Source: Prosthecobacter sp.
Lineage (GTDB): Bacteria; Verrucomicrobiota; Verrucomicrobiia; Verrucomicrobiales; Verrucomicrobiaceae
Direction of reading: 5' to 3'
Length of the DNA stretch: 64,000 bases
Assembly (NCBI RefSeq): GCF_034366625.1
Contig: NZ_JAXMIH010000015.1
Coordinates: 62,001-126,000 of the forward strand
The notes beneath the pieces are model-generated. The model had not been told where the DNA came from, did not search any database, and saw only the letters and a list, made by a program, of their open reading frames with translations. Of this stretch, positions 1-64,000 are shown in pieces. The translations under genes were made by a program, and so were the position numbers. Each line of letters opens with the position of its first letter. The first letter of the stretch is position 1.

Positions 1-393
1 ATGATCGGCTCGGTTAAGATCCAGGGACTCAGCCAGTCGGCTGCCGCCAGATTGATTGAGGAGGCATATCGGAAGGATTATCTGGTGCATCCAGAGGTGA
101 ACTTGTTCATCTCCCAGTTCTCTGTGCAACGCATCACGATTCTGGGGCAGGTGCAGCGGCCAGGCGCGCATGAGCTTCCTGCGGAAAAAGATCTCACCAT
201 CCTGCAAGTGCTGGGTATGGCAGGAGGGCCAACCCGCATCGCCAATCTCAAAAAGGTCCTCGTGAAACGAGTCGAGGGCGGCCAGGAGCGTGTTTACAAA
301 GTGGACGTCAACAGCATGGCGTCCGGGAATCAAACCATGATGTTTTATGTCCGTGAGGACGACGTCATCACCGTGCCGGAAAGCTTCTTTTAA
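1..393 (+). CDS. Polysaccharide export protein, Wza/SLBB type (5' end outside window)
   Basis: C-terminal 130 residues of an outer-membrane polysaccharide export protein. The visible part has the end of the poly-export domain (residues 1-40, with VHPEVNLFI) and an SLBB beta-grasp domain (about 45-125, starting ITILGQVQRPG and containing ILQVLGMAGG). Proteins of this family form the periplasmic and outer-membrane channel for exopolysaccharide. The frame is open at base 1, so the ATG at position 1 is probably internal. The stop lies 5 bp before the next gene, a Wzz/BY-kinase, which is the usual partner, so the two are co-transcribed. The exact polysaccharide cannot be inferred. Confidence 0.85.
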   Translation: MIGSVKIQGLSQSAAARLIEEAYRKDYLVHPEVNLFISQFSVQRITILGQVQRPGAHELPAEKDLTILQVLGMAGGPTRIANLKKVLVKRVEGGQERVYKVDVNSMASGNQTMMFYVREDDVITVPESFF

Positions 394-398
394 TCACC

Positions 399-2636
399 AT
401 GCAACTTGCCACTTTACCCACGCTTCAGTCGTCCATGGAGGCGCTGCCACGTCTGGAAAATGACTCCGAGGCATCTTCTTCGTTTCTGAACCCGGCACAG
501 ATGATGGATGGCATGCGCCGCCATTGCTGGATCCCGATCACCCTGTCCATTTTTGGAATGATCCTGGGTTATGCCTATTTCAAACGCCAAAAACCGGTGT
601 ACGAAGCGACGAGCGTCGCCCAGTTTGGCTCGGAGCAGAATTCCCTGCTGAGCATGAACGGGATGAACGCACCTGGTCTTGGCGACGAAAAATCCATCAA
701 CACTCTCATCCAGGCCGCAAAAAGCCGCGAGGTGGTCGGACGCGTGATCACGGAGTTGAACCTGACACAATTGCCTGCTTTCTCAGGCGGACATGCGGCT
801 GGCTCCAAAGAGGCACGGGAAAATGCGATCTCCCTGGTGAGTTCCATGATCCGCATCTCCCTACGTAAGGACACTCGGCTGATTGACTTCAATGTGACCG
901 GGGCTGACCCGGAACTCGTGGCGTCCTTGTCCAGCCAGGCGGTACTCAGCCTCGTGGCGGAGCTGGAAGATCAAAAGAGCAAAACCATGCAGGGGGCCAT
1001 CCAGTCCTTGGTGGCGGAAGGACAGCGTTTGCAGGACAAGCTGAAGAAGTCAGAGATCGCCATGCATGACTACAAGCGGTCGAATCAAGCCATCTCGCTT
1101 GATGAGCGCAAGGATCTCGTGCTCACAAAGCTGAAGGAACTAGGCACAGAGCTGAATCATCAGTCCAAAGAACGCCTGACACTCGAAACTCACCTTCAAG
1201 CATGCAGGGAGGAAAAGCTGCCACGCGATCAATTGCTCAACCTGCCGACCATCGCCAGCCACCCCAAGGTATCAGGGATTCTCTCGCAGATTGGCAGTCA
1301 GAAGGCGACATTGGCTGTGCTGGCCGAGCGCTACAAGCCCAAGCATCCGAAGTACGAGGCTGTCGAGGCGGTGATCAGCAATCTGGAACAGCAACTCACC
1401 TCTATCCTGGCTGATGCCGTCAATTTGCTACAGTCCAGTTGTGAAAACGCGCAGGAGCTGGAACGCAAACTTCAGGAGCAGCTCAAGAAGCAGGAGTCCG
1501 AGGCGCTCGACCTCGAGCACCTCGCTGTTCAATACAATGTGCTGAAGCGTGAGATGGAGTCCGACCAGGCGGTCTATGAATCTGTGCTCACGCGCATCAA
1601 GCAGGTGGACGTTTCCAAAGGCATGGAAACGCCGCCGATCTGGGTCCATCAACTGGCCATGGTGCCTGGTGAGCCGATGTCTCCCAATGCTAAAAAGCTG
1701 GTGGGCAGTTCCACGGCCGGGGGCTTCATGCTGGGCCTGGCCATCATCGGCCTCATTGTCATGCAGGACCGCTCGATCCGCACTGTGGACGACGCGCGTG
1801 AGAAGCTGCGGGTTCCAGTGCTGGGCATGATCGCCAATCTGCACCAGCACATCGACTCCGCGCAGCACGGGAAGCATGCTGCCAGCCACGAACATGAACT
1901 TACGCCTGTGTTGAAAGAGCACAAGAATGTCGCAGAAAGCTTCCGCGAGTTTCGTGCGATCATCGCCAGGATGGCCAGAAGTCAGCAGACCTGCCATATG
2001 ATCGTCAGCGCCGTCCCAGATGAGGGTAAAACCTTTGTTTCCACCCATTTGGCTGTCAGTCTTGCCAGCCAGGGACTGCGCACGTTGTTGATAGACATGG
2101 ACTTGCGTCGATCCCAACTAGCCCAGGTTTTCGGGATTGCAGAAAACCGCAAAGGTGTTGTCGATCTGCTGCTTGAAGAAGCGACATTTGACGAGGTCTG
2201 CCTCAGTGGAGGGATCGCTCACCTCGCAATCATGGCGGCAGGCCGACGTGTTGCCAACCCTGCGGAACTGCTGTCCACCTGTGGGGTTGAGAGACTTCGT
2301 GAAATGGCTTTTCAAGCAGGGTTTGATCGCATTGTCATCGACACTGCACCGCTGATCCCTGTGAACGACACGTTGGAACTCGGTCATCTGGCAGACAGCA
2401 CCTTCCTGGTGGTCCGGTGTAACCGGACACCATCGGACATCGTGCAGGAGGCCATTCGCAAGCTTCAACAAACCGGCATTCCGCTTACCGGTCTGGTTTT
2501 GAACCGGCTCAAGCAGCGTTCCCGCAGTTACAACTACTACTATCACAGGTCGTATTACAATACGATGGAGGCGGAGGAAACCGCTCCGCTGCGCCCTAGT
2601 ACACGGGGTTTGAATGCGCCTGCGCAAGAGCAGTGA
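399..2636 (+). CDS. Exopolysaccharide chain-length regulator fused to BY-family tyrosine kinase
   Basis: Inner-membrane polysaccharide co-polymerase (745 aa) that controls chain length and export. N-terminal Wzz domain with TM1 near residues 45-62, a long periplasmic coiled-coil region (about 195-400), TM2 near 435-455, then a cytoplasmic BY-kinase domain (about 520-720). The kinase has a Walker A variant (SAVPDEGKT), Walker A' (LLIDMDLRR) and Walker B (IVIDTAPLIP). The tail has a tyrosine cluster (SYNYYYHRSYYN), the usual autophosphorylation site. This is the fused GumC/ExoP-type architecture. It follows the export gene by 5 bp. I see no Shine-Dalgarno sequence before the ATG at 399, so translation may be coupled to the upstream gene. 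Confidence 0.92.
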   Translation: MQLATLPTLQSSMEALPRLENDSEASSSFLNPAQMMDGMRRHCWIPITLSIFGMILGYAYFKRQKPVYEATSVAQFGSEQNSLLSMNGMNAPGLGDEKSINTLIQAAKSREVVGRVITELNLTQLPAFSGGHAAGSKEARENAISLVSSMIRISLRKDTRLIDFNVTGADPELVASLSSQAVLSLVAELEDQKSKTMQGAIQSLVAEGQRLQDKLKKSEIAMHDYKRSNQAISLDERKDLVLTKLKELGTELNHQSKERLTLETHLQACREEKLPRDQLLNLPTIASHPKVSGILSQIGSQKATLAVLAERYKPKHPKYEAVEAVISNLEQQLTSILADAVNLLQSSCENAQELERKLQEQLKKQESEALDLEHLAVQYNVLKREMESDQAVYESVLTRIKQVDVSKGMETPPIWVHQLAMVPGEPMSPNAKKLVGSSTAGGFMLGLAIIGLIVMQDRSIRTVDDAREKLRVPVLGMIANLHQHIDSAQHGKHAASHEHELTPVLKEHKNVAESFREFRAIIARMARSQQTCHMIVSAVPDEGKTFVSTHLAVSLASQGLRTLLIDMDLRRSQLAQVFGIAENRKGVVDLLLEEATFDEVCLSGGIAHLAIMAAGRRVANPAELLSTCGVERLREMAFQAGFDRIVIDTAPLIPVNDTLELGHLADSTFLVVRCNRTPSDIVQEAIRKLQQTGIPLTGLVLNRLKQRSRSYNYYYHRSYYNTMEAEETAPLRPSTRGLNAPAQEQ

Positions 2637-2683
2637 GTCATTCTGCCTGCTGAAATAGCGGGTTCTTCTCTTCATCAAAGAAC

Positions 2684-2727
2684 AAAAAAGCCGCGGCCGC
2701 ATTCATGAATGCGGCCGCGGCTTTTTT
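2684..2727. terminator. 44-bp perfect palindrome, bidirectional intrinsic terminator
   Basis: A perfect inverted repeat: six A, a GC-rich arm with a NotI-like core (GCGGCCGC), a short centre (ATTCATGAAT), the mirrored arm, then six T. It lies between the converging EPS kinase gene (ends 2636) and the response regulator gene (ends 2750), so it can terminate both transcripts. Confidence 0.9.
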
Positions 2728-2749
2728 ATCGGTATGTCGCTTTGGTTGG

Positions 2750-3427
2750 CTATGCGGCCAGGGGAGCCTGCCCGCTTCCAGACAAGAGGCCATGCTCGAC
2801 ACAGTAGCGGGCGATTTTCGCAACTGAATTGATGCCGGTTTTCTTCCAGATGTTGTGTTTGTGAACTGAGACGGTTTTGGCGGAAAGACTCAGATCCAGC
2901 GAAATGATCTTCAGGCTCTTGCCGTGGGCGAGTTGGAGGAAAATCTCGAACTCTCGATCACTCAGCACTTTGTGAAGTTCTTTGCCCCCCATGGGGAGCC
3001 GAACAGCATTTTCAGCGAAGGACTGCGCGACACTGCGTGAGAGGTATTTTTTCCCGAGCAGGGCGTAATTGATCGCGTTGACGATTTCACTCGGCGGTGA
3101 GTCTTTGGCGACGTAGCCGCAAGCTCCGGCTTTCAAGGCGCGTTCGATCCACAATGCCTGGAGGTGCATGCTGACGATGATGCAGGCGGGGGACGGCACG
3201 GCTGATGAGAAATCCGCCAGGAGAGTCAGCCCTGAACAGTCAGACATTTCGAGGTCGAGGAGCACCACGTCCATGCTCTGCCTGGATGCCTGCTCACGTG
3301 CCTTTTCTGCGCTCGTCACGACAGTGATTTCGAAATCCTTGAACATCATGCGCAAATACTGGCCCAAGGTCTCGGCAAACATGGCGTGGTCATCAACGAT
3401 TAAGATTTTCTTGGGAGTAGGAATCAT
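2750..3427 (-). CDS. NarL/FixJ-family response regulator
   Basis: 225-aa DNA-binding response regulator. Receiver domain at residues 6-125: acidic pair D12-D13, predicted phospho-acceptor D58 (VVLLDLEMSD), and the conserved K in VAKDSP. LuxR-type HTH at about 155-215, beginning LSDREFEIF and containing the recognition-helix region SAKTVSVHKHNI. Closely similar in the HTH to the regulator at 21615-22280, so these two are paralogs. No kinase is adjacent, so the cognate kinase is unknown. It lies beside EPS and PEP-CTERM genes and could regulate surface polymer production (inference). Confidence 0.9.
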   Translation of the reverse strand: MIPTPKKILIVDDHAMFAETLGQYLRMMFKDFEITVVTSAEKAREQASRQSMDVVLLDLEMSDCSGLTLLADFSSAVPSPACIIVSMHLQALWIERALKAGACGYVAKDSPPSEIVNAINYALLGKKYLSRSVAQSFAENAVRLPMGGKELHKVLSDREFEIFLQLAHGKSLKIISLDLSLSAKTVSVHKHNIWKKTGINSVAKIARYCVEHGLLSGSGQAPLAA

Positions 3428-4175
3428 CGTTTATGGGAGTGTTTGAGTGGGGGTATTGAGAGTGCTGACAGACACTGTGACTGCTATGGCCATGTATATT
3501 TATATGGGAAATATTATTTTACAGCTAAATTAAGATTTATTTCTTTAGGCTGAAAAGCGACACGACTAAGCCAGTTCTTAAACGGAGATCCTCAATATCT
3601 GAGGAAATGCGTAAAACAGGCACTCTTGCCGGAGTGCCAATTTTTTGCTCTGTTCAAACAGTGTATGCAAATTACCGCCATGGCTCTAAGCCACCACGTG
3701 GCCTGCGTCCCTTGAGTCATTACCGCCTAAACCTATGCTTAGCTCATTCCAAGCGTGAACTTTAATGAACCACAACAGCCACAGTTGTTAAATTGAAACT
3801 GCTCGATCTCCCATATTTTTAATTCTTTGCATCCACATTTTGGAAGCGCGGATAAAAACGGGCGGTGAAAGGCATACAACCGTGACGACTCTGCAACAAC
3901 CATCGAAACCGGAACTGGCCTCAGTTTCCTGCCTTCCGCATCACATTCCACCCTCCAACTGGAAAACGGACCAAATTCATCACATCACGCATGGTGATTG
4001 GAACGCTTTTGCGGACAGCCGCTCCGCAGCGAGAAGTTTTTCGTCGATCCCCCTGTCGTTATCTCAACCGTGGGGTTTTCTCCCGCTTTTTCAGCCACCG
4101 CCCCCCTGAGCTGCCGCTCAATTCGTGATGTCGTCACAAAGAGAATGTGAAGGCAGGCGACCAATCATAACCGCC
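3428..4175. other. Long AT-rich intergenic region between divergent regulators
   Basis: 748 bp with no convincing gene. Small ORFs at 3739-3951 (-) and 3840-4109 (+) resemble no family I know. It holds a stem-loop CCTCA/TGAGG near 3591-3605, a strong intrinsic terminator at 3619-3646, and a 9-bp direct repeat ATTACCGCC at 3671-3679 and 3719-3727. Promoters for both flanking regulator genes must lie here, but I could not place them. Confidence 0.5.
3619..3646 (+). terminator. Orphan intrinsic terminator in intergenic region
   Basis: Stem GGCACTC / GAGTGCC (7 bp perfect, 6-nt loop) followed by AA and six T. On the plus strand there is no gene upstream until the divergent start at 3427. It may therefore end a small RNA or leader transcript that begins around 3430-3600, or act as an attenuator for the gene at 4176. 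Confidence 0.65.
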
Positions 4176-4814
4176 ATGAACATGTCAAATTGTGTGTTGT
4201 TTCACCCGAGCGAGATCACTCGCTCGAGCTGGGGGCTCTTGCTGAAGGACATCCTGCCTGAATGCGAAACGAGCGAGGCATCCAGCGTGGAAGAAGTTCG
4301 CATGTTCGCGCAGCACGACGTGGTGGATGTGGTGATGATGGAGTTCCATCCTTGTGATGTCGATCACGGCCTGGAGGCATTGAAGTCTGTGATTGCCCTG
4401 GCAGGTGGCAGGCACGTGATGCTAATTTGTGGTACGCCTGCGCATGTTACGGCGCGAACGGCGATGCAGGCCGGTGCCAGCGTGTTTATTGGCAGCAATG
4501 AATCTATCGAAGAACTAAAGCGTGCCATGCATGCGGCACTGCAAGGCGTGCCTTATATGTCGAGCGAACTCGCGTCTGTGCTGGCCCGGTCAGCCGTGCC
4601 GCCGCGTGGTTCCCACGAGGAAGAAGATGCTTCTCAATGCGCCCTCTCGACGCGAGAGGAGGAGGTGTTAAACATGCTTGTTTCCGGATTGCGCCCCAGT
4701 CAGGTGGCAAACCGGCTCGGATTAAGCATGAAGACAATTTCGAGCCACAAGCGCAATGCGTTGGGCAAGCTGGGAGTGACAAGCATTCTGGATGCGGTGC
4801 GGCTTTGGGTTTGA
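4176..4814 (+). CDS. LuxR-family regulator with degenerate receiver domain
   Basis: 212-aa protein from the ATG at 4176; in-frame ATGs at 4125 and 4128 are alternatives and none has a clear ribosome-binding site. Residues about 4-120 fold as a CheY-like receiver by pattern, but the acidic pair is missing (LFHPSE) and the usual phospho-Asp position is Glu (VVMMEFHPCD). Phosphorylation is therefore unlikely in the standard way, and Glu may mimic the active state. C-terminal LuxR HTH (about 150-210): LSTREEEVLNML and MKTISSHKRNAL. It sits just upstream of a PEP-CTERM protein and exosortase and may regulate them (inference). Confidence 0.85.
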   Translation: MNMSNCVLFHPSEITRSSWGLLLKDILPECETSEASSVEEVRMFAQHDVVDVVMMEFHPCDVDHGLEALKSVIALAGGRHVMLICGTPAHVTARTAMQAGASVFIGSNESIEELKRAMHAALQGVPYMSSELASVLARSAVPPRGSHEEEDASQCALSTREEEVLNMLVSGLRPSQVANRLGLSMKTISSHKRNALGKLGVTSILDAVRLWV

Positions 4815-4904
4815 AATCACAAGTGTCAGGCCGACCGAGCCATAAGGCTTCACTTACTATTAGTAGTTTGTTTGTTTCTTTCTTTTGTCGATTGTATGGC
4901 TGAT

Positions 4905-5621
4905 ATGAAAAAGATTTCGATTCTAACAATGCTCCTTCTTACCACTGCTCTTACTTCTCGGGCAGAGGTCATCGTTCAAACTGTCGATTTCGGCACGATC
5001 ACTGGGGACACGCAGTTGTATTTTTCCCAGTTTAACACCGCTCTTGGCACTTTGACGGATGTGACGCTGTCCTGGACAGTCAATTCCAGCATCTCCACTG
5101 CTTCAATCACCAATCAAAACACTGGGACGGTGACTGTGACCCGCATTACGTTCACCAACACCGTTGAGGGGTATGTTCCCTCCATTGGCACAGATGGCGA
5201 CTTGGTGGCGGAAGTGTTGAAAAGCAAGTCTCACACCCCGCCAGGCGGCACGGTGACGCTTACGCAAGGTCAGTCCTACACGGTCAACAACATCGTCTTC
5301 AGCGGTTTTACCCAGGAGGATAACTATACTTCGGCGGATGCGAACTTTGACTCGTTCAAAGGCACGGGAGATGTCCCTTTGTATCTCGCAAACACCTTTG
5401 GGGCCACTCCCACGGCATCGGGCTCCGGCAGCACCACCTCCTGGCTGACGAGCATCACCGGCAGCAGCACCGGCAGCCTTGAAGTGACCTATACATACTC
5501 AGCTACTATCGCGCCGGTGCCGGAACCGCCGTCTATCATTCTCGGCTGTGGCGGCCTGCTGTTCATGACAGCCTTCGCCTTCAAGCAACGCCGGAAGTCC
5601 GCCACGTCGGCGCTGGCCTGA
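4905..5621 (+). CDS. PEP-CTERM sorting-signal surface protein, choice-of-anchor type
   Basis: Exported protein of 238 aa. The start at 4905 gives a good signal peptide (MKKISILTMLLLTTALTSRA); longer starts at 4872 and 4896 add residues that are not signal-like. The body is Thr/Ser/Gly-rich beta-structure, similar by eye to choice-of-anchor E domains (VQTVDFGTI, FNTALGTLTDVTL). The C-terminus is a PEP-CTERM tripartite signal: VPEP motif at about residues 205-208, a hydrophobic helix, then basic QRRKS. Such signals are recognised by exosortases, and one is encoded 43 bp downstream. The protein is a likely substrate of that enzyme, anchored in or released to the extracellular matrix. Confidence 0.88.
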   Translation: MKKISILTMLLLTTALTSRAEVIVQTVDFGTITGDTQLYFSQFNTALGTLTDVTLSWTVNSSISTASITNQNTGTVTVTRITFTNTVEGYVPSIGTDGDLVAEVLKSKSHTPPGGTVTLTQGQSYTVNNIVFSGFTQEDNYTSADANFDSFKGTGDVPLYLANTFGATPTASGSGSTTSWLTSITGSSTGSLEVTYTYSATIAPVPEPPSIILGCGGLLFMTAFAFKQRRKSATSALA

Positions 5622-5664
5622 TTCATCAACCAATACATCAACCTCTCACCATTCCCGCTGCGCT

Positions 5665-7254
5665 TTGAGCCATTCATCACAGGCAGGAAACAGATTCATG
5701 TGGTTGATGATATTGGCCTCGTCAGTGGTCTGCCTGCTCTTTTCTCTGCATGAGATTTGGGTGCGTCATCCGGCTCTGCATTTTTTCCCCCTTCCACTCG
5801 TGGCATGGGTGTGGCTTGCAGTGCGGGATGGCATGCTGCCGGACGTGTTTAACCCGTGTCATCCATCTGCGTTCAAATGGCTGGCCATAGGCCATCTGGT
5901 GTTGGCACTGGCATCTTTTTTTCTGGTTTCGCCGGTTTTGGCGGGCCTTGCTATTTTCTTGGCGTCGATGGCCATTGTCGCAGCCAGGAGGGCACCTGCC
6001 AAGAACGAGGCTCCCGCATGGTCGCTTCCTGCACTATCCCTGTTCCTGATTCCTCCCCCCATGATGTTGGATCAGGATCTGCATCAGGTTCTCGCCGGAC
6101 TCGCGGCCAGGTTAAGCCAGGGCTGGCTGGATGCCATGCAGGTGTTGCATGTCGTGCAGGGAACCATCGTTGCAACGCCGGAGAAGCGATTCTTCGTCGA
6201 CGACGCATGTAGCGGTACGAATTCCATGCTTGTCGCCATCTGCGTGGCTTTGATTGTTTGCAGCATGAACAGAAGATCATGGGCGCATGCCTCTGCCCTG
6301 CTTGTGACAGCGGGATTGATCTCCGTGACATCGAATGTTCTGCGCATCTGCCTCGTCATTGGTGGTTTGCATTTTTGGGGGATGGAACTCGATAAGGGCT
6401 GGATACACGGGGCTGTAGGACTGGCCTTCTTTCTGCTGGACTTGGCGCTGGTGTGGAGCGCGGATCATGGCTGGCACTTCATCCTGAACGGCTTTCCGGA
6501 AGCGGCCAGACCAGCGCCCTGGGGTGCGGCTGTTATTCCCGTGCCTGCTGTTGCGAATCATTGGTACAGTCGTCTTAGCATGGCCGTGGCGATCATTGGA
6601 ACAGTGGTGCTTGCCGGTCCTGAAATTTTGGCGCGTTGTCAGCCCGCTGCTGTTGTTGCGGTCACGGCTGGGGGGCAGGCAGGCCTCGCGGAGTTTCATT
6701 TGCCTGGAGAGTTGTCTGGCTGGGTTCGTGAAGGCGAAAAGCCCATCGAAGACTCGGTCATCGGCAAGCTTGGTGTGCGCAACCAGGTGTGGCGTTATCG
6801 TAAAGGAGGCTTGGAGGCGTTTGTAGCGGTGAACTTCCCCTTCCTGGGTTTTCATGACACACGGCTTTGCTACACCGGCCAGGGCTGGCAGTTTCAAAAG
6901 CAGGTGGATGGAGCGTTGCCTGGTGAGAAGGAAAACACCGTGCGTTTTCTGGAAATGAACCAGCCCACCGAAATGACCCGGGCGCACCTTTGGTTAAGCG
7001 TGTTTGATGAACATGGCATCGCCCAAAAGTTCACGTCTGAGAATCCACTGGACCGCGTGGCGGAACGACTGCTGTCACGCTGGACTAGTCCCGGGCCTGT
7101 CTCGACCACTTATGTGCTGCAAATTTTGACGATTGAGCCGGAAGCGGAGAATCGGGAGCAAAAAGCGTTCACCGAACTGCTCGCCGGGGCGCGCAACTCC
7201 TTGGCCGAGGCCATTTCAAACCACAACCTTCATGCTGGAAAGGAGAGCGAATGA
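5665..7254 (+). CDS. Exosortase with C-terminal EpsI-like periplasmic domain
   Basis: Polytopic membrane cysteine protease/transpeptidase of 529 aa that processes PEP-CTERM proteins. About eight hydrophobic segments lie in residues 10-275. Catalytic residues fit the family: C182 in DDACSGTNSM, R227 in SNVLRIC, and H248 in WIHGAVG. After the membrane region, residues about 300-520 form a soluble domain resembling EpsI/DUF3485, fused in one chain as in several PVC exosortases. The subclass (XrtU-like or other) cannot be fixed by eye. The stop overlaps the start of the TPR gene (ATGA), which indicates translational coupling. Upstream is its probable substrate at 4905-5621. Confidence 0.88.
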   Translation: MSHSSQAGNRFMWLMILASSVVCLLFSLHEIWVRHPALHFFPLPLVAWVWLAVRDGMLPDVFNPCHPSAFKWLAIGHLVLALASFFLVSPVLAGLAIFLASMAIVAARRAPAKNEAPAWSLPALSLFLIPPPMMLDQDLHQVLAGLAARLSQGWLDAMQVLHVVQGTIVATPEKRFFVDDACSGTNSMLVAICVALIVCSMNRRSWAHASALLVTAGLISVTSNVLRICLVIGGLHFWGMELDKGWIHGAVGLAFFLLDLALVWSADHGWHFILNGFPEAARPAPWGAAVIPVPAVANHWYSRLSMAVAIIGTVVLAGPEILARCQPAAVVAVTAGGQAGLAEFHLPGELSGWVREGEKPIEDSVIGKLGVRNQVWRYRKGGLEAFVAVNFPFLGFHDTRLCYTGQGWQFQKQVDGALPGEKENTVRFLEMNQPTEMTRAHLWLSVFDEHGIAQKFTSENPLDRVAERLLSRWTSPGPVSTTYVLQILTIEPEAENREQKAFTELLAGARNSLAEAISNHNLHAGKESE

Positions 7255-8720
7255 TCGAAAACCTCATTCACGAAACACGGTTCCGCCTCACCACCATGCT
7301 GGATGAGCGCAGACCGCTGGACGGCCTCATCGGCTTGCCCGCTTTCCTTGCCCTGAGCCTGCTGGCTTTCATGTTTCTAAACTCACGCAACGGCACCGAC
7401 CGTGAGCATTTGGACAGATTGGAAAGAGAGGCGCAAACCCATCTCGACAAAGGACGCTTCGTCGAAGCCCGCATCGCGGCCATGCGAATGACTCAGGAGG
7501 GTGAGCAGAGCCAGAAGGCTGTCTTGATCGAAGCAAAGGCGCTTCGTGGCATGGGCAGGGAGATGGATGCCGTTCGTCTGCTCTCCCGTGTGGCCCCCAT
7601 CGACCGTCCCGGCCACGCTCCTGCTCATGTGATGCAGGCCGCGATTCTTCTCACACAGAAAACTCCCGATGTTCAGGCGGCGCACCATCACATGAACAAC
7701 GCCCTCCTCAGCGATCCATCCAATCAAGATGCGCTGGAACTGGCCGCACGATTCGCCGCCGGTCAACGAGACTGGAAAACGGCATTGCTTCATTTGGACA
7801 AGCTGAACATGGAAAAGCGGGCTGACCTCATGCTCATGAAGGCCACGGCGCTCCAATTCTCTGGCCTGGAGGACGAAGCGGTTAAATTCGCTCGCAAAGC
7901 AGAAGCCGCCCTGCGTGTCATGCAGAAATCGGTGACCTCCGGTGCAGACCAGATACGTTTTTCCATCGCCGTCAGCCTCAGCTTGCAGCGCCAGTTTGAG
8001 AAGGCTGTTCAATGGATGCTCGACAGCGGCAAAGGCAGCCCCACGAAGGAAGAGCGCCAGGTGATCGGAGGCATCTATCTTTCCTGGAGCAGGCATCTTA
8101 AAGAACAGCCTCCAGCAGATAGGATGAAAGTGCTGGAACTGCTGGAGAGGGGGATGCAGCTCAGTCCGGACAGCCAGGATCTCATCATGGCCTTCCTCAA
8201 TGACTGCGACGAACTGCCCATCAGTGGGGAAGAACGGCACCAGCATGTCGCGCGGGTTCTCAACGGCGGCGGCATTGCCACGTCATTCATGCATTACTAT
8301 TGCGGCGTTCAGGAGTGGAAGAAGGGCGATAAAGAGGCCGCGCGCTCCCACTTCGAGCTGGCCAGCTCGCTCAACCCAGGTTTTGGCGTCATCAGCAACA
8401 ATCTCGCGATGGCGATCTCCTCGGTGTCGGACAACAAGGACGATCTTGAAAAGGCCCTCACAATGATGAACGAACTGGTAAAGCTGGAGCCTGAAAATCC
8501 TTTCTTCCTCGACACGCGGGGCCATGTTCTTGCCAAACTGGGGCAGATCAAGGAAGCCGTGCGTGATCTGGAACGTTCGCTGCTGAAAACGCGGAACAAA
8601 AAACCAGCGCACGTGCTGCTGATCGAGCTTTACCAGAATTTGGGCATGCCAGATATGGCGGCCCAGCATCAGTCCATGATGCTTGCGGAGCAGAACTCGG
8701 CCAAGCCAGTATTGAAATGA
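7251..8720 (+). CDS. Membrane-anchored TPR protein, exosortase-associated
   Basis: 489 aa. One N-terminal transmembrane helix at about residues 27-43 (GLPAFLALSLLAFMFL), then TPR-like helical repeats across the rest, clearest at about 360-460 (FGVISNNLAMAI, PFFLDTRGHVLAKLGQIKEA). A ribosome-binding site AGGAG lies at 7241-7245, and the start overlaps the exosortase stop by 4 bp. TPR proteins are regular partners of exosortase/EPS loci, where they are thought to scaffold export or assembly. It converges on the gene at 8746-9999, with only 25 bp between. Confidence 0.8.
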   Translation: MIENLIHETRFRLTTMLDERRPLDGLIGLPAFLALSLLAFMFLNSRNGTDREHLDRLEREAQTHLDKGRFVEARIAAMRMTQEGEQSQKAVLIEAKALRGMGREMDAVRLLSRVAPIDRPGHAPAHVMQAAILLTQKTPDVQAAHHHMNNALLSDPSNQDALELAARFAAGQRDWKTALLHLDKLNMEKRADLMLMKATALQFSGLEDEAVKFARKAEAALRVMQKSVTSGADQIRFSIAVSLSLQRQFEKAVQWMLDSGKGSPTKEERQVIGGIYLSWSRHLKEQPPADRMKVLELLERGMQLSPDSQDLIMAFLNDCDELPISGEERHQHVARVLNGGGIATSFMHYYCGVQEWKKGDKEAARSHFELASSLNPGFGVISNNLAMAISSVSDNKDDLEKALTMMNELVKLEPENPFFLDTRGHVLAKLGQIKEAVRDLERSLLKTRNKKPAHVLLIELYQNLGMPDMAAQHQSMMLAEQNSAKPVLK

Positions 8721-8745
8721 AACGTGCCAAAGCTTGGCTGGCCTG

Positions 8746-9999
8746 TCAGGGTCTATGAGGTTGGATAAAATCGGCGATAATGAGATTCAGTTCCTTGACC
8801 CCAAAAGGCTTGTTGAGATAGGCGGTGGCACCTGCGGCCAGGCACTTTTCTTTGTCGGCTTCACCAGCATGACCGGAGAGGCTGACGATGGTGATGTTGC
8901 GAATTTTTGGGTCGGAAGACTCGCGGATTTGCCGGATGGCATGCAATCCGTCCACAACCGGCATGCGCACATCCATCAGAATGAGGTCTGGCCGGAGAGT
9001 GAAGGCCTGATGAACGGCTTCGCGGCCATCCCGGGCGGTGATGACGTGGAAACCGAGGCTCTCGAGGTAGTTGCGGGTGACGGTGATGAGTGCTGGTTGG
9101 TCGTCGGCGATCAGAATGGTGGGCGAGTGGGACGATGCTGCATGCGGCGTCTCATCCGCAGGGAAGCACTCGGGCGGGCTCTGCTCGTGACTGGGCTCCG
9201 TCGATGGCAGAATGCTCAGTGGCAGGTGGATGGACATGCTGACAACATGTTCGGCTGTCTCGCGCACGGTGAAGGTGCCTTCCTGGAGTTGCACCAGTTT
9301 TTGCAGCAAGGCCATGCCGATGGGCTTCACCTTTCTCAGTCGGCGGAGGAGAGGCGAGTGCCTGGCGTCTTCCTCATTCGCTGATGGATGGAGTGTGGCG
9401 CTGGACGTCTGGCTGGAACTGCTGTGAGTTTGAAGATGCAGTCCTCCATTGCTGGCAGCGATGCAAAGTCGCACCCGGCCTCCGATGGGGATGGATAAAA
9501 TGGCTGCGGAGAGAAGCTCGGAGATCAACTGCTGAAGCCTGCGGGCATCAGCCATGACTCTAAGGTTTTGCGGGTGAATCTCGCTGACTATATGGGCGGA
9601 CCGCGAGCGTGCCAGTTCGGCCACCAGTTTCATGCTGCTCGCACTATTTTCATTCACAAGGCATGCGGTGGGGGCCAGAGACGACGAGCCTGTTTCGAGT
9701 CTGCGGAGATCCATCACATCCGCGACGAGATGGAGCATGTGTCGTGCGCTTGCTTGGACGGCGGTCAACGCGGTCTTCTGCGCGCTTTCCAGAGGCCCAT
9801 AGACACCCTCCATGAGGGTTTCTGCATGGGCGATGATGCTGGCAAGAGGGTTGCGGAGCTCATGCCCCATGCTGGTGAGAAACTCGTTCTTTTCAGAGGC
9901 AGAGCCGTCCACGGCGGGCATGTCTGTCGTCAAGGTGCTATGCTGCGAAGCCTTAGGAAAATCTAAATCGTTATTCATTATCATGCTTCCGCGCATCAA
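8746..9999 (-). CDS. Hybrid histidine kinase with degenerate ATPase domain and C-terminal receiver
   Basis: 417 aa, soluble, no sensor domain. HisKA with an intact H-box (GHELRNPLAS, H46). The following ATPase region (about 110-285) lacks the N-box Asn (SELLSAAIL) and any G1 DxGxG motif, and holds a Ser/Thr-rich stretch at that point (THSSSSQTSSATLH). Only a G2-like IGMALLQKLV remains. The receiver at about 295-412 looks functional (LIADDQ, LILMDVRMP, NKPFG). Autokinase activity is doubtful, so it may act as a phosphotransfer or scaffold protein. The gene is divergent from the receiver-only gene at 10061, with 61 bp between them. Confidence 0.85.
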   Translation of the reverse strand: MMRGSMIMNNDLDFPKASQHSTLTTDMPAVDGSASEKNEFLTSMGHELRNPLASIIAHAETLMEGVYGPLESAQKTALTAVQASARHMLHLVADVMDLRRLETGSSSLAPTACLVNENSASSMKLVAELARSRSAHIVSEIHPQNLRVMADARRLQQLISELLSAAILSIPIGGRVRLCIAASNGGLHLQTHSSSSQTSSATLHPSANEEDARHSPLLRRLRKVKPIGMALLQKLVQLQEGTFTVRETAEHVVSMSIHLPLSILPSTEPSHEQSPPECFPADETPHAASSHSPTILIADDQPALITVTRNYLESLGFHVITARDGREAVHQAFTLRPDLILMDVRMPVVDGLHAIRQIRESSDPKIRNITIVSLSGHAGEADKEKCLAAGATAYLNKPFGVKELNLIIADFIQPHRP

Positions 10000-10060
10000 G
10001 CGCCAGATTTGCTGTATGTTATCGGAGTTTCAGGCACAATCAGAATCATAAAGAGCATTT

Positions 10061-10522
10061 ATGCAGCAGGCAAATTGGCATTCCAATCGTTCGGGAGAAT
10101 CCAGGGTGATCCTGCTGGTGGAGGATCATGACATCTATCGTGAGGTGGTGCGTGCGGCCTTGGGCAAATACCTGCCCGACTTTGAGATGGTGGAGGCGGG
10201 GAGTGTGGCATCGGCCCTCCCGATTCTGCAGTCGCACAAGGTTGATGTGATGGTCATCGACATGACGCTGCCGGACGGATCTGCGGTTGATTTAGTGGAA
10301 CAGGCCCGGTGCTTCATCGAGCAGGGTGTGAAGGTGATTGTGTTCAGCAGTCATTCGACCGCCGACATGCTGCCGGTCCTGAGCCGCCGTGATGTGCATG
10401 GCTATGTCTCGAAGGAGCAGGGCCTGAAGATGCTGTCAGAGGTGATTTTGGAGACTTGCAGTGGGGAAATGCCTGAGAGGATGGGATTGGCGGAACGGGA
10501 GCCGGCCCTGCGAATGACTTGA
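10061..10522 (+). CDS. Single-domain response regulator (receiver only)
   Basis: 153 aa consisting of a CheY-like receiver (about residues 15-130) and a short tail. Conserved residues are visible: acidic pair E20-D21 (LLVEDHD), phospho-acceptor D67 (VIDMTLPDG), switch Ser in VIVFSSHS, and K in YVSKEQ. There is no output domain. It lies 31 bp upstream of the giant hybrid kinase at 10554, same strand, so co-expression is likely. It probably shuttles phosphate in a relay with that kinase or the neighbours. Confidence 0.88.
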   Translation: MQQANWHSNRSGESRVILLVEDHDIYREVVRAALGKYLPDFEMVEAGSVASALPILQSHKVDVMVIDMTLPDGSAVDLVEQARCFIEQGVKVIVFSSHSTADMLPVLSRRDVHGYVSKEQGLKMLSEVILETCSGEMPERMGLAEREPALRMT

Positions 10523-10553
10523 CCCTCCATCTGATTCATTATCCATTTAAACC

Positions 10554-13500
10554 ATGACGACGGCCGCCGCCATTGATGCTCTGGACCTGGAGGTGCGAGA
10601 CGAGTGGTTTCGCAGCGTCTTCGAATGCCTCAACGATGCTGTCTTTATCCATGACATTGTCACAGGTACGATTCTAGAGGTCAACCAGCGTGCCTGTGAG
10701 TTGTACGGCTCAGTACCGGAGGAATTGCGGGCGCTTTCAGTGGCGGCGCTCAGCGCCAATACTCCTCCTTACACCCAGGATGAGGCGTTGTACTGGATGC
10801 GTAAGTCGATTGAAGAAGGGCCGCAGCTTTTTGAGTGGCAGGCGCGTGCGCTCTCTGGACGGGTGTTCTGGGTGGAGGTGAACATGCGCAAGGCAGACAT
10901 CCTCGGGAAAGAGCGGCTGGTGGTCACCGTGCGCGATATTTCGAAGCGCAAGCATGCCGAGAACGAACTGCGGCGCAGCGAGGAACGCTTCCGGACCGTA
11001 CTCGGCAACTCCAAGGATCCGGTGTACTGCTTGAGCCTTCCCTCGCTGACTTATGATTACATCAGTCCTGCGGTGGAGCAGGTGCTCGGATTCAGCATGG
11101 AGGAGTGCATCGCTGGCGGGATACGGTTCATCATTTCGAGGATTCATCCTGAGGATTATCAGTTGAAGCGCGACCGTCTGGAAAAACTGATGGAGCGCGA
11201 TCTGAACGGGGATTTCCAAGCGGTGCTGGAATATCGGTTTCAGCACAAGAACCAAGGCTACCGCTGGATCAGCGACAATCGTTCCATCGTCAGGGACAAC
11301 GAGGGCAAACCGGTGGCAATTATCGGCAATCTGCGGGATTTCACGGCACGGCGGGAGCAGGAGGAGGCGCTTCAGCAGCAGGCCCATGCCGCGCTGTTGT
11401 TCCATCTGGAAAACACTTCACTGGCGTTGGTGGAGTGTGATACGAGCAGCCGTATTTGCAGATGGTCACCGCAGGCGGAAAAAATCTTTGGATGGAAAGC
11501 CGATGAGGTCATGGGAAATCACCACAGTGACTGGGATTTCATTCATCCGGATGATCTGTCGCGGGTGGAGGCGACACTGCGCCGGCTGCTGGACCGGTCC
11601 GAAGCACGCAACACCTGCATCAATCGAAATTTCAGCCGTGATGGGCGGGTGATTGTGTGTGAGTGGCACAATTCCGTCCTGCTGAACGAACAGGGTGAGA
11701 TTGAATCCATTCTATCGCTGGCCTCCGACATCACCGTGGAGAAGAAAGTCGAAGAGGCGCTTCGCGCGATGGCGGAAGGTGTGGACTCGCGCAGTGGAGA
11801 GACATTTTTCCAATCGCTCTGCCTGCAAATGGCGCGCACTTTGGAGGCCCGATATGCGCAGGTGGCGATGGTCCTCCCCGAACGCGACCGGATGGTGCGG
11901 ACGCTGGGCTTTTGTGCGGATGGCAAGGTGCAGGGCAACATCACCTATTCACTGGTGGGAACGCCATGTTACAATGTGCCGAGCGGTGAGATTTGTTATT
12001 ATGACGATGATGTGCGGCAGCATTTCCCGGATGACCGGATGCTCCAGGAAATGGGTGTTAACTGCTACATGGGCATGCCGTTGCATGCCGCAGACGGGCG
12101 CGTGATTGGCATGATAGCTGTGTTCAGCGACCATGCGCTGGACCACCGGGAGCGTCTCCAGGCCATGTTCCAGCTCTTTGCGGTGCGTGCGGCGGCGGAG
12201 ATGGAGCGCCATCAGGCGGAACTGGCCCTGCGGAAAAGCGAGGAACGCTATGTGCTGGCGGCCAGGGGTTCCACCGGAGGAGTCTGGGATTGGGACATTC
12301 GCACCGGCGGGGTTTATTACTCCCCGCGCTTTCGTGAACTGCTTGGTTACAACCAAGATGAGTTTCCCAGCTTGTTTTTCGCCTGGGAGCAGAAAATGCA
12401 TCCGGATGACCTTCCTCTTTTGCGCGCGGCGTTGGAGAGCCACCTGGAAAAGCATGAGGTGTTCTGTGTTGAGTACCGCATTCAGGTGAAGTCGGGAGAT
12501 TACCGCTGGTTTGAGGCCAGGGGACAGGCCCTGTGGGACGAGCATGGCGAGCCTTACCGGATGGCGGGTTCCGCGCTCGACATTCACGAGCGCAAGCTGG
12601 ACGAACAACGACTGCTGCGCTTGAACCGGCTGTATGCGATGTCCAGCAGCATCAATGAGGCGATTGTCCGTATTCGCGAGCCACAGCAGCTTTACGAGGC
12701 GGCAGTGCGCATTGCTGTGGAGGAGGGCAACATGCGAATGGCCTGGATCGGTCTGCACGTTGAGGCCACGGCAGATTTGAAACCGGTGGCCTGTGCCGGC
12801 GAGTATCAAGGCTATCTTGAAGGACTCGTTATCAGCATACGGGAGGATGAACCTGCAGGGTGTGGTCCGGCTGGACGTGCCTTCCGCGACGGTGTGCATG
12901 CGATTTCCAATGACATCGAAAGCGATGAGACGTTTTTCTATCGCGAGAGAGCCCTGCAGCGCGGGTTTCACTCCTGTGCCGCCTTTCCGCTGAAACTTGG
13001 CGGCAAGCCGGTGGGAGTGCTGCTGATCTATGCGGATGTGGCTGATTATTTCCAGGAGGACGAGATCCGCGTGCTTTGCGCTCTGGCGGACGACCTTTCA
13101 TTTGCCTTGGAAACGGCGGCCAAAGAGCAGGAACGTCAACGGGCCATCGAGGCGTTGCGTGAAAATGAGCGCATGATTTCAACGCTCATGGGCAATCTGC
13201 CCGGAGCGGCCTATCGATCGCAAATTGATGAAAAATGGACGCTGGAGTTCATCAGCGAAGGCTGTCACGAACTCACTGGCTACGAGCCAGAGGCGTTCGC
13301 GGGCAAAGGCGAGGTGTTTTTTGGTGATTTGATCCATCCGGATGACCGGCGTCATGTGCACAAGGCGGTGGAGGATGCCGTCGCTGCTGGAAATCGCTTT
13401 GAGGTGACCTACCGCATTCGTACGGCAGAAGGGTTGGTGAAGTGGATCTGGGAGCGCGGACAGGGCATCCCGTCTGAAGATGGCAGGATGGAATACATCG

Positions 13501-14693
13501 AGGGTTTCATGACCGATGTGACCGAAAAACGCCGCATGGAATCGCAGTTCCTGCGCGCGCAACGCATGGAGAGCATCGGCACGCTCGCGGGAGGTGTGGC
13601 GCATGATTTGAACAACGTGCTCACGCCGATCCTGATGTCGCTCACGATCCTGCGCATGAAGCTGGCTCAGCCGCGTGATGTCGAGCTGCTGAACGCCATG
13701 GAGAACAGTGCGAACCGCGGCGCGGACATGGTGAAGCAGATTTTGAGTTTTGCGCGTGGTGTCGAGGGCCGCAGTCTGCTGCTGAGGCCCAAAGATGTGA
13801 TCCAGGAGATGGAACAGCTCATTCATGAAACCTTCCCCAAATCCATCCGGTGCAGTATTGCCTGCGCAGAGGAGGCGTGGAATGTGGAGGGTGATCCCAC
13901 GCAGCTCCATCAGGTGCTGCTCAATCTCAGCGTCAACGCCCGGGATGCCATGCCTGAAGGCGGTGAACTGGGCATTTCCGCAGGCAATGTCGTGGTGGAT
14001 GAACAGTTTGCCAGCATGCATCCTGATGCGCAGCCGGGGCCCCATGTGGTGTTTGAAGTGCGGGACACCGGCATGGGCATTCCCCCCGAGGTGCGGGATC
14101 GTATTTTCGATCCGTTCTTCACCACCAAGGAAATGGGCAAGGGCACCGGGTTGGGCCTGTCCACCACGCTGGGCATCGTCAAATCACATCATGGGTTCAT
14201 TGATCTCACCAGCCGGGTGGGGAAGGGGAGCGTGTTCCGCATTTATCTGCCCGCAAAGACTGCCGTGGAGAATCCTCCAGCACGGCCGGTTGAGTCCCCG
14301 CGGCGACTAGGACAAGGAGAACTCATTCTCGTCGTGGATGATGAAGCGGCTATTCTTACCGCGACCAGGCACACGTTGGAAGCATTCGGATATCAGGTGG
14401 CCACGGCATGCGATGGCACGGATGCCATCGCCACATTCCTGAAGAGCGAAGACAAACCCGTGGCAGTCATCACCGACATGATGATGCCCAACATGGATGG
14501 GCCGGCGCTGATCCAGGCGCTGCTCAAAATCCAGCCTGGACTGCCGGTCATCGGAGCGAGCGGACTTAACCATCAAATGCAGGCGCAGGTGAACAGCTTG
14601 GGAGTGAGGCACTTCCTGCGCAAACCATACAACGCCGATGCCCTGCTAGATGCGCTCGGCGAGGTGCTGAAGCAGTCACGTATGAGGGGCTGA
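10554..14693 (+). CDS. Multi-PAS/GAF hybrid sensor histidine kinase
   Basis: 1379 aa, predicted cytoplasmic (no TM helix seen). Order by pattern: PAS (about 15-130), PAS (145-265), PAS (280-400), GAF (410-555), PAS (565-685), GAF (700-865), PAS (875-995), HisKA with [11 protein letters not shown] (His near 1016), HATPase with N-box (NARDAMP), G1 (DTGMGIP) and G2 (GKGTGLGLS), then a receiver ([22 protein letters not shown]). All catalytic motifs are intact. The kinase/receiver half is closely similar to that of the convergent gene at 14705-18703, only 11 bp away. The ligands are unknown; so many PAS and GAF domains suggest integration of redox, gas or small-molecule cues. Confidence 0.93.
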
Positions 14694-14704
14694 CACGATC
14701 ACGT

Positions 14705-17700
14705 TCACTTTTCACCCAGAACGTGCTGCAATGACCGTAAAATGGTTTCAGCAGTGTAAGGCTTGGGCAGGAAGTGTTTCACACCCGCTCCGGCCGCCTT
14801 TGCGATGCTGCCATTGGAGGTGATGCCGCTGGCAGCGATGATGCGAACTTGGGGATTCATTTTCATCAGCACCTGAATGGTGGTGGAACCGTCCATGACC
14901 GGCATCATCATGTCTGTCAAAACTGCGGCGATTTCGTTTTGATGTTTTGAGTAGAGTGTCACTGCCTCCGCTCCATCTGCTGCTAGCAGCACACGATAAT
15001 TGTATGCCTCAAGCGTTTGACGCGTGATCTCACGCACAGACGCCTCATCATCGACGAGGAGAATGAGATCGTGATTGCCGCGCGGCAGGGGCCTCTCCTC
15101 GACGACCGGCAGTTCCACGACGGATACTGGCTGCGCCGGAAGATAAACATTAAAACGGGAGCCGTGCCCCGGCTCGCTGTAAACGCGGATGAATCCGCCA
15201 TGGCTCTTCACGATGGCCAGCGAAGTGGACAGGCCCAGACCGGTGCCCTTGCCGGGCCCCTTGGTGGTGAAGAAGGGGTCAAAGATTTTATGGAGGACTT
15301 CGCGAGTGATGCCCACACCATCATCTTCGACACTGATCAAGATGTGCGGTCCTTCACGGGCCTCGATGTTCATGGCGGCGTACTGCGTGTCGATCATGAG
15401 ATTATCCACGCTGATCGTGAGGGTGCCCCCGGCTGGCATGGCATCCCGGGCATTGACACAAAGATTGAGCAGCACTTGATGGATTTGCGTGGGATCGCCT
15501 GAGACGGTCCAGCTTTCGGGCAACTCCTGCATGCGGAGATGGATGTTTTTTGGGAAGGTGTCTCTGACGATGCGTGCCAGGTCTTGCATGAGGCGGCTGA
15601 TCTGCACGGGCATCTTCTGCCCTTCCACTCCTCGTGCAAAAGACAGCACCTGGTTGAGCATTTCCGCTCCACGGCTCGCACTGCTGGCGATCGTGCCGAG
15701 CGTTTCCCGGCAGGCAGGATCCGAGATGCGCAGTTTGAGCAGATCCACCGACATCATGATCGGGGTGAGGACGTTGTTGAGGTCATGAGCGATGCCACCC
15801 GCCAGCGTGCCAATGCTTTCCATGCGCTGGGAGCGGAGAATCTGATCTTCCAGCCGCTTTTTCTCTGTGATGTTTGTGTTGATGGCCAGGATGCATTTGG
15901 GACGGCCCGCAGCATCGCGGACGAGAGTCCAGCGTCCTTCCACAATCAGTTGCTCGCCTGCCTTGGTCATCTGCTGGATCTCGCCAGTCCATTCGCCGTT
16001 AGCGAGCACACGGGCGGTTATTTCTCTGAACTGCGCATCATCGTTGTAGAGCAGCTCGGACACCTTGTGTCCAACGGCCTCCTCGGCGGTCCAGCCGTAG
16101 AGATTCTCGGCGCTTTTATTCCAATAAGTGATGTTGTGGTCAAGGTCACGCACCAGAATGGCATCATTCGCCTTGTCGAGCAGTGAAGCCTGCTGGCGCA
16201 GCATCTCTTCGATCTGCCGGCGCTCCCATTGGGCGAGCACGAGGGAGATGAAATTAGCCAGTGACACGGCGAAACTTTGTTCTTCAGGTGCCCATGACCG
16301 CAGCGGGCCTACATGCTCATGACAGAGCACTCCAGCCAGAACGCCACCCACATGAAGCGGGGTGTCCAGCATGGAGGTGATGCCCAAGGGGGCGAGATAG
16401 TTGTCGGTGAATTCACTGGTGCGCGGGTCACAGCGCGCATCGTCTGCCGAGATCACTTCATTCTGCTTCAAGGCGCTGAAGTAGGCGGGATAATCGCCGC
16501 CACGCAGTTCAAGCCCCGAGGAATGACGTCCAAAAGACGTCTCATACAACTCCTGGCATACGATGGCGCTTCGATTTTGGTCAAACCGCCAGATGCTGAC
16601 ACGCGCCACCTCCATGGCATTTGCGATTTCTTCCGTGATTAAACGAAACGCCTCATCCAAATCAACAGCCTGCATCACACCACCACGCATCAGCCGAGCC
16701 AGCGCGGCTCGCTGCTTTTCATAGCGCAAATTGCTCTTCCACAGGCGGGTTTCGGCCTCTTTACGTGCGGTGATGTCGCGTTGGATGGCCACAAAATGAT
16801 GTGGTTTGCCTCCTGGGGCCGTGATCGGTACGATGTCAATCTCCACACAAAAGGAAGAGCCGTCCTTCTTGTGATTGATGAGTTCCTCCTTGACGGGGCG
16901 TCCCTTGGCAAGCGCAACGCGGATGCGATCAAGCGCAGCACAATCCGAGTCCGGCCCTTGCAGGAAGCGGGGGCTGCGGCCGATCGTTTCCTGCCGCGTG
17001 TAGCCGGTGTGCGCAGTGAAGGCATCATTCACAAAGACGATGCGCGGACCGGGTTCTCGAAGGGGCTCAGCCTCGGTGATCAGCACGACATCGTTAAGAT
17101 GCGCAACGCAGGTTTCAAGCAGCCGGAGCTGCTCTTGATTGCGGCGTGCCTCAGTGATGTCCTTGCAGAGAACGACCATGTTCAGCGCTGCCCCGGAATC
17201 ATCACGAATGATGGAAACACTGTTTTCCACCCAGGCAACATCTCCGTTTTTGCAGAGATAGCGCTTTTCAACAATGAAGTCGTTGATCTCCCCGGCGATC
17301 AACTGCTGGTTCAACTCCTGCTTGCGCGCCACATCGTCAGGGTGCGTGATGGAGACAAAGGATTTCCCGATCATCTCGTCCTCCTCATAGCCGGTGATGC
17401 GGCAGTACTGCTTGTTGATGTGGAGGATGCCCCCGTTCATGTCCGTGATGGCAAACCCCACGCTGGCATTCGCGAAAGCACGACGGAAACGCGCCTCGCT
17501 GGTCTTGAGCGCCTCCTCGGCCAGTTTACGATCCGTGATGTCATGCGCCGTGCCCACCATTTTCAATGGCCGCCCGGTGCTCTCATCCCGGAACAACTGG
17601 GCATCCTCGTGGATATGACGGACCTCGCCGTTTGGCAGGATGATCCGGTGGTCGATCGAATATCGACCTTGGGTGCGGATGGCTTCGCTGACGGCCTGCT

Positions 17701-18703
17701 GGATCATTTCCCGATCATCCGGATGAACGGCACGGAAGAAGTTGTCGTTGGTGGCTTCGATTCCGCCCACCTCATGGCCGAAGATGCGGAAGATCTCGTC
17801 AGACCAATGCAGAGTGTTGTTGTTCAGATCCTCCAGGTCGGACAATTCAAACTCCCAACTGCCGAAACGTGAAATCCGCTGAGCTGCCGACATGGTGGCC
17901 TCACTCTGGCGTAGTTGTTCTTCAACTTTCTTCCGTTCGGAAATATCCTGGGTGACGCTGAGCACCGAGATCACTTTTCCGTTCGAATCGTGCAGGGGAA
18001 CGGAATGCGTCTCAACCCAGATCAACCTGCCTTTGGTGCTGATCACGCGGAAAGTTTGCTGCCCTGCCTCACCCGCACACACCTGTTGATGAAGCAGGAG
18101 AAAAGCTTCCCGGTCATCTGGATGCACCAGATCGGCGACGTGCCGCCCTTCCACCTGGGCCAGCGATCCGGCTTCGATGATTTTCAAGCCGGCAGGGTTC
18201 ATTTCCCGCAGCCTTCCTTCGAGATCCACGACTTTCACGCACTCCGGCTCGTAATCAATGATCGCCCGCAGTTGCTCCTCGCTTTTGCGCAATTTCTGTT
18301 CGGCCTGCTTGCGCGTGGTGATGTCGATGCAGGTGATGAGCGCGCCTTCGATGTCATGAACTGACAGCGGAACGATGGAAGTTTCAATCCAGAGACTCCC
18401 GGTGGAAACCGGCAGGCATGATTCGATGCGAATACCTCCCGACTGACGGTCCAAAACTTTCCTGAGGGCACTCGCCCATCTGTCGGAGCCTTCCAGCAAG
18501 GCTCCGCACTTCCCAGCAAAAAAAACAAAGCAGTCACCGCCGTTTTCAGGCATTGGCAAATCACGATCTTCCGGTGTTTGGAAAGGATTCCACTCACCGT
18601 TCACCGCCTGAATGATGCCATGCGCATCCACCAGAATGACCAGGTGCCGTGGAAGGTCTTGTTCCCGCGCTTTCGACAAAGAATCAGATGCATCGGGCTT
18701 CAT
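14705..18703 (-). CDS. Multi-PAS/GAF hybrid sensor histidine kinase with LOV-like PAS lacking Cys
   Basis: 1332 aa from the ATG at 18703 (MKPDASDSL). A longer frame reaches 18925, but it would overlap the next gene and adds no domain. No TM helix. At least six PAS-type sensor domains precede a GAF domain (about 690-840) and a last PAS. Then HisKA ([13 protein letters not shown], His near 972), HATPase ([23 protein letters not shown]) and receiver (LVDDEA, LTDMMMPVMDG, LPKPY). One PAS near residue 575 has GRSPRFLQGPDSD, like the LOV signature GRNCRFLQG but without the photoactive Cys. It is tail to tail with its paralog at 10554-14693. Confidence 0.92.
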   Translation of the reverse strand: MKPDASDSLSKAREQDLPRHLVILVDAHGIIQAVNGEWNPFQTPEDRDLPMPENGGDCFVFFAGKCGALLEGSDRWASALRKVLDRQSGGIRIESCLPVSTGSLWIETSIVPLSVHDIEGALITCIDITTRKQAEQKLRKSEEQLRAIIDYEPECVKVVDLEGRLREMNPAGLKIIEAGSLAQVEGRHVADLVHPDDREAFLLLHQQVCAGEAGQQTFRVISTKGRLIWVETHSVPLHDSNGKVISVLSVTQDISERKKVEEQLRQSEATMSAAQRISRFGSWEFELSDLEDLNNNTLHWSDEIFRIFGHEVGGIEATNDNFFRAVHPDDREMIQQAVSEAIRTQGRYSIDHRIILPNGEVRHIHEDAQLFRDESTGRPLKMVGTAHDITDRKLAEEALKTSEARFRRAFANASVGFAITDMNGGILHINKQYCRITGYEEDEMIGKSFVSITHPDDVARKQELNQQLIAGEINDFIVEKRYLCKNGDVAWVENSVSIIRDDSGAALNMVVLCKDITEARRNQEQLRLLETCVAHLNDVVLITEAEPLREPGPRIVFVNDAFTAHTGYTRQETIGRSPRFLQGPDSDCAALDRIRVALAKGRPVKEELINHKKDGSSFCVEIDIVPITAPGGKPHHFVAIQRDITARKEAETRLWKSNLRYEKQRAALARLMRGGVMQAVDLDEAFRLITEEIANAMEVARVSIWRFDQNRSAIVCQELYETSFGRHSSGLELRGGDYPAYFSALKQNEVISADDARCDPRTSEFTDNYLAPLGITSMLDTPLHVGGVLAGVLCHEHVGPLRSWAPEEQSFAVSLANFISLVLAQWERRQIEEMLRQQASLLDKANDAILVRDLDHNITYWNKSAENLYGWTAEEAVGHKVSELLYNDDAQFREITARVLANGEWTGEIQQMTKAGEQLIVEGRWTLVRDAAGRPKCILAINTNITEKKRLEDQILRSQRMESIGTLAGGIAHDLNNVLTPIMMSVDLLKLRISDPACRETLGTIASSASRGAEMLNQVLSFARGVEGQKMPVQISRLMQDLARIVRDTFPKNIHLRMQELPESWTVSGDPTQIHQVLLNLCVNARDAMPAGGTLTISVDNLMIDTQYAAMNIEAREGPHILISVEDDGVGITREVLHKIFDPFFTTKGPGKGTGLGLSTSLAIVKSHGGFIRVYSEPGHGSRFNVYLPAQPVSVVELPVVEERPLPRGNHDLILLVDDEASVREITRQTLEAYNYRVLLAADGAEAVTLYSKHQNEIAAVLTDMMMPVMDGSTTIQVLMKMNPQVRIIAASGITSNGSIAKAAGAGVKHFLPKPYTAETILRSLQHVLGEK

Positions 18704-18887
18704 GGCTGGTCGTTTTAGTTTAGCACTAAAACACCGTTCAAGGCGGCATGCCAGCAGTCTCTCTTCCGCAGTGACTGTGAGAGCATGCCATCCCGATGAT
18801 GTTACTCGTGCGGATGAAAACGGAGCAGATAAAAGCTTTACTGCTCGGAAGCGCAAGCGTGGTTTCGTCCGGATAAGCCGGCAGGAA

Positions 18888-20684
18888 TTACAGTCTTGCT
18901 GGGCGCAGCAGGGCCTGGCCCACAATATTGAGCAGTTCCACCATGCCGAAAGGCTTGGGAAGAAAGTTTTCTCCAGCCTTCAGTTCCTTCGCATTGTTCA
19001 GGCTGGTCGGCGAATACCCGCACGTGAAGATGACCGGGAGTGTGGGATCTTCGGTGGAAAGGGCTTTTTCCAGATCAAACCCGCTGACTCCACCAGGCAG
19101 CTTGACGTCAATGATCGCCAGTTTGATGACGGATGAATTGCTGCGCCATTGCGTCCAGGCTTCATTGGCATCGGCGGCAGTGAGAACTTTGTGTCCCTGG
19201 CTGGTGAGTACGTATTCCATCACCTGGCGTACAGAATCTTCGTCATCGACGATCAGAATGGTCGAGGCTTCATCCTCAGAGGAGGTGTCCAGGAGTTTTT
19301 TATCCGGCGTGGCGGGTGTCTGGATGGCTCCGCTGGCAACCGGCAGACAGATTGAAAACTCGGTGCCGACCTCTGGCACGCTGCTGACATTGATCCATCC
19401 GTGCTGAAGACGGACCAATCCTTGGACAAGGATCAAGGAGATGTCTGCGCCGCCGTCTTGACCGGGTGACAGTTGGGATGCATCAAACAACCGTGAGAGT
19501 TCGACAGGATTCATGCCTTTTCCCGTGTCAGAGAAAATCATGGCCACATAGTCTCCTGGTGTTGCGTCAGGATGCACCTGGCATGCTGTCTTGACGTCGG
19601 GAATGGCAAACGGCCTGGTTTGAACCATCAACCTGCCGCCCGCTGGCATGGAGTCGCGGGCGTGGATGAGAAGGTTGAAAATAATCTGCTCCAAGGATGC
19701 CAGATCTGCCATGACGCACGGCAAATCGGGCGTGTGACTGATCTGTATGCTGATTTGCTCTCCCAAGGCCCGCTGCAGCAATGCTGCCTGCGCATCAATG
19801 ATCTGCCCCAGATGCAGCGGCGCTGGTTGCAGGTATTCGCGTCGATTGAATGTCACAAACTGCGCGGTGACTCCAGCCGCACGTTGCGTGGCGACGAGAA
19901 GTTCCTTCAGAGTGGATGGCACGTTGGAATTTCCTTCATGGGCCAGAGTTACTTCCAGATGGCCTTGGATGACGGTGAGGTAGTTGTTAAAAAAATGAGC
20001 CATCGCATCAGCGAAACGGCCGGTAGATTCCAAGCGCTGATTCCGGCACAACTTGTCCTCCAGTTGCTTGCGATGATCCTGCTCAAGCCTGAGCCGGTTG
20101 CTGACATCTTCGAAGCGAGTGGTCACCTCCAGAAGCTGGGCGTTCAGGCTGAGATTGCGGTGGGAAGTCTGATGCTCGGCACCATGTTTGCTCGTGAGCG
20201 TGCGGATGAGCTGGGTGATCTCGAAGGGAACAAGCCTGAACTTGAGCACCAAGAGCCGATGATTGGATCCCAGCTCGATAGGGATTTGTTCAAACGACTC
20301 CAGTTGGGACACTGCATGAAGCACCACGTGCAAGTCTCGCTGGATCTGCCACATACGTTTAATGATCTGCCGGTAGTCTTTACCATAAAACAGGCGGCCA
20401 TCCATGATCACCAGCGAAAATGGCTTATGTGCCTGCACCGCAGATTCAACCAAAGTCAGTGCTTCTTTCTCGTTCATTGAGCAGACCACATCAGGTGGTG
20501 AGACATCTGGTCTGGCTTGATTGGTTTGCTTTGCCGTGGCCAGGGGGGCGGAGGAAGTTCCGCTGTGATCCATGTTCTGTAGAGCGTGAGAAATGCGCAG
20601 ATCTTCTTTGATCGTTCGCTCTTCACTCACAATCAGAATCCGACTGCAAGTGGCTAGGTTAGGCTGAATGGTATTTAGATACAT
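18888..20684 (-). CDS. Hybrid histidine kinase with damaged catalytic motifs
   Basis: 598 aa. The N-terminal region (about 10-160) looks like a degenerate receiver (ILIVSEE, FSLVIMDGRLF). A coiled linker leads to HisKA at about 215-285. The H-box reads MAHFFNNYLTVI, so the acidic residue after H230 is replaced by Phe. In the ATPase domain the N-box has His where Asn is expected (LLIHARDSMP, H341). G1 is present (DTGKGM), but the G2 Gly-rich lid is lost (GADISLILVQ). The C-terminal receiver (about 480-595) keeps LIVDDED, AIIDVKLPGG and LPKPFG. It may be a pseudokinase or a pure phosphatase/relay protein. It is upstream of and co-directional with the kinase at 14705-18703. Confidence 0.87.
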   Translation of the reverse strand: MYLNTIQPNLATCSRILIVSEERTIKEDLRISHALQNMDHSGTSSAPLATAKQTNQARPDVSPPDVVCSMNEKEALTLVESAVQAHKPFSLVIMDGRLFYGKDYRQIIKRMWQIQRDLHVVLHAVSQLESFEQIPIELGSNHRLLVLKFRLVPFEITQLIRTLTSKHGAEHQTSHRNLSLNAQLLEVTTRFEDVSNRLRLEQDHRKQLEDKLCRNQRLESTGRFADAMAHFFNNYLTVIQGHLEVTLAHEGNSNVPSTLKELLVATQRAAGVTAQFVTFNRREYLQPAPLHLGQIIDAQAALLQRALGEQISIQISHTPDLPCVMADLASLEQIIFNLLIHARDSMPAGGRLMVQTRPFAIPDVKTACQVHPDATPGDYVAMIFSDTGKGMNPVELSRLFDASQLSPGQDGGADISLILVQGLVRLQHGWINVSSVPEVGTEFSICLPVASGAIQTPATPDKKLLDTSSEDEASTILIVDDEDSVRQVMEYVLTSQGHKVLTAADANEAWTQWRSNSSVIKLAIIDVKLPGGVSGFDLEKALSTEDPTLPVIFTCGYSPTSLNNAKELKAGENFLPKPFGMVELLNIVGQALLRPARL

Positions 20685-20805
20685 GCTTCCGAACGTAGCC
20701 GCAAATTGTTATAAATTTAATAAAATTAGGTTCAATTTGAAGGTGTTCTGTTATCAAAAGGGTGTTTTGTAAATACGGAGGCGGAGCGTTCTTAAAATAA
20801 TCAAC

Positions 20806-20891
20806 CTAAATAATAAATGAACATTTAGATGCTGGCGGCTCTAATCTGTGGTGCTCTAAATGTAGTTTCATCCTCTGGACTAAATATTTAG
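20806..20891. promoter_or_regulatory. Cluster of CTAAAT/ATTTAG elements in divergent promoter region
   Basis: The 212-bp AT-rich region between divergent kinase genes (20684 and 20897) has CTAAAT at 20806, ACATTTAG at 20821-20828, its complement CTAAATGT at 20856-20863, and a 12-bp perfect palindrome CTAAATATTTAG at 20880-20891, ending 5 bp before the start codon of the gene at 20897. Such spacing is compatible with operator sites, but AT-rich chance matches are possible. Confidence 0.35.
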
Positions 20892-20896
20892 AACGC

Positions 20897-21604
20897 ATGC
20901 AATCCACCGCCTCAGATCTGGAAAAAAACTCAGCTGCGATGCTGCTGCAAGCGCTGAGCTGTCTGCTGAAGGAAGATGATGCTCATCGCGTCGATTTCGC
21001 TCAGTTGCTTCACAAGGATGTGGCCGGAAGCTTGGTGGCTTGTTCATCGCTCGGGGAAATGATGAGGCACGAACTGGCCCACGGGGGGGATGCTGTCAGC
21101 CTTGGCAGGCTGCTATCCAGCCTGGATTCTACTTTGCGGCAGGTGCTTCAACTGGTGCGTGATTTGACGGAAGGACAGCTTCCACCGGTTTTAAAAGCCT
21201 TCGGTCTGAATGTGGCGCTGCAGCAGCTTGTGCGAAACATCGGCGAAAATTTTGCCGGATCACTGGTTCTTCACATCAACGGTGATGAGCCGCAGTTTGA
21301 ACTGGCCAGTCGGCTCAACCTGTATCGGATCATCCAGGCCATGCTAAAACATTGCGTGCGTTATGCGAACACCTCCTGGGTGGAGGTGACCTGCCGTGCC
21401 TCCCCTGAGAAGCTGGAAATCACCATCGATCACGATGGTGGTGACAGTATCTGGAAAGAGACCGGCGTCGGGTCAGAAATGGCCATTATTGAGGCTAGGT
21501 GTCTGCTACTTGGGTCACGCATGCAGGTCATGCGTGCCGGCCCGGGCGGCAGTTCGCGCGTTTCACTGATCGCGTTTCCATCACCGGCCCGGGTGACATC
21601 GTGA
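20897..21604 (+). CDS. Soluble NarX-type sensor histidine kinase, compact
   Basis: 235 aa with no TM helix and no recognisable sensor domain. The N-terminal helical part has an HisKA_3-like dimerisation box (FAQLLHKDVAGSL) in which the canonical HD is HK, and a HATPase_c-like domain follows (about 120-230). The ATPase motifs are weak: LYRIIQAMLKHCVRYA resembles the N-box without Asn, ITIDHDGGD resembles G1, and the Gly-rich segment near the end is GPGGSSRVSL. It lies 10 bp before a NarL regulator in the same direction, the typical order of a NarX/NarL pair, so the regulator at 21615 is the likely partner. Confidence 0.78.
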   Translation: MQSTASDLEKNSAAMLLQALSCLLKEDDAHRVDFAQLLHKDVAGSLVACSSLGEMMRHELAHGGDAVSLGRLLSSLDSTLRQVLQLVRDLTEGQLPPVLKAFGLNVALQQLVRNIGENFAGSLVLHINGDEPQFELASRLNLYRIIQAMLKHCVRYANTSWVEVTCRASPEKLEITIDHDGGDSIWKETGVGSEMAIIEARCLLLGSRMQVMRAGPGGSSRVSLIAFPSPARVTS

Positions 21605-21614
21605 TTTCATCTTC

Positions 21615-22280
21615 ATGGCACTGAATCCTCTTATGCAAACTTCTTCACCGTTCAGCATTCTGGTTGTCGATGACCATGCACTGGTGCGTGAAGCTTTCAC
21701 AACCATGCTGAAAGGGGAGTTCCCGCAGGCCACGGTGGTTCCCACCGGCACCTGTGCGGAGGCGATGACTGAAGCCCGTCTTCACAATTATGAAATTGCC
21801 CTGGTGGACATCGAACTGGGGGACAGATCTGGCATGGAGCTGACCACGGAGCTGCGCACTCTGCCGGTCCCGCCCAGAATCATCGCTGTTTCGATGCATC
21901 AGGAGGAAACCTTCGTCACGCGCACCATGCAACTCGGAGCGCGATCCTATGTGACCAAGGATGCGCCTCCGCATGAGCTGTTTGATGCGATCCGCAGCAC
22001 ATTGGAAGGCCGCAGCTACATTTCCAGGGAACTGGCGCAAAAATTCGCGGACCAATCGATCCGCAAAGGATCAGCCGGGCATGTGCATGAAAAACTTTCC
22101 AATCGTGAGCTGGAAGTGCTCATGCAGTTGGCGCGCGGCAAGAGCCTCAAGCAGGTGGCGCTCGATCTCTCTCTCAGTCCGAGAACGGTGGCGGTTCATA
22201 AGCACAATCTGTGCCGCAAAACCGGGCTTAAAGGAACTGTCGAGATCCTCAGATACTGCCAGTCCAACGGGCTGGCTTGA
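21615..22280 (+). CDS. NarL/FixJ-family response regulator
   Basis: 221 aa. Receiver at residues 13-130 with VVDDH, phospho-acceptor D65 (ALVDIELGD) and VTKDAPP. LuxR HTH at about 150-215 (LSNRELEVLMQL, SPRTVAVHKHNL). Paralog of the regulator at 2750-3427, both sharing the block GKSLK..(S/A)LDLSLS. Probably phosphorylated by the kinase encoded 10 bp upstream. A FadL-like outer-membrane protein gene follows at 22298 and may be co-transcribed, as only 17 bp separate them. Confidence 0.9.
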   Translation: MALNPLMQTSSPFSILVVDDHALVREAFTTMLKGEFPQATVVPTGTCAEAMTEARLHNYEIALVDIELGDRSGMELTTELRTLPVPPRIIAVSMHQEETFVTRTMQLGARSYVTKDAPPHELFDAIRSTLEGRSYISRELAQKFADQSIRKGSAGHVHEKLSNRELEVLMQLARGKSLKQVALDLSLSPRTVAVHKHNLCRKTGLKGTVEILRYCQSNGLA

Positions 22281-22297
22281 ACCCAACATCCCAACCT

Positions 22298-23584
22298 ATG
22301 AAATTACGCGCCTTTCATATCATCCTCGCCTCGGGCTTTGCCTTTGCCGCAGCCCATGCTGCCGAAACCCTTTCCGTGGTGCCTGATTCCGCTCAGGCTC
22401 TGGGGATGGTGGGCGGCAGATTGGCCAACCTGCACGATGCTTCTGCTGTCCGCGTGTCACCGGCGAATATTCTTCAAATCAAAGAGCCGGAGGTTCTCCT
22501 CAACCTTGCAGTTTGGAACGGCGACATCCGGCTGGACTCAAACATCAGCGGATCGGTGAAAATGAGCCAGTCATGGATCTATCCCGGCAGCATCTATGCC
22601 GTTCTTCCAGTGGTGCCTGACAAGCTGGCATTCGGATTCGGAATCAGCACGCCGTTTGGTCTTGGCTCGTACTTTCCGAAAAACATGCCCTTTGGTCCAG
22701 GTGTGGGTGCCGGTTTGCGCCACAACCTGCCCTTCGAAGCGAAGCTGCTGGCCGTGGACTTCACACCTGCCCTCGCGTTTCGCGTGACTGACACCCTGAC
22801 CATGGCCGCTGGTCTGGACATTGTTTACTCCCAGCTCACTCTGGGGCGTATCTACCCTTGGGGAGTCTTGCCCGGTGCCGGTGGCACTCCAGACGGAGAG
22901 CTTCAATTGAAGGGGGATGGCTGGGGCGTTGGCGGCTACCTCGGAGCCAACTGGGAGTTTGCCCCAGGACATCGGCTCGCCTTGATCGGACGGCTGCCGA
23001 TCAAAATCAGCTACAGCGGCCGCACGGAAACCGTGGGTATGCCGAGTGGCAATGCGTTTTTGACCGGAGTAGGGGCGACCAGCACGAGCCGGTTTGGCTC
23101 AGAAATGACCTTTCCGGGTTCTATTGCCATTGGTTACGGCGTTGACCTCACCGACCGGCTCACCCTGGGGTTTGATTTTCAGTGGTCGGACAACTCGTCC
23201 CACGATGACATCCCGCTCGATTTGGGAAACAACCAGGCGCTGCTTTTCGGCCAGAGTGCTGCGGTGCTGGGCTGGAAAGACTCCATCGACCTCGGTTTCG
23301 GCGCCAGCTACAAGCTCGACAAAGCTTGGCAGTTGCGTTGCGGCTATCTTTTTTCAGAAAACTCCCAACCGGAGACCAACTACCTGCCTTCAGCGGCGGC
23401 GTATGATCGCCATGTGTTTGGCGTGGGGGTTGGCTGGAGAGGCAAAACTCGTAACGTGGATCTCGCGTATGCCTTCGTTTACAACCCTATCCGCACCATT
23501 GGCAGTGCAGCCACTCCAGCATTCAACGGAAACTACAAACACCAGTGGCATGTGATCTCACTCAGTGTCACCCAACGTTTTTGA
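22298..23584 (+). CDS. FadL/OMPP1/TodX-family outer-membrane transport protein
   Basis: 428 aa from the ATG at 22298; the longer TTG start at 22277 overlaps the previous stop and is less likely. Signal peptide at residues 1-22 (ending AAAHA|AETLS). The mature protein is a predicted beta-barrel with many alternating strands and a C-terminal Phe (SLSVTQRF). Early FadL-type features are seen: SAQALGMVGGRLANLHDASAVRVSPAN and then FGFGISTPFGLG. The family carries long-chain fatty acids or hydrophobic compounds across the outer membrane. It lies next to a locus that may make a fatty-acid methyl ester signal (23724-29138), so a role in uptake of that signal is possible but unproven. Confidence 0.88.
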   Translation: MKLRAFHIILASGFAFAAAHAAETLSVVPDSAQALGMVGGRLANLHDASAVRVSPANILQIKEPEVLLNLAVWNGDIRLDSNISGSVKMSQSWIYPGSIYAVLPVVPDKLAFGFGISTPFGLGSYFPKNMPFGPGVGAGLRHNLPFEAKLLAVDFTPALAFRVTDTLTMAAGLDIVYSQLTLGRIYPWGVLPGAGGTPDGELQLKGDGWGVGGYLGANWEFAPGHRLALIGRLPIKISYSGRTETVGMPSGNAFLTGVGATSTSRFGSEMTFPGSIAIGYGVDLTDRLTLGFDFQWSDNSSHDDIPLDLGNNQALLFGQSAAVLGWKDSIDLGFGASYKLDKAWQLRCGYLFSENSQPETNYLPSAAAYDRHVFGVGVGWRGKTRNVDLAYAFVYNPIRTIGSAATPAFNGNYKHQWHVISLSVTQRF

Positions 23585-23723
23585 TTGAAAATCAATGATA
23601 TGAAGAGCATTTCCTCCGTATGTCTCTCGCCCCTCGGGGAGGCTTTCCAAAACGCGCGATATCCCTTTCGAGGGCGATTGAGCTGTCATCGAGCCTGAAA
23701 GGCCTTAGCAGGGGATCTGTAAC

Positions 23724-25172
23724 ATGGAGAACAACGACAATTCACTTCCAAACATAACTTCCACCGGGGAGCGCCTCAGTTTCATCGTCTGCCGCAACAG
23801 CCAGGGGGCGGAGGTGCGCGGAACGCTGCACCGCCTCACACGCTATCTCGGCGTCTTCGAAGTCTATAATCCTTACAGCATCGTGCAGCTCTCCGAAGTG
23901 CTCAATGACTTCAGGATCATGATGAATGACCGCGTGGTTTACACCGGCAGGGCCACCATTGCCAATCTGGTGAACACCGGCATCATGCTCATCTGCGAGG
24001 CCTCGCTGTCGGATGAGGGCTGGATCGACATTGACATTCTCTCTCCTGCGCAGAACAAGAGCCGCCTGCTGGCCGACTTTGCCGATTTCCTGCGCGAGAC
24101 GGAGAAAAGTTATCGTGTCGTCCCCGAATTTAAAATTGTGGTAGCGGACATGCACACGATGCTGTCCGACCTCCGTCGCTGGATGGAGCAGGTGGAACTC
24201 GGTGTGCGCTCGCTGCCCACCGGCGACCGCATTCAGGCCGAGCGCGAAGTGCTCATGCAGATGGAGGAACCCATCGTGCCGACCGTGTACCCGCTGATGA
24301 AGCGATTTGAAGAATCAGCATCGGCCATCCCGCAGGAACAGCAGCCGGTGCATCGGAGCTACATCAAACGACAGCTCCATCCCCTGGTTCTGTGCGCGCC
24401 GTTTGTGTACCGGACCTATCACAAACCGCTGGGTTATGCTGGTGATTATGAGATGGTGAGCATGATGTTGCGAGACCCCTATGAGGGCAGCTCCATTTTT
24501 GCCAAGCTGCTCAACAAGCTGTACCTCGACATTCCGCCGGTGATCGCTCACCGCAACCGCATCACCTATCTTGTTGAGCAGTTGAAGGCCGAAACCACGC
24601 GCGTCGCCGCCAGCAGCCGAGTCGCCCGTATCTACAATCTCGGCTGCGGCCCCGCCCAGGAAATTCAGAATTTTCTGACTCACGAACCCATCGCGGATTC
24701 TGCCGACTTGCTGCTGCTGGATTTCAATGATGAAACCATCACTCACACCACGCGGTCTTTGGAAGATCTCCGTAATCGTCACCGCCGCCGCACCGGTCTC
24801 CGTTTTGAGAAAAAATCAGTGCATCAAATTCTGAAGGAAACCGGCCGTGCCGCAGCGCAGGCTGGAAGCTACGACATGGTTTATTGCGCGGGCCTGTTTG
24901 ATTACCTCTCAGACCGCATCTGCCGGCGGCTTTTGGAGATATTTTATGACCTCCTCGCGCCCGGCGGACTGCTGATCGCCACCAACGTGCATCCGAGCAA
25001 TCCCTGGAAAAACTGGATGGAGTACCTGGCGGACTGGCACCTTGTTTATCGGAATGAAGAACAGTTTCTCAAACTGGCCCCGGACCGTGCTCCGCCTGAT
25101 GCCGTCACCATAAAAGCAGATCCCACGGGGGTGAACATCTTTTTGGAAGTGCGCAAACCCGCCAATGACTGA
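23724..25172 (+). CDS. SAM-dependent methyltransferase, PhcB-like (signal synthesis candidate)
   Basis: 482 aa. Residues about 15-115 look like a PilZ-type beta domain (FIVCRNSQGAEVRGTL, YLGVFEVYNPYSIVQ). A helical linker follows, then a class I methyltransferase domain at about 290-480 with motif I IYNLGCGPAQE (about 306-316), acidic LLLLDFND and DMVYCAGLFDYL. In Ralstonia, PhcB methylates a 3-hydroxy fatty acid to make the quorum signal 3-OH PAME/MAME, and proteins of this type are often annotated as extracellular-factor biosynthesis. The support here is mainly the neighbourhood: a kinase and a receiver-kinase protein follow, as in phcBSR. SD-like AGGGGA lies upstream. It overlaps the next gene by 8 bp. 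Confidence 0.75.
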   Translation: MENNDNSLPNITSTGERLSFIVCRNSQGAEVRGTLHRLTRYLGVFEVYNPYSIVQLSEVLNDFRIMMNDRVVYTGRATIANLVNTGIMLICEASLSDEGWIDIDILSPAQNKSRLLADFADFLRETEKSYRVVPEFKIVVADMHTMLSDLRRWMEQVELGVRSLPTGDRIQAEREVLMQMEEPIVPTVYPLMKRFEESASAIPQEQQPVHRSYIKRQLHPLVLCAPFVYRTYHKPLGYAGDYEMVSMMLRDPYEGSSIFAKLLNKLYLDIPPVIAHRNRITYLVEQLKAETTRVAASSRVARIYNLGCGPAQEIQNFLTHEPIADSADLLLLDFNDETITHTTRSLEDLRNRHRRRTGLRFEKKSVHQILKETGRAAAQAGSYDMVYCAGLFDYLSDRICRRLLEIFYDLLAPGGLLIATNVHPSNPWKNWMEYLADWHLVYRNEEQFLKLAPDRAPPDAVTIKADPTGVNIFLEVRKPAND

Positions 25173-27861
25173 AGTGTCTCCAGTTTTAGCGTCCAGCCTG
25201 AAAGAGAACTTTCAGGCCTACGAGCAGGACATTCGCGTCCAAAACTACCGGCTGTGCGGTATTCTGGCCTCAGTGTTCATGATCGCGGGGGCTTCATTGG
25301 ACTGGGTCGTGTTTGGCTGGGACGGCATCAGGCGCTTTATGCTGCCTCGCATTTTGTCAGCCATCGTCATCATGGGCGTTTGGATGCTGTTGGTGCTGCC
25401 TTGGGGGAAAAAAATGCATCGGGCGCTTGGTCTTTTTGGCATGGCGTTTCCCTTGATCGCATCCATCTCGTGGATGATCTACGCCAAGGATGGCTCGGAC
25501 TCGCCTTACTACGCCGGTCTGAATCTCGTGATGCTCGGCGCAGCAATTCTGATGCGGTGGACGCTCGAAGACAGCATCATAGTCGTGGCCCTGACCTTGG
25601 TGTCCTACTTGGTCGCCTGCTATACACACGGCCCCATCGGCAACCGCAGCATCTTCTTCAACAACTTGTATTTTCTCTTTGTCACGGGCGTGTTTACCAT
25701 TGCCGGCACATCGTTCTACAATGGCATACGTTTCTCGGAATTCCGGCTCCGGCATGATTTGGATCTCAATCGGGCGAAACTGGAGACCGCCTATGGCGAA
25801 CTTGCCGAGACCAACCAGAAGCTACGCGAACTCGACGAAACCAAGAGCCGCTTCTTCGCCAACATCAGCCACGAACTGCGCACGCCGCTCACGTTGATGA
25901 TCGCACCGCTGGAATCCCTCATCCATCGTTCGGAGTCCACCACCACTCCCGAAGATCGTGATCTGATGGCCACCATGCATGGCAACGGCATGCGCCTGCT
26001 CAAGCTCATCAACGATCTGCTCGATCTCGTGCGCCTGGAGTCTGGACGCGCCCAGGTGCGTGTGCAGCGGGTGGAGATGAGCGAGTTCATCCACGGCCTC
26101 TCCACGGCCATTGGTGCCGTGGCGGAAGACAAACGCGTCCAATTGCATGCCAGCGTCCAGCCGGATGTCGGCACCGTGCTCGCCGACCCAGAAAAGCTCG
26201 AGCGCATCTGCCTCAACTTGCTGTTCAATGCCGTGAAGTTCACCGCTTCCGGTGGTCGGGTGGATTTCACCGCTGCGAAAGAGGACGGCTGGCTGGTTGT
26301 CGAAGTGCGCGATTCCGGCATGGGCATTCCTGCGGATCAACTGCCGCACATCTTCAACCGCTTCTGGCAGGCGGACACCTCCTCCCAGCGCAAGTTCCAG
26401 GGCATGGGCATCGGCCTCGCACTCGTCAAGGAACTCGCGGAAGTGCAAGGTGGCAGTGTGATCGCAACCAGCGTGGTCGGCAAAGGCACCACCATGACGG
26501 TGAAACTGCCGCTGCACCTGACGGAAACCGCCGTGGTCGAAGATGAGGCCCGTGAAGTGACCGAAACATCCGCCGAGCCTCCAAAAGAAGAGAAGAACTG
26601 GATCGCCGATCTTTACCGTCGTGCCGAGATGTTCCCGGCCATGACCTCGCTCCAGGCCACGCTGCGTCCAGTGGAAACGGGCATCAGCCGCAGCAAGAAG
26701 CCCATGCTGCTCATCGCCGACGATGAACCCGACATGCTGCGCTTCCTCAAGAGCCAGTTGAGCAACAACTTTGAAATTCTGGAGGCCGTGGACGGGCAGC
26801 AGGCCGTGGACAAGGCTGCGCAATTTCTGCCGGACATCATTCTTTCTGACATGATGATGCCTGAAAAGGACGGCCTCCAAGTCTGCCGTGAACTGCGCGA
26901 CCGCACGTCCACCCGCTCTATTCCTATCGTGCTGCTCACCGCGCGTGCTGACGAGAAAACGAAGCTCGAATGTCTCGCCGCCGGTGCCAGTGACTTCTTG
27001 CCGAAGCCTTTCTCCCTGACCGAGATCATGGTTCGCTTGAAAAACCTGGTCGATTCACGCCTCTACCAGAAAGAACTCGTGGTGCAGAAGCAGCAGCTCG
27101 AAAACGCACTCGAGCAGATCAAGGAAACCGAGTCCCTGCTCGTGCAGAACGAAAAACTGGCCTCGCTAGGCCGCCTCAGTGCCGGCTTGATTCACGAGAT
27201 CAACAACCCGCTCAACTATGCCCGCCAGGGCCTTCATATCATCGGCCGCTCCACCAAATCCTTGCCCGAAGACGAGCGCGCTGACTTTGCCGACACGCTC
27301 AAGGATGTGGAAGACGGCGTGAACCGCGTCATCCAGATCATTTCTGATTTGCGTGGCTTCACGCGCAACGCCAGCCAGCTCAACCACGCCTTTGATCTGA
27401 AAAACATGGTGGACACCGGCATGCGCTTTTTCTCCCATGTCTGGAAGGACGGCATCAAACGCGAGGTGGACATCCCCTCCGGCCTCGAAGTCCGTGGCGA
27501 CAGCAATCAATTCGTCCAGATTCTCATCAACCTCATCCAGAACGCGCTCGACGCCATGGGGACCAAGGAATATCCGGCGGAGGAATCCGCCTGTCTCACT
27601 CTTTCCGCACACACCCGTGGGGACAAGGTCGTCTTCACCATCAAGGACAACGGCCCCGGCATCCCGCAGGAGATTCGGGACAAGATCTTTGATCCCTTCT
27701 TTACCACCAAGGATGTGGGGCAGGGCATGGGTCTCGGACTTTCCATCTGCAACCGTATTATCGCCGACCATGGCGGACGCATCGAGGTGCGCAGCCAGCC
27801 CGGACTGTTCACTGAGTTTATTTTGGAATTACCCTCCTCCGACAGCACCCACAACACGTAA
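25165..27861 (+). CDS. Membrane hybrid histidine kinase with two kinase modules, PhcS-like
   Basis: 898 aa. Six TM helices in residues 25-185 form the only sensor. A first kinase module follows: HisKA (NISHELRTPLTL, H236) and HATPase (NLLFNAVKF, DSGMGIP, GMGIGLALVKEL). Then a receiver (about 510-630; LIADDEPD, D562 in LSDMMMPEKDG, LPKPF). A second kinase module completes the chain: GLIHEINNPLNYA (H677), NLIQNALDAM, DNGPGIP, GMGLGLSICN. Both modules look catalytically intact, which is unusual. It overlaps the methyltransferase gene by 8 bp (translational coupling) and is the likely receptor or transducer of the PhcBSR-like system. Confidence 0.9.
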   Translation: MTEVSPVLASSLKENFQAYEQDIRVQNYRLCGILASVFMIAGASLDWVVFGWDGIRRFMLPRILSAIVIMGVWMLLVLPWGKKMHRALGLFGMAFPLIASISWMIYAKDGSDSPYYAGLNLVMLGAAILMRWTLEDSIIVVALTLVSYLVACYTHGPIGNRSIFFNNLYFLFVTGVFTIAGTSFYNGIRFSEFRLRHDLDLNRAKLETAYGELAETNQKLRELDETKSRFFANISHELRTPLTLMIAPLESLIHRSESTTTPEDRDLMATMHGNGMRLLKLINDLLDLVRLESGRAQVRVQRVEMSEFIHGLSTAIGAVAEDKRVQLHASVQPDVGTVLADPEKLERICLNLLFNAVKFTASGGRVDFTAAKEDGWLVVEVRDSGMGIPADQLPHIFNRFWQADTSSQRKFQGMGIGLALVKELAEVQGGSVIATSVVGKGTTMTVKLPLHLTETAVVEDEAREVTETSAEPPKEEKNWIADLYRRAEMFPAMTSLQATLRPVETGISRSKKPMLLIADDEPDMLRFLKSQLSNNFEILEAVDGQQAVDKAAQFLPDIILSDMMMPEKDGLQVCRELRDRTSTRSIPIVLLTARADEKTKLECLAAGASDFLPKPFSLTEIMVRLKNLVDSRLYQKELVVQKQQLENALEQIKETESLLVQNEKLASLGRLSAGLIHEINNPLNYARQGLHIIGRSTKSLPEDERADFADTLKDVEDGVNRVIQIISDLRGFTRNASQLNHAFDLKNMVDTGMRFFSHVWKDGIKREVDIPSGLEVRGDSNQFVQILINLIQNALDAMGTKEYPAEESACLTLSAHTRGDKVVFTIKDNGPGIPQEIRDKIFDPFFTTKDVGQGMGLGLSICNRIIADHGGRIEVRSQPGLFTEFILELPSSDSTHNT

Positions 27862-27887
27862 GCCGACACCTAGAAGGACACTCCGCC

Positions 27888-29138
27888 ATGCAAAACCAAT
27901 ACGACCTCAAACGCTACGCCGTTCTCTATGTCGATGATGAAGAGAAGGCATTGAAGTACTTCGAAAAAACCTTCGGAGACGAGTTCCGCATCCTCACCGC
28001 CAACAACGCGGCGGATGGCCTCAAAATCATCGAGCAGCGGGGCGAAGAAATCGGCGTTCTTCTCTCCGATCAGCGCATGCCCGGTGAAAAAGGCGTGCAG
28101 CTTCTTGAGCGCGCCCGCCAGCTCCGTCCGCGCCTCGTGCGCATGATGGTCACCGCTTATGCCGATTATGACGTCACCGTAGAGGCCGTGAACCTCGGCA
28201 GCATCTTCCGTTACATCTCCAAACCCATCCAGGTGGACGATGTGCGCAATACCCTGCATCGCGCCATGGAGTTCTACATTCTCCAGCAGGAGCGCGACGA
28301 TCTTCTGCGCGAAAAACTCTCCGTGCTGCAGAACCTGCTCATCACCGATCGCGTCATGGGCCTCGGTGTGGTCGCTGCCGGATTGAACCAGCATCTGAAC
28401 CAGCCATTGCGTGCTGTGCATGCCTTCCTGGATCTCACTCCTGGCAGGCTCGGTCAGCAGAATTTTGTGCTCGACCGTTTGCGTGAGGCCACCTTCTGGC
28501 GTGATTTCCACGGTCACGTCGTCCAGCAATCCTCACGCATCGCTGAGCTTCTCGGCGAGCTGCAATCCGCCTCCGGTGCTGAGCACAAGATCGATGCTGC
28601 GGCTGTCATTCAGGCCGTGATCGAACAATTGCGCTCTGCGTTCACCGCGAAAGGCATCGAACTGAAGTTCGAACCCACCGGCCCGCTGCCGGCGCTTCAG
28701 GTCAACCGGCCTTCCTTTGAGAAAATGCTCCATCTGCTGCTCCAGACCGAGCTGGCGATGCTTCCCACCGGCGCTCACGTCACTCTCTCCGCCCAGACAG
28801 CGGCTGAAGCGGCGGACGCCGGCTCGCTGCATCTCACCCTCACCGACAACGGCCCAGGACTCTCCTCCGATGTGCTGCGCTCTGTGTTTGATCCGTTCTA
28901 CACGCATGCCGATGCAGGCACCGAAGGGCCTGGACTCACGCTCATGGGCGCCTTCCTGCTTGCCTACCACCATGGGGGTCGCATCACCTCACCACGAACC
29001 GCCAAAGGCCTCATCCTCGACATCTTGCTGCCCGCCGTCGCCCCGGTCCCGCTGGCCCCTGCCGAAAGCAGCCGCGAATTCATCACCAACGTCCTCATGA
29101 ACGACGTTCTCTGGGAACGCTTGCTGCCCAACGGTTGA
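27888..29138 (+). CDS. Response regulator with C-terminal kinase-like output domain, PhcR-like
   Basis: 416 aa. Receiver at residues 5-125 (LYVDDEEK, phospho-acceptor D61 in LLSDQRMPGEKG, YISKPIQ). The C-terminal part resembles HisKA-HATPase. Its H-box aligns as AAGLNQHLNQPL, with Gln at the expected His position and a His one residue later. The N-box lacks Asn (HLLLQTELAM), while G1 (DNGPGLS) and FDPFY are kept. Ralstonia PhcR is known for this unusual order, receiver followed by a kinase domain in place of DNA binding. It lies 26 bp after the hybrid kinase, with AGAAGGA upstream of the start, in the same operon. Confidence 0.83.
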   Translation: MQNQYDLKRYAVLYVDDEEKALKYFEKTFGDEFRILTANNAADGLKIIEQRGEEIGVLLSDQRMPGEKGVQLLERARQLRPRLVRMMVTAYADYDVTVEAVNLGSIFRYISKPIQVDDVRNTLHRAMEFYILQQERDDLLREKLSVLQNLLITDRVMGLGVVAAGLNQHLNQPLRAVHAFLDLTPGRLGQQNFVLDRLREATFWRDFHGHVVQQSSRIAELLGELQSASGAEHKIDAAAVIQAVIEQLRSAFTAKGIELKFEPTGPLPALQVNRPSFEKMLHLLLQTELAMLPTGAHVTLSAQTAAEAADAGSLHLTLTDNGPGLSSDVLRSVFDPFYTHADAGTEGPGLTLMGAFLLAYHHGGRITSPRTAKGLILDILLPAVAPVPLAPAESSREFITNVLMNDVLWERLLPNG

Positions 29139-29214
29139 TCAAAAGATATCCTCCTTCCTTGGGTGCATAACGTGCTGTCATTCCAGCGTGTCTCTGACTG
29201 AAGGCATGTTGGTC

Positions 29215-29244
29215 TTGACTAGCTTTGCATTCTTCCCGTAAGTC
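29215..29244 (+). promoter_or_regulatory. Weak sigma70-like promoter before the Ser/Thr kinase gene
   Basis: TTGACT at 29215-29220 and TAAGTC at 29239-29244 with an 18-bp spacer. The -10 element is poor. Transcription would begin almost at the ATG at 29253, which would make a leaderless mRNA. Confidence 0.25.
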
Positions 29245-29252
29245 GGCATTGC

Positions 29253-32200
29253 ATGCCGGAAAATGCGGAGAAGCAGCACGATCCTGACGCCACTATCCCG
29301 ATGGCGGCTCCGGTGCCGACGGCGAGTGCCAAGGAGTCGCCTGATCTGCCGCTGCCAGAGGAGCTGACCTTGCTGCTTCCGCATGGAAACTACTCCGTGG
29401 AAGGATTTCTCGGCCAAGGCGGCATGGGGGCGGTGTACAAAGGCACACAGGTGCGTTTGCAGCGTCAGGTGGCCATCAAGATCATGCGGCGTGACCAGGG
29501 CAAGGACCATGGCTTCGAGGAGCGCTTCCGCCGCGAGGCGCTGGCGCTGGCACAGCTCAACCATCCAAACATCGTCAATGTCATCGACTACGGCGAGGCG
29601 GGGCCGGATTACCTCTACATCGTGATGGAGTTCGTCGATGGCACCGATCTGGTGGGCGTGATCCGCAGTGGTGAGATGACGCAGGAGACGGCGCTCAAGC
29701 TGCTGCCGCAGATCTGTGACGCGCTGCAGTTCGCGCACGACAACGGCATCGTGCATCGTGACATCAAGCCCGCGAACATCCTGCTCACGCGGGATGGTCG
29801 CATCAAGATGGCGGATTTCGGGCTGGCGAAGCGTTTTGATGTGAACAGTACCTTCCAAACGCAGACCGGCGCCGGCATGGGCACGCCGGACTACGCCGCA
29901 CCGGAGCAGTTTGATCCCAACGGCAACGTGGACCACCGCGCGGACATCTATGAGCTGGGCGTGATGATTTACCAGATGGTCACCGGCCAGCTTCCACGTG
30001 GCGCGTGGAAACCGCCGTCGGAAAAGGCGGATGTGGATACGCACTGGGACAAAATCGTCTCCCACGCCCTGCAAACCGATCCGAGTGACCGCTACGCGAG
30101 CGTCAGCGAGATCAAGACGGACATCAGCAGCATTACGGCAGCGCCGGGCGCGCAAGGCGGTGTGACAGGCCGTGCGACCAGCCGGAAAAGCGGATTCAGC
30201 GGCACGCTCGGAGGCTCCACCACCGTGCTGACACAGGCAGGCGGGCGCAGCGCCACCGTGGTGCAGGCTCCAGCGCCGCCGCGCTCGAAAAAGCCGCTCG
30301 TCTTTGGGCTGGCAGGCGCGTTGGTTTTGTCCGCAGCGGTGGGATTCCTGATGTGGAACAAGGATCGGCCTTCGGTGGAACCAACCGTTCATGTCGTGTC
30401 CAGAACATGGACGCCGCCCGCTCCCACAGTCACTATCGGCACTGAATGGACCGATCTCATCCCGCGCATCAAGCCGGAGCGCGATGCGATTCGCGGTGGC
30501 TGGACCGTGAATGAGAAAGGCCTCACCGCGCAGCGCGCCCAATGGGCCATGTGCAACATCCCGGTGCAAGATCCCGGTACGGACTACGACCTGCGCTACA
30601 AGGTCACTCGGGGTGAAGGCATGCACCTCGCCATGTTCTTTCTCTTCCGCAAAGGCGACACCGGTGGCTTCGCGCCGGTGGACTACGTTGATGCCAGCAA
30701 GCCGGAATTCAGCAATGGCATGCGCATCGCCGGTCTCGAGTCCGTCCAGAACACCATCACCTTCCGACCCGGCGGCGTCGGTGGCTGGCAGAAGGAATGG
30801 CTGCCGCGCGGCAAGACCTGCACCGTGCTTCTTCAAGTGCGGGAAAAGGAAGTGCGCCTGAGCGTGGATGACGTGGAAGCCTTCCGCTGGCAGGCCGACT
30901 GGTCGCAGATACGGCAGCGGCCTAACGCGGAGCATCCCATGTTTAAAGACACCTCCGGCAGCCCCTTCTTCGGCGTCGGCATCTTCGACTGCGAGGCCGT
31001 CTTCCACAGCATCGAGATGCGGCGCATCGGCGAGACTACGGTACCCATTGCCCCGATCGGTGAACCAGGAAGCATCCCGCACCTGCTCACCTCGCCGGAC
31101 TACGAGTGGAGCGCACCGGTCAATCTGGGGCCGCTCGTCAACAGTCCGACCGTTGACCTTGGTCCGATAGTCTCGCCCGATGGACTGCATCTCGTGTTCA
31201 GTTCGAAACGGGAAGGTGACGGCGAGCTTTTTGAATCTCGTCGGTCCAGCGCGGACGCCCCCTGGGGGAAGCCGACGCTCGTGTTTCCGTCCATCGAAGA
31301 TGGCCATCAAGACCAGCCTTGGATGAGCGTGGATGAACTGAGGCTGTTCTATCACGCCACTGCAGGACCGGGGCATCACGGGCGGCTGCCGGAAGGAGAC
31401 GTCTATTTTCGACAACGTGCGGCCAAGGATCAGCCTTGGCAGCCGCCGGTAAACCTTGGATCGGGCATCAACAGTCTGGGGCACGATGTGGCTCCACGGC
31501 TTTCCAATGACGAACGGACGCTCCTTTTCACCTCCATCCGCCCTGGAGGACAAGGTATCTGGGATGTCTGGCGCACTCGCAGGACATCGCGAGAGGCTGC
31601 TTTTGGTCGGGCGGAGAACGTCGGATCGGAACTCAACTCGGCCGGCTCTGATTTCCATGCCGCTTTCGCAGCGGACGACCGGACGCTGCTCTTCCTGCGT
31701 GGTGGTTCGGATATCAAGGTTTGTCGTTTGTTCATGGCCGCGCCGGATGCCAGTGGCCAATACCAAACCACTGCTCTCGATTTTCCTGTGACTGGAAAAT
31801 TGAGTAATCCCTGGCTGTCCGCCGATGGCCGCACCCTGTGGTTCGCCTGGGATGGCCCGGGAAGTCTGGGAGACATGGACTTGTGGGAAATCCGGCGCGT
31901 GCCCAAGGCGAAGAAGAATCCACCCACACCCGCTGCCGCCACGAAGGACACACCATTTGAGAACACCCTCGGCATAAAGTTCGTCCCCGTGCCCATCACC
32001 GGCGGGCCGACGGACGGGAAGCGGGTGCTCTTCAGCGTGTGGGAGACGCGCGTGCAGGACTACGAGGCGTTTGTGAAGGAGACAAAGCGCGAGTGGTTGC
32101 CTGTGATGTTCTCTCAGGCACCCACTCATCCGGCGTTGAATATAAGCTGGGATGATGCGCAGGCTTTTTGTGCATGGTTAACGGAGCGAGAACTGAAAGT

Positions 32201-32726
32201 GGGCCGCTTGCGGGAAAACGAACGGTATCGTCTGCCGAGCGACCATGAATGGAGTTGTGCGGTTGGAATAGGCACACAGGAAAGCCCCACCATGCTGCCG
32301 CTGGCCAAAGACCAGCGCATCAATGATGTCTATACTTGGGGCACCGAATGGCCGCCGCCTGCGGGGGCGGGAAACTTTGCTGGAGAGGAACTGAAGGCGG
32401 TGCTCGCAGCCGGGGAGTATGACTACATCACAACGCCGATCAGCGGCTATAACGATGGCTACAACGAAACAGCACCGGTGGGTTCGTTCCGAGCCAACTC
32501 GCTTGGCCTGCACGATCTCGGCGGCAATGCCTGGGAATGGTGTGAGGACTGGTTTGACAATACCCACGAGGCACGGGTGCTTCGTGGCACGGCGTGGGCA
32601 CACTTTGAGCGTCTGAACCTGCTCTCCTCTAAACGAAGTCGCGGCAGGGTTGGCGTCGCGTTGCCGCCCTTCATCGGTTTCCGCTGTGTGCTGGAATTCT
32701 CCGTTGCATCAGCCGGGAAGCAGTAA
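29253..32726 (+). CDS. Ser/Thr protein kinase fused to PD40 repeats and FGE-sulfatase domain
   Basis: 1157 aa. Cytoplasmic PknB-type kinase at residues about 45-290 with Gly loop LGQGGMGAVYKG, K76 (VAIKIM), HRDIKPAN (H168), DFG near 188 and the P+1 region GTPDYAAPEQF: a complete active site. TM helix at about 350-370 (LVFGLAGALVLSAAVGFLMW). Outside the membrane: a beta-rich domain (about 400-590), PD40/TolB-like repeats (610-880; VSPDGLHLVFSSK, LSNDERTLLFTS), then an FGE/SUMF1 (C-type-lectin-like) domain at 900-1150 (LPSDHEWSCA, GNAWEWCEDWFD). Kinase-FGE fusions occur in other PVC bacteria, including, as I recall, chlamydial Pkn1. The FGE domain may bind rather than oxidise substrate. Confidence 0.92.
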   Translation: MPENAEKQHDPDATIPMAAPVPTASAKESPDLPLPEELTLLLPHGNYSVEGFLGQGGMGAVYKGTQVRLQRQVAIKIMRRDQGKDHGFEERFRREALALAQLNHPNIVNVIDYGEAGPDYLYIVMEFVDGTDLVGVIRSGEMTQETALKLLPQICDALQFAHDNGIVHRDIKPANILLTRDGRIKMADFGLAKRFDVNSTFQTQTGAGMGTPDYAAPEQFDPNGNVDHRADIYELGVMIYQMVTGQLPRGAWKPPSEKADVDTHWDKIVSHALQTDPSDRYASVSEIKTDISSITAAPGAQGGVTGRATSRKSGFSGTLGGSTTVLTQAGGRSATVVQAPAPPRSKKPLVFGLAGALVLSAAVGFLMWNKDRPSVEPTVHVVSRTWTPPAPTVTIGTEWTDLIPRIKPERDAIRGGWTVNEKGLTAQRAQWAMCNIPVQDPGTDYDLRYKVTRGEGMHLAMFFLFRKGDTGGFAPVDYVDASKPEFSNGMRIAGLESVQNTITFRPGGVGGWQKEWLPRGKTCTVLLQVREKEVRLSVDDVEAFRWQADWSQIRQRPNAEHPMFKDTSGSPFFGVGIFDCEAVFHSIEMRRIGETTVPIAPIGEPGSIPHLLTSPDYEWSAPVNLGPLVNSPTVDLGPIVSPDGLHLVFSSKREGDGELFESRRSSADAPWGKPTLVFPSIEDGHQDQPWMSVDELRLFYHATAGPGHHGRLPEGDVYFRQRAAKDQPWQPPVNLGSGINSLGHDVAPRLSNDERTLLFTSIRPGGQGIWDVWRTRRTSREAAFGRAENVGSELNSAGSDFHAAFAADDRTLLFLRGGSDIKVCRLFMAAPDASGQYQTTALDFPVTGKLSNPWLSADGRTLWFAWDGPGSLGDMDLWEIRRVPKAKKNPPTPAAATKDTPFENTLGIKFVPVPITGGPTDGKRVLFSVWETRVQDYEAFVKETKREWLPVMFSQAPTHPALNISWDDAQAFCAWLTERELKVGRLRENERYRLPSDHEWSCAVGIGTQESPTMLPLAKDQRINDVYTWGTEWPPPAGAGNFAGEELKAVLAAGEYDYITTPISGYNDGYNETAPVGSFRANSLGLHDLGGNAWEWCEDWFDNTHEARVLRGTAWAHFERLNLLSSKRSRGRVGVALPPFIGFRCVLEFSVASAGKQ

Positions 32727-32853
32727 TCTAGATTTTTACTTCCATGCGTTTGAACTCGATCACGGCGGGCGGTTTGACTGACTGTTGAAACTTACCCCAC
32801 AACTTTTTGCGTGGTGTTCTGTTGAAGGCATCAACACCTGCTTCAACCCTCCC

Positions 32854-35358
32854 ATGAAGACTCTGACGCTTTCTTTGATTCTCCTTTCTCCCGCGCTGCT
32901 GTGCGCTGCGGATGCCGCCGAGACGGCGCATGCGGGCATCTCTGCTGATCAACTGAACTTCTTCGAGAAGAACATCCGGCCGGTACTGGTGCAGTCGTGT
33001 TACAAGTGCCACTCGGCTGAATCGGAGAAGGTGAAAGGTGGGCTGACGCTGGACACGAAGCAGGCGACGCTGCTGGGTGGTGAATCGGGTCATCCGGGCG
33101 TGACGCCGGGCAGCATCGCGCAGAGCAGTCTCTATGAGGCGATGACATGGAAGAACGAGGACATGCAGATGCCGCCGAAGCAGAAGCTGCCGGACGACGT
33201 GATCGCCAACTTCAAGAAGTGGATCGAGATGGGCGCACCGGACCCGCGTGAGCAGAAGGTGGCGAACGCGGGCGGCGGCAAGCGTGTGATCGACATGGAT
33301 GAAGGGCGCAAGCACTGGTCCTTCCAGAAGCCGGTGAAGCACACACCGCCGGAGGTCAAAACACCGAACTGGGCGAAGACGGAGATCGACCAATTCGTGC
33401 TCGCGGGCATCGAGAAGGCCGGTTTGCATCCGGTGCGTGACGCGGACCGCCCGACGTTGATTCGTCGTATCGCCTTTGATCTGACCGGGCTGCCGCCGAC
33501 GCCGGACGAGGTGAAAGCCTTCGTGGCGGATCAATCACCGGACGCGGTGAAGCGTGTGATCGACATGTATCTTGATTCGGAACGCTACGGCGAGCGCTGG
33601 GCGCGGCACTGGTTGGATGTGGCGCGTTACGCGGAGAGCAGCGGCAAGGAGGTGAACGTGCTCTACCCTCATGCGTGGCGTTACCGCGATTATGTGATCG
33701 AATCGTTCAAGAAGGACAAGCCGTATGACCAGTTCCTCAAGGAGCAGATCGCGGGTGATCTGATGAAGTTTGAGGGCAAGCGTGATCAGGCCGAAAAGAT
33801 CGTCGCCACCGGCTTTCTGGCGATTGGATCGAAGGGGCACAATCAGCGTGACCGACGGCAGTTTGAGATGGACGTCGTCGATGAGCAGATCGACGCGATG
33901 TCGCAGTCGATGCTCGGACTTACGCTGGCCTGCGCGCGTTGTCATGATCACAAGTTCGATCCGGTGACGCAGCGCGACTATTATGCGCTGGCGGGCATCT
34001 TCCTGAGCAGCGAGACGCAGTTCGGCACTTACAGCCAGCTTCAAAACGCGAATCCAGGCACGCTGATCGAACTGGACCGCGACGCGCAGCAAATCAGCGC
34101 CCTGGCGAAGATTGAGACCACCGAGGTGGCGCTGTTGAAGAAACGCTACGCGGACGCCTCACAGACTGCTGACAACATGCGTGAGCAAGTGCGCAGCATG
34201 AGCGCGGACGAGCGTCAGCGCCAGGGTGCGCAGAGTTTCCTGCGTATTCGCAGTTCCTTTGACCGTGCGGACTCGATGAAGGCCGATCTCGACCTGTTTC
34301 ATGAAGACGGCACACCGCGCACGCTGGCGATGGGCGTGCTGGACCGCGCCACACCGATCAACAGCCCCATTTTGATTCGTGGTGACCTCAAGCAGCCGGG
34401 CGATGTCACGCCGCGCGGCTTGGTGGAGGTGCTGTGCGCCAAGGGGGAGCCGCTGAACATTGGCAAAGGCAGCGGTAGGCTCGATTTGGCGTATTGGATC
34501 GCCTCGAAGGACAATCCGTTGACCGCCCGGGTGATGGCGAACCGTGTCTGGCTCAAACTGATGGGCAGCGCTCTGGTGGCGACGCCGGACAACTTTGGCA
34601 CGATGGGCCAGAAGCCCACGCATCCTGAACTCCTCGATCATCTGGCGGTGTCATTCATGGAAAACGGCTGGTCGGTGAAGAAGCTGATTCGCGAGATCAT
34701 GCTGAGCCGCGCTTATCAAATGGGCTCAACCTATGACGCGGCGAATTACGCTGCTGATCCCGACAACAAGTTCCACTGGCGCATGAGCCAGCGCCGATTG
34801 GATGCCGAGGCAATTCGTGACGCGATGCTGGCGGTCTCGGGATCGATCAACTTCTATCCGATTGATGGTTCACCCGTGGCGCGTGCCGGGGAGGGCAGGG
34901 AAGGCATCATCAACCTGCTGCGCGAGGTAAACTCGAAGCCGCAGACCTATCGCTCGATCTATCTTCCGCTCATTCGTGATCAGATTCCTGAATTCCTCTC
35001 GGTTTTTGACTTCCCGGATGCCAGTCTCGTGAACGGCGATCGCGACACGACAAACGTGCCTTCGCAAAGCCTGTTCCTGATGAACAACGCCCAGGTGCAA
35101 GCGGTGGCGGATGGCTTCGCGCAGCGCGTCGCGAAATATGAAGGCGATTCGCAGGAACGGCTCAGTTATGCCTATCAGCTTGCCTTTGGACGTGGGCCGA
35201 CTCAGCAGGAGAAGCAAGCCATCGCGAACTTCTGGATGCGCTTCCCGCAGGAGGCCGCCAAAAACAAGGACATCCCCAAGGACAAGATCCAGGGCATGGC
35301 GCTGTCCGCCTTCTGCCAGGGACTCCTCGCCAGTGCTGAGTTTCGTTATCTGAATTAA
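32854..35358 (+). CDS. PSCyt1/DUF1549/DUF1553 secreted protein
   Basis: 834 aa from the ATG at 32854, which begins a signal peptide (MKTLTLSLILLSPALLCAADA); a TTG start at 32785 is less likely. PSCyt1-type cytochrome c motif at C49-C52-H53 (SCYKCHSAE). DUF1549 at about 165-375 (RRIAFDLTGLPPTP, ARHWLDVARYAESSG) and DUF1553 at about 545-800 (NPLTARVMANRVW, PELLDHLAVSFMENGWSVKKL). These proteins are abundant in Planctomycetes and Verrucomicrobia and are almost always paired with DUF1501 proteins, here 23 bp downstream. Their biochemical role is unproven; a link to polysaccharide breakdown is often suggested. Confidence 0.93.
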   Translation: MKTLTLSLILLSPALLCAADAAETAHAGISADQLNFFEKNIRPVLVQSCYKCHSAESEKVKGGLTLDTKQATLLGGESGHPGVTPGSIAQSSLYEAMTWKNEDMQMPPKQKLPDDVIANFKKWIEMGAPDPREQKVANAGGGKRVIDMDEGRKHWSFQKPVKHTPPEVKTPNWAKTEIDQFVLAGIEKAGLHPVRDADRPTLIRRIAFDLTGLPPTPDEVKAFVADQSPDAVKRVIDMYLDSERYGERWARHWLDVARYAESSGKEVNVLYPHAWRYRDYVIESFKKDKPYDQFLKEQIAGDLMKFEGKRDQAEKIVATGFLAIGSKGHNQRDRRQFEMDVVDEQIDAMSQSMLGLTLACARCHDHKFDPVTQRDYYALAGIFLSSETQFGTYSQLQNANPGTLIELDRDAQQISALAKIETTEVALLKKRYADASQTADNMREQVRSMSADERQRQGAQSFLRIRSSFDRADSMKADLDLFHEDGTPRTLAMGVLDRATPINSPILIRGDLKQPGDVTPRGLVEVLCAKGEPLNIGKGSGRLDLAYWIASKDNPLTARVMANRVWLKLMGSALVATPDNFGTMGQKPTHPELLDHLAVSFMENGWSVKKLIREIMLSRAYQMGSTYDAANYAADPDNKFHWRMSQRRLDAEAIRDAMLAVSGSINFYPIDGSPVARAGEGREGIINLLREVNSKPQTYRSIYLPLIRDQIPEFLSVFDFPDASLVNGDRDTTNVPSQSLFLMNNAQVQAVADGFAQRVAKYEGDSQERLSYAYQLAFGRGPTQQEKQAIANFWMRFPQEAAKNKDIPKDKIQGMALSAFCQGLLASAEFRYLN

Positions 35359-35381
35359 TCACCCTTGATCCATCGCACCTC

Positions 35382-36809
35382 ATGAATGCTCCACTCTCTC
35401 ATCGTCGCGAGTTTTTGAAAACCACCAGCAGCGGCTTTGGTTATCTGGCTTTCGCGGCGCTCGCGCATCAGCAGGCGCTGCGGGCCAATCCGGCGGCAGG
35501 CCCGTTAATGCCGAAGCAGCCGCATTTCACGCCGAGGGCCAAGCATGTGATCTTCCTGTGCATGCAGGGCGCGCCTTCGCATGTGGATACCTTTGATTAC
35601 AAGCCCAAGCTCATCGCGGATGCGGGCAAGTCAGCGCCTTCAGCGGCAGGACGTTACGGCACGGCGAAACTGATGCCGCCGCAGTGGAAATTCGGCCGCC
35701 ATGGCAAGAGCGGGATGTGGATCTCCGAATTGTGGCCGAATCTGGCGAAGCATGCGGATGACTTGTGCATGCTGAACTCAATGGCGACGGATTTGCCGGC
35801 GCATCCGCAGGCGTTCACGCAATTGCACACGGGTACGACGCAGTTTGTGCGCCCTTCGCTGGGGGCCTGGACACTTTATGGCCTCGGTACGCAGAATCAG
35901 AACCTGCCGGGCTTTGTGACGATCAATCCACCGGGCAATGCGACGCGCACGTTTGGCAGCGCGTTCCTTCCCGCGATCTACCAAGGCACCAAAGTGGGTG
36001 GTCCGACGATTCCAGGGCTGCCTGCGGCACTGGGGCGTCGTTTCGGCGGCGGCATGGACCAGGCCACGGTGGCGAACATCAAGAACAGCCGCTTCAACAC
36101 CGATGCGCAGCGCGCGCAGCTCGATCTTGTGCAGTCGTTGAACAAATCGACCATGCAGCAGGGCGGGGGAGTCAGCGCGGAGGTCGAGGGCGTGATCGAA
36201 TCGTATGAACTGGCCTTCCGCATGCAGGCCGAGGTGCCGAAGGTGATGGACCTCACGAAGGAAACCGAGGCCACGAAGGCGCTTTATGGCATCGGCGACG
36301 GCGAATCAGACACCTTTGGCAAGCAGTGCCTCATGGCGCGCAAGTTTGTCGAGGCGGGGGTGCGTTTCATCGAGATCACGCATGGCAACTGGGACCAGCA
36401 TTTCAATTTGAAGGCGAGTCTTGAGCGCAATTGCAATCAGGTGGACAAGCCGGTGGCGGGATTGCTGGCGGATTTGAAAGCACGAGGATTGCTCAAGGAC
36501 ACGCTGGTGATCTGGGGCGGTGAGTTTGGCCGCACACCGCATTCGCAGGGCGATGATGGCCGCGACCACAACAACAAGGGCTTTACGATGTGGATGGCCG
36601 GTGGCGGCGTGAAAGGCGGCATGAACTACGGCATGACCGATGATTACGGCTACGAGGCGGTACTGAACAAAATGCACATCCACGACTGGCACGCGACGGT
36701 GCTGGCGCTGATGGGCCTTGATCATGAACGGCTTACCTACCGCTACGCGGGGCGTGATTTCAGGCTCACCGATGTCTATGGCACGGTGGCGAAGGAAATC
36801 ATCGCATGA
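35382..36809 (+). CDS. DUF1501 protein with Tat signal
   Basis: 475 aa, alkaline-phosphatase/sulfatase-fold family DUF1501. Tat-type leader near the N-terminus (SHRREFLKTTSSGF, twin Arg at 8-9), so it is probably exported folded. Typical family blocks: MQGAPSHVDTFDYKPKL, GFVTINPPG, VDKPVAGLLADLKARGLL, WGGEFGRTPHSQ, GRDHN and AGGGVKGG. It is the partner of the PSCyt1/DUF1549/DUF1553 gene upstream and most likely lies in one operon with it. The metal site and substrate are not known. Confidence 0.93.
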   Translation: MNAPLSHRREFLKTTSSGFGYLAFAALAHQQALRANPAAGPLMPKQPHFTPRAKHVIFLCMQGAPSHVDTFDYKPKLIADAGKSAPSAAGRYGTAKLMPPQWKFGRHGKSGMWISELWPNLAKHADDLCMLNSMATDLPAHPQAFTQLHTGTTQFVRPSLGAWTLYGLGTQNQNLPGFVTINPPGNATRTFGSAFLPAIYQGTKVGGPTIPGLPAALGRRFGGGMDQATVANIKNSRFNTDAQRAQLDLVQSLNKSTMQQGGGVSAEVEGVIESYELAFRMQAEVPKVMDLTKETEATKALYGIGDGESDTFGKQCLMARKFVEAGVRFIEITHGNWDQHFNLKASLERNCNQVDKPVAGLLADLKARGLLKDTLVIWGGEFGRTPHSQGDDGRDHNNKGFTMWMAGGGVKGGMNYGMTDDYGYEAVLNKMHIHDWHATVLALMGLDHERLTYRYAGRDFRLTDVYGTVAKEIIA

Positions 36810-36864
36810 CGGATTTGATTTAGACGCGACGCACGCGTTGCATCCTGCTCGATTCGCCCTATGA

Positions 36865-38478
36865 ATGGCCCTCAGAATGGGAACGCGCGCCACAGCAGCC
36901 ACAGCAAAGACGCCCGCCAGCACTGTGCAGGCCACGTCTGCTGGTGTCTTGTCCGAGTCGCTGCCGGAAGAGATGGTTGAGCGAGTCGAGGCGATGATAA
37001 CCTCGGAAATTCCTGCCGAATTGCAGGCGAGTGCCCGCAGTTTGCTGCGCGCGGTCGCAGCCAAGGTCGCCGTAGCGGAACATTTCGATGCGTTTTGCGG
37101 CCAGGCGTTTTCAAAGCCCGAGTGGGCGGCGGCAGCCAGTCCGCTGATCGCTGAGTTGTTCGACCATGACGAGGACCAACTGGCAGAACTGGCGCGTATT
37201 CCGGACCTTGTGATCGAAATGGGCAGCGGCCAGGCCACGGTGACCTGCATGGTGGCCTCACGTTGGGCCGCCCGCGGCGAGACACATCGTCTGTCCAGAC
37301 TGGCGGAGTCGATTGTGGCTTCACATGCCTCGAAGAACGCCTGCGCGGTCGAGGTGATGCTGGCGCTGGCTGCCACACTGGCGGTGACACGCTTTTCTCG
37401 TGCGGAGCAGCTTTACAATGCCGCCCTGCCACTGGCGGGTGAGGAACACCAAGAAGCGCTGGCTGATGCCAGGCGCTGGCTGGCATCAGGGCGCATTGTG
37501 TGCAGCGCTTCGCAGGAAGAACGTGATTTCTGGGATGTGCGTTTAAGGAAACCCAAATCGGCATGGCTGTGGCAGAGCAAGGAGGAGCGGGAAGCGCTGG
37601 ATACCTTGTCGGAACGTCTGACGAATGGCTTGGAAGGAGTTGATTTGTTCAAGGCGGTCCTTCCTGTATGCTGGTGGGATTTGGCGATGAAGTGCGCACA
37701 GCAGCAGGAAAAACTCGTGCTTGCGATGAAAAAGACGACGGTGGCAAAAGTGGAAACGATTGCTTCTCCGCGCGTGGTGGCTGATTTTGTATCGATGTCT
37801 GAGAAGGCTTCGCTGGAGATTCTCCCGCATCCGCAGGCTGGCCCTTACGCTCGATTTGTTCTGGGTTGGGTTTGTGGTGCCATGGCGATGGCTATCACCG
37901 TGCTGATGCTCCCTTCGGAGGCTATTAATCGAGTACTCAACACTTTCAGAGGAGCAGAATCAAATTCATCGGTGCCACCGGCCGCAGTCGCGGCATCGTT
38001 GATCCCAGGTGAAAGTCGAATCAAATCGCCTGAGGAGAAAGAGATGTGGAGAAAGGAGAATTTGCAGAGAATTGCTTCTGAAATGACTCAGTTTGCTCCT
38101 CAGCAAGCGGTGGCGAAATCAGGAAGCTGGCGGGATAATGAACTGGTTCTTTCCGGACACAGCCAGGAATTGCCGCATGAAAGCCCGCAGTATATGAAAC
38201 TGCTGGTATGGCTGCATCTGGATCCTCCACAGGATGACGAAGTGCGAATGCGTGTTTCCAAACTGCTGTTGGAACGGGTAAAAGCGGATGCTATCACCCT
38301 GTGGGAGGAATTGGTCTATCCAGGCTCGGCTAATGCTGTCGAAATTAGGAGTGCTGCACGTGAAGCGTTGGCCGATGTATCCTTTCAATGGAATGCTGAA
38401 GAAAAGAAGCGACTGGGTGTGATTGCAGGAGAGGAAGATGAGGCCAAAAAAAATGCCGCTATCTCTGTTTCGAAATAA
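36865..38478 (+). CDS. Uncharacterised helical membrane protein
   Basis: 537 aa, family not recognised. The N-terminal 320 residues are Ala/Glu/Arg-rich and helical, with a repeat-like look around 130-215 (FSRAEQLYNAALPLAGEEHQEAL resembles a TPR). One TM helix at about 331-351 (FVLGWVCGAMAMAITVLMLP). The C-terminal 185 residues are charged, with a helical end. Start at the ATG at 36865; ATG at 36877 is an alternative, and no strong ribosome-binding site is visible. It is the first of five co-directional genes leading to btubA, btubB and bklc, and shares with the next gene the plan of a large cytoplasmic part, one TM helix and a tail. Function unknown. Confidence 0.7.
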   Translation: MALRMGTRATAATAKTPASTVQATSAGVLSESLPEEMVERVEAMITSEIPAELQASARSLLRAVAAKVAVAEHFDAFCGQAFSKPEWAAAASPLIAELFDHDEDQLAELARIPDLVIEMGSGQATVTCMVASRWAARGETHRLSRLAESIVASHASKNACAVEVMLALAATLAVTRFSRAEQLYNAALPLAGEEHQEALADARRWLASGRIVCSASQEERDFWDVRLRKPKSAWLWQSKEEREALDTLSERLTNGLEGVDLFKAVLPVCWWDLAMKCAQQQEKLVLAMKKTTVAKVETIASPRVVADFVSMSEKASLEILPHPQAGPYARFVLGWVCGAMAMAITVLMLPSEAINRVLNTFRGAESNSSVPPAAVAASLIPGESRIKSPEEKEMWRKENLQRIASEMTQFAPQQAVAKSGSWRDNELVLSGHSQELPHESPQYMKLLVWLHLDPPQDDEVRMRVSKLLLERVKADAITLWEELVYPGSANAVEIRSAAREALADVSFQWNAEEKKRLGVIAGEEDEAKKNAAISVSK

Positions 38479-38512
38479 TGAGGCATTTTAGCGGTGGGTC
38501 TTGAGAGTCAAA

Positions 38513-38531
38513 AATTGCAAGGTTTGCAATT
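38513..38531. promoter_or_regulatory. Inverted repeat AATTGCAA-ggt-TTGCAATT
   Basis: Perfect 8-bp arms with a 3-bp spacer, located 35 bp after the upstream stop codon. This geometry suits a dimeric repressor. The half-site AATTGCAA also occurs once upstream of btubA (41441-41448). Confidence 0.4.
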
Positions 38532-38617
38532 ATGAAAATCTTACAACAGAGGGATGCTTGTAAGGAATTGGTTTGAAATCGAGGCGCTTTCCCTGCGGCA
38601 ATCAATAATAAACAAGC

Positions 38618-38631
38618 TTTTCTATAGAAAA
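38618..38631. promoter_or_regulatory. 14-bp perfect palindrome TTTTCTATAGAAAA
   Basis: A perfect AT-rich palindrome in the same promoter region, about 170 bp before the start of the pseudokinase gene. A possible operator or DNA-bending site; chance is not excluded. Confidence 0.35.
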
Positions 38632-38802
38632 ACTGGTTTAAAGGCTAAAACCCAGCCCTTCATAAACATGAAATTACTAGATTTTTCAGAATGTTTTTGC
38701 ATTTTTGAGCCACGCCCCTTAGAATTTAGAACATGAACGTCAGGTCGCAGTTCGAATTCTCTGCTCGGATACGACCAGACGGTGTGGATCATTTATTTCT
38801 CT

Positions 38803-41298
38803 ATGATTGAGGAACTTCAGCAATTCGGCAGCCTCTCAGTGGCGCATCGAACCGGTGGTGCACCGGTGGAATTGGCGCGTTCCAAGGATGAGGTGGTTTT
38901 TTTAGCCTTCGACAACAGGATTCGACGTCTGGTGGAACTGCACGTGTTAAGGGGTGGGAACACTTTGGAGGCGGCAATGAAGCGTTCGGCTTTTGACCGT
39001 GCGCGCCAAGCTTCGGAGATTCGCGGGCATGCATTCATGCGTATTTTGGAAGTGGGTGAGGACCAGGGATTGGTCTATTATACCAGCAATCTCAATGATG
39101 GTGAGTTTGTCGAAGACTATGCCAAGAGGCGTGGGGCGGTGGCTCCCGCAACGGCGCTTGCGATGGTTTACCAGCTATTGGACGATCTGCTTCAGTTGCA
39201 GGGGTATCAGCGACTGGTCTCACGCATGCATCTGGATCGTGTGTTAGTCACGACTCTGGAGGACACATTCCTGCAACTCCGTGTGTTTGATTATGGTCTG
39301 TCGCAGATGGATGCGGGAACTGAGGAGCAGAGCGGTGCGCGACTTGTAGTGGAGGCTTGCCGGTTGATTTTTCTCCTGCTTACGGGGCAGTCATATTACG
39401 GTGAAAACCCTGATCGTTTCCCTGCATTGACACAGCTTCCCATGAGCCTGCGCACTGCGGTTAGGACCGCTCTCGCTGATCCTGCCAATGCTCCGGCTTC
39501 CATCGAGAAGTTGCGCGATGACGTGCGCGAGGCATTCAGTGCTCTTTCGAGCAATATCAAGGCCCGCAATTTTCGTAAACACCTCGTGGTGAATGCCTCG
39601 CTGCTGCCCCAGTCGCAACTTCAGGAACTGCTGCTCGAGAACGTGCCGGTCGAAACCATTTTGGGAACACGCTTTCGCGTTGAGGATGCCGATCACACAC
39701 GACGTTATCCCTTCTCGATTCCTGCGATCAACACGAAAGCGGAGCAGCCCGTCACGGTTCATCTGCTGCCTCCGTCGCGAATTGTGGAGAAATCACGCTA
39801 TGAGGCAGTTCCTTTGCAGATGTGGCGCTTCAATCCTGAACGGCACCCCAATATCCTGCGTTCCCTGAGTTTGTGGGAGAGTCCTGACTGGACGTTTCTG
39901 ACCGAGGAGCGTGAGCCAGGCTTTGCGCTAAGCCGCCTTATGGCAGAGCGTATCACGCTGAATCCTGCCGAGGTGACGGTGCTCATGCGCCAGGTTCGTG
40001 CCGGTCTGGATCAGGCGGTGGAGTGTGGTGTGCAGCGTGTGGATTTGCATCCTTCCAACATTCTTTTGCGCGTGGGGAAAAACGGGCCGTTGCTGGCCCG
40101 TGAACTGGAACGATTGATGCAGAAGCGCCTGGATGCCTGGCCTTCCTTTGTGGTGAAGCTGCGTCCGCATATGACGATGCGCAGTCTTTACGAGCCGCTC
40201 CTCGTTGACATGGACATCACAGAGGGGCAGTTGCAGGAAGAGCATCTGCAGGATCGTGATTTTCGGCATCGTTCTTTTGTGATGCTTGCAGCCTATTTGC
40301 TGACTGGAGAACGTCAGAGCGGAGGTGTTCCGCAGTTTTCCGAATCTGTGCCGGATGCAGCCGCCGCGTATGTGCGTGAGTGCATTGAACTGACCCGTCG
40401 CGTTGGGAAAACACCCAGCCCCGGCGAATTCATCGATAAGTTCGAGGGCTTGCTTTCTGCGCCGACGGTTGATCTGGCCACACGCCTGCGTGGTAATGCC
40501 GTGGCGAAGGAAGAAATGGAAAGCGCGGGTTCAGTTTCTGACTATGAGGATGATTGGTCCGCAAGTAATTCGGAGGCCAGCAATTTTGATGACGTCGGAA
40601 TGTCTCCCATCAAGCGCGGTATCAAAACGCATGATTTCAACCCGTTGCTCGATCAGAAGCGTGGAAAGCCCTGGGGGGCTTTGGCTGCTGCTGCGGCGGT
40701 GATTCTGGGCATCGGTGCTTGGATGTTTATGGGAGGTAATGATCCGGCGAAACCGGCGGCGGAGGCGCAATCTTCAGAAGCCGAAGGACCTGCAAACACC
40801 AAAGAGGGCACACAGCAGGCTGACAAAAAGCCGGTTGCTGTGAAACAGCCAACGATTGCCGTCAGTCAAAGCAAACCGATTTCGGATCAATCTGCAGAGA
40901 TCAAGCCTCAGGTGCCATCCTCTGCCGTGGTTCCCCCCAAGCTGTCCGCGGCTGTTGCTGTGGCGGTGCCGAATCCCGACAGGCGGCAGCCTCTTTCGGC
41001 TCCTGTGGCTGAGGTGAAGCCGATAACGAAGGATGCTGTGGAAAAACCCGCGGAAACAGTGGCCGTAAACAATACTGGGGGGCCTGCTGCGGTCAGCCAG
41101 AAGCCCGCCGCTCCAATAACACCTGCGCCTGCCGTCAAGCCTCCCGAAAAAGATCCCATCACCATTCGTCGTGCCATCGTTCCCACCAAGGAAGAGATTG
41201 ACCGTATGAAACAGGGGCACGTCGAAAATAGAACTGGGCAATTGCCGGCCATGTCCACAGCATCGCCTTTGCCGCCGAAACGAAACGAAAAACCGTGA
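38803..41298 (+). CDS. Membrane-anchored protein with two degenerate kinase-like domains
   Basis: 831 aa from the ATG at 38803; a GTG at 38782 would add 7 residues. Kinase-like region 1 (about 10-240): hinge-like VYYTSNLNDGEFVEDYAKRRG, catalytic-loop-like SRMHLDRVLV and DFG-like VFDYGLS, but no Gly loop or HRD. Kinase-like region 2 (about 285-570): VTVHLLPP where VAxK is expected, HPNILRSLSLW, and catalytic loop QRVDLHPSNILL, which keeps Asp and Asn but has no DFG. Both are probably pseudokinases. TM helix at about 625-645 (ALAAAAAVILGIGAWMFM), then a Pro/Ala/Val-rich disordered tail outside the membrane. It lies 265 bp upstream of btubA. Partner and function are unknown. Confidence 0.72.
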   Translation: MIEELQQFGSLSVAHRTGGAPVELARSKDEVVFLAFDNRIRRLVELHVLRGGNTLEAAMKRSAFDRARQASEIRGHAFMRILEVGEDQGLVYYTSNLNDGEFVEDYAKRRGAVAPATALAMVYQLLDDLLQLQGYQRLVSRMHLDRVLVTTLEDTFLQLRVFDYGLSQMDAGTEEQSGARLVVEACRLIFLLLTGQSYYGENPDRFPALTQLPMSLRTAVRTALADPANAPASIEKLRDDVREAFSALSSNIKARNFRKHLVVNASLLPQSQLQELLLENVPVETILGTRFRVEDADHTRRYPFSIPAINTKAEQPVTVHLLPPSRIVEKSRYEAVPLQMWRFNPERHPNILRSLSLWESPDWTFLTEEREPGFALSRLMAERITLNPAEVTVLMRQVRAGLDQAVECGVQRVDLHPSNILLRVGKNGPLLARELERLMQKRLDAWPSFVVKLRPHMTMRSLYEPLLVDMDITEGQLQEEHLQDRDFRHRSFVMLAAYLLTGERQSGGVPQFSESVPDAAAAYVRECIELTRRVGKTPSPGEFIDKFEGLLSAPTVDLATRLRGNAVAKEEMESAGSVSDYEDDWSASNSEASNFDDVGMSPIKRGIKTHDFNPLLDQKRGKPWGALAAAAAVILGIGAWMFMGGNDPAKPAAEAQSSEAEGPANTKEGTQQADKKPVAVKQPTIAVSQSKPISDQSAEIKPQVPSSAVVPPKLSAAVAVAVPNPDRRQPLSAPVAEVKPITKDAVEKPAETVAVNNTGGPAAVSQKPAAPITPAPAVKPPEKDPITIRRAIVPTKEEIDRMKQGHVENRTGQLPAMSTASPLPPKRNEKP

Positions 41299-41563
41299 CC
41301 TTAGCCGTTGCCCGCACTTCGTTATTGCACTTGGATCAACGTGGGATTCCTCACGAAAGAACGGAATTTGCTTGGACTCCCGGCGCACTCACAGGTAAAA
41401 GTACATGTGTGGAGATGAGTGCCGCAAACAACGCCGCATTAATTGCAAAGTCCGGGGCATGCCGGATGCAGGATCGGCGGCTTGGCGTTGCTGGCCGTGT
41501 TTCTACACATCATTGCAGGAAGTAACACATCACATTAGAAACCGCGAAAACTAGGAGAGGCTG
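41299..41563 (+). promoter_or_regulatory. Leader region of the btub operon with strong ribosome-binding site
   Basis: 265 bp before btubA. A strong Shine-Dalgarno sequence AGGAGAGG lies at 41553-41560. No clear sigma70 promoter: the closest is TTGGAC at 41372 and TAAAAG at 41396 with an 18-bp spacer, a poor match. The half-site AATTGCAA is at 41441-41448. A 76-codon ORF (41295-41525) looks non-coding. Confidence 0.45.
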
Positions 41564-42979
41564 ATGAAGGTCAACAACACAATCGTCATTTCAATCGGTC
41601 AGGCGGGCAATCAAATTGCCGCGTCTTTCTGGAAAACCATCTGCCAGGAGCACGGCATTGATCCGCTGACGGGTCAGACCGCGCAAGGGCAGGCTCCTCG
41701 CGGCAACTGGAGCGCGTTCTTCACCAAGCTGGGTGAGTCAACTTCCGGCAGCTATGTGCCGCGTGCCATCATGGTCGATCTTGAGCCCAGCGTGATCGAA
41801 AACGTGAAGGCAACCTCGGGTTCCTTGTTCAATCCGGGAAATCTCATCAGCCGCACCGAAGGCGCGGGGGGCAACTTTGCCGTTGGTTATCTTGGCGCCG
41901 GTCGCGAAGTGCTGCCAGAAGTCATGGGACGGCTCGATTCCGAAATCGACAAGTGTGACAACGTCGGCGGCATCATCGTACTACATGCCACGGGTGGCGG
42001 TTCAGGCTCTGGTTTTGGTGCGCTACTCATTGAATCCGTCAAGGAGAAGTATCCTGAGTTCCCTGTGTTGAGCTGCGCCGTGCTGCCATCTCCGCAGGTT
42101 TCCTCGGTCGTTACCGAACCCTACAACACCGTCTTCACACTCAACACGTTGCGCCGTTCCGCCGACGCCTGCTTGATCTTTGACAACGAGGCGCTGTTCG
42201 AACTCGCGCATCGCAAATGGAACATCGAAAGCCCCACGGTGGATGACTTGAATCTGCTGATTACCGAAGCGCTGGCAGGTTTGACCGCCTCCATGCGTTT
42301 CAGCGGTTTCCTCACCGTCGAAATCAGCCTGCGTGAACTGCTCACCAACCTTGTGCCACAGCCTTCACTGCATTTCCTCATGTGTGCTTTCGCCCCGCTC
42401 ACACCGCCTGACCGTAGCAAGTTCGAGGAAATGGGTGTCGAGGACATGATTCGCAGTTTGTTCGACAACGGTTCCGTCTTTGCCGCCTGTTCGCCCATGG
42501 AGGGGCGCTTCCTTAGCACTGCAGTGCTCTACCGTGGCATCATGGACGACAAGCCGCTCGCGGACGCCGCCCTCGCCGCGATGCGTGAGCAACTTCCTCT
42601 CACCTACTGGATTCCGACGGCTTTCAAAATCGGATACGTCGAGCAGCCCGGCATTTCGCACCGCAAGAGCATGGTGCTTCTCGCCAACAACACCGAGATT
42701 GCCCGTGTACTTGACCGCATTTGCCACAATTTCGACAAGCTCTGGCAACGCAAGGCCTTCGCCAACTGGTACCTCAATGAAGGCATGTCCGAGGAGCAGA
42801 TCAATGCACTTCGTGCTTCAGCCCAGGAACTCATCCAGAGCTATCAAGTCGCCGAGGAAAGCGGAGCCAAGGCCAAGGTGCAGGACAGCTCGGCTGACAT
42901 TCCGCGCGGAAACGCCAGCACGGATGACAGTCGCAGCGGCATGAGTCTGCGTGATCTCGTCGATCGTCGTCGTGCATAA
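41564..42979 (+). CDS. btubA: Bacterial tubulin BtubA
   Basis: 471 aa, full length for BtubA. It is a true tubulin rather than FtsZ: N-terminal GTP-binding loop SIGQAGNQIAASFW, the tubulin signature as G144-GGSGSG-G150 in the T4 loop, NTLRRSADAC and the tubulin-type domain 2 (NLVPQPSLHFLMCAFAPL). BtubA pairs with BtubB to form GTP-dependent protofilaments and small bacterial microtubules in the cytoplasm of Prosthecobacter. A strong ribosome-binding site lies upstream. The C-terminus (MSLRDLVDRRRA) is basic, unlike the acidic tails of eukaryotic tubulins. First gene of btubA-btubB-bklc. Confidence 0.98.
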   Translation: MKVNNTIVISIGQAGNQIAASFWKTICQEHGIDPLTGQTAQGQAPRGNWSAFFTKLGESTSGSYVPRAIMVDLEPSVIENVKATSGSLFNPGNLISRTEGAGGNFAVGYLGAGREVLPEVMGRLDSEIDKCDNVGGIIVLHATGGGSGSGFGALLIESVKEKYPEFPVLSCAVLPSPQVSSVVTEPYNTVFTLNTLRRSADACLIFDNEALFELAHRKWNIESPTVDDLNLLITEALAGLTASMRFSGFLTVEISLRELLTNLVPQPSLHFLMCAFAPLTPPDRSKFEEMGVEDMIRSLFDNGSVFAACSPMEGRFLSTAVLYRGIMDDKPLADAALAAMREQLPLTYWIPTAFKIGYVEQPGISHRKSMVLLANNTEIARVLDRICHNFDKLWQRKAFANWYLNEGMSEEQINALRASAQELIQSYQVAEESGAKAKVQDSSADIPRGNASTDDSRSGMSLRDLVDRRRA

Positions 42980-43015
42980 CAACATCAATTCAAGGTAACA
43001 GAGAAACAACAGTTT

Positions 43016-43020
43016 GGAGG
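43016..43020 (+). promoter_or_regulatory. Ribosome-binding site deciding the GTG start of btubB
   Basis: GGAGG lies 7 nt before the GTG at 43028. No ATG is suitably placed, so this strong site supports the GTG start. Confidence 0.8.
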
Positions 43021-43027
43021 AACACCC

Positions 43028-44305
43028 GTGAGAGAGATTCTGAGCATCCATGTCGGACAATGTGGCAACCAGATTGCCGACCGCTTCTGGCGTCTGGTAC
43101 TTCGTGAGCATGGCCTGACTGAGGCTGGAACACTGAAAGAAGGCGGCTCTGCTACTGCTGCGAATGCAAACCTGGAGGTCTTCTTCCATAAAGTCCGTGA
43201 CGGGAAGTACATCCCCCGTGCCATCTTGGTGGACCTCGAACCTGGTGTTATCGCCCGTATCGAAGGCGGCGACATGGCCCAGCTCTTTGATGAAAGCTGC
43301 ATCATCCGCAAAATACCCGGTGCCGCTAACAACTGGGCACGTGGCTACAATGTCGAAGGCGAGCGCATCATCGACCAGATCATGAACGTGATCGACGCTG
43401 CGGTCGAAAAAACCAAGTCTCTGCAGGGCTTCCTCATGACCCATTCCATCGGGGGCGGTTCTGGCTCCGGCTTGGGTTCGCTCATTCTGGAGCGTCTGCG
43501 CCAGGCCTATCCGAAGAAGCGTATCTTCACCTTCTCCGTCGTTCCTTCGCCTCTCATCTCTGACTCCGCCGTCGAGCCCTACAATGCGGTGCTCACCCTC
43601 CAACGCATTCTCGACAATGCCGACGCCGCCGTGCTGCTCGACAACGAGGCGCTCTTCCGCATTGCCAAGTCCAAGCTGCACCGCAGCCCGAACTACATGG
43701 ACCTCAACCACATCATCGCTCTCATCATGAGTTCGGTGACCGCGTCGCTGCGTTTCCCTGGCAAGTTGAACACCGATCTGAGTGAATACGTGACCAACCT
43801 TGTGCCGTTCCCGGGCAATCATTTCCTCACTGCCTCCTTCGCACCCATGCGTGGGCCAGGCCAGGAAGGACAGGTGCGCATCAATTTCCCTGATATTGCT
43901 CGTGAAACTTTCTCTCAGGACAACTTCACTGCCGCCATTGATTGGACCAACGGCGTTTATCTTTCCGCCTGTGCCCTGTTCCGTGGCGATGTGAAGGCCA
44001 AGGAAGTGGAGGAAAACATGGCCGCCATCCGCAAAGGCCTCAATTTTGCCAGTTACGTGCCAACCGGGGTCAAGCTCGGTGTGGCCGAGACTGCGCCCGA
44101 AGGTTTCGCCTCCAGCGGCCTCGCTCTCGTCAATCACACCGGCATTGCCGCTGTGTTTGAGCGCCTCATCAGCAACTTCGACATCATGTTCGACAACCAT
44201 GCTTACACGCACTGGTATGAGAACAATGGGGTTACACGCGACATGATGGCGCACGCACGTAACACCATCGCCAATCTTGCCCAATCTTATCGCGACGCCA
44301 GCTAA
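43028..44305 (+). CDS. btubB: Bacterial tubulin BtubB
   Basis: 425 aa, full length, GTG start. N-terminal loop SIHVGQCGNQIADRFW is almost identical to eukaryotic tubulins. T4 signature G142-GGSGSG-G148 (HSIGGGSGSGLGS). The T7 region keeps the activating N-x-D-x-x-E pattern (KLNTDLSEYVTNLVPFP), as in alpha-tubulin, so it should stimulate GTP hydrolysis on the neighbouring subunit. VEPYNAVLTLQ and FDNHAYTHWYE are further tubulin hallmarks. It forms the heterodimer with BtubA encoded 48 bp upstream. The bklc gene begins 9 nt after its stop. Confidence 0.98.
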   Translation: MREILSIHVGQCGNQIADRFWRLVLREHGLTEAGTLKEGGSATAANANLEVFFHKVRDGKYIPRAILVDLEPGVIARIEGGDMAQLFDESCIIRKIPGAANNWARGYNVEGERIIDQIMNVIDAAVEKTKSLQGFLMTHSIGGGSGSGLGSLILERLRQAYPKKRIFTFSVVPSPLISDSAVEPYNAVLTLQRILDNADAAVLLDNEALFRIAKSKLHRSPNYMDLNHIIALIMSSVTASLRFPGKLNTDLSEYVTNLVPFPGNHFLTASFAPMRGPGQEGQVRINFPDIARETFSQDNFTAAIDWTNGVYLSACALFRGDVKAKEVEENMAAIRKGLNFASYVPTGVKLGVAETAPEGFASSGLALVNHTGIAAVFERLISNFDIMFDNHAYTHWYENNGVTRDMMAHARNTIANLAQSYRDAS

Positions 44306-44313
44306 GCCGGTTT

Positions 44314-45123
44314 TTGCACGGCTCAGGCCCGCCACCAACCTTAACCCCAATTGTGGATACTGCTCTGGAGCGTCAAATCGCCTCCGCCTCCCGCAGCGTT
44401 GAGGAGGCGCGACGGCTTGCGTATCACGATCCGGTCCGGGTTGGAGCACTGGTGGAACAGATCAGTGTCCTGGCCGATTTGCGGCAGAAGGAGGGTGATT
44501 TCCGCAAGGCAGAGTCCCTCTATCGTGAGGCGCTTTTCCGCGCCCAAGAACTGCGCAGACAGGATCCCGACCTGCTCACCGGCATTTATTCGCTCCTGGC
44601 ACATTTGTATGATCGCTGGGGACGCATGGACAAAGCGGCGGAATTCTACGAAAAAGCGCTTTCCATCAGTGTCGATAACGGCTTGGACGACAGCGACAAG
44701 GTTGCCACGATCAAAAACAACCTTGCCATGATCTTCAAGCAGCTCCGTCAGTTCGAAAAGGCGGAGGGCTATTACTGCGAGGCTCTCGAAACCTTCCAGC
44801 GTATTGATGGCGAGCAAAGTTCCCGTGTCGCCTCTGTTTACAACAACCTTGGCGTTCTCTACTACAGCAGCATGGATGTGGATCGCGCCCAGGCCATGCA
44901 CGAGCGGGCGCTGGCCATTCGGCAAAACCTCAACGAAAGCCAGATGGATCCTGCGGATCTGTCCCAGACCTTCATCAACTTGGGGGCGGTGTACAAAGCC
45001 GCTGGCGATTTCCAAAAAGCCGAGGCCTGTGTGGATCGCGCCAAACGCATTCGTGCGGCGATGAACGGCTATCATCCCAATCCACGCCGTTCTGCATCCT
45101 TGCTGATCGACAAGAGCCTGTGA
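44314..45123 (+). CDS. bklc: Bacterial kinesin-light-chain-like TPR protein (BtubC)
   Basis: 269 aa with five TPR units of about 42 residues (GDFRKAESLYREAL, GRMDKAAEFYEKAL, RQFEKAEGYYCEAL, VDRAQAMHERAL, GDFQKAEACVDRA), the period and NNLA/NNLG pattern seen in kinesin light chains. The protein from Prosthecobacter is reported to bind bacterial tubulin polymers and lipid. No ATG fits the start. TTG at 44314 gives the longest frame, 9 nt after the btubB stop, without a ribosome-binding site; GTG at 44353 is an alternative. Expression probably depends on coupling to btubB. It ends 26 bp from the convergent nagZ. Confidence 0.92.
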   Translation: MHGSGPPPTLTPIVDTALERQIASASRSVEEARRLAYHDPVRVGALVEQISVLADLRQKEGDFRKAESLYREALFRAQELRRQDPDLLTGIYSLLAHLYDRWGRMDKAAEFYEKALSISVDNGLDDSDKVATIKNNLAMIFKQLRQFEKAEGYYCEALETFQRIDGEQSSRVASVYNNLGVLYYSSMDVDRAQAMHERALAIRQNLNESQMDPADLSQTFINLGAVYKAAGDFQKAEACVDRAKRIRAAMNGYHPNPRRSASLLIDKSL

Positions 45124-45149
45124 CACAGGCTCCATTCGAGAGATGAAGA

Positions 45150-46259
45150 TCAATACAGCTCGACAGGTGACCGTTTGCCGTCTTCGACGCTGAGAACCTT
45201 GGCCCCGTCCTCGCCGAGGGTATCCACGCGAAGCTGCCAGATGTCACGATTGATTGCCGCGAAGCGGTCGAGATCGAATTTGGCGGGTTTCATCAGGCGC
45301 TTTTTGGTCTTCTCAATCCGCACGAGGGCATCATGCAGAGCCGGTTCTTCGACGCCTTCGAGATGCTGGCGGGCCAGTTCGACCATTTCAACGCGGTGAC
45401 AGATCATCACGAGATCATTTCCGGCACGCACGGCTTCCTGGATGGCCTGCTCAAAGGTGACTTCATTCAAGATGGCCCCCATGTCGAGATCGTCGGTCAT
45501 TGCAAGGCCGTCGAAGGCGTATTGATGGCGCAGCAGTTTCGTCACGATGTTGTGGCTCAGGCTGGCGGGCCAGCGGCCTCGATCAGGATCGTAGGCGGTG
45601 TAGTTGCTGTGGCAGGTCATCACGCAGTCGAGTTCCGGGAGCAGGGCGGAGTAGGGGAGCAGTTCGCTCTTTTCCATTTCCTCGCGGCTTTTGGTGATCA
45701 CCGGCAGGAATTCATGCGGATCACACTCCGCTGGGCCATAGCCTGGAAAGTGTTTGCCGCAGGATAGGATGCCCTCCGCACGCATGGCGCGGTTGAAGAT
45801 GCCGGCGTTGTCGATCACCTGCTGCGGATTGCGGCCATAGGTGCGGCCTTTGAGAGAATTGTCCGCTGCATCATCATAGGAGATGTCCAAAACAGGGCAG
45901 AGGTCGAGATTGAAACCGAACAGCCGTAAAATCTGGCCGGTGAGCTGTCCGTGGCGTTTGATGAGCGCGGGATCTCCCTTGTCGCGCAGCGCCTGGGCAT
46001 TTGGCGGCTCCTCGCCGATGAGGCGAAGTCGCGATACGCGCCCACCTTCCTGATCAATGGTGATGAACGGCTCGATATCGGACAGATCACGCAGGTCATC
46101 GATGAGCTTGCGGATTTGCTGAGGGGTCTGGATGTTGCGACCAAACAAAATGAAGCCTCCGGGTTGGAGACTTTTGAGCCGCGAGGCGGTTTCCGGGGTG
46201 AGTTCGGGGCCGGGGACACCCATGAGAAGGAGCTGGCCAAGGGGGAGAGAGGAGGGCAT
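45150..46259 (-). CDS. nagZ: Beta-N-acetylhexosaminidase, NagZ type (GH3)
   Basis: 369 aa, glycoside hydrolase family 3. It cleaves terminal N-acetylglucosamine from muropeptides in peptidoglycan recycling. Family blocks: GGFILFGRN, FITIDQEGGRVSRL, the loop KHFPGYGPAECDPH that carries the catalytic His and Asp dyad, and the nucleophile region AMTDDLDMGAI. No signal peptide, so it is cytoplasmic, as in other bacteria. It converges on the btub operon and shows no functional link to it. Confidence 0.93.
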   Translation of the reverse strand: MPSSLPLGQLLLMGVPGPELTPETASRLKSLQPGGFILFGRNIQTPQQIRKLIDDLRDLSDIEPFITIDQEGGRVSRLRLIGEEPPNAQALRDKGDPALIKRHGQLTGQILRLFGFNLDLCPVLDISYDDAADNSLKGRTYGRNPQQVIDNAGIFNRAMRAEGILSCGKHFPGYGPAECDPHEFLPVITKSREEMEKSELLPYSALLPELDCVMTCHSNYTAYDPDRGRWPASLSHNIVTKLLRHQYAFDGLAMTDDLDMGAILNEVTFEQAIQEAVRAGNDLVMICHRVEMVELARQHLEGVEEPALHDALVRIEKTKKRLMKPAKFDLDRFAAINRDIWQLRVDTLGEDGAKVLSVEDGKRSPVELY

Positions 46260-46421
46260 GGGAGAGGTGTTCAGAAGCTCAGTGAGGGGGCGATCAGGTG
46301 GGGCCAGGGACCGGAAGAGGTGTCAAGGGTCGTTTTGCTAAAAGTTTGAGAAGAATTGAGGGTTTTCGGCTCTCAAGGTTGCGACTCAGGGGTTTCTTTT
46401 TGCAAAAGAAGGGTGGGTGGG

Positions 46422-46450
46422 TTGACGGGACAGGCAAAACTTTTTAACAT
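46422..46450 (+). promoter_or_regulatory. Sigma70-like promoter upstream of sRNA candidate
   Basis: TTGACG at 46422-46427 and TAACAT at 46445-46450 with an optimal 17-bp spacer. No gene follows on this strand before the converging trpE, which suggests a short non-coding transcript. Confidence 0.5.
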
Positions 46451-46456
46451 GGTCGC

Positions 46457-46590
46457 GTCTGTGAGGCAACTCGCAGGCCACATTTGCAAGCTTCCTCAGC
46501 TCCGCATTTCGTGCCAATCGGTCCTCCATCGTTGTTGGTTGCTGGATCGCAATGGAACCCTCCGGCTACGCATGCCGGAGGGTTCTCTGT
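46457..46590 (+). ncRNA. Candidate small RNA (unknown family)
   Basis: About 130 nt between the promoter above and a terminator-like hairpin at 46555-46585 (12-bp stem GAACCCTCCGGC, 7-nt loop) followed by a U-rich stretch. It matches neither tRNA, SRP RNA nor 6S RNA by eye. A 56-codon ORF overlaps (46449-46619) but has no ribosome-binding site. The whole 46260-46659 gap holds no other gene; the nagZ promoter should be in its left part. Confidence 0.35.
46555..46585. terminator. Strong hairpin, probable terminator
   Basis: Perfect 12-bp inverted repeat GAACCCTCCGGC / GCCGGAGGGTTC with a 7-nt loop. On the plus strand it is followed by TCTGTTTCTG; on the minus strand there is no T-run. It may still protect the trpE 3' end. 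Confidence 0.55.
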
Positions 46591-46659
46591 TTCTGGGGCA
46601 GTGCGCTGTCTCACTGTGAGCAAGTGTGTGATTAGTTTGTGAGCAACCGCGAGCAATGA

Positions 46660-48174
46660 TCACGACGCGCCGAGTTGACGTGCCCATTGGATCGCACGCA
46701 GCATGCCGGTTGCTTTGTTGACTGTCTCTTGGTACTCAGATGCGGGGATCGAATCGGCCACGATGCCAGCACCGGCCTGCACATAGGCTTTGCCATCCTT
46801 CACCACGCATGTGCGTAGCGCGATGCAGGAGTCGAGGTTGCCGTCGAAGCCGAAGTAGCCCACCGCACCGGCATAGGCGCAACGTTTGCTTTTCTCGCAT
46901 TCGTTGATGATTTCCATCGCACGCACTTTGGGTGATCCGCTGACCGTTCCAGCGGGGAAGGTGGCGCGCATCACGTCATAGGCCGTTTTATCGGCGCGCA
47001 GATGCCCGTCCACATTCGAGACGATGTGCATGACGTGGGAGTAGCGCTCGATGATCATCAGGTCGCTGACACGCACGGTTCCGTAATCGGCGACACGTCC
47101 GACATCGTTGCGGGCGAGATCGACGAGCATGATATGCTCGGCGCGTTCTTTGGGATCATTTAGCAGTTCCTGGGCCAGTGCATCATCCTCCTCGGTGGTT
47201 TTGCCTCTCCAGCGTGTGCCAGCGATAGGGCGGATGTCGATGCGGCCGTTCATGCACTTCACATGCACCTCCGGCGAACTGCCGACGAGCGCGAAGCCTT
47301 GGGGGAAGTCGAGGCAGAACATGTAGGGACTGGGGTTCACATGCCGGAGTGCCCGGAACAGGTCCAATGTGCTGCCGTTATAGTCCGTCTCGAAACGCTG
47401 GGATGGCACGCCTTGGAAAATATCCCCGGCTCCGATGTAGTCCTTCATCTTGAGCACCATCGACTCGTATTCCTCGCGTGTGGTGTTGCTCACCGGAGCG
47501 GGCAGGGGGTTATGGCCGGCAGGGGCGAAGGTTTGCAGCGGCTTGGCGGCCAGCGGCTTCTCCAGTTTCGCAATCACGTCTGAGATCTGCTCACGCGCCC
47601 ATTCGTAGGACGCTTCCAAGGTCGCATGCTCGTCGGTATGCACATTCGCGACGATGGACAGGCGGCGCGTGCGGTGATCGAACACCAGCACGGTGTCGGT
47701 GATCATGAACACCATGTCCGGCAGGCCCAGCTCGTCCTTTTTCGGCGCGGGCAGCGTCGGTTCAAAGAAGCGCACCATGTCATAGGCCAGATAGCCGACC
47801 GCACCGCCGTGGAAAACGGGCAGCGGTTGCGCTTCGAGCGGGCGGAACGGCTGCATCAAGGTCTGCAACTCCGTCAATGGATCGCCCGTGGTGGTGAAAC
47901 TGCGCTTCTTGCCGCGCTCCTCGATTTCGATCTCGCGCCCGCGTGCGGTGAAGATGATGCGCGGTGAGCTGCCCAGCAGCGAGTAGCGTCCCGAGTGCTG
48001 CGTCAGTTCGGCGGACTCGAGAAGGAAACCGCAGCGGCCATCGTGGATCTTTTGGAAGGCCGAGAGCGGCGTTTCGTAGTCGGCGGCGAGTTCGGCCATC
48101 ACTGGCACGAGATTACCCTTCTGCGCGAGAGTCTGGAAGGTGGCGAAGTCGGGCTGAAGATGAAGCTGGGGCAT
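46660..48174 (-). CDS. trpE: Anthranilate synthase component I
   Basis: 504 aa from the ATG at 48174 (MPQLHLQPDF). A longer frame to 48255 overlaps thrH and is unlikely. It makes anthranilate from chorismate, the first step of tryptophan synthesis, with a glutamine amidotransferase subunit that is not in this window. The LLES motif at residues 51-54 is the tryptophan feedback site. C-terminal chorismate-binding blocks: RPIAGTRWRG, DLARNDVGRV, FPAGTVSGSPKVRAME and YAGAVGYFGF. Ser biosynthesis (thrH) lies directly upstream on the same strand, 58 bp away, and serine is a later substrate of this pathway. Confidence 0.94.
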   Translation of the reverse strand: MPQLHLQPDFATFQTLAQKGNLVPVMAELAADYETPLSAFQKIHDGRCGFLLESAELTQHSGRYSLLGSSPRIIFTARGREIEIEERGKKRSFTTTGDPLTELQTLMQPFRPLEAQPLPVFHGGAVGYLAYDMVRFFEPTLPAPKKDELGLPDMVFMITDTVLVFDHRTRRLSIVANVHTDEHATLEASYEWAREQISDVIAKLEKPLAAKPLQTFAPAGHNPLPAPVSNTTREEYESMVLKMKDYIGAGDIFQGVPSQRFETDYNGSTLDLFRALRHVNPSPYMFCLDFPQGFALVGSSPEVHVKCMNGRIDIRPIAGTRWRGKTTEEDDALAQELLNDPKERAEHIMLVDLARNDVGRVADYGTVRVSDLMIIERYSHVMHIVSNVDGHLRADKTAYDVMRATFPAGTVSGSPKVRAMEIINECEKSKRCAYAGAVGYFGFDGNLDSCIALRTCVVKDGKAYVQAGAGIVADSIPASEYQETVNKATGMLRAIQWARQLGAS

Positions 48175-48232
48175 GCGCGGCAGGAAACGAGCGCGCATTC
48201 TGGATGCAAATGCGCCATGTGGCAACGGCGCT

Positions 48233-48841
48233 TCAAAGCGCACCGCGAATCGCATTCAGCAGGTCGGGATAGGCTTCGAAGGCCTGGAACTGCGGGAACT
48301 GCGCCTGGATGCTGGCGGGGGCGTGGAAGAAGAAGCCCATATCGGCCTCGCCGAGCATTGTCGTGTCATTGAAGGAATCCCCGGCGGCGATGACGCGGTA
48401 GTTGAGCGCTTTGAAGGCAGCCACGGACTTCTGCTTCTGGTTTGGCTGGCGCAGTTTGTAGTTCACGATGCGGCCATCGGCGGCGACTTCGAGCTGGTGG
48501 CAGAAGATCGTCGGCCAGGCGAGCTGGCGCATCAAAGGCTGGGCGAATTCGCCAAAGGTGTCGCTCAGGATGATCACCTGCGTGATGGAGCGCAACTCAT
48601 CGAGGAACGCCTTCGCGCCTTCCATGGGCGACAGCGTGCCGATGACCTGCTGGATGTCCGGCAGCTTCAATCCATGCTCATCGAGGATCTTCAGGCGCCC
48701 CTTCATCAGGACATCGTAGTCCGGTTCATCGCGCGTGGTGCGGCGCAGTTCGGGGATGCCGGTCTTCTCCGCAAAGGCGATCCAGATTTCGGGCACGAGG
48801 ACGCCTTCGAGGTCGAGAGTGACGATGGTTTGGGGTTTCAT
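48233..48841 (-). CDS. thrH: Phosphoserine phosphatase / homoserine phosphotransferase ThrH
   Basis: 202 aa, HAD superfamily. Motif I LDLEGVLVPE (nucleophile Asp), motif II ILSDTF, motif IV GDSFNDTTM. The stretch EIWIAFAEKTGIPEL is very like Pseudomonas ThrH, which removes phosphate from phosphoserine and can transfer it to homoserine. Length fits the family. It probably supplies serine. It lies upstream of trpE on the same strand and may be co-transcribed. The start codon ATG at 48841 overlaps no other gene. Confidence 0.93.
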   Translation of the reverse strand: MKPQTIVTLDLEGVLVPEIWIAFAEKTGIPELRRTTRDEPDYDVLMKGRLKILDEHGLKLPDIQQVIGTLSPMEGAKAFLDELRSITQVIILSDTFGEFAQPLMRQLAWPTIFCHQLEVAADGRIVNYKLRQPNQKQKSVAAFKALNYRVIAAGDSFNDTTMLGEADMGFFFHAPASIQAQFPQFQAFEAYPDLLNAIRGAL

Positions 48842-48956
48842 CGCGTGGAGATGTCATGAGATCGGCGGTTTGTCCAGCACCGTGCCTTTTCAAGATTCGT
48901 GCACAGTCAGGCAAGGCAGGCGGAGTCGTCGGGGAGACCGGGCGCTATGTTTAAGC

Positions 48957-49433
48957 ATGAAAATCGACAATGATGTGACCCGCGAGGCTCAGCAACTGGT
49001 GATGAATTGCAAAAATGCCGTGCTGGCCACGGCGGATGACCAGGGGCATCCACATGCCACATGGATGACCACGCAGGTCACGGGCGATTTGGAGGAGATC
49101 GTCTCAATCACGGCGCCCACCTCGCAAAAAGTGGCCGAGTTGCGGCGCAATCCGCAGGCAGAGTGGATGTTCGCCTCGGCGTCGTTGGAGACGCTCGTTT
49201 ACCTTTCCGGCTTCACGCGGATCGTCGAGGGCGAGGCAGCGAAGCGTTACTGGGACCAGATGCCGGGCAAAGCGCAGGCCTACTACCGCAAATATTGCCA
49301 GACCGAGGACTACCACAAATTCGCCGTCATCCGCACCGAGGTAAGCAAGGTGGTGCTGTGCAAACCTTACGCGTACAAGAAAACCGTCGTCTTCGACAAG
49401 CACGCGAAGCCCACTGTGAAGCTTCAGGACTGA
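48957..49433 (+). CDS. Pyridoxamine 5'-phosphate oxidase-like flavin-binding protein
   Basis: 158 aa from the ATG at 48957; the open frame begins earlier, but that part lies opposite thrH and is not protein-like. It has the split-barrel fold pattern of general-stress-protein-26-like PNPOx proteins: NAVLATADDQGHPHATWM, KVAELRRNPQAEWMF, LSGFTRIVEGEAAKRYWD. The family binds FMN or similar cofactors; the substrate is unknown. Its 3' end overlaps the convergent YkgJ-type gene by 10 bp. Confidence 0.85.
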   Translation: MKIDNDVTREAQQLVMNCKNAVLATADDQGHPHATWMTTQVTGDLEEIVSITAPTSQKVAELRRNPQAEWMFASASLETLVYLSGFTRIVEGEAAKRYWDQMPGKAQAYYRKYCQTEDYHKFAVIRTEVSKVVLCKPYAYKKTVVFDKHAKPTVKLQD

Positions 49434-49792
49434 ACTGCGGCAGGGCGGGGCATCTCCACCGCCTCGCACTTCTCCCGCCAGCCGGGAAATTTCCACGCAT
49501 TGGGGAATCCTTCGCACTGTGCCGGTTTCACCGGCTGGATGCGGCAGACATTCACGCCTTCGAGGAACAGACACTCGCCGTTCGGCTTGTCGATGATGCT
49601 CAGGCCGGTGCGGTTGGCATTCAGGCGGGTGCATTGCTCGATGAACTCGATCCGGGGCATGTCCAGAAACGCCGCGATGCGGGTGATCTCCTCGTCCGTG
49701 ACACGCACGTCGCCCGGCCAGCGGCAGCAGTTGCCACAGCGCTGGCAGGCATACCAGGGCGTGGTGGTGTCAAGTGGGGAGGCTTCGCTCAT
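49424..49792 (-). CDS. YkgJ-family cysteine-cluster protein
   Basis: 122 aa small metal-binding protein (zinc- or iron-chelating CxxCxxCC family). Cys positions: CQRCGNCC near residues 16-23, then C near 53, ECLFLEGVNVCRI and QCEGFPNAW. The family is thought to bind an Fe-S cluster or zinc; the function is unknown. Overlaps the convergent upstream gene by 10 bp at the 3' end. Confidence 0.85.
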   Translation of the reverse strand: MSEASPLDTTTPWYACQRCGNCCRWPGDVRVTDEEITRIAAFLDMPRIEFIEQCTRLNANRTGLSIIDKPNGECLFLEGVNVCRIQPVKPAQCEGFPNAWKFPGWREKCEAVEMPRPAAVQS

Positions 49793-49910
49793 GAAAAGTA
49801 TTCTGTTCGCGCAATGCAGCGCGTGAGCGCATAATTCACGCGATGAATCGGTTCCTGCAACGAAGGTTTGATAATCGCCGCCCCAAGCCGCGGCGCGAGC
49901 TGTTGTCGTG

Positions 49911-50561
49911 ATGAAACTTCATCTGCTGCCATCCATCACCCTGCTACCGACACCGCATGACACAGCGGATGAGGCGCAGATCATCGAGGACTGGTCCCGT
50001 GGTCTGGACTGGGTGAAGTGGTTGCTCGGCAGTGTGCGTGCGCGGACGGAGCTGTTGTTGGTGGACGACGGCGTGCTGCCTTTGCCTGCGGCATGGGAGG
50101 AGTTCACGGAAGGGGTGTTGCGGGAGGTGCTCGGCCCGGCGCTCAAGTCGGCCTGGCAGTCCGCTCAGGCCGGCGATCTGGAAGGTCTCATCGCCACAGA
50201 TGCGGCCTTGTCGGCACAGCTTCCTGCCGCTGCGGCAAAACGCAGCGTGTTCGCGGGTGCCGTGCTCCTTAAATCAACGCGCCATGCCCGCTATCAGGCC
50301 GTGCTGGGCCGTTTGCGTGAGGCGGTGGAGCAGGGGCGGTGTGATGGACACATCGCCATCGTGTGGGCGGCGGTCGGACATTTTTTCCAGCTCAGCCTTA
50401 CCAATGTGATCGCCGAATACCTTCATTTGGAATGGGACATCGTCACGCGGGACGAGATGATTCAGGAAAAGCCCGCCGGGCGGCACAGCATCGCCGGACT
50501 CACCAGTCAGATCATGCACGACGCCTCATCTGAGGTGGTGCTGCGTGTGGTGGATGCGTGA
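49911..50561 (+). CDS. Hypothetical protein
   Basis: 216 aa, start at the ATG at 49911 (a GTG sits directly before it). Family not recognised. No signal peptide or TM helix. Mostly helical, Ala/Leu/Glu-rich, with a Trp-containing segment (EDWSRGLDWVKWLLG). No catalytic motif visible. The coding look (codon pattern, clean intergenic spaces on both sides) supports a real gene. Converges on the gene at 50568-51344 with 6 bp between. Confidence 0.6.
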   Translation: MKLHLLPSITLLPTPHDTADEAQIIEDWSRGLDWVKWLLGSVRARTELLLVDDGVLPLPAAWEEFTEGVLREVLGPALKSAWQSAQAGDLEGLIATDAALSAQLPAAAAKRSVFAGAVLLKSTRHARYQAVLGRLREAVEQGRCDGHIAIVWAAVGHFFQLSLTNVIAEYLHLEWDIVTRDEMIQEKPAGRHSIAGLTSQIMHDASSEVVLRVVDA

Positions 50562-50567
50562 GGTCGT

Positions 50568-51344
50568 TTATTTCCTGAACAGCTTTTTGACGCCATCCAC
50601 GCCGTCCTTGAGGCCGTCGCTTTCGATTTTGACTCCGCTGCCTTGGAGCAGGTTTTTGAGGGAGCCGTTGGCGCTGGCCTTGGCGGCTTCCGTGCTGATG
50701 CGGCTGAGGACTTGGGCGATCAGTTCGGCCGGGGAGATGCCAGCACCGCCGGAGCCGAGGTTGGTCAGGCGGATGTCCGGCAGGGTCACGTTGGCATTGG
50801 CTCCGGGCACGATACCAGCGGCGCTGGCGCTGAGCTTGGCACCGGTGATGAGCAGTTCATCGACCTGGAGTTTGACGGATTTCTTGGGCTTGCCGTCGTC
50901 GGCTGGCGCGGCTGTGCTGTCCTTGCCGGCGGCGGTGCTTTGTTGTGAGACGAAGTCCTGCGCATTTTTGGCGATGTGCTTGAGGTTCGTGCCACCGAGG
51001 CCGGCTTCGAGGTTGATCTCGGGGGCGGCGATGCGGATGTGCTTGATGACGATTTTGTCACCGCTGACACTGGAGGTGTCCAAGGCCATCTCAGCTTTGC
51101 CGATGTGCATGGCCCGGGGCCCGGTGAAGCCTTTAGGATTGCCGATTTCGAAACCTTCAATGGTGCCCGTACCGGAAAAAGGTGAGAGTTTCACGGCGGC
51201 GACCGTCACACTGGTTTGCACAACGGGCGGGGTGCCTTTTTCGATGCCAAGCTTGATCAGCCTGTCGATCTGGGAATAGCCCAGCCAGAGGAAGGCGGCG
51301 ATGAGAACAACGAGAACGACAACAATGCGGAGGAGCCATTTCAT
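50568..51344 (-). CDS. AsmA/DUF748-like membrane-anchored protein
   Basis: 258 aa. N-terminal TM anchor at about residues 4-24 (LLRIVVVLVVLIAAFLWLGY), then a periplasmic beta-rich part with repeating amphipathic strands (VQTSVTVAAVKLSPFSGTG, KIVIKHIRIAAPEINLEAG, LQVDELLITGAKLSASAAG), as in AsmA-like lipid-transfer proteins. Much shorter than true AsmA, so it may be a small relative. It lies downstream of the TonB-dependent receptor in the same direction with 51 bp between. Confidence 0.65.
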   Translation of the reverse strand: MKWLLRIVVVLVVLIAAFLWLGYSQIDRLIKLGIEKGTPPVVQTSVTVAAVKLSPFSGTGTIEGFEIGNPKGFTGPRAMHIGKAEMALDTSSVSGDKIVIKHIRIAAPEINLEAGLGGTNLKHIAKNAQDFVSQQSTAAGKDSTAAPADDGKPKKSVKLQVDELLITGAKLSASAAGIVPGANANVTLPDIRLTNLGSGGAGISPAELIAQVLSRISTEAAKASANGSLKNLLQGSGVKIESDGLKDGVDGVKKLFRK

Positions 51345-51395
51345 AGGCTCGCAGTTTTCCCAGCGGGCCGAGGTCTGTAAAGCGCCAATACCCGG

Positions 51396-53495
51396 TTAAA
51401 ACATCACCGTGGCACCCAGGTTCACGCCAAAGCCGGGTTCGTTGGAGCCGGAGCCGTGGTAGCGGTAGGTTTGATTGAGGAGGTTTTCGAGGCTGGCGGT
51501 GAGGATGAGGTGGTCGTTGACCTTGCAGCCGCCGCGCAGGCTGAGCAGCCAGAAGGAGGGCGTGCCGTTGGGCGGGATGCGCGAGGTGTCGGCCTGGTCG
51601 AGGGTGCTGAGACGGGCGGCTTCGCCGTAGCTGAGGCAGACGAGTTCCGTCCAGAAGCGGCGGTCCTTCGTCTGCCAGCGCACGCCGCCGAAACCAACGA
51701 GCGGGGCGATCTTGCCGAGCGGTTCGCGGCGTGTCTGCTGAGTGGTGCCGATGAATTGATCCGCCTCGCCTTCGACCCACGCGATCTGGCCGAACACACT
51801 CCAATGTGGGTTGATCTGCCAGCGCGTGGCGAACTCGACGCCCTGCATGTAGCCGTCGCCGCCGTTGGTTTTGGACACCTGGCCGGGCACGCCGGTGGCA
51901 CGGCGCACGATCATGTCTTCGATCTGGGTGAAGAAATAGCTGAAGCTGGTGGTGACGGCCTCGGTCTGGGCTTTGAGACCGAGTTCATAGGTCAGATAGG
52001 TCTCGGGATTGAGGCCGGTGGAGGGAACTTCGATGATGCCGGTGGCGGAGAAGTCATCGCGGGAGAGATCGGAGAGGTTGGGTGCGCGGAAGCTTTGTGA
52101 AACGCCGCCGAAGAGCTGGAAGCGGTCGTGTTCATCGAGGTCGATGAGGAAGCGGGCGCTCGCGGAGAAGTTGGCCCATTCATCCGAGTAGTTGGACTGG
52201 GTGAGGGTCACGGGATTGCGGAATTTCCCCAAATCGGCGCGCACATGGGTGAAACGACCGCCGAGGAAGAGATGCACGCGGTCGCAGACGTTGATTTCGT
52301 CCTGGATGAAAATGCCGAGGAGGTCATAACTCGAATCATCGGCCACGGGCCCGGCAAAATTGTTCGCACCGTCGGATTCGATCCAGTCGTGGTAGTAGTC
52401 GATGCCATAGACGAGCTTGCCGATCGGCGAGGCGCTTTCGAGCTGAAGATCGACACCGAGCGTGGTGACATCGACATCGTTATAGCTCACCACGCCGGGG
52501 CCGGTGATGCGATATTGGTCTTCGCCGGCGGTTTGCAGCGAAAGGGTGAGGCTGGCGGCGTCGATCATGCCGTGCAGATCATGGCCGGCGAGGCGCAGGT
52601 AGGACAGGCTGCGTTCCTGGTCAAACAGGCGCAGGCGGTTGGTGCCGATGGTGGTGCCGGCAAACGACACGCCGGAGGTGGTGTCATGTGTGCGCCACAC
52701 ATCGTTTTGACGTGCCTGCTGATGCACAATGGTGAACTGCCACTGGTCATCCAGGGCGACATCGAGGCGGACATCGAAGGCCCACTGGTCATAGCCGGTG
52801 TGGCGCTGGATGCCCTGGCGCGTGCGCACGTCGTTGAACTGGCTCAAGGTGCCGCCGAGGTGCAGCCCCCACTGCTGGCCCTGGCCGATGCTGGCTTCGA
52901 GATGCTCGACGTGGCTGCGTTCGGCGCTGGCGTAGCGGTAGTCGGCCTGACCGTGGGTGAAGAAGCTGCCTTCCGCTTCGCTGAGGAAGCCGGAGCCTTT
53001 GGTGAAGGCGTTCACGGTGCCGCCGATGGCGTCGCTGCCATAGAGCGTGCCACCTTGCGAGGGCAGCACCTCGATGTGATCAAGGGCGAACTGATCGATG
53101 GTGTTCCAATACTGGTTCGGGCCTTCGCGGAAGGTAGAGTTGTTGAATCGAGTGCCGTCGATGAGCAGCAGGTTGCGGAATCCGGTGAACCCGCGGATGA
53201 AGGGCGAACCTTGGCCGTTGGAGGTCTTTTGAATGGTGATGCCCGGGGTTTCACGCAACGCTTCAGGGAAGGTGCGCACGAGGCGTTCTTCCATCTGCTT
53301 CTTGTCGAGCGTCTTGACCACCGCAGGCACTTTGGATGCAGGACTTGCGGTTCGCGTGGCGGTGATGACGATTTCAGGGATTTTCTTCGTCTTCGAAGGT
53401 GCCGTTTTTTTCGGCGCAGACGGATCTGCGGCGAAAGACGCCGTGGTCAGGGCAAGGAGAAGCGTGATCGGGAGTTGGCGCATGAGTCGGTTCAA
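51396..53495 (-). CDS. TonB-dependent outer-membrane receptor
   Basis: 699 aa. Signal peptide at residues 1-22 (ending ASFA). TonB box-like IPEIVITATRT near 39-49, plug domain about 50-165 (ETPGITIQKTSNGQGSPFIRGF, YGSDAIGGTVNAFTKGS), then the barrel with a C-terminal aromatic residue (LGATVMF). The plug sequence resembles receptors for siderophores, cobalamin or metal complexes; the ligand cannot be read from sequence. Two tandem inverted repeats lie upstream (53561-53609). No TonB-ExbBD genes nearby. Confidence 0.92.
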   Translation of the reverse strand: MNRLMRQLPITLLLALTTASFAADPSAPKKTAPSKTKKIPEIVITATRTASPASKVPAVVKTLDKKQMEERLVRTFPEALRETPGITIQKTSNGQGSPFIRGFTGFRNLLLIDGTRFNNSTFREGPNQYWNTIDQFALDHIEVLPSQGGTLYGSDAIGGTVNAFTKGSGFLSEAEGSFFTHGQADYRYASAERSHVEHLEASIGQGQQWGLHLGGTLSQFNDVRTRQGIQRHTGYDQWAFDVRLDVALDDQWQFTIVHQQARQNDVWRTHDTTSGVSFAGTTIGTNRLRLFDQERSLSYLRLAGHDLHGMIDAASLTLSLQTAGEDQYRITGPGVVSYNDVDVTTLGVDLQLESASPIGKLVYGIDYYHDWIESDGANNFAGPVADDSSYDLLGIFIQDEINVCDRVHLFLGGRFTHVRADLGKFRNPVTLTQSNYSDEWANFSASARFLIDLDEHDRFQLFGGVSQSFRAPNLSDLSRDDFSATGIIEVPSTGLNPETYLTYELGLKAQTEAVTTSFSYFFTQIEDMIVRRATGVPGQVSKTNGGDGYMQGVEFATRWQINPHWSVFGQIAWVEGEADQFIGTTQQTRREPLGKIAPLVGFGGVRWQTKDRRFWTELVCLSYGEAARLSTLDQADTSRIPPNGTPSFWLLSLRGGCKVNDHLILTASLENLLNQTYRYHGSGSNEPGFGVNLGATVMF

Positions 53496-53560
53496 ATCGA
53501 AGCGAACTCAAGCAGCCGGGTTGTCCGTCGTCACGCGTGGTGTTGGTCGAAGACATGGGA

Positions 53561-53609
53561 TGGACAGGAATGTGTCCACACGAGGAGTGCGTGGTCAGGA
53601 AATGACCAC
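53561..53609 (-). promoter_or_regulatory. Two tandem inverted repeats upstream of the TonB receptor gene
   Basis: TGGACA-ggaatg-TGTCCA (53561-53578) and GTGGTCA-ggaaa-TGACCAC (53591-53609) share the arrangement TGGnCAGGAA...CCA. They lie 66-115 bp before the receptor start codon, where a regulator would bind, and could be two sites of one regulator. Confidence 0.5.
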
Positions 53610-53630
53610 ACTTGTCGATGACGAGTTTGC

Positions 53631-54590
53631 TCAGCCTTCCGTGAACTGCCCGAGGGCGCGGAATTTTTGATAGCGCTGTTCCAGCAGTTTCGCGGTCGGG
53701 ATTTTGCCGAGTTCGGCCAGCGTGGCGAGCACGGCGCCTTTGAGGGCGGCGGCGGCGGTGACGTGGTCGTTGTGAGCACCGCCGAGAGGTTCGGGGATGA
53801 TGCCGTCGATGACGCCGAGCTTCGACAGATCCTGGGCGCTGAGTTTGAGCGCGGAGGCGGCCTCGGGAGCATGCTCACGGTGTTTCCAGAGAATCGCGGC
53901 GCAGCCTTCGGGGCTGATGACGGAGTAGTAGGCGTTTTCCATCATGAGGACGCGGTCGGCGATGCCGATGCCGAGAGCGCCGCCGCTGCCGCCTTCGCCG
54001 ATGACGATGGCGATGACGGGCGTGCGCAGGGTCATCATCTCGCGCAGGTTGAAGGCGATGGCTTCGGCGATGTTGCGTTCTTCAGCGCCGATGCCGGGGA
54101 AAGCTCCGGGCGTGTCGATGAGGGTGACGATGGGCAGGCTGAACTTTTCGGCCATGCGCATGAGACGAAGCGCCTTGCGATAACCTTCGGGATGGGCGCT
54201 GCCGAAGTTGCGGAGGAGGTTTTCCTTCGTGTCACGGCCCTTCTGATGGCCGAGGATGGCGACACGCTGGCCGCCGATGGTAGCGAATCCGGCGGGCATG
54301 GCGTTGTCATCGCCGATGTGGCGGTCGCCGTGCAATTCCACGAACTCCTCGCAGCAGTGCTTGATGTAATCGAGCATGAAGGGCCGGGCGATGTGGCGGG
54401 ATATTTGCACTCGCTGCCAGGGGGAGAGGTTGGCGTGGATGTCTCGTTGCAAGGTGTCGGCCTTGGTCTCGAGATCGGCGATCTGATTAGCAAGCTTGTC
54501 GCTGGGCTTGGCAGCGAGCTTCTTTTTGGCCTCCTCGATTTCCTCGCGGAGTTTGGCGACGGGTTTTTCGAATTCCAAAACTTGTTTCAT
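53631..54590 (-). CDS. accA: Acetyl-CoA carboxylase carboxyltransferase subunit alpha
   Basis: 319 aa, usual length. Catalyses carboxyl transfer from biotin to acetyl-CoA, giving malonyl-CoA, with AccD. Typical blocks: N-terminal coiled region LREEIEEAKKKLAAKPSD, VQISRHIARPFMLDYI, GDRHIGDDNAMPAG, GHQKGRDTKENLLRNFG, DTPGAFPGIGAEERNIAEAI, IGEGGSGGALGIGIADRVLM and SPEGCAAILW. It follows the LysM gene by 28 bp on the same strand. Confidence 0.97.
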   Translation of the reverse strand: MKQVLEFEKPVAKLREEIEEAKKKLAAKPSDKLANQIADLETKADTLQRDIHANLSPWQRVQISRHIARPFMLDYIKHCCEEFVELHGDRHIGDDNAMPAGFATIGGQRVAILGHQKGRDTKENLLRNFGSAHPEGYRKALRLMRMAEKFSLPIVTLIDTPGAFPGIGAEERNIAEAIAFNLREMMTLRTPVIAIVIGEGGSGGALGIGIADRVLMMENAYYSVISPEGCAAILWKHREHAPEAASALKLSAQDLSKLGVIDGIIPEPLGGAHNDHVTAAAALKGAVLATLAELGKIPTAKLLEQRYQKFRALGQFTEG

Positions 54591-54618
54591 GGCGGTCAGG
54601 GGAAAGGGGGTGAGGTGG

Positions 54619-55557
54619 TTATCTCACGAGGCTCAACTTTGACCCTTTGCGCACCAGTGCAAAGAGTTCTTCGATGTCTTCGCGGGCGAGAAAAATGCCG
54701 GTTTCAGCGGCTTCGGTGGGCACCGGGGCCGGAGTGGCAGCAGGGGTGAGTTCTTTTTTCCTGGAGGGAGCCTTCGGCTCCTCCACGGGCAGGGCACGTG
54801 CGACGGGCGGTGTGCGGAGGCTGACGCCGGCTTTGCTGCCGGGAATCCATTTGTCCGCCTCCATGTAGTTGGGGTCGGTGGAGATGACGGGCTTGCCGTC
54901 GAAGATGGCATTTTTTCCGGCGATTTCCATTTCCACGGGCAGGCGCGTGCCGGGCGGCAGGCGGATGTCCTTCGCGTCATAGACTTTGAAGAGATATTCT
55001 TTGTCGCCGACTTTGCGCAGCAACATGACCTGTTTTTTAGACACGCTGACGCCGAGATGGAAGTCCATCGGGATGATCGTGAGATGATCGCCCGGTTGGA
55101 GATTGAAGCTCATCAATCCGCTGGAGCGGATGATGGAATCCACGGTGGTGCCCTGCTTGGTGGCGATGAGGTTCAGCGAATCACCCGGCTGCACGATGTA
55201 GTCCTTCTTGCCCGCCGTGTTGTTCGGGGAATAGAGCTGGTCCATGTTGATCTCGCCAATGATGCGCATGGCGTCGGCGCAGGTGGCGGAGTCGGGGAAC
55301 TGCTGGCGCAGCTTGTAGAGCGCCTCGCGGCCTTCCTCGATCTTGCCGCTGCGGATGAGTTCGACGGCGGCCTCGAAACGACGTGCGCCGGGGTCGATGC
55401 GCGGGCGGTCCAGTCCCTTCATAGCGGCGATGTCGTTCTCCACCTGGCTCTCTTTGAGCAGGATGTTCATGTAAACCCAGTATCCCATCGCCAGCGTGCC
55501 GGCCACCAGGCCTGTGGTGATGAGGAAAATCAGCAGTTTGATCTGGGTGCGTGCCAT
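54619..55557 (-). CDS. LysM-domain membrane-anchored protein
   Basis: 312 aa from the ATG at 55557; a TTG at 55572 is possible but adds nothing typical. N-terminal TM helix (LLIFLITTGLVAGTLAMGYWVYM), a helical part with a TPR-like segment (EGREALYKLRQQFPDSA), then a LysM domain near 120-165 (YIVQPGDSLNLIATKQGT) that binds peptidoglycan. The tail is Pro/Ala-rich. The gene sits between a hypothetical gene (23 bp upstream) and accA (28 bp downstream), so it is probably one operon. Confidence 0.82.
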   Translation of the reverse strand: MARTQIKLLIFLITTGLVAGTLAMGYWVYMNILLKESQVENDIAAMKGLDRPRIDPGARRFEAAVELIRSGKIEEGREALYKLRQQFPDSATCADAMRIIGEINMDQLYSPNNTAGKKDYIVQPGDSLNLIATKQGTTVDSIIRSSGLMSFNLQPGDHLTIIPMDFHLGVSVSKKQVMLLRKVGDKEYLFKVYDAKDIRLPPGTRLPVEMEIAGKNAIFDGKPVISTDPNYMEADKWIPGSKAGVSLRTPPVARALPVEEPKAPSRKKELTPAATPAPVPTEAAETGIFLAREDIEELFALVRKGSKLSLVR

Positions 55558-55580
55558 CGCGGGAATCAACAAACGGGCGC

Positions 55581-56108
55581 TCAGCCAAGGAGGCCGCGGC
55601 GTTTGAAATCGAAGAGGTTGATGTTCTGGGACTTCTCGATCATCTCGACGGTGAACTTGAGCAGGCAGATTTCCCAGGTGTCGTCCACGCCCTGGATCAC
55701 GGCGCGCATCGGGTTGCCGGAGGTGCGGATGTCGCCCAGCAGCTTGCCGCAGACGTGTTCCATCGACTCATGCACGATCTGCTCGGTGATCTCGCCTTTG
55801 CGGAACTTGAAGCCGTACTTGAGGATCGCCAGCTTGTGCAGGTTGTCCCGGAGGAAGTCGCCAAACGCGGCCACCTCAGGGCCGAAGCCCTCGAAATCGA
55901 AGTGGCCGGGTATTTCGGGGCGCAGGATGAGCGGCTTCTCGGCCTCGATACGGCCCTCACGCACGCGCACGGCTCCGACGGTGTCCATCAGTTCGGTGAC
56001 AATCTGAAACTCAAACTGCGTGCTGCCGAAGGTGTCGATGCGGCGGTCCGGTTCGTGCAAAACCTGGGTGTTCTCCAGGGCGTATTGAATGTCGAACTCG
56101 GTGGGCAT
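55581..56108 (-). CDS. Conserved-looking hypothetical protein
   Basis: 175 aa, family not recognised. No signal peptide or TM helix. Mixed alpha/beta with charged segments: QFEFQIVTELMDTVGAVRVREG, GHFDFEGFGPEVAAFGDFL, YGFKFRKGEITEQIVHESMEH. Start at the ATG at 56108 (MPTEFDIQYALENTQ). First gene of a tight minus-strand group with the LysM gene and accA, which suggests a housekeeping role. Confidence 0.65.
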   Translation of the reverse strand: MPTEFDIQYALENTQVLHEPDRRIDTFGSTQFEFQIVTELMDTVGAVRVREGRIEAEKPLILRPEIPGHFDFEGFGPEVAAFGDFLRDNLHKLAILKYGFKFRKGEITEQIVHESMEHVCGKLLGDIRTSGNPMRAVIQGVDDTWEICLLKFTVEMIEKSQNINLFDFKRRGLLG

Positions 56109-56297
56109 GTGTTTTTGGGGTCGCGGAGATTAGACTGCTTGGACGGTGGGGCTAGTGATTTCTTGGTGCCGTGCCGCCTGTCATCGTCACCCATGCCCAA
56201 GCCACCGCTGTCAGCGTTGCTGGCGAGCCAGAAGGCGATCTTCCCGACGTACCCCGGAGGGCAGGCGAGGCTGTTTCAGCAGGCGAGGAGGTGCGGA

Positions 56298-56840
56298 TTA
56301 GAAACGCTTGTTCAACGCATGCCGCATCGCCGTTTCGTCATTCGAGGATACGTAAACCAAGTGATTTTGGATCACACCACCTCTGCTGAAGGCTCCCCCA
56401 TTGAAAGGAGCGTCCACCAGCAGATATCGCCCTGTGTGGCGCACCGTGATCGGCAGCCAGTATTGGCCCGCTGCGGCGTTGACAAAGGCGTTTCTCGTCC
56501 AGGTAACGGTCCATACCCCATGGCCACGGTAGTTCCATTGGCCGTATGCCCCTTCCATGCCATCTCCCCGCCAGCGCGCAGTATTGTCGGACGAGAATTG
56601 CAGTGTGTATCGCGAGGAGGGGTGGAAAAAGCGTGGTTGGGTCTGAGTATGCCAGATTCCAACGAGGGCATTCTCCCGCGAGTCCGTCCGCGCGGTGGGA
56701 AGCAGCGCGGTATATTCTGGGTCAAGCCGGTCCCATGTGGACGGCGCGCAACCATCCAGAAGACTGACGCTGAGCAGAAGCAGGCCGAGCCAGACAAAAC
56801 GGAGAACGGCTGGCTGAGGCCGATGGGGGGTAGTTTTCAT
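56298..56840 (-). CDS. Small lipoprotein
   Basis: 180 aa with a lipoprotein signal: hydrophobic stretch at about residues 15-29 and a lipobox-like LLDGC. The mature part is rich in aromatics and beta-like (YTLQFSSDNTARWRG, GQWNYRGHGVWTVTW), similar in look to lipocalin-like or DUF-type small periplasmic proteins, but I cannot name the family. It stands alone, with about 190 bp on the 3' side holding no gene. Confidence 0.7.
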   Translation of the reverse strand: MKTTPHRPQPAVLRFVWLGLLLLSVSLLDGCAPSTWDRLDPEYTALLPTARTDSRENALVGIWHTQTQPRFFHPSSRYTLQFSSDNTARWRGDGMEGAYGQWNYRGHGVWTVTWTRNAFVNAAAGQYWLPITVRHTGRYLLVDAPFNGGAFSRGGVIQNHLVYVSSNDETAMRHALNKRF

Positions 56841-56940
56841 GGTGTATGGTCTGTTACGTGAATTTGGAACCGTTATCTAAGCACCTGTTGTGCATGCCGT
56901 CGCTTGGACTGGGATGCCCTGCGTTCAAACCGGCGGGGAT

Positions 56941-57858
56941 TCATTTTTCTAAAAGCGGGGATATTTTATTTTTAAACAAGTTCAATTCAGATTGTCGCTC
57001 CTTGCTGCCGAGGCCGAGCGCCCTGGCGCGAAAGACGTGTGCAAATTGAGACTGTGCGTCTGCCAAATCGCCGAGGTCAGAAAGCCCCTCGCCTTGGTGC
57101 CTTGCTGCCTTCAGTTCCTCAACCAGACCAGGGTTCGTACGAAGAAAGCCTTTGAACCAATCTTCCAACGACTGGCTCTGATCCACTTTGCCCGTCATGT
57201 TGGCCGACCAGAGAACCTTGCCCGCTTCAAAAGCGAGCAGGTTCTCGCGTTTCGTATCGCTTGCACGCTGATCGAAGAACCCATCTTTGAAGGTGAGCAT
57301 TGTGCCGTTTGCTGAGATCATGTCGCTCGCAGCGGGAGGGAGGCTGCTCGGAGTTCCTGGAACTCGGTCTTTGGGCGCTTTGTTCTCGATCCATTCTCTC
57401 AGTTTGGCATCCTTGAATGCTTCGAGTGCAGTCAGTACTTTTTTGTTCTCGGCGGCATTCCATTGGCGGGACCATGATGCAGCCGCTTGATCCCGGGTGG
57501 AGGGCGAAGCCGTAAGCGCTTCCACTTCAGCATTGAACTTCTTGACTGCAATGCTGCAGGACTTGGCTTCTTCCGCCAGTTTTTCAAGATCCCGGCGACG
57601 CAGGGCATCCTCTGTCGAGCCCGGCTTGAATGACCCAAGAGCGTTGAATTTCTCCACCTTCTCCTTGATGCCCGAACGCCATGTGTCCAAACGCTCATGT
57701 CGTTTGTTCAGATCGTTGAGCAACGTTGCTGGCAGGCTCTGTGGCACCGGGACGATTTTTGCAAGCTTGATGGACACTTGCTGCTCCTCGGCTGCAAGCT
57801 GTGCGGTTGTACTCAAGCTCATCAGCAGGACCAGGATCAGGCATGGGAACTGTTTCAT
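56941..57858 (-). CDS. Secreted helical protein of unknown function
   Basis: 305 aa from the ATG at 57858 (MKQFPCLILVLLMSLSTTAQ), which gives a clean signal peptide; the longer frame to 57900 does not. The mature protein is helical and charged, with coiled-coil-like segments (LNDLNKRHERLDTWRSGIKE) and a Trp-containing part (DWFKGFLRTNPGLVEELK). No known domain. It lies downstream of, and in the same direction as, the gene at 57930, separated by 71 bp, and both look like exported proteins. Confidence 0.65.
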   Translation of the reverse strand: MKQFPCLILVLLMSLSTTAQLAAEEQQVSIKLAKIVPVPQSLPATLLNDLNKRHERLDTWRSGIKEKVEKFNALGSFKPGSTEDALRRRDLEKLAEEAKSCSIAVKKFNAEVEALTASPSTRDQAAASWSRQWNAAENKKVLTALEAFKDAKLREWIENKAPKDRVPGTPSSLPPAASDMISANGTMLTFKDGFFDQRASDTKRENLLAFEAGKVLWSANMTGKVDQSQSLEDWFKGFLRTNPGLVEELKAARHQGEGLSDLGDLADAQSQFAHVFRARALGLGSKERQSELNLFKNKISPLLEK

Positions 57859-57929
57859 GGTAATGAAGGTGATTGATGATGTTCGAGGGCTGAAGGTCAT
57901 CCGTCGTTGGGGTCATTCAGGCAACGGGG

Positions 57930-59015
57930 TCACTCTTCCACCAGCAGCACCTTGATGAGGGAGTCTTTCAATTGGGGGTCTTTCTGCGCCGCGTTGCTCA
58001 ATTCCTTCTCGATCTTAGTCTCCGTCTCATGCACGGAGCGGTTGATGCGGGTGAGGTCCTTCTCCAATTTGTCACGTTGGATCGGATCATTCTTGGCTTT
58101 GTCGTAATTTAGGTAGGTATTGCGGTAGTTCTCCATCTGCTTCACCCGCTCATCCACCAACGCACGTCGCCGCTGCTCCACGTCTGGCGGAAGCTTCACT
58201 CCCTTCGGCAACTCCTTGCGGTAAAGAATGTTGCGGGACGGTCCTGTCATGGCCGTACGCAGAAACGTGCCGGAGTCTGCACCCGCTGGCGTGAGGCCGG
58301 AGGTGTCAAACCCGAGACCGGCCTTGGCCTTCATATCTTCATCGCTTGCCGCTCTGACCGCCTGTTCTCCATGCACCATGGCAGATGCTCCCTGACGGCG
58401 GGCACTGGTATCCGAACCTGCCGGAATGCGATCCCGAGCTTGCAGGCCGGGATCGTCCGGATTGGACTTGTGACTGAACAAGCGGTTGAAAAGGCCCCCT
58501 TTTGAAGGCGCAGCAGTGGTTTCTCGCTTCACGCTGCTCTGTGGGGGAGCCGATCTGCCCATCTGTTCAAATCTGCTCGCAGCCTCGCGGAAATCATTGC
58601 CTCCGGATGGACTGGGCCGTTGTGGCATGGGGGGTGGGACTGCGCGCGGTTGGACTGGAGGCTGTCTGAGCTTTCGGAAAAACTCATCAAAAATGTTGCC
58701 ACTGCCGCCATAGGTCCTGCCGCCACCTCCTCCTTGGGGTCTGCTCGGGCAACTAGCCTCATGTGCTTGACGAAGCGCATAGACCCGTGACTCATCTCCG
58801 GGCATCGGCGCACCGTAATATTGGCCACAGTAGGGGCAACTGTCAGCCATGGCGACCGAACCCATGAGGGCGAGTGCGGAGAGCAGCCAAAGCCGGCAAG
58901 CGATGAGTGGCTTCGCCAACCTGCCACAGGCGGGCCGCTGTTTCGTTGTCACCAAAGAAAATCTCCGGCGACTGTCGGGGGAAGCAAAGAGCGAGAGATC
59001 GACAAACTTTGTCAT
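57930..59015 (-). CDS. Exported protein with Cys-rich head and coiled-coil end
   Basis: 361 aa from the ATG at 59015 (MTKFVDLSLF); a longer frame to 59120 is possible. A hydrophobic segment (LWLLSALALMGSVAMA) near residue 45 may be the signal sequence, giving an unusually long n-region, so the true start may be further in. After it, CPYCGQYY and a later SCP form a possible metal site. The middle is Gly/Pro/Arg-rich and low-complexity; the end is helical (YRNTYLNYDKAKNDPIQ). Unknown function. Confidence 0.6.
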   Translation of the reverse strand: MTKFVDLSLFASPDSRRRFSLVTTKQRPACGRLAKPLIACRLWLLSALALMGSVAMADSCPYCGQYYGAPMPGDESRVYALRQAHEASCPSRPQGGGGGRTYGGSGNIFDEFFRKLRQPPVQPRAVPPPMPQRPSPSGGNDFREAASRFEQMGRSAPPQSSVKRETTAAPSKGGLFNRLFSHKSNPDDPGLQARDRIPAGSDTSARRQGASAMVHGEQAVRAASDEDMKAKAGLGFDTSGLTPAGADSGTFLRTAMTGPSRNILYRKELPKGVKLPPDVEQRRRALVDERVKQMENYRNTYLNYDKAKNDPIQRDKLEKDLTRINRSVHETETKIEKELSNAAQKDPQLKDSLIKVLLVEE

Positions 59016-59259
59016 AGGAATACGAGGGTTAGCTCTTATCATTGCGCATGGCGGAACCATCAGGCTACTCACGGCCTGCCGAAGCGTGCTCTTGGATTGT
59101 CCTCGCGCAAGTGGTCGCAACAGATGCTGGACCTGTGTTTTTGGGCTGCCAAGGTGAAAGACACGTTTGACGGCTACGGCTCAAGGGCTGCGAATGTACC
59201 CCCAGAGCCTTGGGCAAAGGCGGCTTGCACTGCGAACACGGGCGGACTATCGGCAGCGG

Positions 59260-60570
59260 ATGAAGCTCCCCCCCCATCTGCTTGATGAAATCGTCCTTTC
59301 CCTCGGGGAGGTGTTTGTGGGGCGGAGATATGCGGACAAGGTGATCGAGTTTACATTCAAACGGCATCGCAAATGGGGCAGCCGCGACCGCCGCATCTTT
59401 GCGGAGTCGATCTATGAGTGCGTGCGCTGGTGGCGCTGGTACTGGTATCTGGCCGGTTTGCCCGACACGGAGCACACCCAGCCGGAAGAAATCACCCCGG
59501 AGCGGCTGTGGCGCGTGTGGGCGGCTTATTGGATCACGAACGGGCGCGATCTGCCGAAGGATGAAACGGCACCGGAGGTGAAACCGGGCGATGTGCTGCA
59601 ACGGGCGAAGCAGGGCGCATCACCGGCGATTCGTGCCGCGATTCCCGACTGGCTGGAGGAACGCGGCAGCCGCGAACTCGGCGCTGCATGGCCGTCGTTG
59701 CGTGAATCGCTGAATCTGCCGGCGGATGTGTTCATGCGCGTGAACACACTCAAAAATGACCGCCGTGCGCTGCGTGAGCGGCTGGGGCAGGAGGGATTCG
59801 AGACGGAGGCGGTGGATAATGTGCCGAGCGCGCTGCGCTTGAAGCAGCGGGCGAACCTGTTTGGCACCGACTCCTACAAAGCGGGTTTGTTTGAGGTGCA
59901 GGATGCGGCATCGCAGCTCATCGCGCCGTTTTTGCAGCCGGAACCGGGCATGCGGGTCATTGATGCCTGCGCTGGCGGCGGTGGGAAGGCGTTGCACCTC
60001 GCGGCGCTGATGCGCAACAAGGGCCGCATCCTCGCGCTGGACGTTCACGCGTGGAAACTGGCCGAGCTGCGCAAGCGTGCCTCACGCGCGGGCGCGGACA
60101 TCATCGAGGCACGTGAAATCGAAGGTTCGAAGACCGTAAAACGTCTCGCGCAGAAGGCGGAACGCGTGCTGCTGGATGTGCCGTGCTCAGGTTTGGGCGT
60201 ACTGCGCCGCAACCCGGATGCGAAGTGGAAACTCAGCGATGCGGAGATCGACCGGCTCATCGCCTTGCAGGCGGAGATTCTCGAAAGCTACTGCCGCATG
60301 GTCGCTCCCGGCGGCAAGCTCGTTTATGCCACGTGCAGCATCCTGCCGAGCGAGAACGAACGCCAAGTACAGGCGTTCCTGGCCAAGCACGGCGACGAAT
60401 GGACGCTGGAAGAAGAATTGCACCGCACACCGGAGACGGGTGCGTTTGATGGTTTCTACGCAGCAAGGCTGCTGCGGAAGGGCAAGACCGTAGAGGTAGC
60501 CCACGAAACACACGAAACTGGAGCCGGAACTGAACAGACAGAGGTCGTGAGTGCGCCGGAGTCTTCGTAA
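59260..60570 (+). CDS. RsmB/NOP-type RNA m5C methyltransferase
   Basis: 436 aa from the ATG at 59260 (MKLPPHLLDEI). The earlier part of the frame lies opposite the previous gene. N-terminal NusB-like helical part, then the methyltransferase: VIDACAGGGGKALHLAAL (SAM motif), LLDVPCSGLGVLRRNPDAKW with Cys in PCSG, and YATCSILPSENERQV with the catalytic Cys in TCS. These two Cys are the hallmark of 5-methylcytosine RNA methyltransferases. The target (16S rRNA C967 as in RsmB, or other) is not certain. Confidence 0.92.
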   Translation: MKLPPHLLDEIVLSLGEVFVGRRYADKVIEFTFKRHRKWGSRDRRIFAESIYECVRWWRWYWYLAGLPDTEHTQPEEITPERLWRVWAAYWITNGRDLPKDETAPEVKPGDVLQRAKQGASPAIRAAIPDWLEERGSRELGAAWPSLRESLNLPADVFMRVNTLKNDRRALRERLGQEGFETEAVDNVPSALRLKQRANLFGTDSYKAGLFEVQDAASQLIAPFLQPEPGMRVIDACAGGGGKALHLAALMRNKGRILALDVHAWKLAELRKRASRAGADIIEAREIEGSKTVKRLAQKAERVLLDVPCSGLGVLRRNPDAKWKLSDAEIDRLIALQAEILESYCRMVAPGGKLVYATCSILPSENERQVQAFLAKHGDEWTLEEELHRTPETGAFDGFYAARLLRKGKTVEVAHETHETGAGTEQTEVVSAPESS

Positions 60571-60645
60571 AGCCGCTCTTGGCCCATACAAACTCACCCA
60601 GGATTAGTCAGGCTGCTCAGTCTCTTTTTCGTGCGCACTCCAGCT

Positions 60646-60867
60646 TCAATGGCACCCGCAGCCGCTGCCGCAGGAACCGCTGCCGGATGATTGGGAACTG
60701 CTGCTGGCTCCCATGAGGCCGGTGCCGCCGATGGGGACGCGTCGGATCGGTTGGCCGCTGTCAGGATGCTGCGTGAGCGCGGCGTCCTTCATGCTCTGGC
60801 GGAGCTCGAAGCGCTTGGTGGGCTCGCCTTCAAACTGGGGGATGGTTTCGTAAACGTAGGTGGGCAT
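60646..60867 (-). CDS. FmdB-like small protein without N-terminal zinc-ribbon Cys
   Basis: 73 aa. It begins MPTYVYETIPQFEGEPTKRFEL and has HPDSGQPIRRV, the plan of FmdB-family putative regulatory proteins, but the usual N-terminal CxxC pairs are absent. Instead a Ser/Gly-rich tail ends SCGSGCGCH. Metal binding could be moved to the tail. Stands between convergent and co-directional genes; function unknown. Confidence 0.72.
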   Translation of the reverse strand: MPTYVYETIPQFEGEPTKRFELRQSMKDAALTQHPDSGQPIRRVPIGGTGLMGASSSSQSSGSGSCGSGCGCH

Positions 60868-60939
60868 GGGATCGGTTCGCTGTTCTCGGTTTGCTGTTCG
60901 CCGTTGAGGTTTGCCTGATTCGCGGCGGCGGCAAGTGTG

Positions 60940-60973
60940 AAAATAAAAACGGCGTCCCGGTGAGGGGACGCCG
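60940..60973 (-). terminator. Intrinsic terminator of the MFS transporter gene
   Basis: On the minus strand: CGGCGTCCC, 6-nt loop, GGGACGCCG, followed by TTTTTATTTT. It starts 22 bp after the stop codon of the MFS gene at 60995. Confidence 0.92.
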
Positions 60974-60994
60974 CATGGGGAGATGGAGGGCTGG

Positions 60995-62572
60995 TTATGC
61001 TTTCTCAGCAGCTATCTCATCGTCGATGGTGATCGGCTTGTAGCCACCGATGGCCTTGAAGTAGAGCAGCAGGAGGAGGTAGATCGCGGCCATGGTGGCC
61101 GGGATGTAGGCATCAAACTTCAGGGTCTTGCGGTCGCCCTGCTGGTCGGCGGCCACGACGACCTGCTGATCCGGGGTCTTTTCCTTGGCCTCCTTGGCCT
61201 CGGAGAGCTTCTTGCCATCCAAGCCGGTGGCGGCGGTGGCGTCGATGTTCAGGAACTTGCTCGGAGCGGCGGCCTTGTAGGTTTCAAACAAGGCCGGGTT
61301 CTTGGCTTTGAGATCCTCACCCGCGAAGCGGTCCTTCATGTAGCCCAGACCCGGGCCGCCGATGATGCCGGCGGAGAGCATGCCGATGCCACCCATGATG
61401 GAGATGGCGACAGCGCCTGTGCGCGGGAAGCGGTCGGAGGCCACAGCGAGCATGGTGGGCCAGAAGAAGGTCTTGCCAAAGGCATAGATGCCAAGGGCGA
61501 TGAGCGCGGTGGTGAAGGAGTTCATCGTCGCGGCCAACGTCAGGCCACCAGCGGCGAGCGCTGAGCAGACGAAGAGCAGGCCCACGGGGGACAGCTTGAG
61601 GGTCTTCTCGATCCAGTGAGCGCAGAAGCGCAGGCCGAACATGATGGCGGAGGTCCAGAGGAAGAGCGCCTTGCCCTGCTCAGGGGTGAACAGGTTACCC
61701 GTGATGTTCTGAATCCAGCCGTCCGTGCCGAGTTCCACCGCACCGACGAGGGCGTGGGCAATGAAAAGAATGAACAGGACAATCGAGCCGAGGGAGAACT
61801 TGGTGATCACACCCACGCCGATGAGCAACGCGCCACCGACACCATAGCCGAGGTTCTTGGACAGATCGGGAGCGAGACCGATCACATCCTTGAAAAAGCC
61901 TTCCGCGAAGAAGGAGAGCAGGAAGCAGGCGACTGCGCCACCCAGGATGCCCACATCCTTGAGCATGTTGCCAAAGCTGACGCCCTTGGCGGCAGCCGCA
62001 GACTGCGGGAACTTCTGACCCATGAACATGAGGCCGTAGATCACGGTGGGGATGAGGTAGAGCGCGAGCTGGATGCGCCAGTTGATGTTCATCTTGTCGT
62101 CGAGGAACCAGCCGATGATCACGCCGATCACCATCCCGGCAGGCCAGGAGGCGTGCAGGATGTTGAGGTAATGCGTGCGGTTTTCCGGGAACAGCGTGGC
62201 GACGAGCGGATTGGCCACGGCTTCCAGCGCCCCGTTGGCGAAGGCGAAGATGAACATGCCGAGCGAGAGCACCATGAAGGCATTGCCACCGCTGGCGGTG
62301 AAGGTGATGAGAGCCGAGGCGACGTGCAGCAGGAATGCCAGCACGATGAGCTTGCCGTAGCCGATCTTGTCCACCACCACGCCGCCGAGGATGATGCCGA
62401 AGCAGAAGCCGTTGAAGCCCATGCCGCCGATGGCACCGAGTTGCGCTCCGGTGAAGCCGAATTCCTTGGCCCAGTTGTCAAAGATGCCGCCACGGACGGC
62501 AAAGCCGACGCCAGCGGCAAGGATGGCCATGAAGCCGGCCCAGAGAAGTCTCATTCGATTGTTTTCGCTCAT
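60995..62572 (-). CDS. MFS transporter
   Basis: 525 aa, 12 predicted TM helices, major facilitator superfamily, similar in layout to sugar/proton symporters of the FHS type ([35 protein letters not shown]). A long cytoplasmic loop before the last TM is rich in Ala/Lys/Glu (about 425-490). The substrate is unknown. Its paralog lies directly upstream (62781 onward), same direction. A terminator follows. Confidence 0.88.
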
Positions 62573-62626
62573 AGAGGGAGAGGAGTGTGTTGGATGTTGG
62601 TTGGTGTCGTTGTCGGGAAAGGGCGT

Positions 62627-62655
62627 GTTTTAGGTGCCACACTCCCAAGCGACAA
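62627..62655 (-). promoter_or_regulatory. Candidate promoter of the MFS gene
   Basis: On the minus strand, TTGTCG (62655-62650) and TAAAAC (62632-62627) with a 17-bp spacer, 55 bp before the start codon at 62572. Four of six bases match at each box. The rest of the 208-bp gap shows nothing clear. Confidence 0.35.
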
Positions 62656-62780
62656 GAAAAAAGTGTTCTTATTCGTGAGATAGGGGGGCGCTATGGAGTG
62701 GTCAAGAGATCGAGGAAGGGCTCAAAGTCGTGTCCTCAAACATTCGTGTGCATGACTCTTGACGGCGAAGCTGCGACCGG

Positions 62781-64000: not shown

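Follow-up and report, generated by a model that had tools for sequence, protein, structure and literature searches.

The btubA locus and the gene upstream of it

The window analysed here, a stretch of 64,000 nucleotides from a Prosthecobacter sp., carries the bacterial tubulin genes btubA (41564..42979, + strand), which matches Pfam Tubulin and is a close relative of the 2bto BtubA, and btubB (43028..44305, +), followed by bklc (44353..45123, +), a gene with a GTG start whose TPR protein matches the 5o01 Bklc. Directly upstream of btubA lies a coding sequence (38803..41298, +), here called PKL, for a tandem pseudokinase membrane protein of 831 aa. A first-pass annotation of the same DNA had described it as co-directional with btubA and 265 bp away, and both statements hold with btubA starting at 41564. 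The start of PKL itself is backed by alignment: an in-frame GTG at 38782 lies 21 bases 5' of the ATG at 38803, and the ATG is favoured as it matches the aligned starts across relatives.

When the whole protein was searched, no Pfam or NCBIfam family fitted PKL; the Pfam model PF00069 (Pkinase) covered only residues 346-423, with 28.8 bits compared to a gathering cut-off of 31.7. The kinase part of the protein is under purifying selection, with dN/dS of 0.03-0.09 (0.06-0.09 in pairs with a btub-less genome versus 0.03-0.05 in btub-bearing pairs), and the Pro/Ala tail evolves faster (0.15-0.4). Since the gene is under purifying selection and has orthologues in most of the Verrucomicrobiaceae, its conservation goes beyond chance.

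A conserved block 5' of PKL (38671..38725, +) is promoter-like (TTTGCA-18-TAGAAT) by its match to the consensus, and is conserved across relatives, in part even in a Prosthecobacter clade in which PKL and btub are unlinked. Another conserved promoter-like block (41363..41400, +) emerged from an alignment of the PKL-btubA spacer from 10 relatives; such spacers mostly measure 130-350 bp, with 25 bp in one genome (G011). Judged from these sequences, it is likely that PKL and btubA have separate promoters in Prosthecobacter. The gene on the far side of PKL (36865-38478), for which no Pfam or NCBIfam family was found, is conserved mainly in close relatives, with an additional 30% match in G005, and is not counted among the members of the module discussed below.

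Domain architecture of PKL

Two kinase-like regions in one chain had been proposed from the letters of the sequence, and profile matches and structural superposition both bear this out for domain 1 (38803..39552, +; residues 1-250) and domain 2 (39655..40458, +; residues 285-552). The PKL family profile matched solved kinases at residues 32-177 and ~303-423, and in profile-profile alignments each half matched the active kinases of the same genome with an E-value of 2.6e-11 (local) or better. The AlphaFold model, which comprises residues 1-660 and was made with 28 sequences, reaches a pLDDT of mostly 80-95 over the folded parts. When this model was superposed using VIA-align, residues 1-248 matched PknB/PknA with Z-scores up to 19.2 and residues 285-552 matched Pim1 and S. 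aureus PknB with Z-scores of 18-19. The Foldseek matches include the pseudokinase of Rv3910 (MviN), whose structure 3oun aligns with residues 1-253 at Z 17.6. As modelled, both halves of PKL thus adopt the two-lobed protein kinase-like fold. The genome as a whole contains 55 Pkinase matches, and at 29253-32726 the window encodes a Ser/Thr kinase that looks active and has additional domains.

The active-site residues, as seen in the profile alignment, are eroded in both domains. The Gly loop is missing throughout and the VAIK Lys is replaced by His47 in domain 1 and His320 in domain 2, in agreement with the first-pass annotation. Domain 1 has kept Asp163-Tyr-Gly165 and lost the HRD-Asp; domain 2 has kept the HRD-Asp414 and Asn419 and lacks the DFG. 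The earlier statement that "DFG or HRD" residues are missing is hence correct if one motif per domain was meant and incorrect if both were meant to be absent from each. As Lys is changed to His in both domains and either HRD or DFG is lost, neither domain contains the full catalytic set that an active Hanks-type Ser/Thr kinase combines in a single domain. At the level of sequence the losses are complementary, and the DYG of domain 1 and the HRD-Asp/Asn of domain 2 are both conserved, from which one could speculate that PKL retains phosphotransfer via residues split between its two domains. However, neither domain offers a Gly loop or a VAIK Lys, and we know of no precedent for one active site being completed in cis from two such kinase domains, so that we regard this possibility as very improbable.

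The kinase part is followed by a linker that is disordered in the AlphaFold model (residues 556-624, pLDDT below 50) and that contains the juxtamembrane motif MESAGSVSDYEDDW (40516..40557, +; residues 572-585). Its core, MES[AVM]G[SAT]VSDF, is nearly invariant, with E, S, G, S and D present in 44/44 orthologues, and the flanking residues carry ~1 bit each in the same set. Part of the motif is an acidic-aromatic stretch, SDFDDDW, whose W is found in 30/44 orthologues. The motif also occurs in the PKL of Verrucomicrobium and is recognisable in a 41-44% paralogue, and the pattern GSVSD[FY] has a single occurrence in the genome, namely that in PKL. From its sequence, it looks like a docking or phosphorylation site.

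A single transmembrane helix (40678..40737, +) spans approximately residues 626-645 by hydropathy and residues 624-643 in the model. Since basic residues lie on its N-terminal side, the positive-inside rule suggests that the kinase part is cytoplasmic. The remaining Pro/Ala-rich tail (40738..41295, +), fast evolving and by its sequence predicted to be periplasmic, contains near the C-terminus the conserved element AIVPTKEEIDRMKQG (41173..41217, +), which has the form AIxPTxEEIxxxKQG, is conserved in most orthologues of the family that have a full tail and is absent in Verrucomicrobium. The order of one transmembrane helix and a Pro/Ala tail, as read in the first pass, is thereby supported by hydropathy, sequence and model alike.

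PKL and the btub genes across genomes

In six genera of the Verrucomicrobiaceae, P. vanneervenii included, PKL, btubA, btubB and bklc are contiguous, and the remaining neighbours are almost entirely reshuffled. The contiguity across genera that delimits the btub cluster is thus found for PKL as well, in these six genera and in genus g26 of a second family (f3). There, a single contig of one genome (G177) encodes a third tubulin, PKL and a 63% BtubA one after the other, BtubB-Bklc being found on another of its contigs, and its relative G100 carries a decayed version. The PKL of G177 has 507 aa and no transmembrane helix; it groups among the f3 sequences (moderate support) in a PKL tree that follows the families.

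Bacterial tubulins occur outside the Verrucomicrobiaceae as well. The third tubulin of g26, which lies directly upstream of PKL (L259:3473-4951 in G177; L258:9535-10806 in G100), shows ~33-35% identity to BtubA. In family f4, tubulin-like proteins of ~590-640 aa are encoded at L264:6793-8727 (G092) and, in similar form, in L265, L266, L267 and L268; the G092 protein has an N-terminal Xre-type helix-turn-helix and may therefore combine a tubulin with a DNA-binding domain. In a draft genome (G203, L261:8572-12111), btubA and btubB read as one frame of 912 aa followed by a Bklc-like gene; as the frame crosses a run of N, this is at most a putative fusion.

Within Prosthecobacter, one of two large clades has PKL unlinked from btub. 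The BtubA of one genome (G017) is 100% identical to 2bto, the P. dejongeii protein, and PKL is at another site than btub in this genome; in P. dejongeii, btub is relocated while PKL stayed put. PKL also lies elsewhere in a genome with two btub operons (G014), which fits P. debontii, a species described as having two such operons (PMC3232192). In a further genome (G059), PKL lies 285 bp upstream of btubA and the Bklc is 99.6% identical to 5o01; as the published Bklc comes from P. vanneervenii (PMC5372463), this genome is probably P. vanneervenii. The idea that PKL went unnoticed due to a lack of linkage in all cultured species is consequently wrong.

To quantify co-occurrence, PKL was scored by hand as a full orthologue or as the 32-36% Verrucomicrobium form in 68 Verrucomicrobiaceae genomes; a tubulin in G349, which may be contamination, was left out of the counts. 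PKL and btubAB occur together in 40 genomes and are both missing in 18, with PKL alone in eight and btubAB alone in two; as the genomes are for the most part drafts or metagenome bins, absences and contig ends are uncertain. On a species tree of 59 of the 68 genomes, built from the single gene RpoB, PKL and btub change in the same direction in ~6.6 of 10 independent pairs and in opposite directions in 0.2 (median p 0.03), a correlation of which much is attributable to adjacency, since one deletion can remove both. The correlation is weak in the unlinked Prosthecobacter clade, where 12 genomes have both, three PKL only, one btub only and three neither (Fisher p ~0.07).

Several genomes depart from the common pattern. 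Tubulin-less Verrucomicrobium carries its PKL (32-36%) directly followed by a gene for a TPR protein. Over its full length this protein is the best match to Bklc in that genome, and in a tree it groups with Bklc (100/100) rather than with a generic TPR paralogue; its orthology to Bklc is nevertheless not decisive, since the AU test (p 0.15) does not reject an alternative tree in which it joins the paralogues. One Prosthecobacter genome (G043) retains the tail of PKL and, separated from it by nothing but decayed pieces of btubB (L190:8240-8682), an intact bklc, with the rest of PKL on another contig end, and a second genome (G048) has lost PKL and btubAB and kept an intact bklc (L191:9420-10190) without either gene beside it. 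PKL is kept without btubAB or a clear Bklc in G015, G016 and G029, and btubAB and bklc are present without a PKL orthologue in G019, a genome that is 99% complete. Distant homologues of PKL are common in btub-less families, and almost every genome of the family has an older relative with ~26% identity (G000:C19:18525-19844, L102), which does not contain the linker motif. As PKL is kept and under selection in btub-less genomes, it is not restricted to genomes with tubulin, nor does it depend on tubulin.

Possible roles of PKL and comparison with known systems

With about even confidence, we propose that PKL is the membrane pseudokinase scaffold of a PKL-btubA-btubB-bklc module, with Bklc as the likeliest partner. 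PKL would be a single-pass inner-membrane scaffold of dead kinase domains, its pseudokinase domains and the ESxGSVSDF motif of the cytoplasmic linker could bind partners, and its Pro/Ala tail would extend into the periplasm. Bklc is the most likely of these partners because PKL and bklc stay paired when tubulin is gone; according to published work it in turn binds BtubAB filaments and lipids, and PKL might thus mark or regulate the position of the filaments along the membrane. Having stayed beside btub through much of one family and recurring next to tubulin genes in another, PKL has probably been overlooked as a partner of this cytoskeleton, although it is also kept in relatives without tubulin. 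The pairing in Verrucomicrobium and G043, the shared cluster, the linkage in f3, the invariant motif, the purifying selection and the kinase fold with its dead residues count in favour of such a module, whereas the PKL promoter-like block, the unlinked clade, the exceptions G019, G048 and G015/G016/G029 as well as a btub-linked PKL without a transmembrane helix in f3 count against it.

The main competing explanation is that PKL represents an independent envelope-signalling pseudokinase of the Verrucomicrobiales with no functional link to the tubulin operon, next to which it lies merely because the gene order was inherited. This is a serious, if rather doubtful, alternative: homologues are common where tubulin is absent and their tree agrees with that of the families, the gene has its own promoter-like block and is selected in the absence of btub, G019 does without it, and a paralogue and the older relative reside in the same genomes. 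However, inherited position fits poorly with an adjacency that recurs in a second family and in six genera with changed neighbours, with the persistent PKL-bklc pair of Verrucomicrobium and with the correlated loss of PKL and btub.

The first-pass annotation had imagined a membrane anchor or regulator of bacterial microtubules, to be doubted should the gene be equally present without btubAB. The linkage to btubA in six genera and a second family and the correlated loss are in line with it, but PKL persists without btubAB in Verrucomicrobium and several Prosthecobacter genomes, so that the idea stands in part only. In its narrow form, in which BtubAB filaments are bound directly by PKL and held or controlled by it at the membrane, we consider it quite improbable: the linkage in two families, the membrane topology and tubes running along the membrane (PMC3232192) would fit, yet PKL and its motif persist in tubulin-less genomes and lipid and filament binding are already supplied by Bklc (PMC5372463). 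A partner of the whole module including Bklc is preferable to a direct tubulin anchor because of the PKL genes without btubAB, the bias from joint deletion and the separate promoter-like blocks. A more specific variant, unlikely as it stands, would be that PKL serves as the membrane receptor of Bklc, with the ESxGSVSDF acidic-aromatic motif placed in the TPR groove, and that PKL-Bklc is an older bacterial membrane module, the tubulin genes having been acquired horizontally and inserted into it; if true, bacterial microtubules would have obtained a ready-made membrane adaptor.

In any case, a conserved membrane gene in the btub cluster represents a concrete candidate for filament placement or regulation, and one that is available in P. 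vanneervenii, probably a cultured species. With the PKL-Bklc pair of tubulin-less Verrucomicrobium, the KLC-like protein and tubulin are seen to have separate histories, and this question becomes testable. Pilhofer (2007) reportedly walked out of btub operons. In their available parts, the published accounts of microtubules at the stalk membrane know three btub-operon genes only and leave PKL unmentioned (PMC5372463; PMC3232192; PMC9871819), although an earlier mention of an upstream open reading frame is possible.

Kinesin light chain TPRs bind acidic-aromatic (W- or Y-acidic) motifs. The SDFDDDW stretch of PKL and the KLC-like nature of Bklc may be compared with this system, albeit by analogy only. 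The btubA-btubB-bklc operon of Prosthecobacter is the same locus as the one described here, and the genome matching P. vanneervenii has PKL as the next gene upstream of it. Bklc has been shown to bind lipid vesicles as well as polymers of Btub (PMC5372463), and the tubes in the stalk are oriented parallel to the cytoplasmic membrane (PMC3232192); the verrucomicrobial tubulins group with those of Asgard archaea (PMC13394414). With Ser/Thr kinases of the PknB/PknA type, PKL shares the fold (Z 18-19) and the layout of cytoplasmic kinase, transmembrane helix and periplasmic part, but it differs by its tandem domains, the missing catalytic Lys and the loss of HRD or DFG.

MviN (Rv3910) of M. tuberculosis, a member of the ActPs3 family, resembles PKL in that it is a membrane protein of a bacterium, carries a dead kinase domain and has a functional segment close to the membrane; its pseudokinase recruits FhaA after phosphorylation by PknB (PMC12599244). 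MviN, a transmembrane protein needed for peptidoglycan synthesis, has a single pseudokinase domain and no link to tubulin, whereas PKL combines two kinase-fold domains with one transmembrane helix and gives no Pfam match to multi-pass proteins of the MurJ/MviN type. The conserved Ser-containing linker motif could putatively take the role of the phosphorylated tail of MviN. MviN offers the nearest known mechanism, and PKL may work likewise without being a member of that family.

Follow-up and report, generated by a model that had tools for sequence, protein, structure and literature searches.

Were the bacterial tubulin genes of Prosthecobacter and its relatives acquired recently, species by species, or were they inherited and then lost in many lineages? 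This question was left from studies of 2007 and 2011 (PMC1845146, PMC3232192), and it is raised again by a btubA-btubB-bklc locus in a 64,000-nucleotide stretch of DNA (hereafter, the window) from a Prosthecobacter sp. genome of 6.65 Mb in 30 contigs. The question has become directly testable, because some of the about 70 relatives compared with the host carry fossils of tubulin loss and a gene linked to the operon provides an independent tree. We consider it very likely that, taken as a whole, the locus would encode a BtubA/B mini microtubule with a Bklc tether and an upstream pseudokinase-like protein (PK) as partner, its genes having descended vertically with repeated loss.

An intact bacterial tubulin operon

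The features of the locus are as follows, in window coordinates:

38803..41298, + strand: PK (pseudokinase-like), two kinase-like domains, one predicted membrane helix and a proline-rich tail (AlphaFold/Foldseek, linkage, co-occurrence)
41345..41405, + strand: block conserved within the PK-btubA gap, perhaps a promoter or operator (identity among relatives)
41564..42979, + strand: btubA, bacterial tubulin A, 471 aa, ATG start (970 bits to 2bto BtubA; Pfam Tubulin and Tubulin_C; dN/dS 0.012-0.019)
43016..43020, + strand: Shine-Dalgarno GGAGG ahead of btubB (read from sequence)
43028..44305, + strand: btubB, bacterial tubulin B, 425 aa, GTG start (849 bits to 7quq/2btq BtubB; NTDLSE catalytic loop; dN/dS 0.018-0.024)
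44353..45123, + strand: bklc, TPR protein (bacterial kinesin light chain), 256 aa, probable GTG start (522 bits to 5o01; dN/dS 0.015-0.032)

The identification of these genes as btubA, btubB and bklc, made earlier in a sequence-only reading of the window, was confirmed by matches to solved BtubA, BtubB and Bklc chains. The best solved match of BtubA was 2bto (970 bits, E 1e-291), that of BtubB 7quq/2btq (849 bits, E about 1e-255) and that of Bklc 5o01 (522 bits, E 2e-156), and both tubulins matched Asgard and eukaryotic tubulins at about 400 bits or less. The top matches of the two tubulins are thus the solved BtubA and BtubB chains of P. dejongeii, which rules out FtsZ or TubZ identity, and both proteins scored above cut-off for Pfam Tubulin (PF00091) and Tubulin_C (PF03953). 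The nearest relative of this BtubAB pair was found in genome G052, where BtubA is 98% identical. The three genes lie on a single strand, separated by gaps of 48 and 47 bases, with open and intact reading frames, and by its gene arrangement the locus is an operon that includes bklc. The operon call of the sequence-only reading was therefore right, but it had overlooked PK, an upstream gene of the conserved neighborhood. It had also placed the bklc start at TTG 44314; the start is more probably GTG 44353, 13 codons downstream, because the solved Bklc (5o01) begins at that codon.

Both tubulins carry tubulin rather than FtsZ signatures, as first read, with T1 loops GQAGNQIA and GQCGNQIA and a T4 loop GGGSGSG in each. 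The emphasis placed on GGGSGSG was borne out only in part: the motif is present in both subunits, but in BtubA it is nothing special, both forms being common among relatives (41 sequences read: GGGSGSG 23, GGGTGSG 16, unreadable 2). In BtubB, all 40 readable sequences have GGGSGSG. The alpha-like catalytic loop attributed to BtubB is indeed there (NTDLSE), and in BtubA, too, the aligned T7 catalytic position is occupied by glutamate (VEISLRE). The S9-S10 loop is short in both subunits (17 residues vs 25 in a eukaryotic alpha-tubulin), and this, together with the T7 glutamate in both, agrees with published statements (PMC3232192).

An AGGAG motif precedes btubA at 41553-41557. The PK-btubA gap is variable except for the block at 41345-41405, which eight close relatives share at 92-98% identity and additional relatives at 86-93%. 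Its 17-base core occurs only once in the genome, and the block is a possible promoter or operator. A consensus scan scored no sigma-70-type promoter. As had been noted before, no mobile-element gene flanks the operon, the Pfam-identified neighbors being a DUF1501 protein, a GH3 enzyme, a TrpE-like enzyme and a HAD hydrolase. Elsewhere, the window encodes a Wzz/ParA-like protein (399-2636), an Exosortase EpsH family protein (5665-7254), two large, convergent multi-PAS histidine kinases (10554-14693 and 14705-18925) and a protein combining a protein kinase domain, WD40-like repeats and an FGE-sulfatase domain (29253-32726).

Constraint on the operon and predicted function

Pairwise dN/dS was computed for btubA, btubB and bklc against five close relatives, and the three genes are under strong, purifying-level constraint (dN/dS 0.01-0.03; 0.05-0.06 against the more distant genome G024). 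Since these values are low, the genes are being maintained. It is extremely improbable that they are decaying or have fallen out of use in this host: such decay is visible in a relative (G043), and the operons of G055, G034 and G022 contain frame breaks, but the frames in the window are all intact and their dN/dS remains at 0.01-0.03. The breaks or stops in those close relatives affect btubB in G055 and btubA in G034 and G022, and may reflect either sequencing error or early decay.

By homology to the P. dejongeii and P. vanneervenii proteins, BtubA/BtubB heterodimers would, in the presence of GTP, form mini microtubules built from four or five protofilaments. Such tubes lie close to the membrane of Prosthecobacter cells in vivo (PMC3232192). 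Bklc, for which the name BtubC is also already in use (PMC9871819), binds lipid and filaments (PMC5372463), and its homolog here would bind both, tethering the filament to the cytoplasmic membrane. The bitopic PK encoded upstream may serve as the membrane-side partner of this Bklc-filament assembly. Division is an unlikely role for BtubA/B because FtsZ is encoded separately, as part of an FtsA-FtsZ pair on another contig (C28) of the same genome.

A pseudokinase-like gene accompanies the operon

The PK reading frame is open from GTG 38782. Its AlphaFold model has tandem kinase-like domains, which Foldseek pairs with kinases of the PknB/PknI type (E 3e-9), and an alignment of orthologs inspected by eye places non-lysine residues at the beta-3 lysine position of both domains. 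On this model, PK is predicted to be a pseudokinase that retains the kinase fold and has lost the catalytic lysine. A membrane helix is predicted at residues 626-644, approximately, and recurs in orthologs of the host's family (f1); no clear membrane helix was seen in the aligned PK forms of g11 and of a second family (f3). A single membrane helix followed by an extracytoplasmic tail is the architecture of PknB-type kinases, and the one predicted for PK.

Using an ortholog threshold of E < 1e-80, PK was found in 40 of the 42 genomes of the host's family that carry btub genes and in 8 of the 25 that lack them (Fisher p 4e-8, tree-naive). The two btub-positive genomes in which PK was not found are G019 and G001; G001 is only 75% complete and its contig is short. 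PK lies immediately 5' of btubA in part of genus g1, in genera g3-g7 and, at 25-31% identity, in the second-family genome G178. Among the 36 genomes that allowed a comparison of all three genes, PK has this position in 23, which include other genera and G178. These associations suggest that PK belongs with btubA, btubB and bklc as a fourth member of the module, which would make it a candidate membrane partner for bacterial microtubules.

PK might instead be a mere neighbor, held near btubA by slow rearrangement and standing outside the microtubule system. The tie between PK and the tubulins is statistical and positional, four btub-negative genomes (G015, G016, G029 and G054) still carry PK, and the gene evolves faster than the operon (dN/dS 0.05-0.11). 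Slow rearrangement accounts poorly, however, for the near-constant presence of PK in btub-positive genomes, including 13 in which the genes are unlinked and both were sampled, for linkage recurring in several genera and in family f3, and for the pairing of PK with bklc in g11 without tubulins. We find a mere-neighbor status rather doubtful and take PK as a probable module member.

Distribution and probable descent with loss

In the host's family, BtubA was detected in 42 of 68 genomes, which represent 7 of 11 genera; most of the compared genomes are MAGs. When 387 genomes of the order were searched with BtubB, three from family f3 were gained, G100, G178 and G204 (66-72% identity), and a fuller search of that family placed btub genes in 3/75 genomes from two genera. 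The earlier statement that bacterial microtubules are known from very few genera was thus too narrow. No BtubB was found in the viral contigs, phages or plasmids searched, and a phylum-wide scan with PF03953, a model that misses the third tubulin described below, returned only members of the host's family. Tubulin matches in G350 were rejected as eukaryotic alpha-tubulin contamination, with protist-like ion-channel genes on the same contig, and an apparent BtubA-BtubB fusion in G204 proved to be a run of N. One genome, G014, has a second complete btubA-btubB-bklc set on the contig that carries its first (L070, C9:13216-16908), with products 80/83/66% identical to those of the window, and a MAG titled Akkermansia muciniphila (L034), apparently mislabelled, has an operon 98% identical to that of the window.

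Gene trees were inferred with quick LG+G4 searches and include long branches in the PK set; over the 36 genomes present in both, the trees of BtubAB and of PK have 23 of 33 splits in common (label-shuffle mean 0.19, maximum 6), with a distance correlation of 0.95. Genomes in which PK is unlinked from the operon form one clade of the BtubAB tree (SH-aLRT 96), and therefore one relocation suffices. In the PK tree, the btub-negative genomes G043, G015, G029, G016 and G054 nest within btub-positive groups. In G043 (L161, C108), PK and an intact bklc are 521 bp apart, and the gap contains pieces of btubB (residues 118-143, 152-212, 212-232 and 363-400) at 74-82% identity (E 2e-37) and no btubA; by its content it is a fossil of tubulin loss. 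In G048 (L171, C184, about 8699-11186), a bklc of 95% identity comes directly after the upstream gene UP, and PK, btubA and btubB are missing; this arrangement could be a deletion that left bklc, or a chimeric join, since most of the genomes are MAGs. In genus g11 (L134, L135 and L162, including the single-contig genome G067), the next gene after PK is Bklc-like (36-38% identity) and tubulins are absent, and either loss of btubAB or its insertion between PK and bklc may explain this, both fitting the data.

Recent horizontal acquisition, separately in each species, was the view of earlier authors (PMC3232192), and would account for a patchy distribution (42/68 genomes of the host's family, 3/75 of f3) and for loci that differ within a genus. 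We now regard it as very unlikely, as agreement between the BtubAB and PK trees extends to genomes with unlinked PK, the change of chromosomal place amounts to one event on the BtubAB tree, and relatives preserve traces of loss (G043, G048). The agreement of the trees, the nesting of tubulin-less genomes and the observed fossil and apparent deletion together favor vertical descent with repeated loss over recent acquisition, and suggest this history for the btub genes of the family. From trees and synteny, the PK-btubA-btubB-bklc module would have descended vertically within the family, its operon separating from PK in a single event within one clade of the genus, and the module would have been lost several times, sometimes with PK and/or bklc remaining.

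A phylogeny including archaeal tubulins, as the sequence-only reading had proposed, placed BtubB with Asgard AtubB, closest to the Heimdall form (support 99/94), in line with published work (PMC13394414). An old transfer into an ancestor, for instance from Asgard archaea, fits this BtubB-AtubB grouping.

A third tubulin and HTH-tubulin fusions

Outside the window, the f3 genome G178 encodes on one contig, in order, an XRE-type HTH protein, a third tubulin, a PK-like protein, BtubA and the start of BtubB. The HTH gene and third tubulin are also found in G100, without BtubA and with a truncated BtubB (the adjoining HTH-third tubulin loci of f3 are L076, 3473-4951, and L074, 12534-13805). At L074 in G100, the N-terminus of BtubB is missing behind a pseudokinase fragment and BtubA is absent, through either deletion or assembly error. 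The best solved match of the third tubulin is BtubA (E 1.5e-69; Pfam Tubulin 140 bits). The HTH gene is absent or weakly matched in the host's family, and the third tubulin had no relatives in viral contigs.

A divergent BtubA-like tubulin is present in 6 of 13 genomes of family f4 (loci include L094, 8792-10726; L139, L140, L092 and L093), with an N-terminal HTH segment in at least three of them. In G092, the fusion spans 644 aa, scores 39 bits for HTH_31 and 111 bits for Tubulin in Pfam, and is modeled (pLDDT 78) with BtubA as top fold match. By alignment, G086 and G077 also have an N-terminal HTH-like segment, and in the proteins of G083 and G101 this part is only a shortened one and the T4 loops are degenerate. 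In the tubulin tree, long branches on the BtubA side carry the third tubulin and the fusions.

The third gene and the HTH fusion are seen directly in the sequences, and from them we infer DNA binding and function. Tentatively, and as a reading that we rate a little short of even, the inherited and repeatedly lost four-gene module may have given rise, through a BtubA-like copy, to a third tubulin that neighbors an XRE-type HTH gene in one related family and, in another, to an HTH-fused, putatively DNA-binding tubulin, which may act as a regulator or DNA-segregation factor and not as a microtubule subunit. The literature searched, outside which most subscription journals fall, contains no description of PK, of the loss fossils or of HTH-tubulin fusions, the last of which thus appear undescribed in those papers.

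Comparison with known systems

Taken by itself, the operon is another intact bacterial microtubule operon of an already known type. It resembles those of P. dejongeii, P. vanneervenii and P. debontii in genes, order, domain content and loops (chains 2bto, 2btq, 7quq and 5o01), and differs from the P. dejongeii operon, that of another species, in the T4 loop of BtubA (GGGSGSG in the window, GGGTGSG in P. dejongeii). The window's operon adjoins the PK gene, whereas in a clade of the genus typified by G018, G013 and G017 it sits away from PK. PK shares a predicted fold with the Hanks-type Ser/Thr kinases PknB and PknI but differs from them in having a pair of kinase-like domains, neither with the beta-3 lysine at the aligned position. 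BtubA and BtubB belong to the same superfamily as Asgard AtubA and AtubB, a link that has been published together with unnamed further Verrucomicrobia sequences (PMC13394414), and the window's BtubB matches Asgard AtubB at 404-407 bits, against 849 bits to BtubB.
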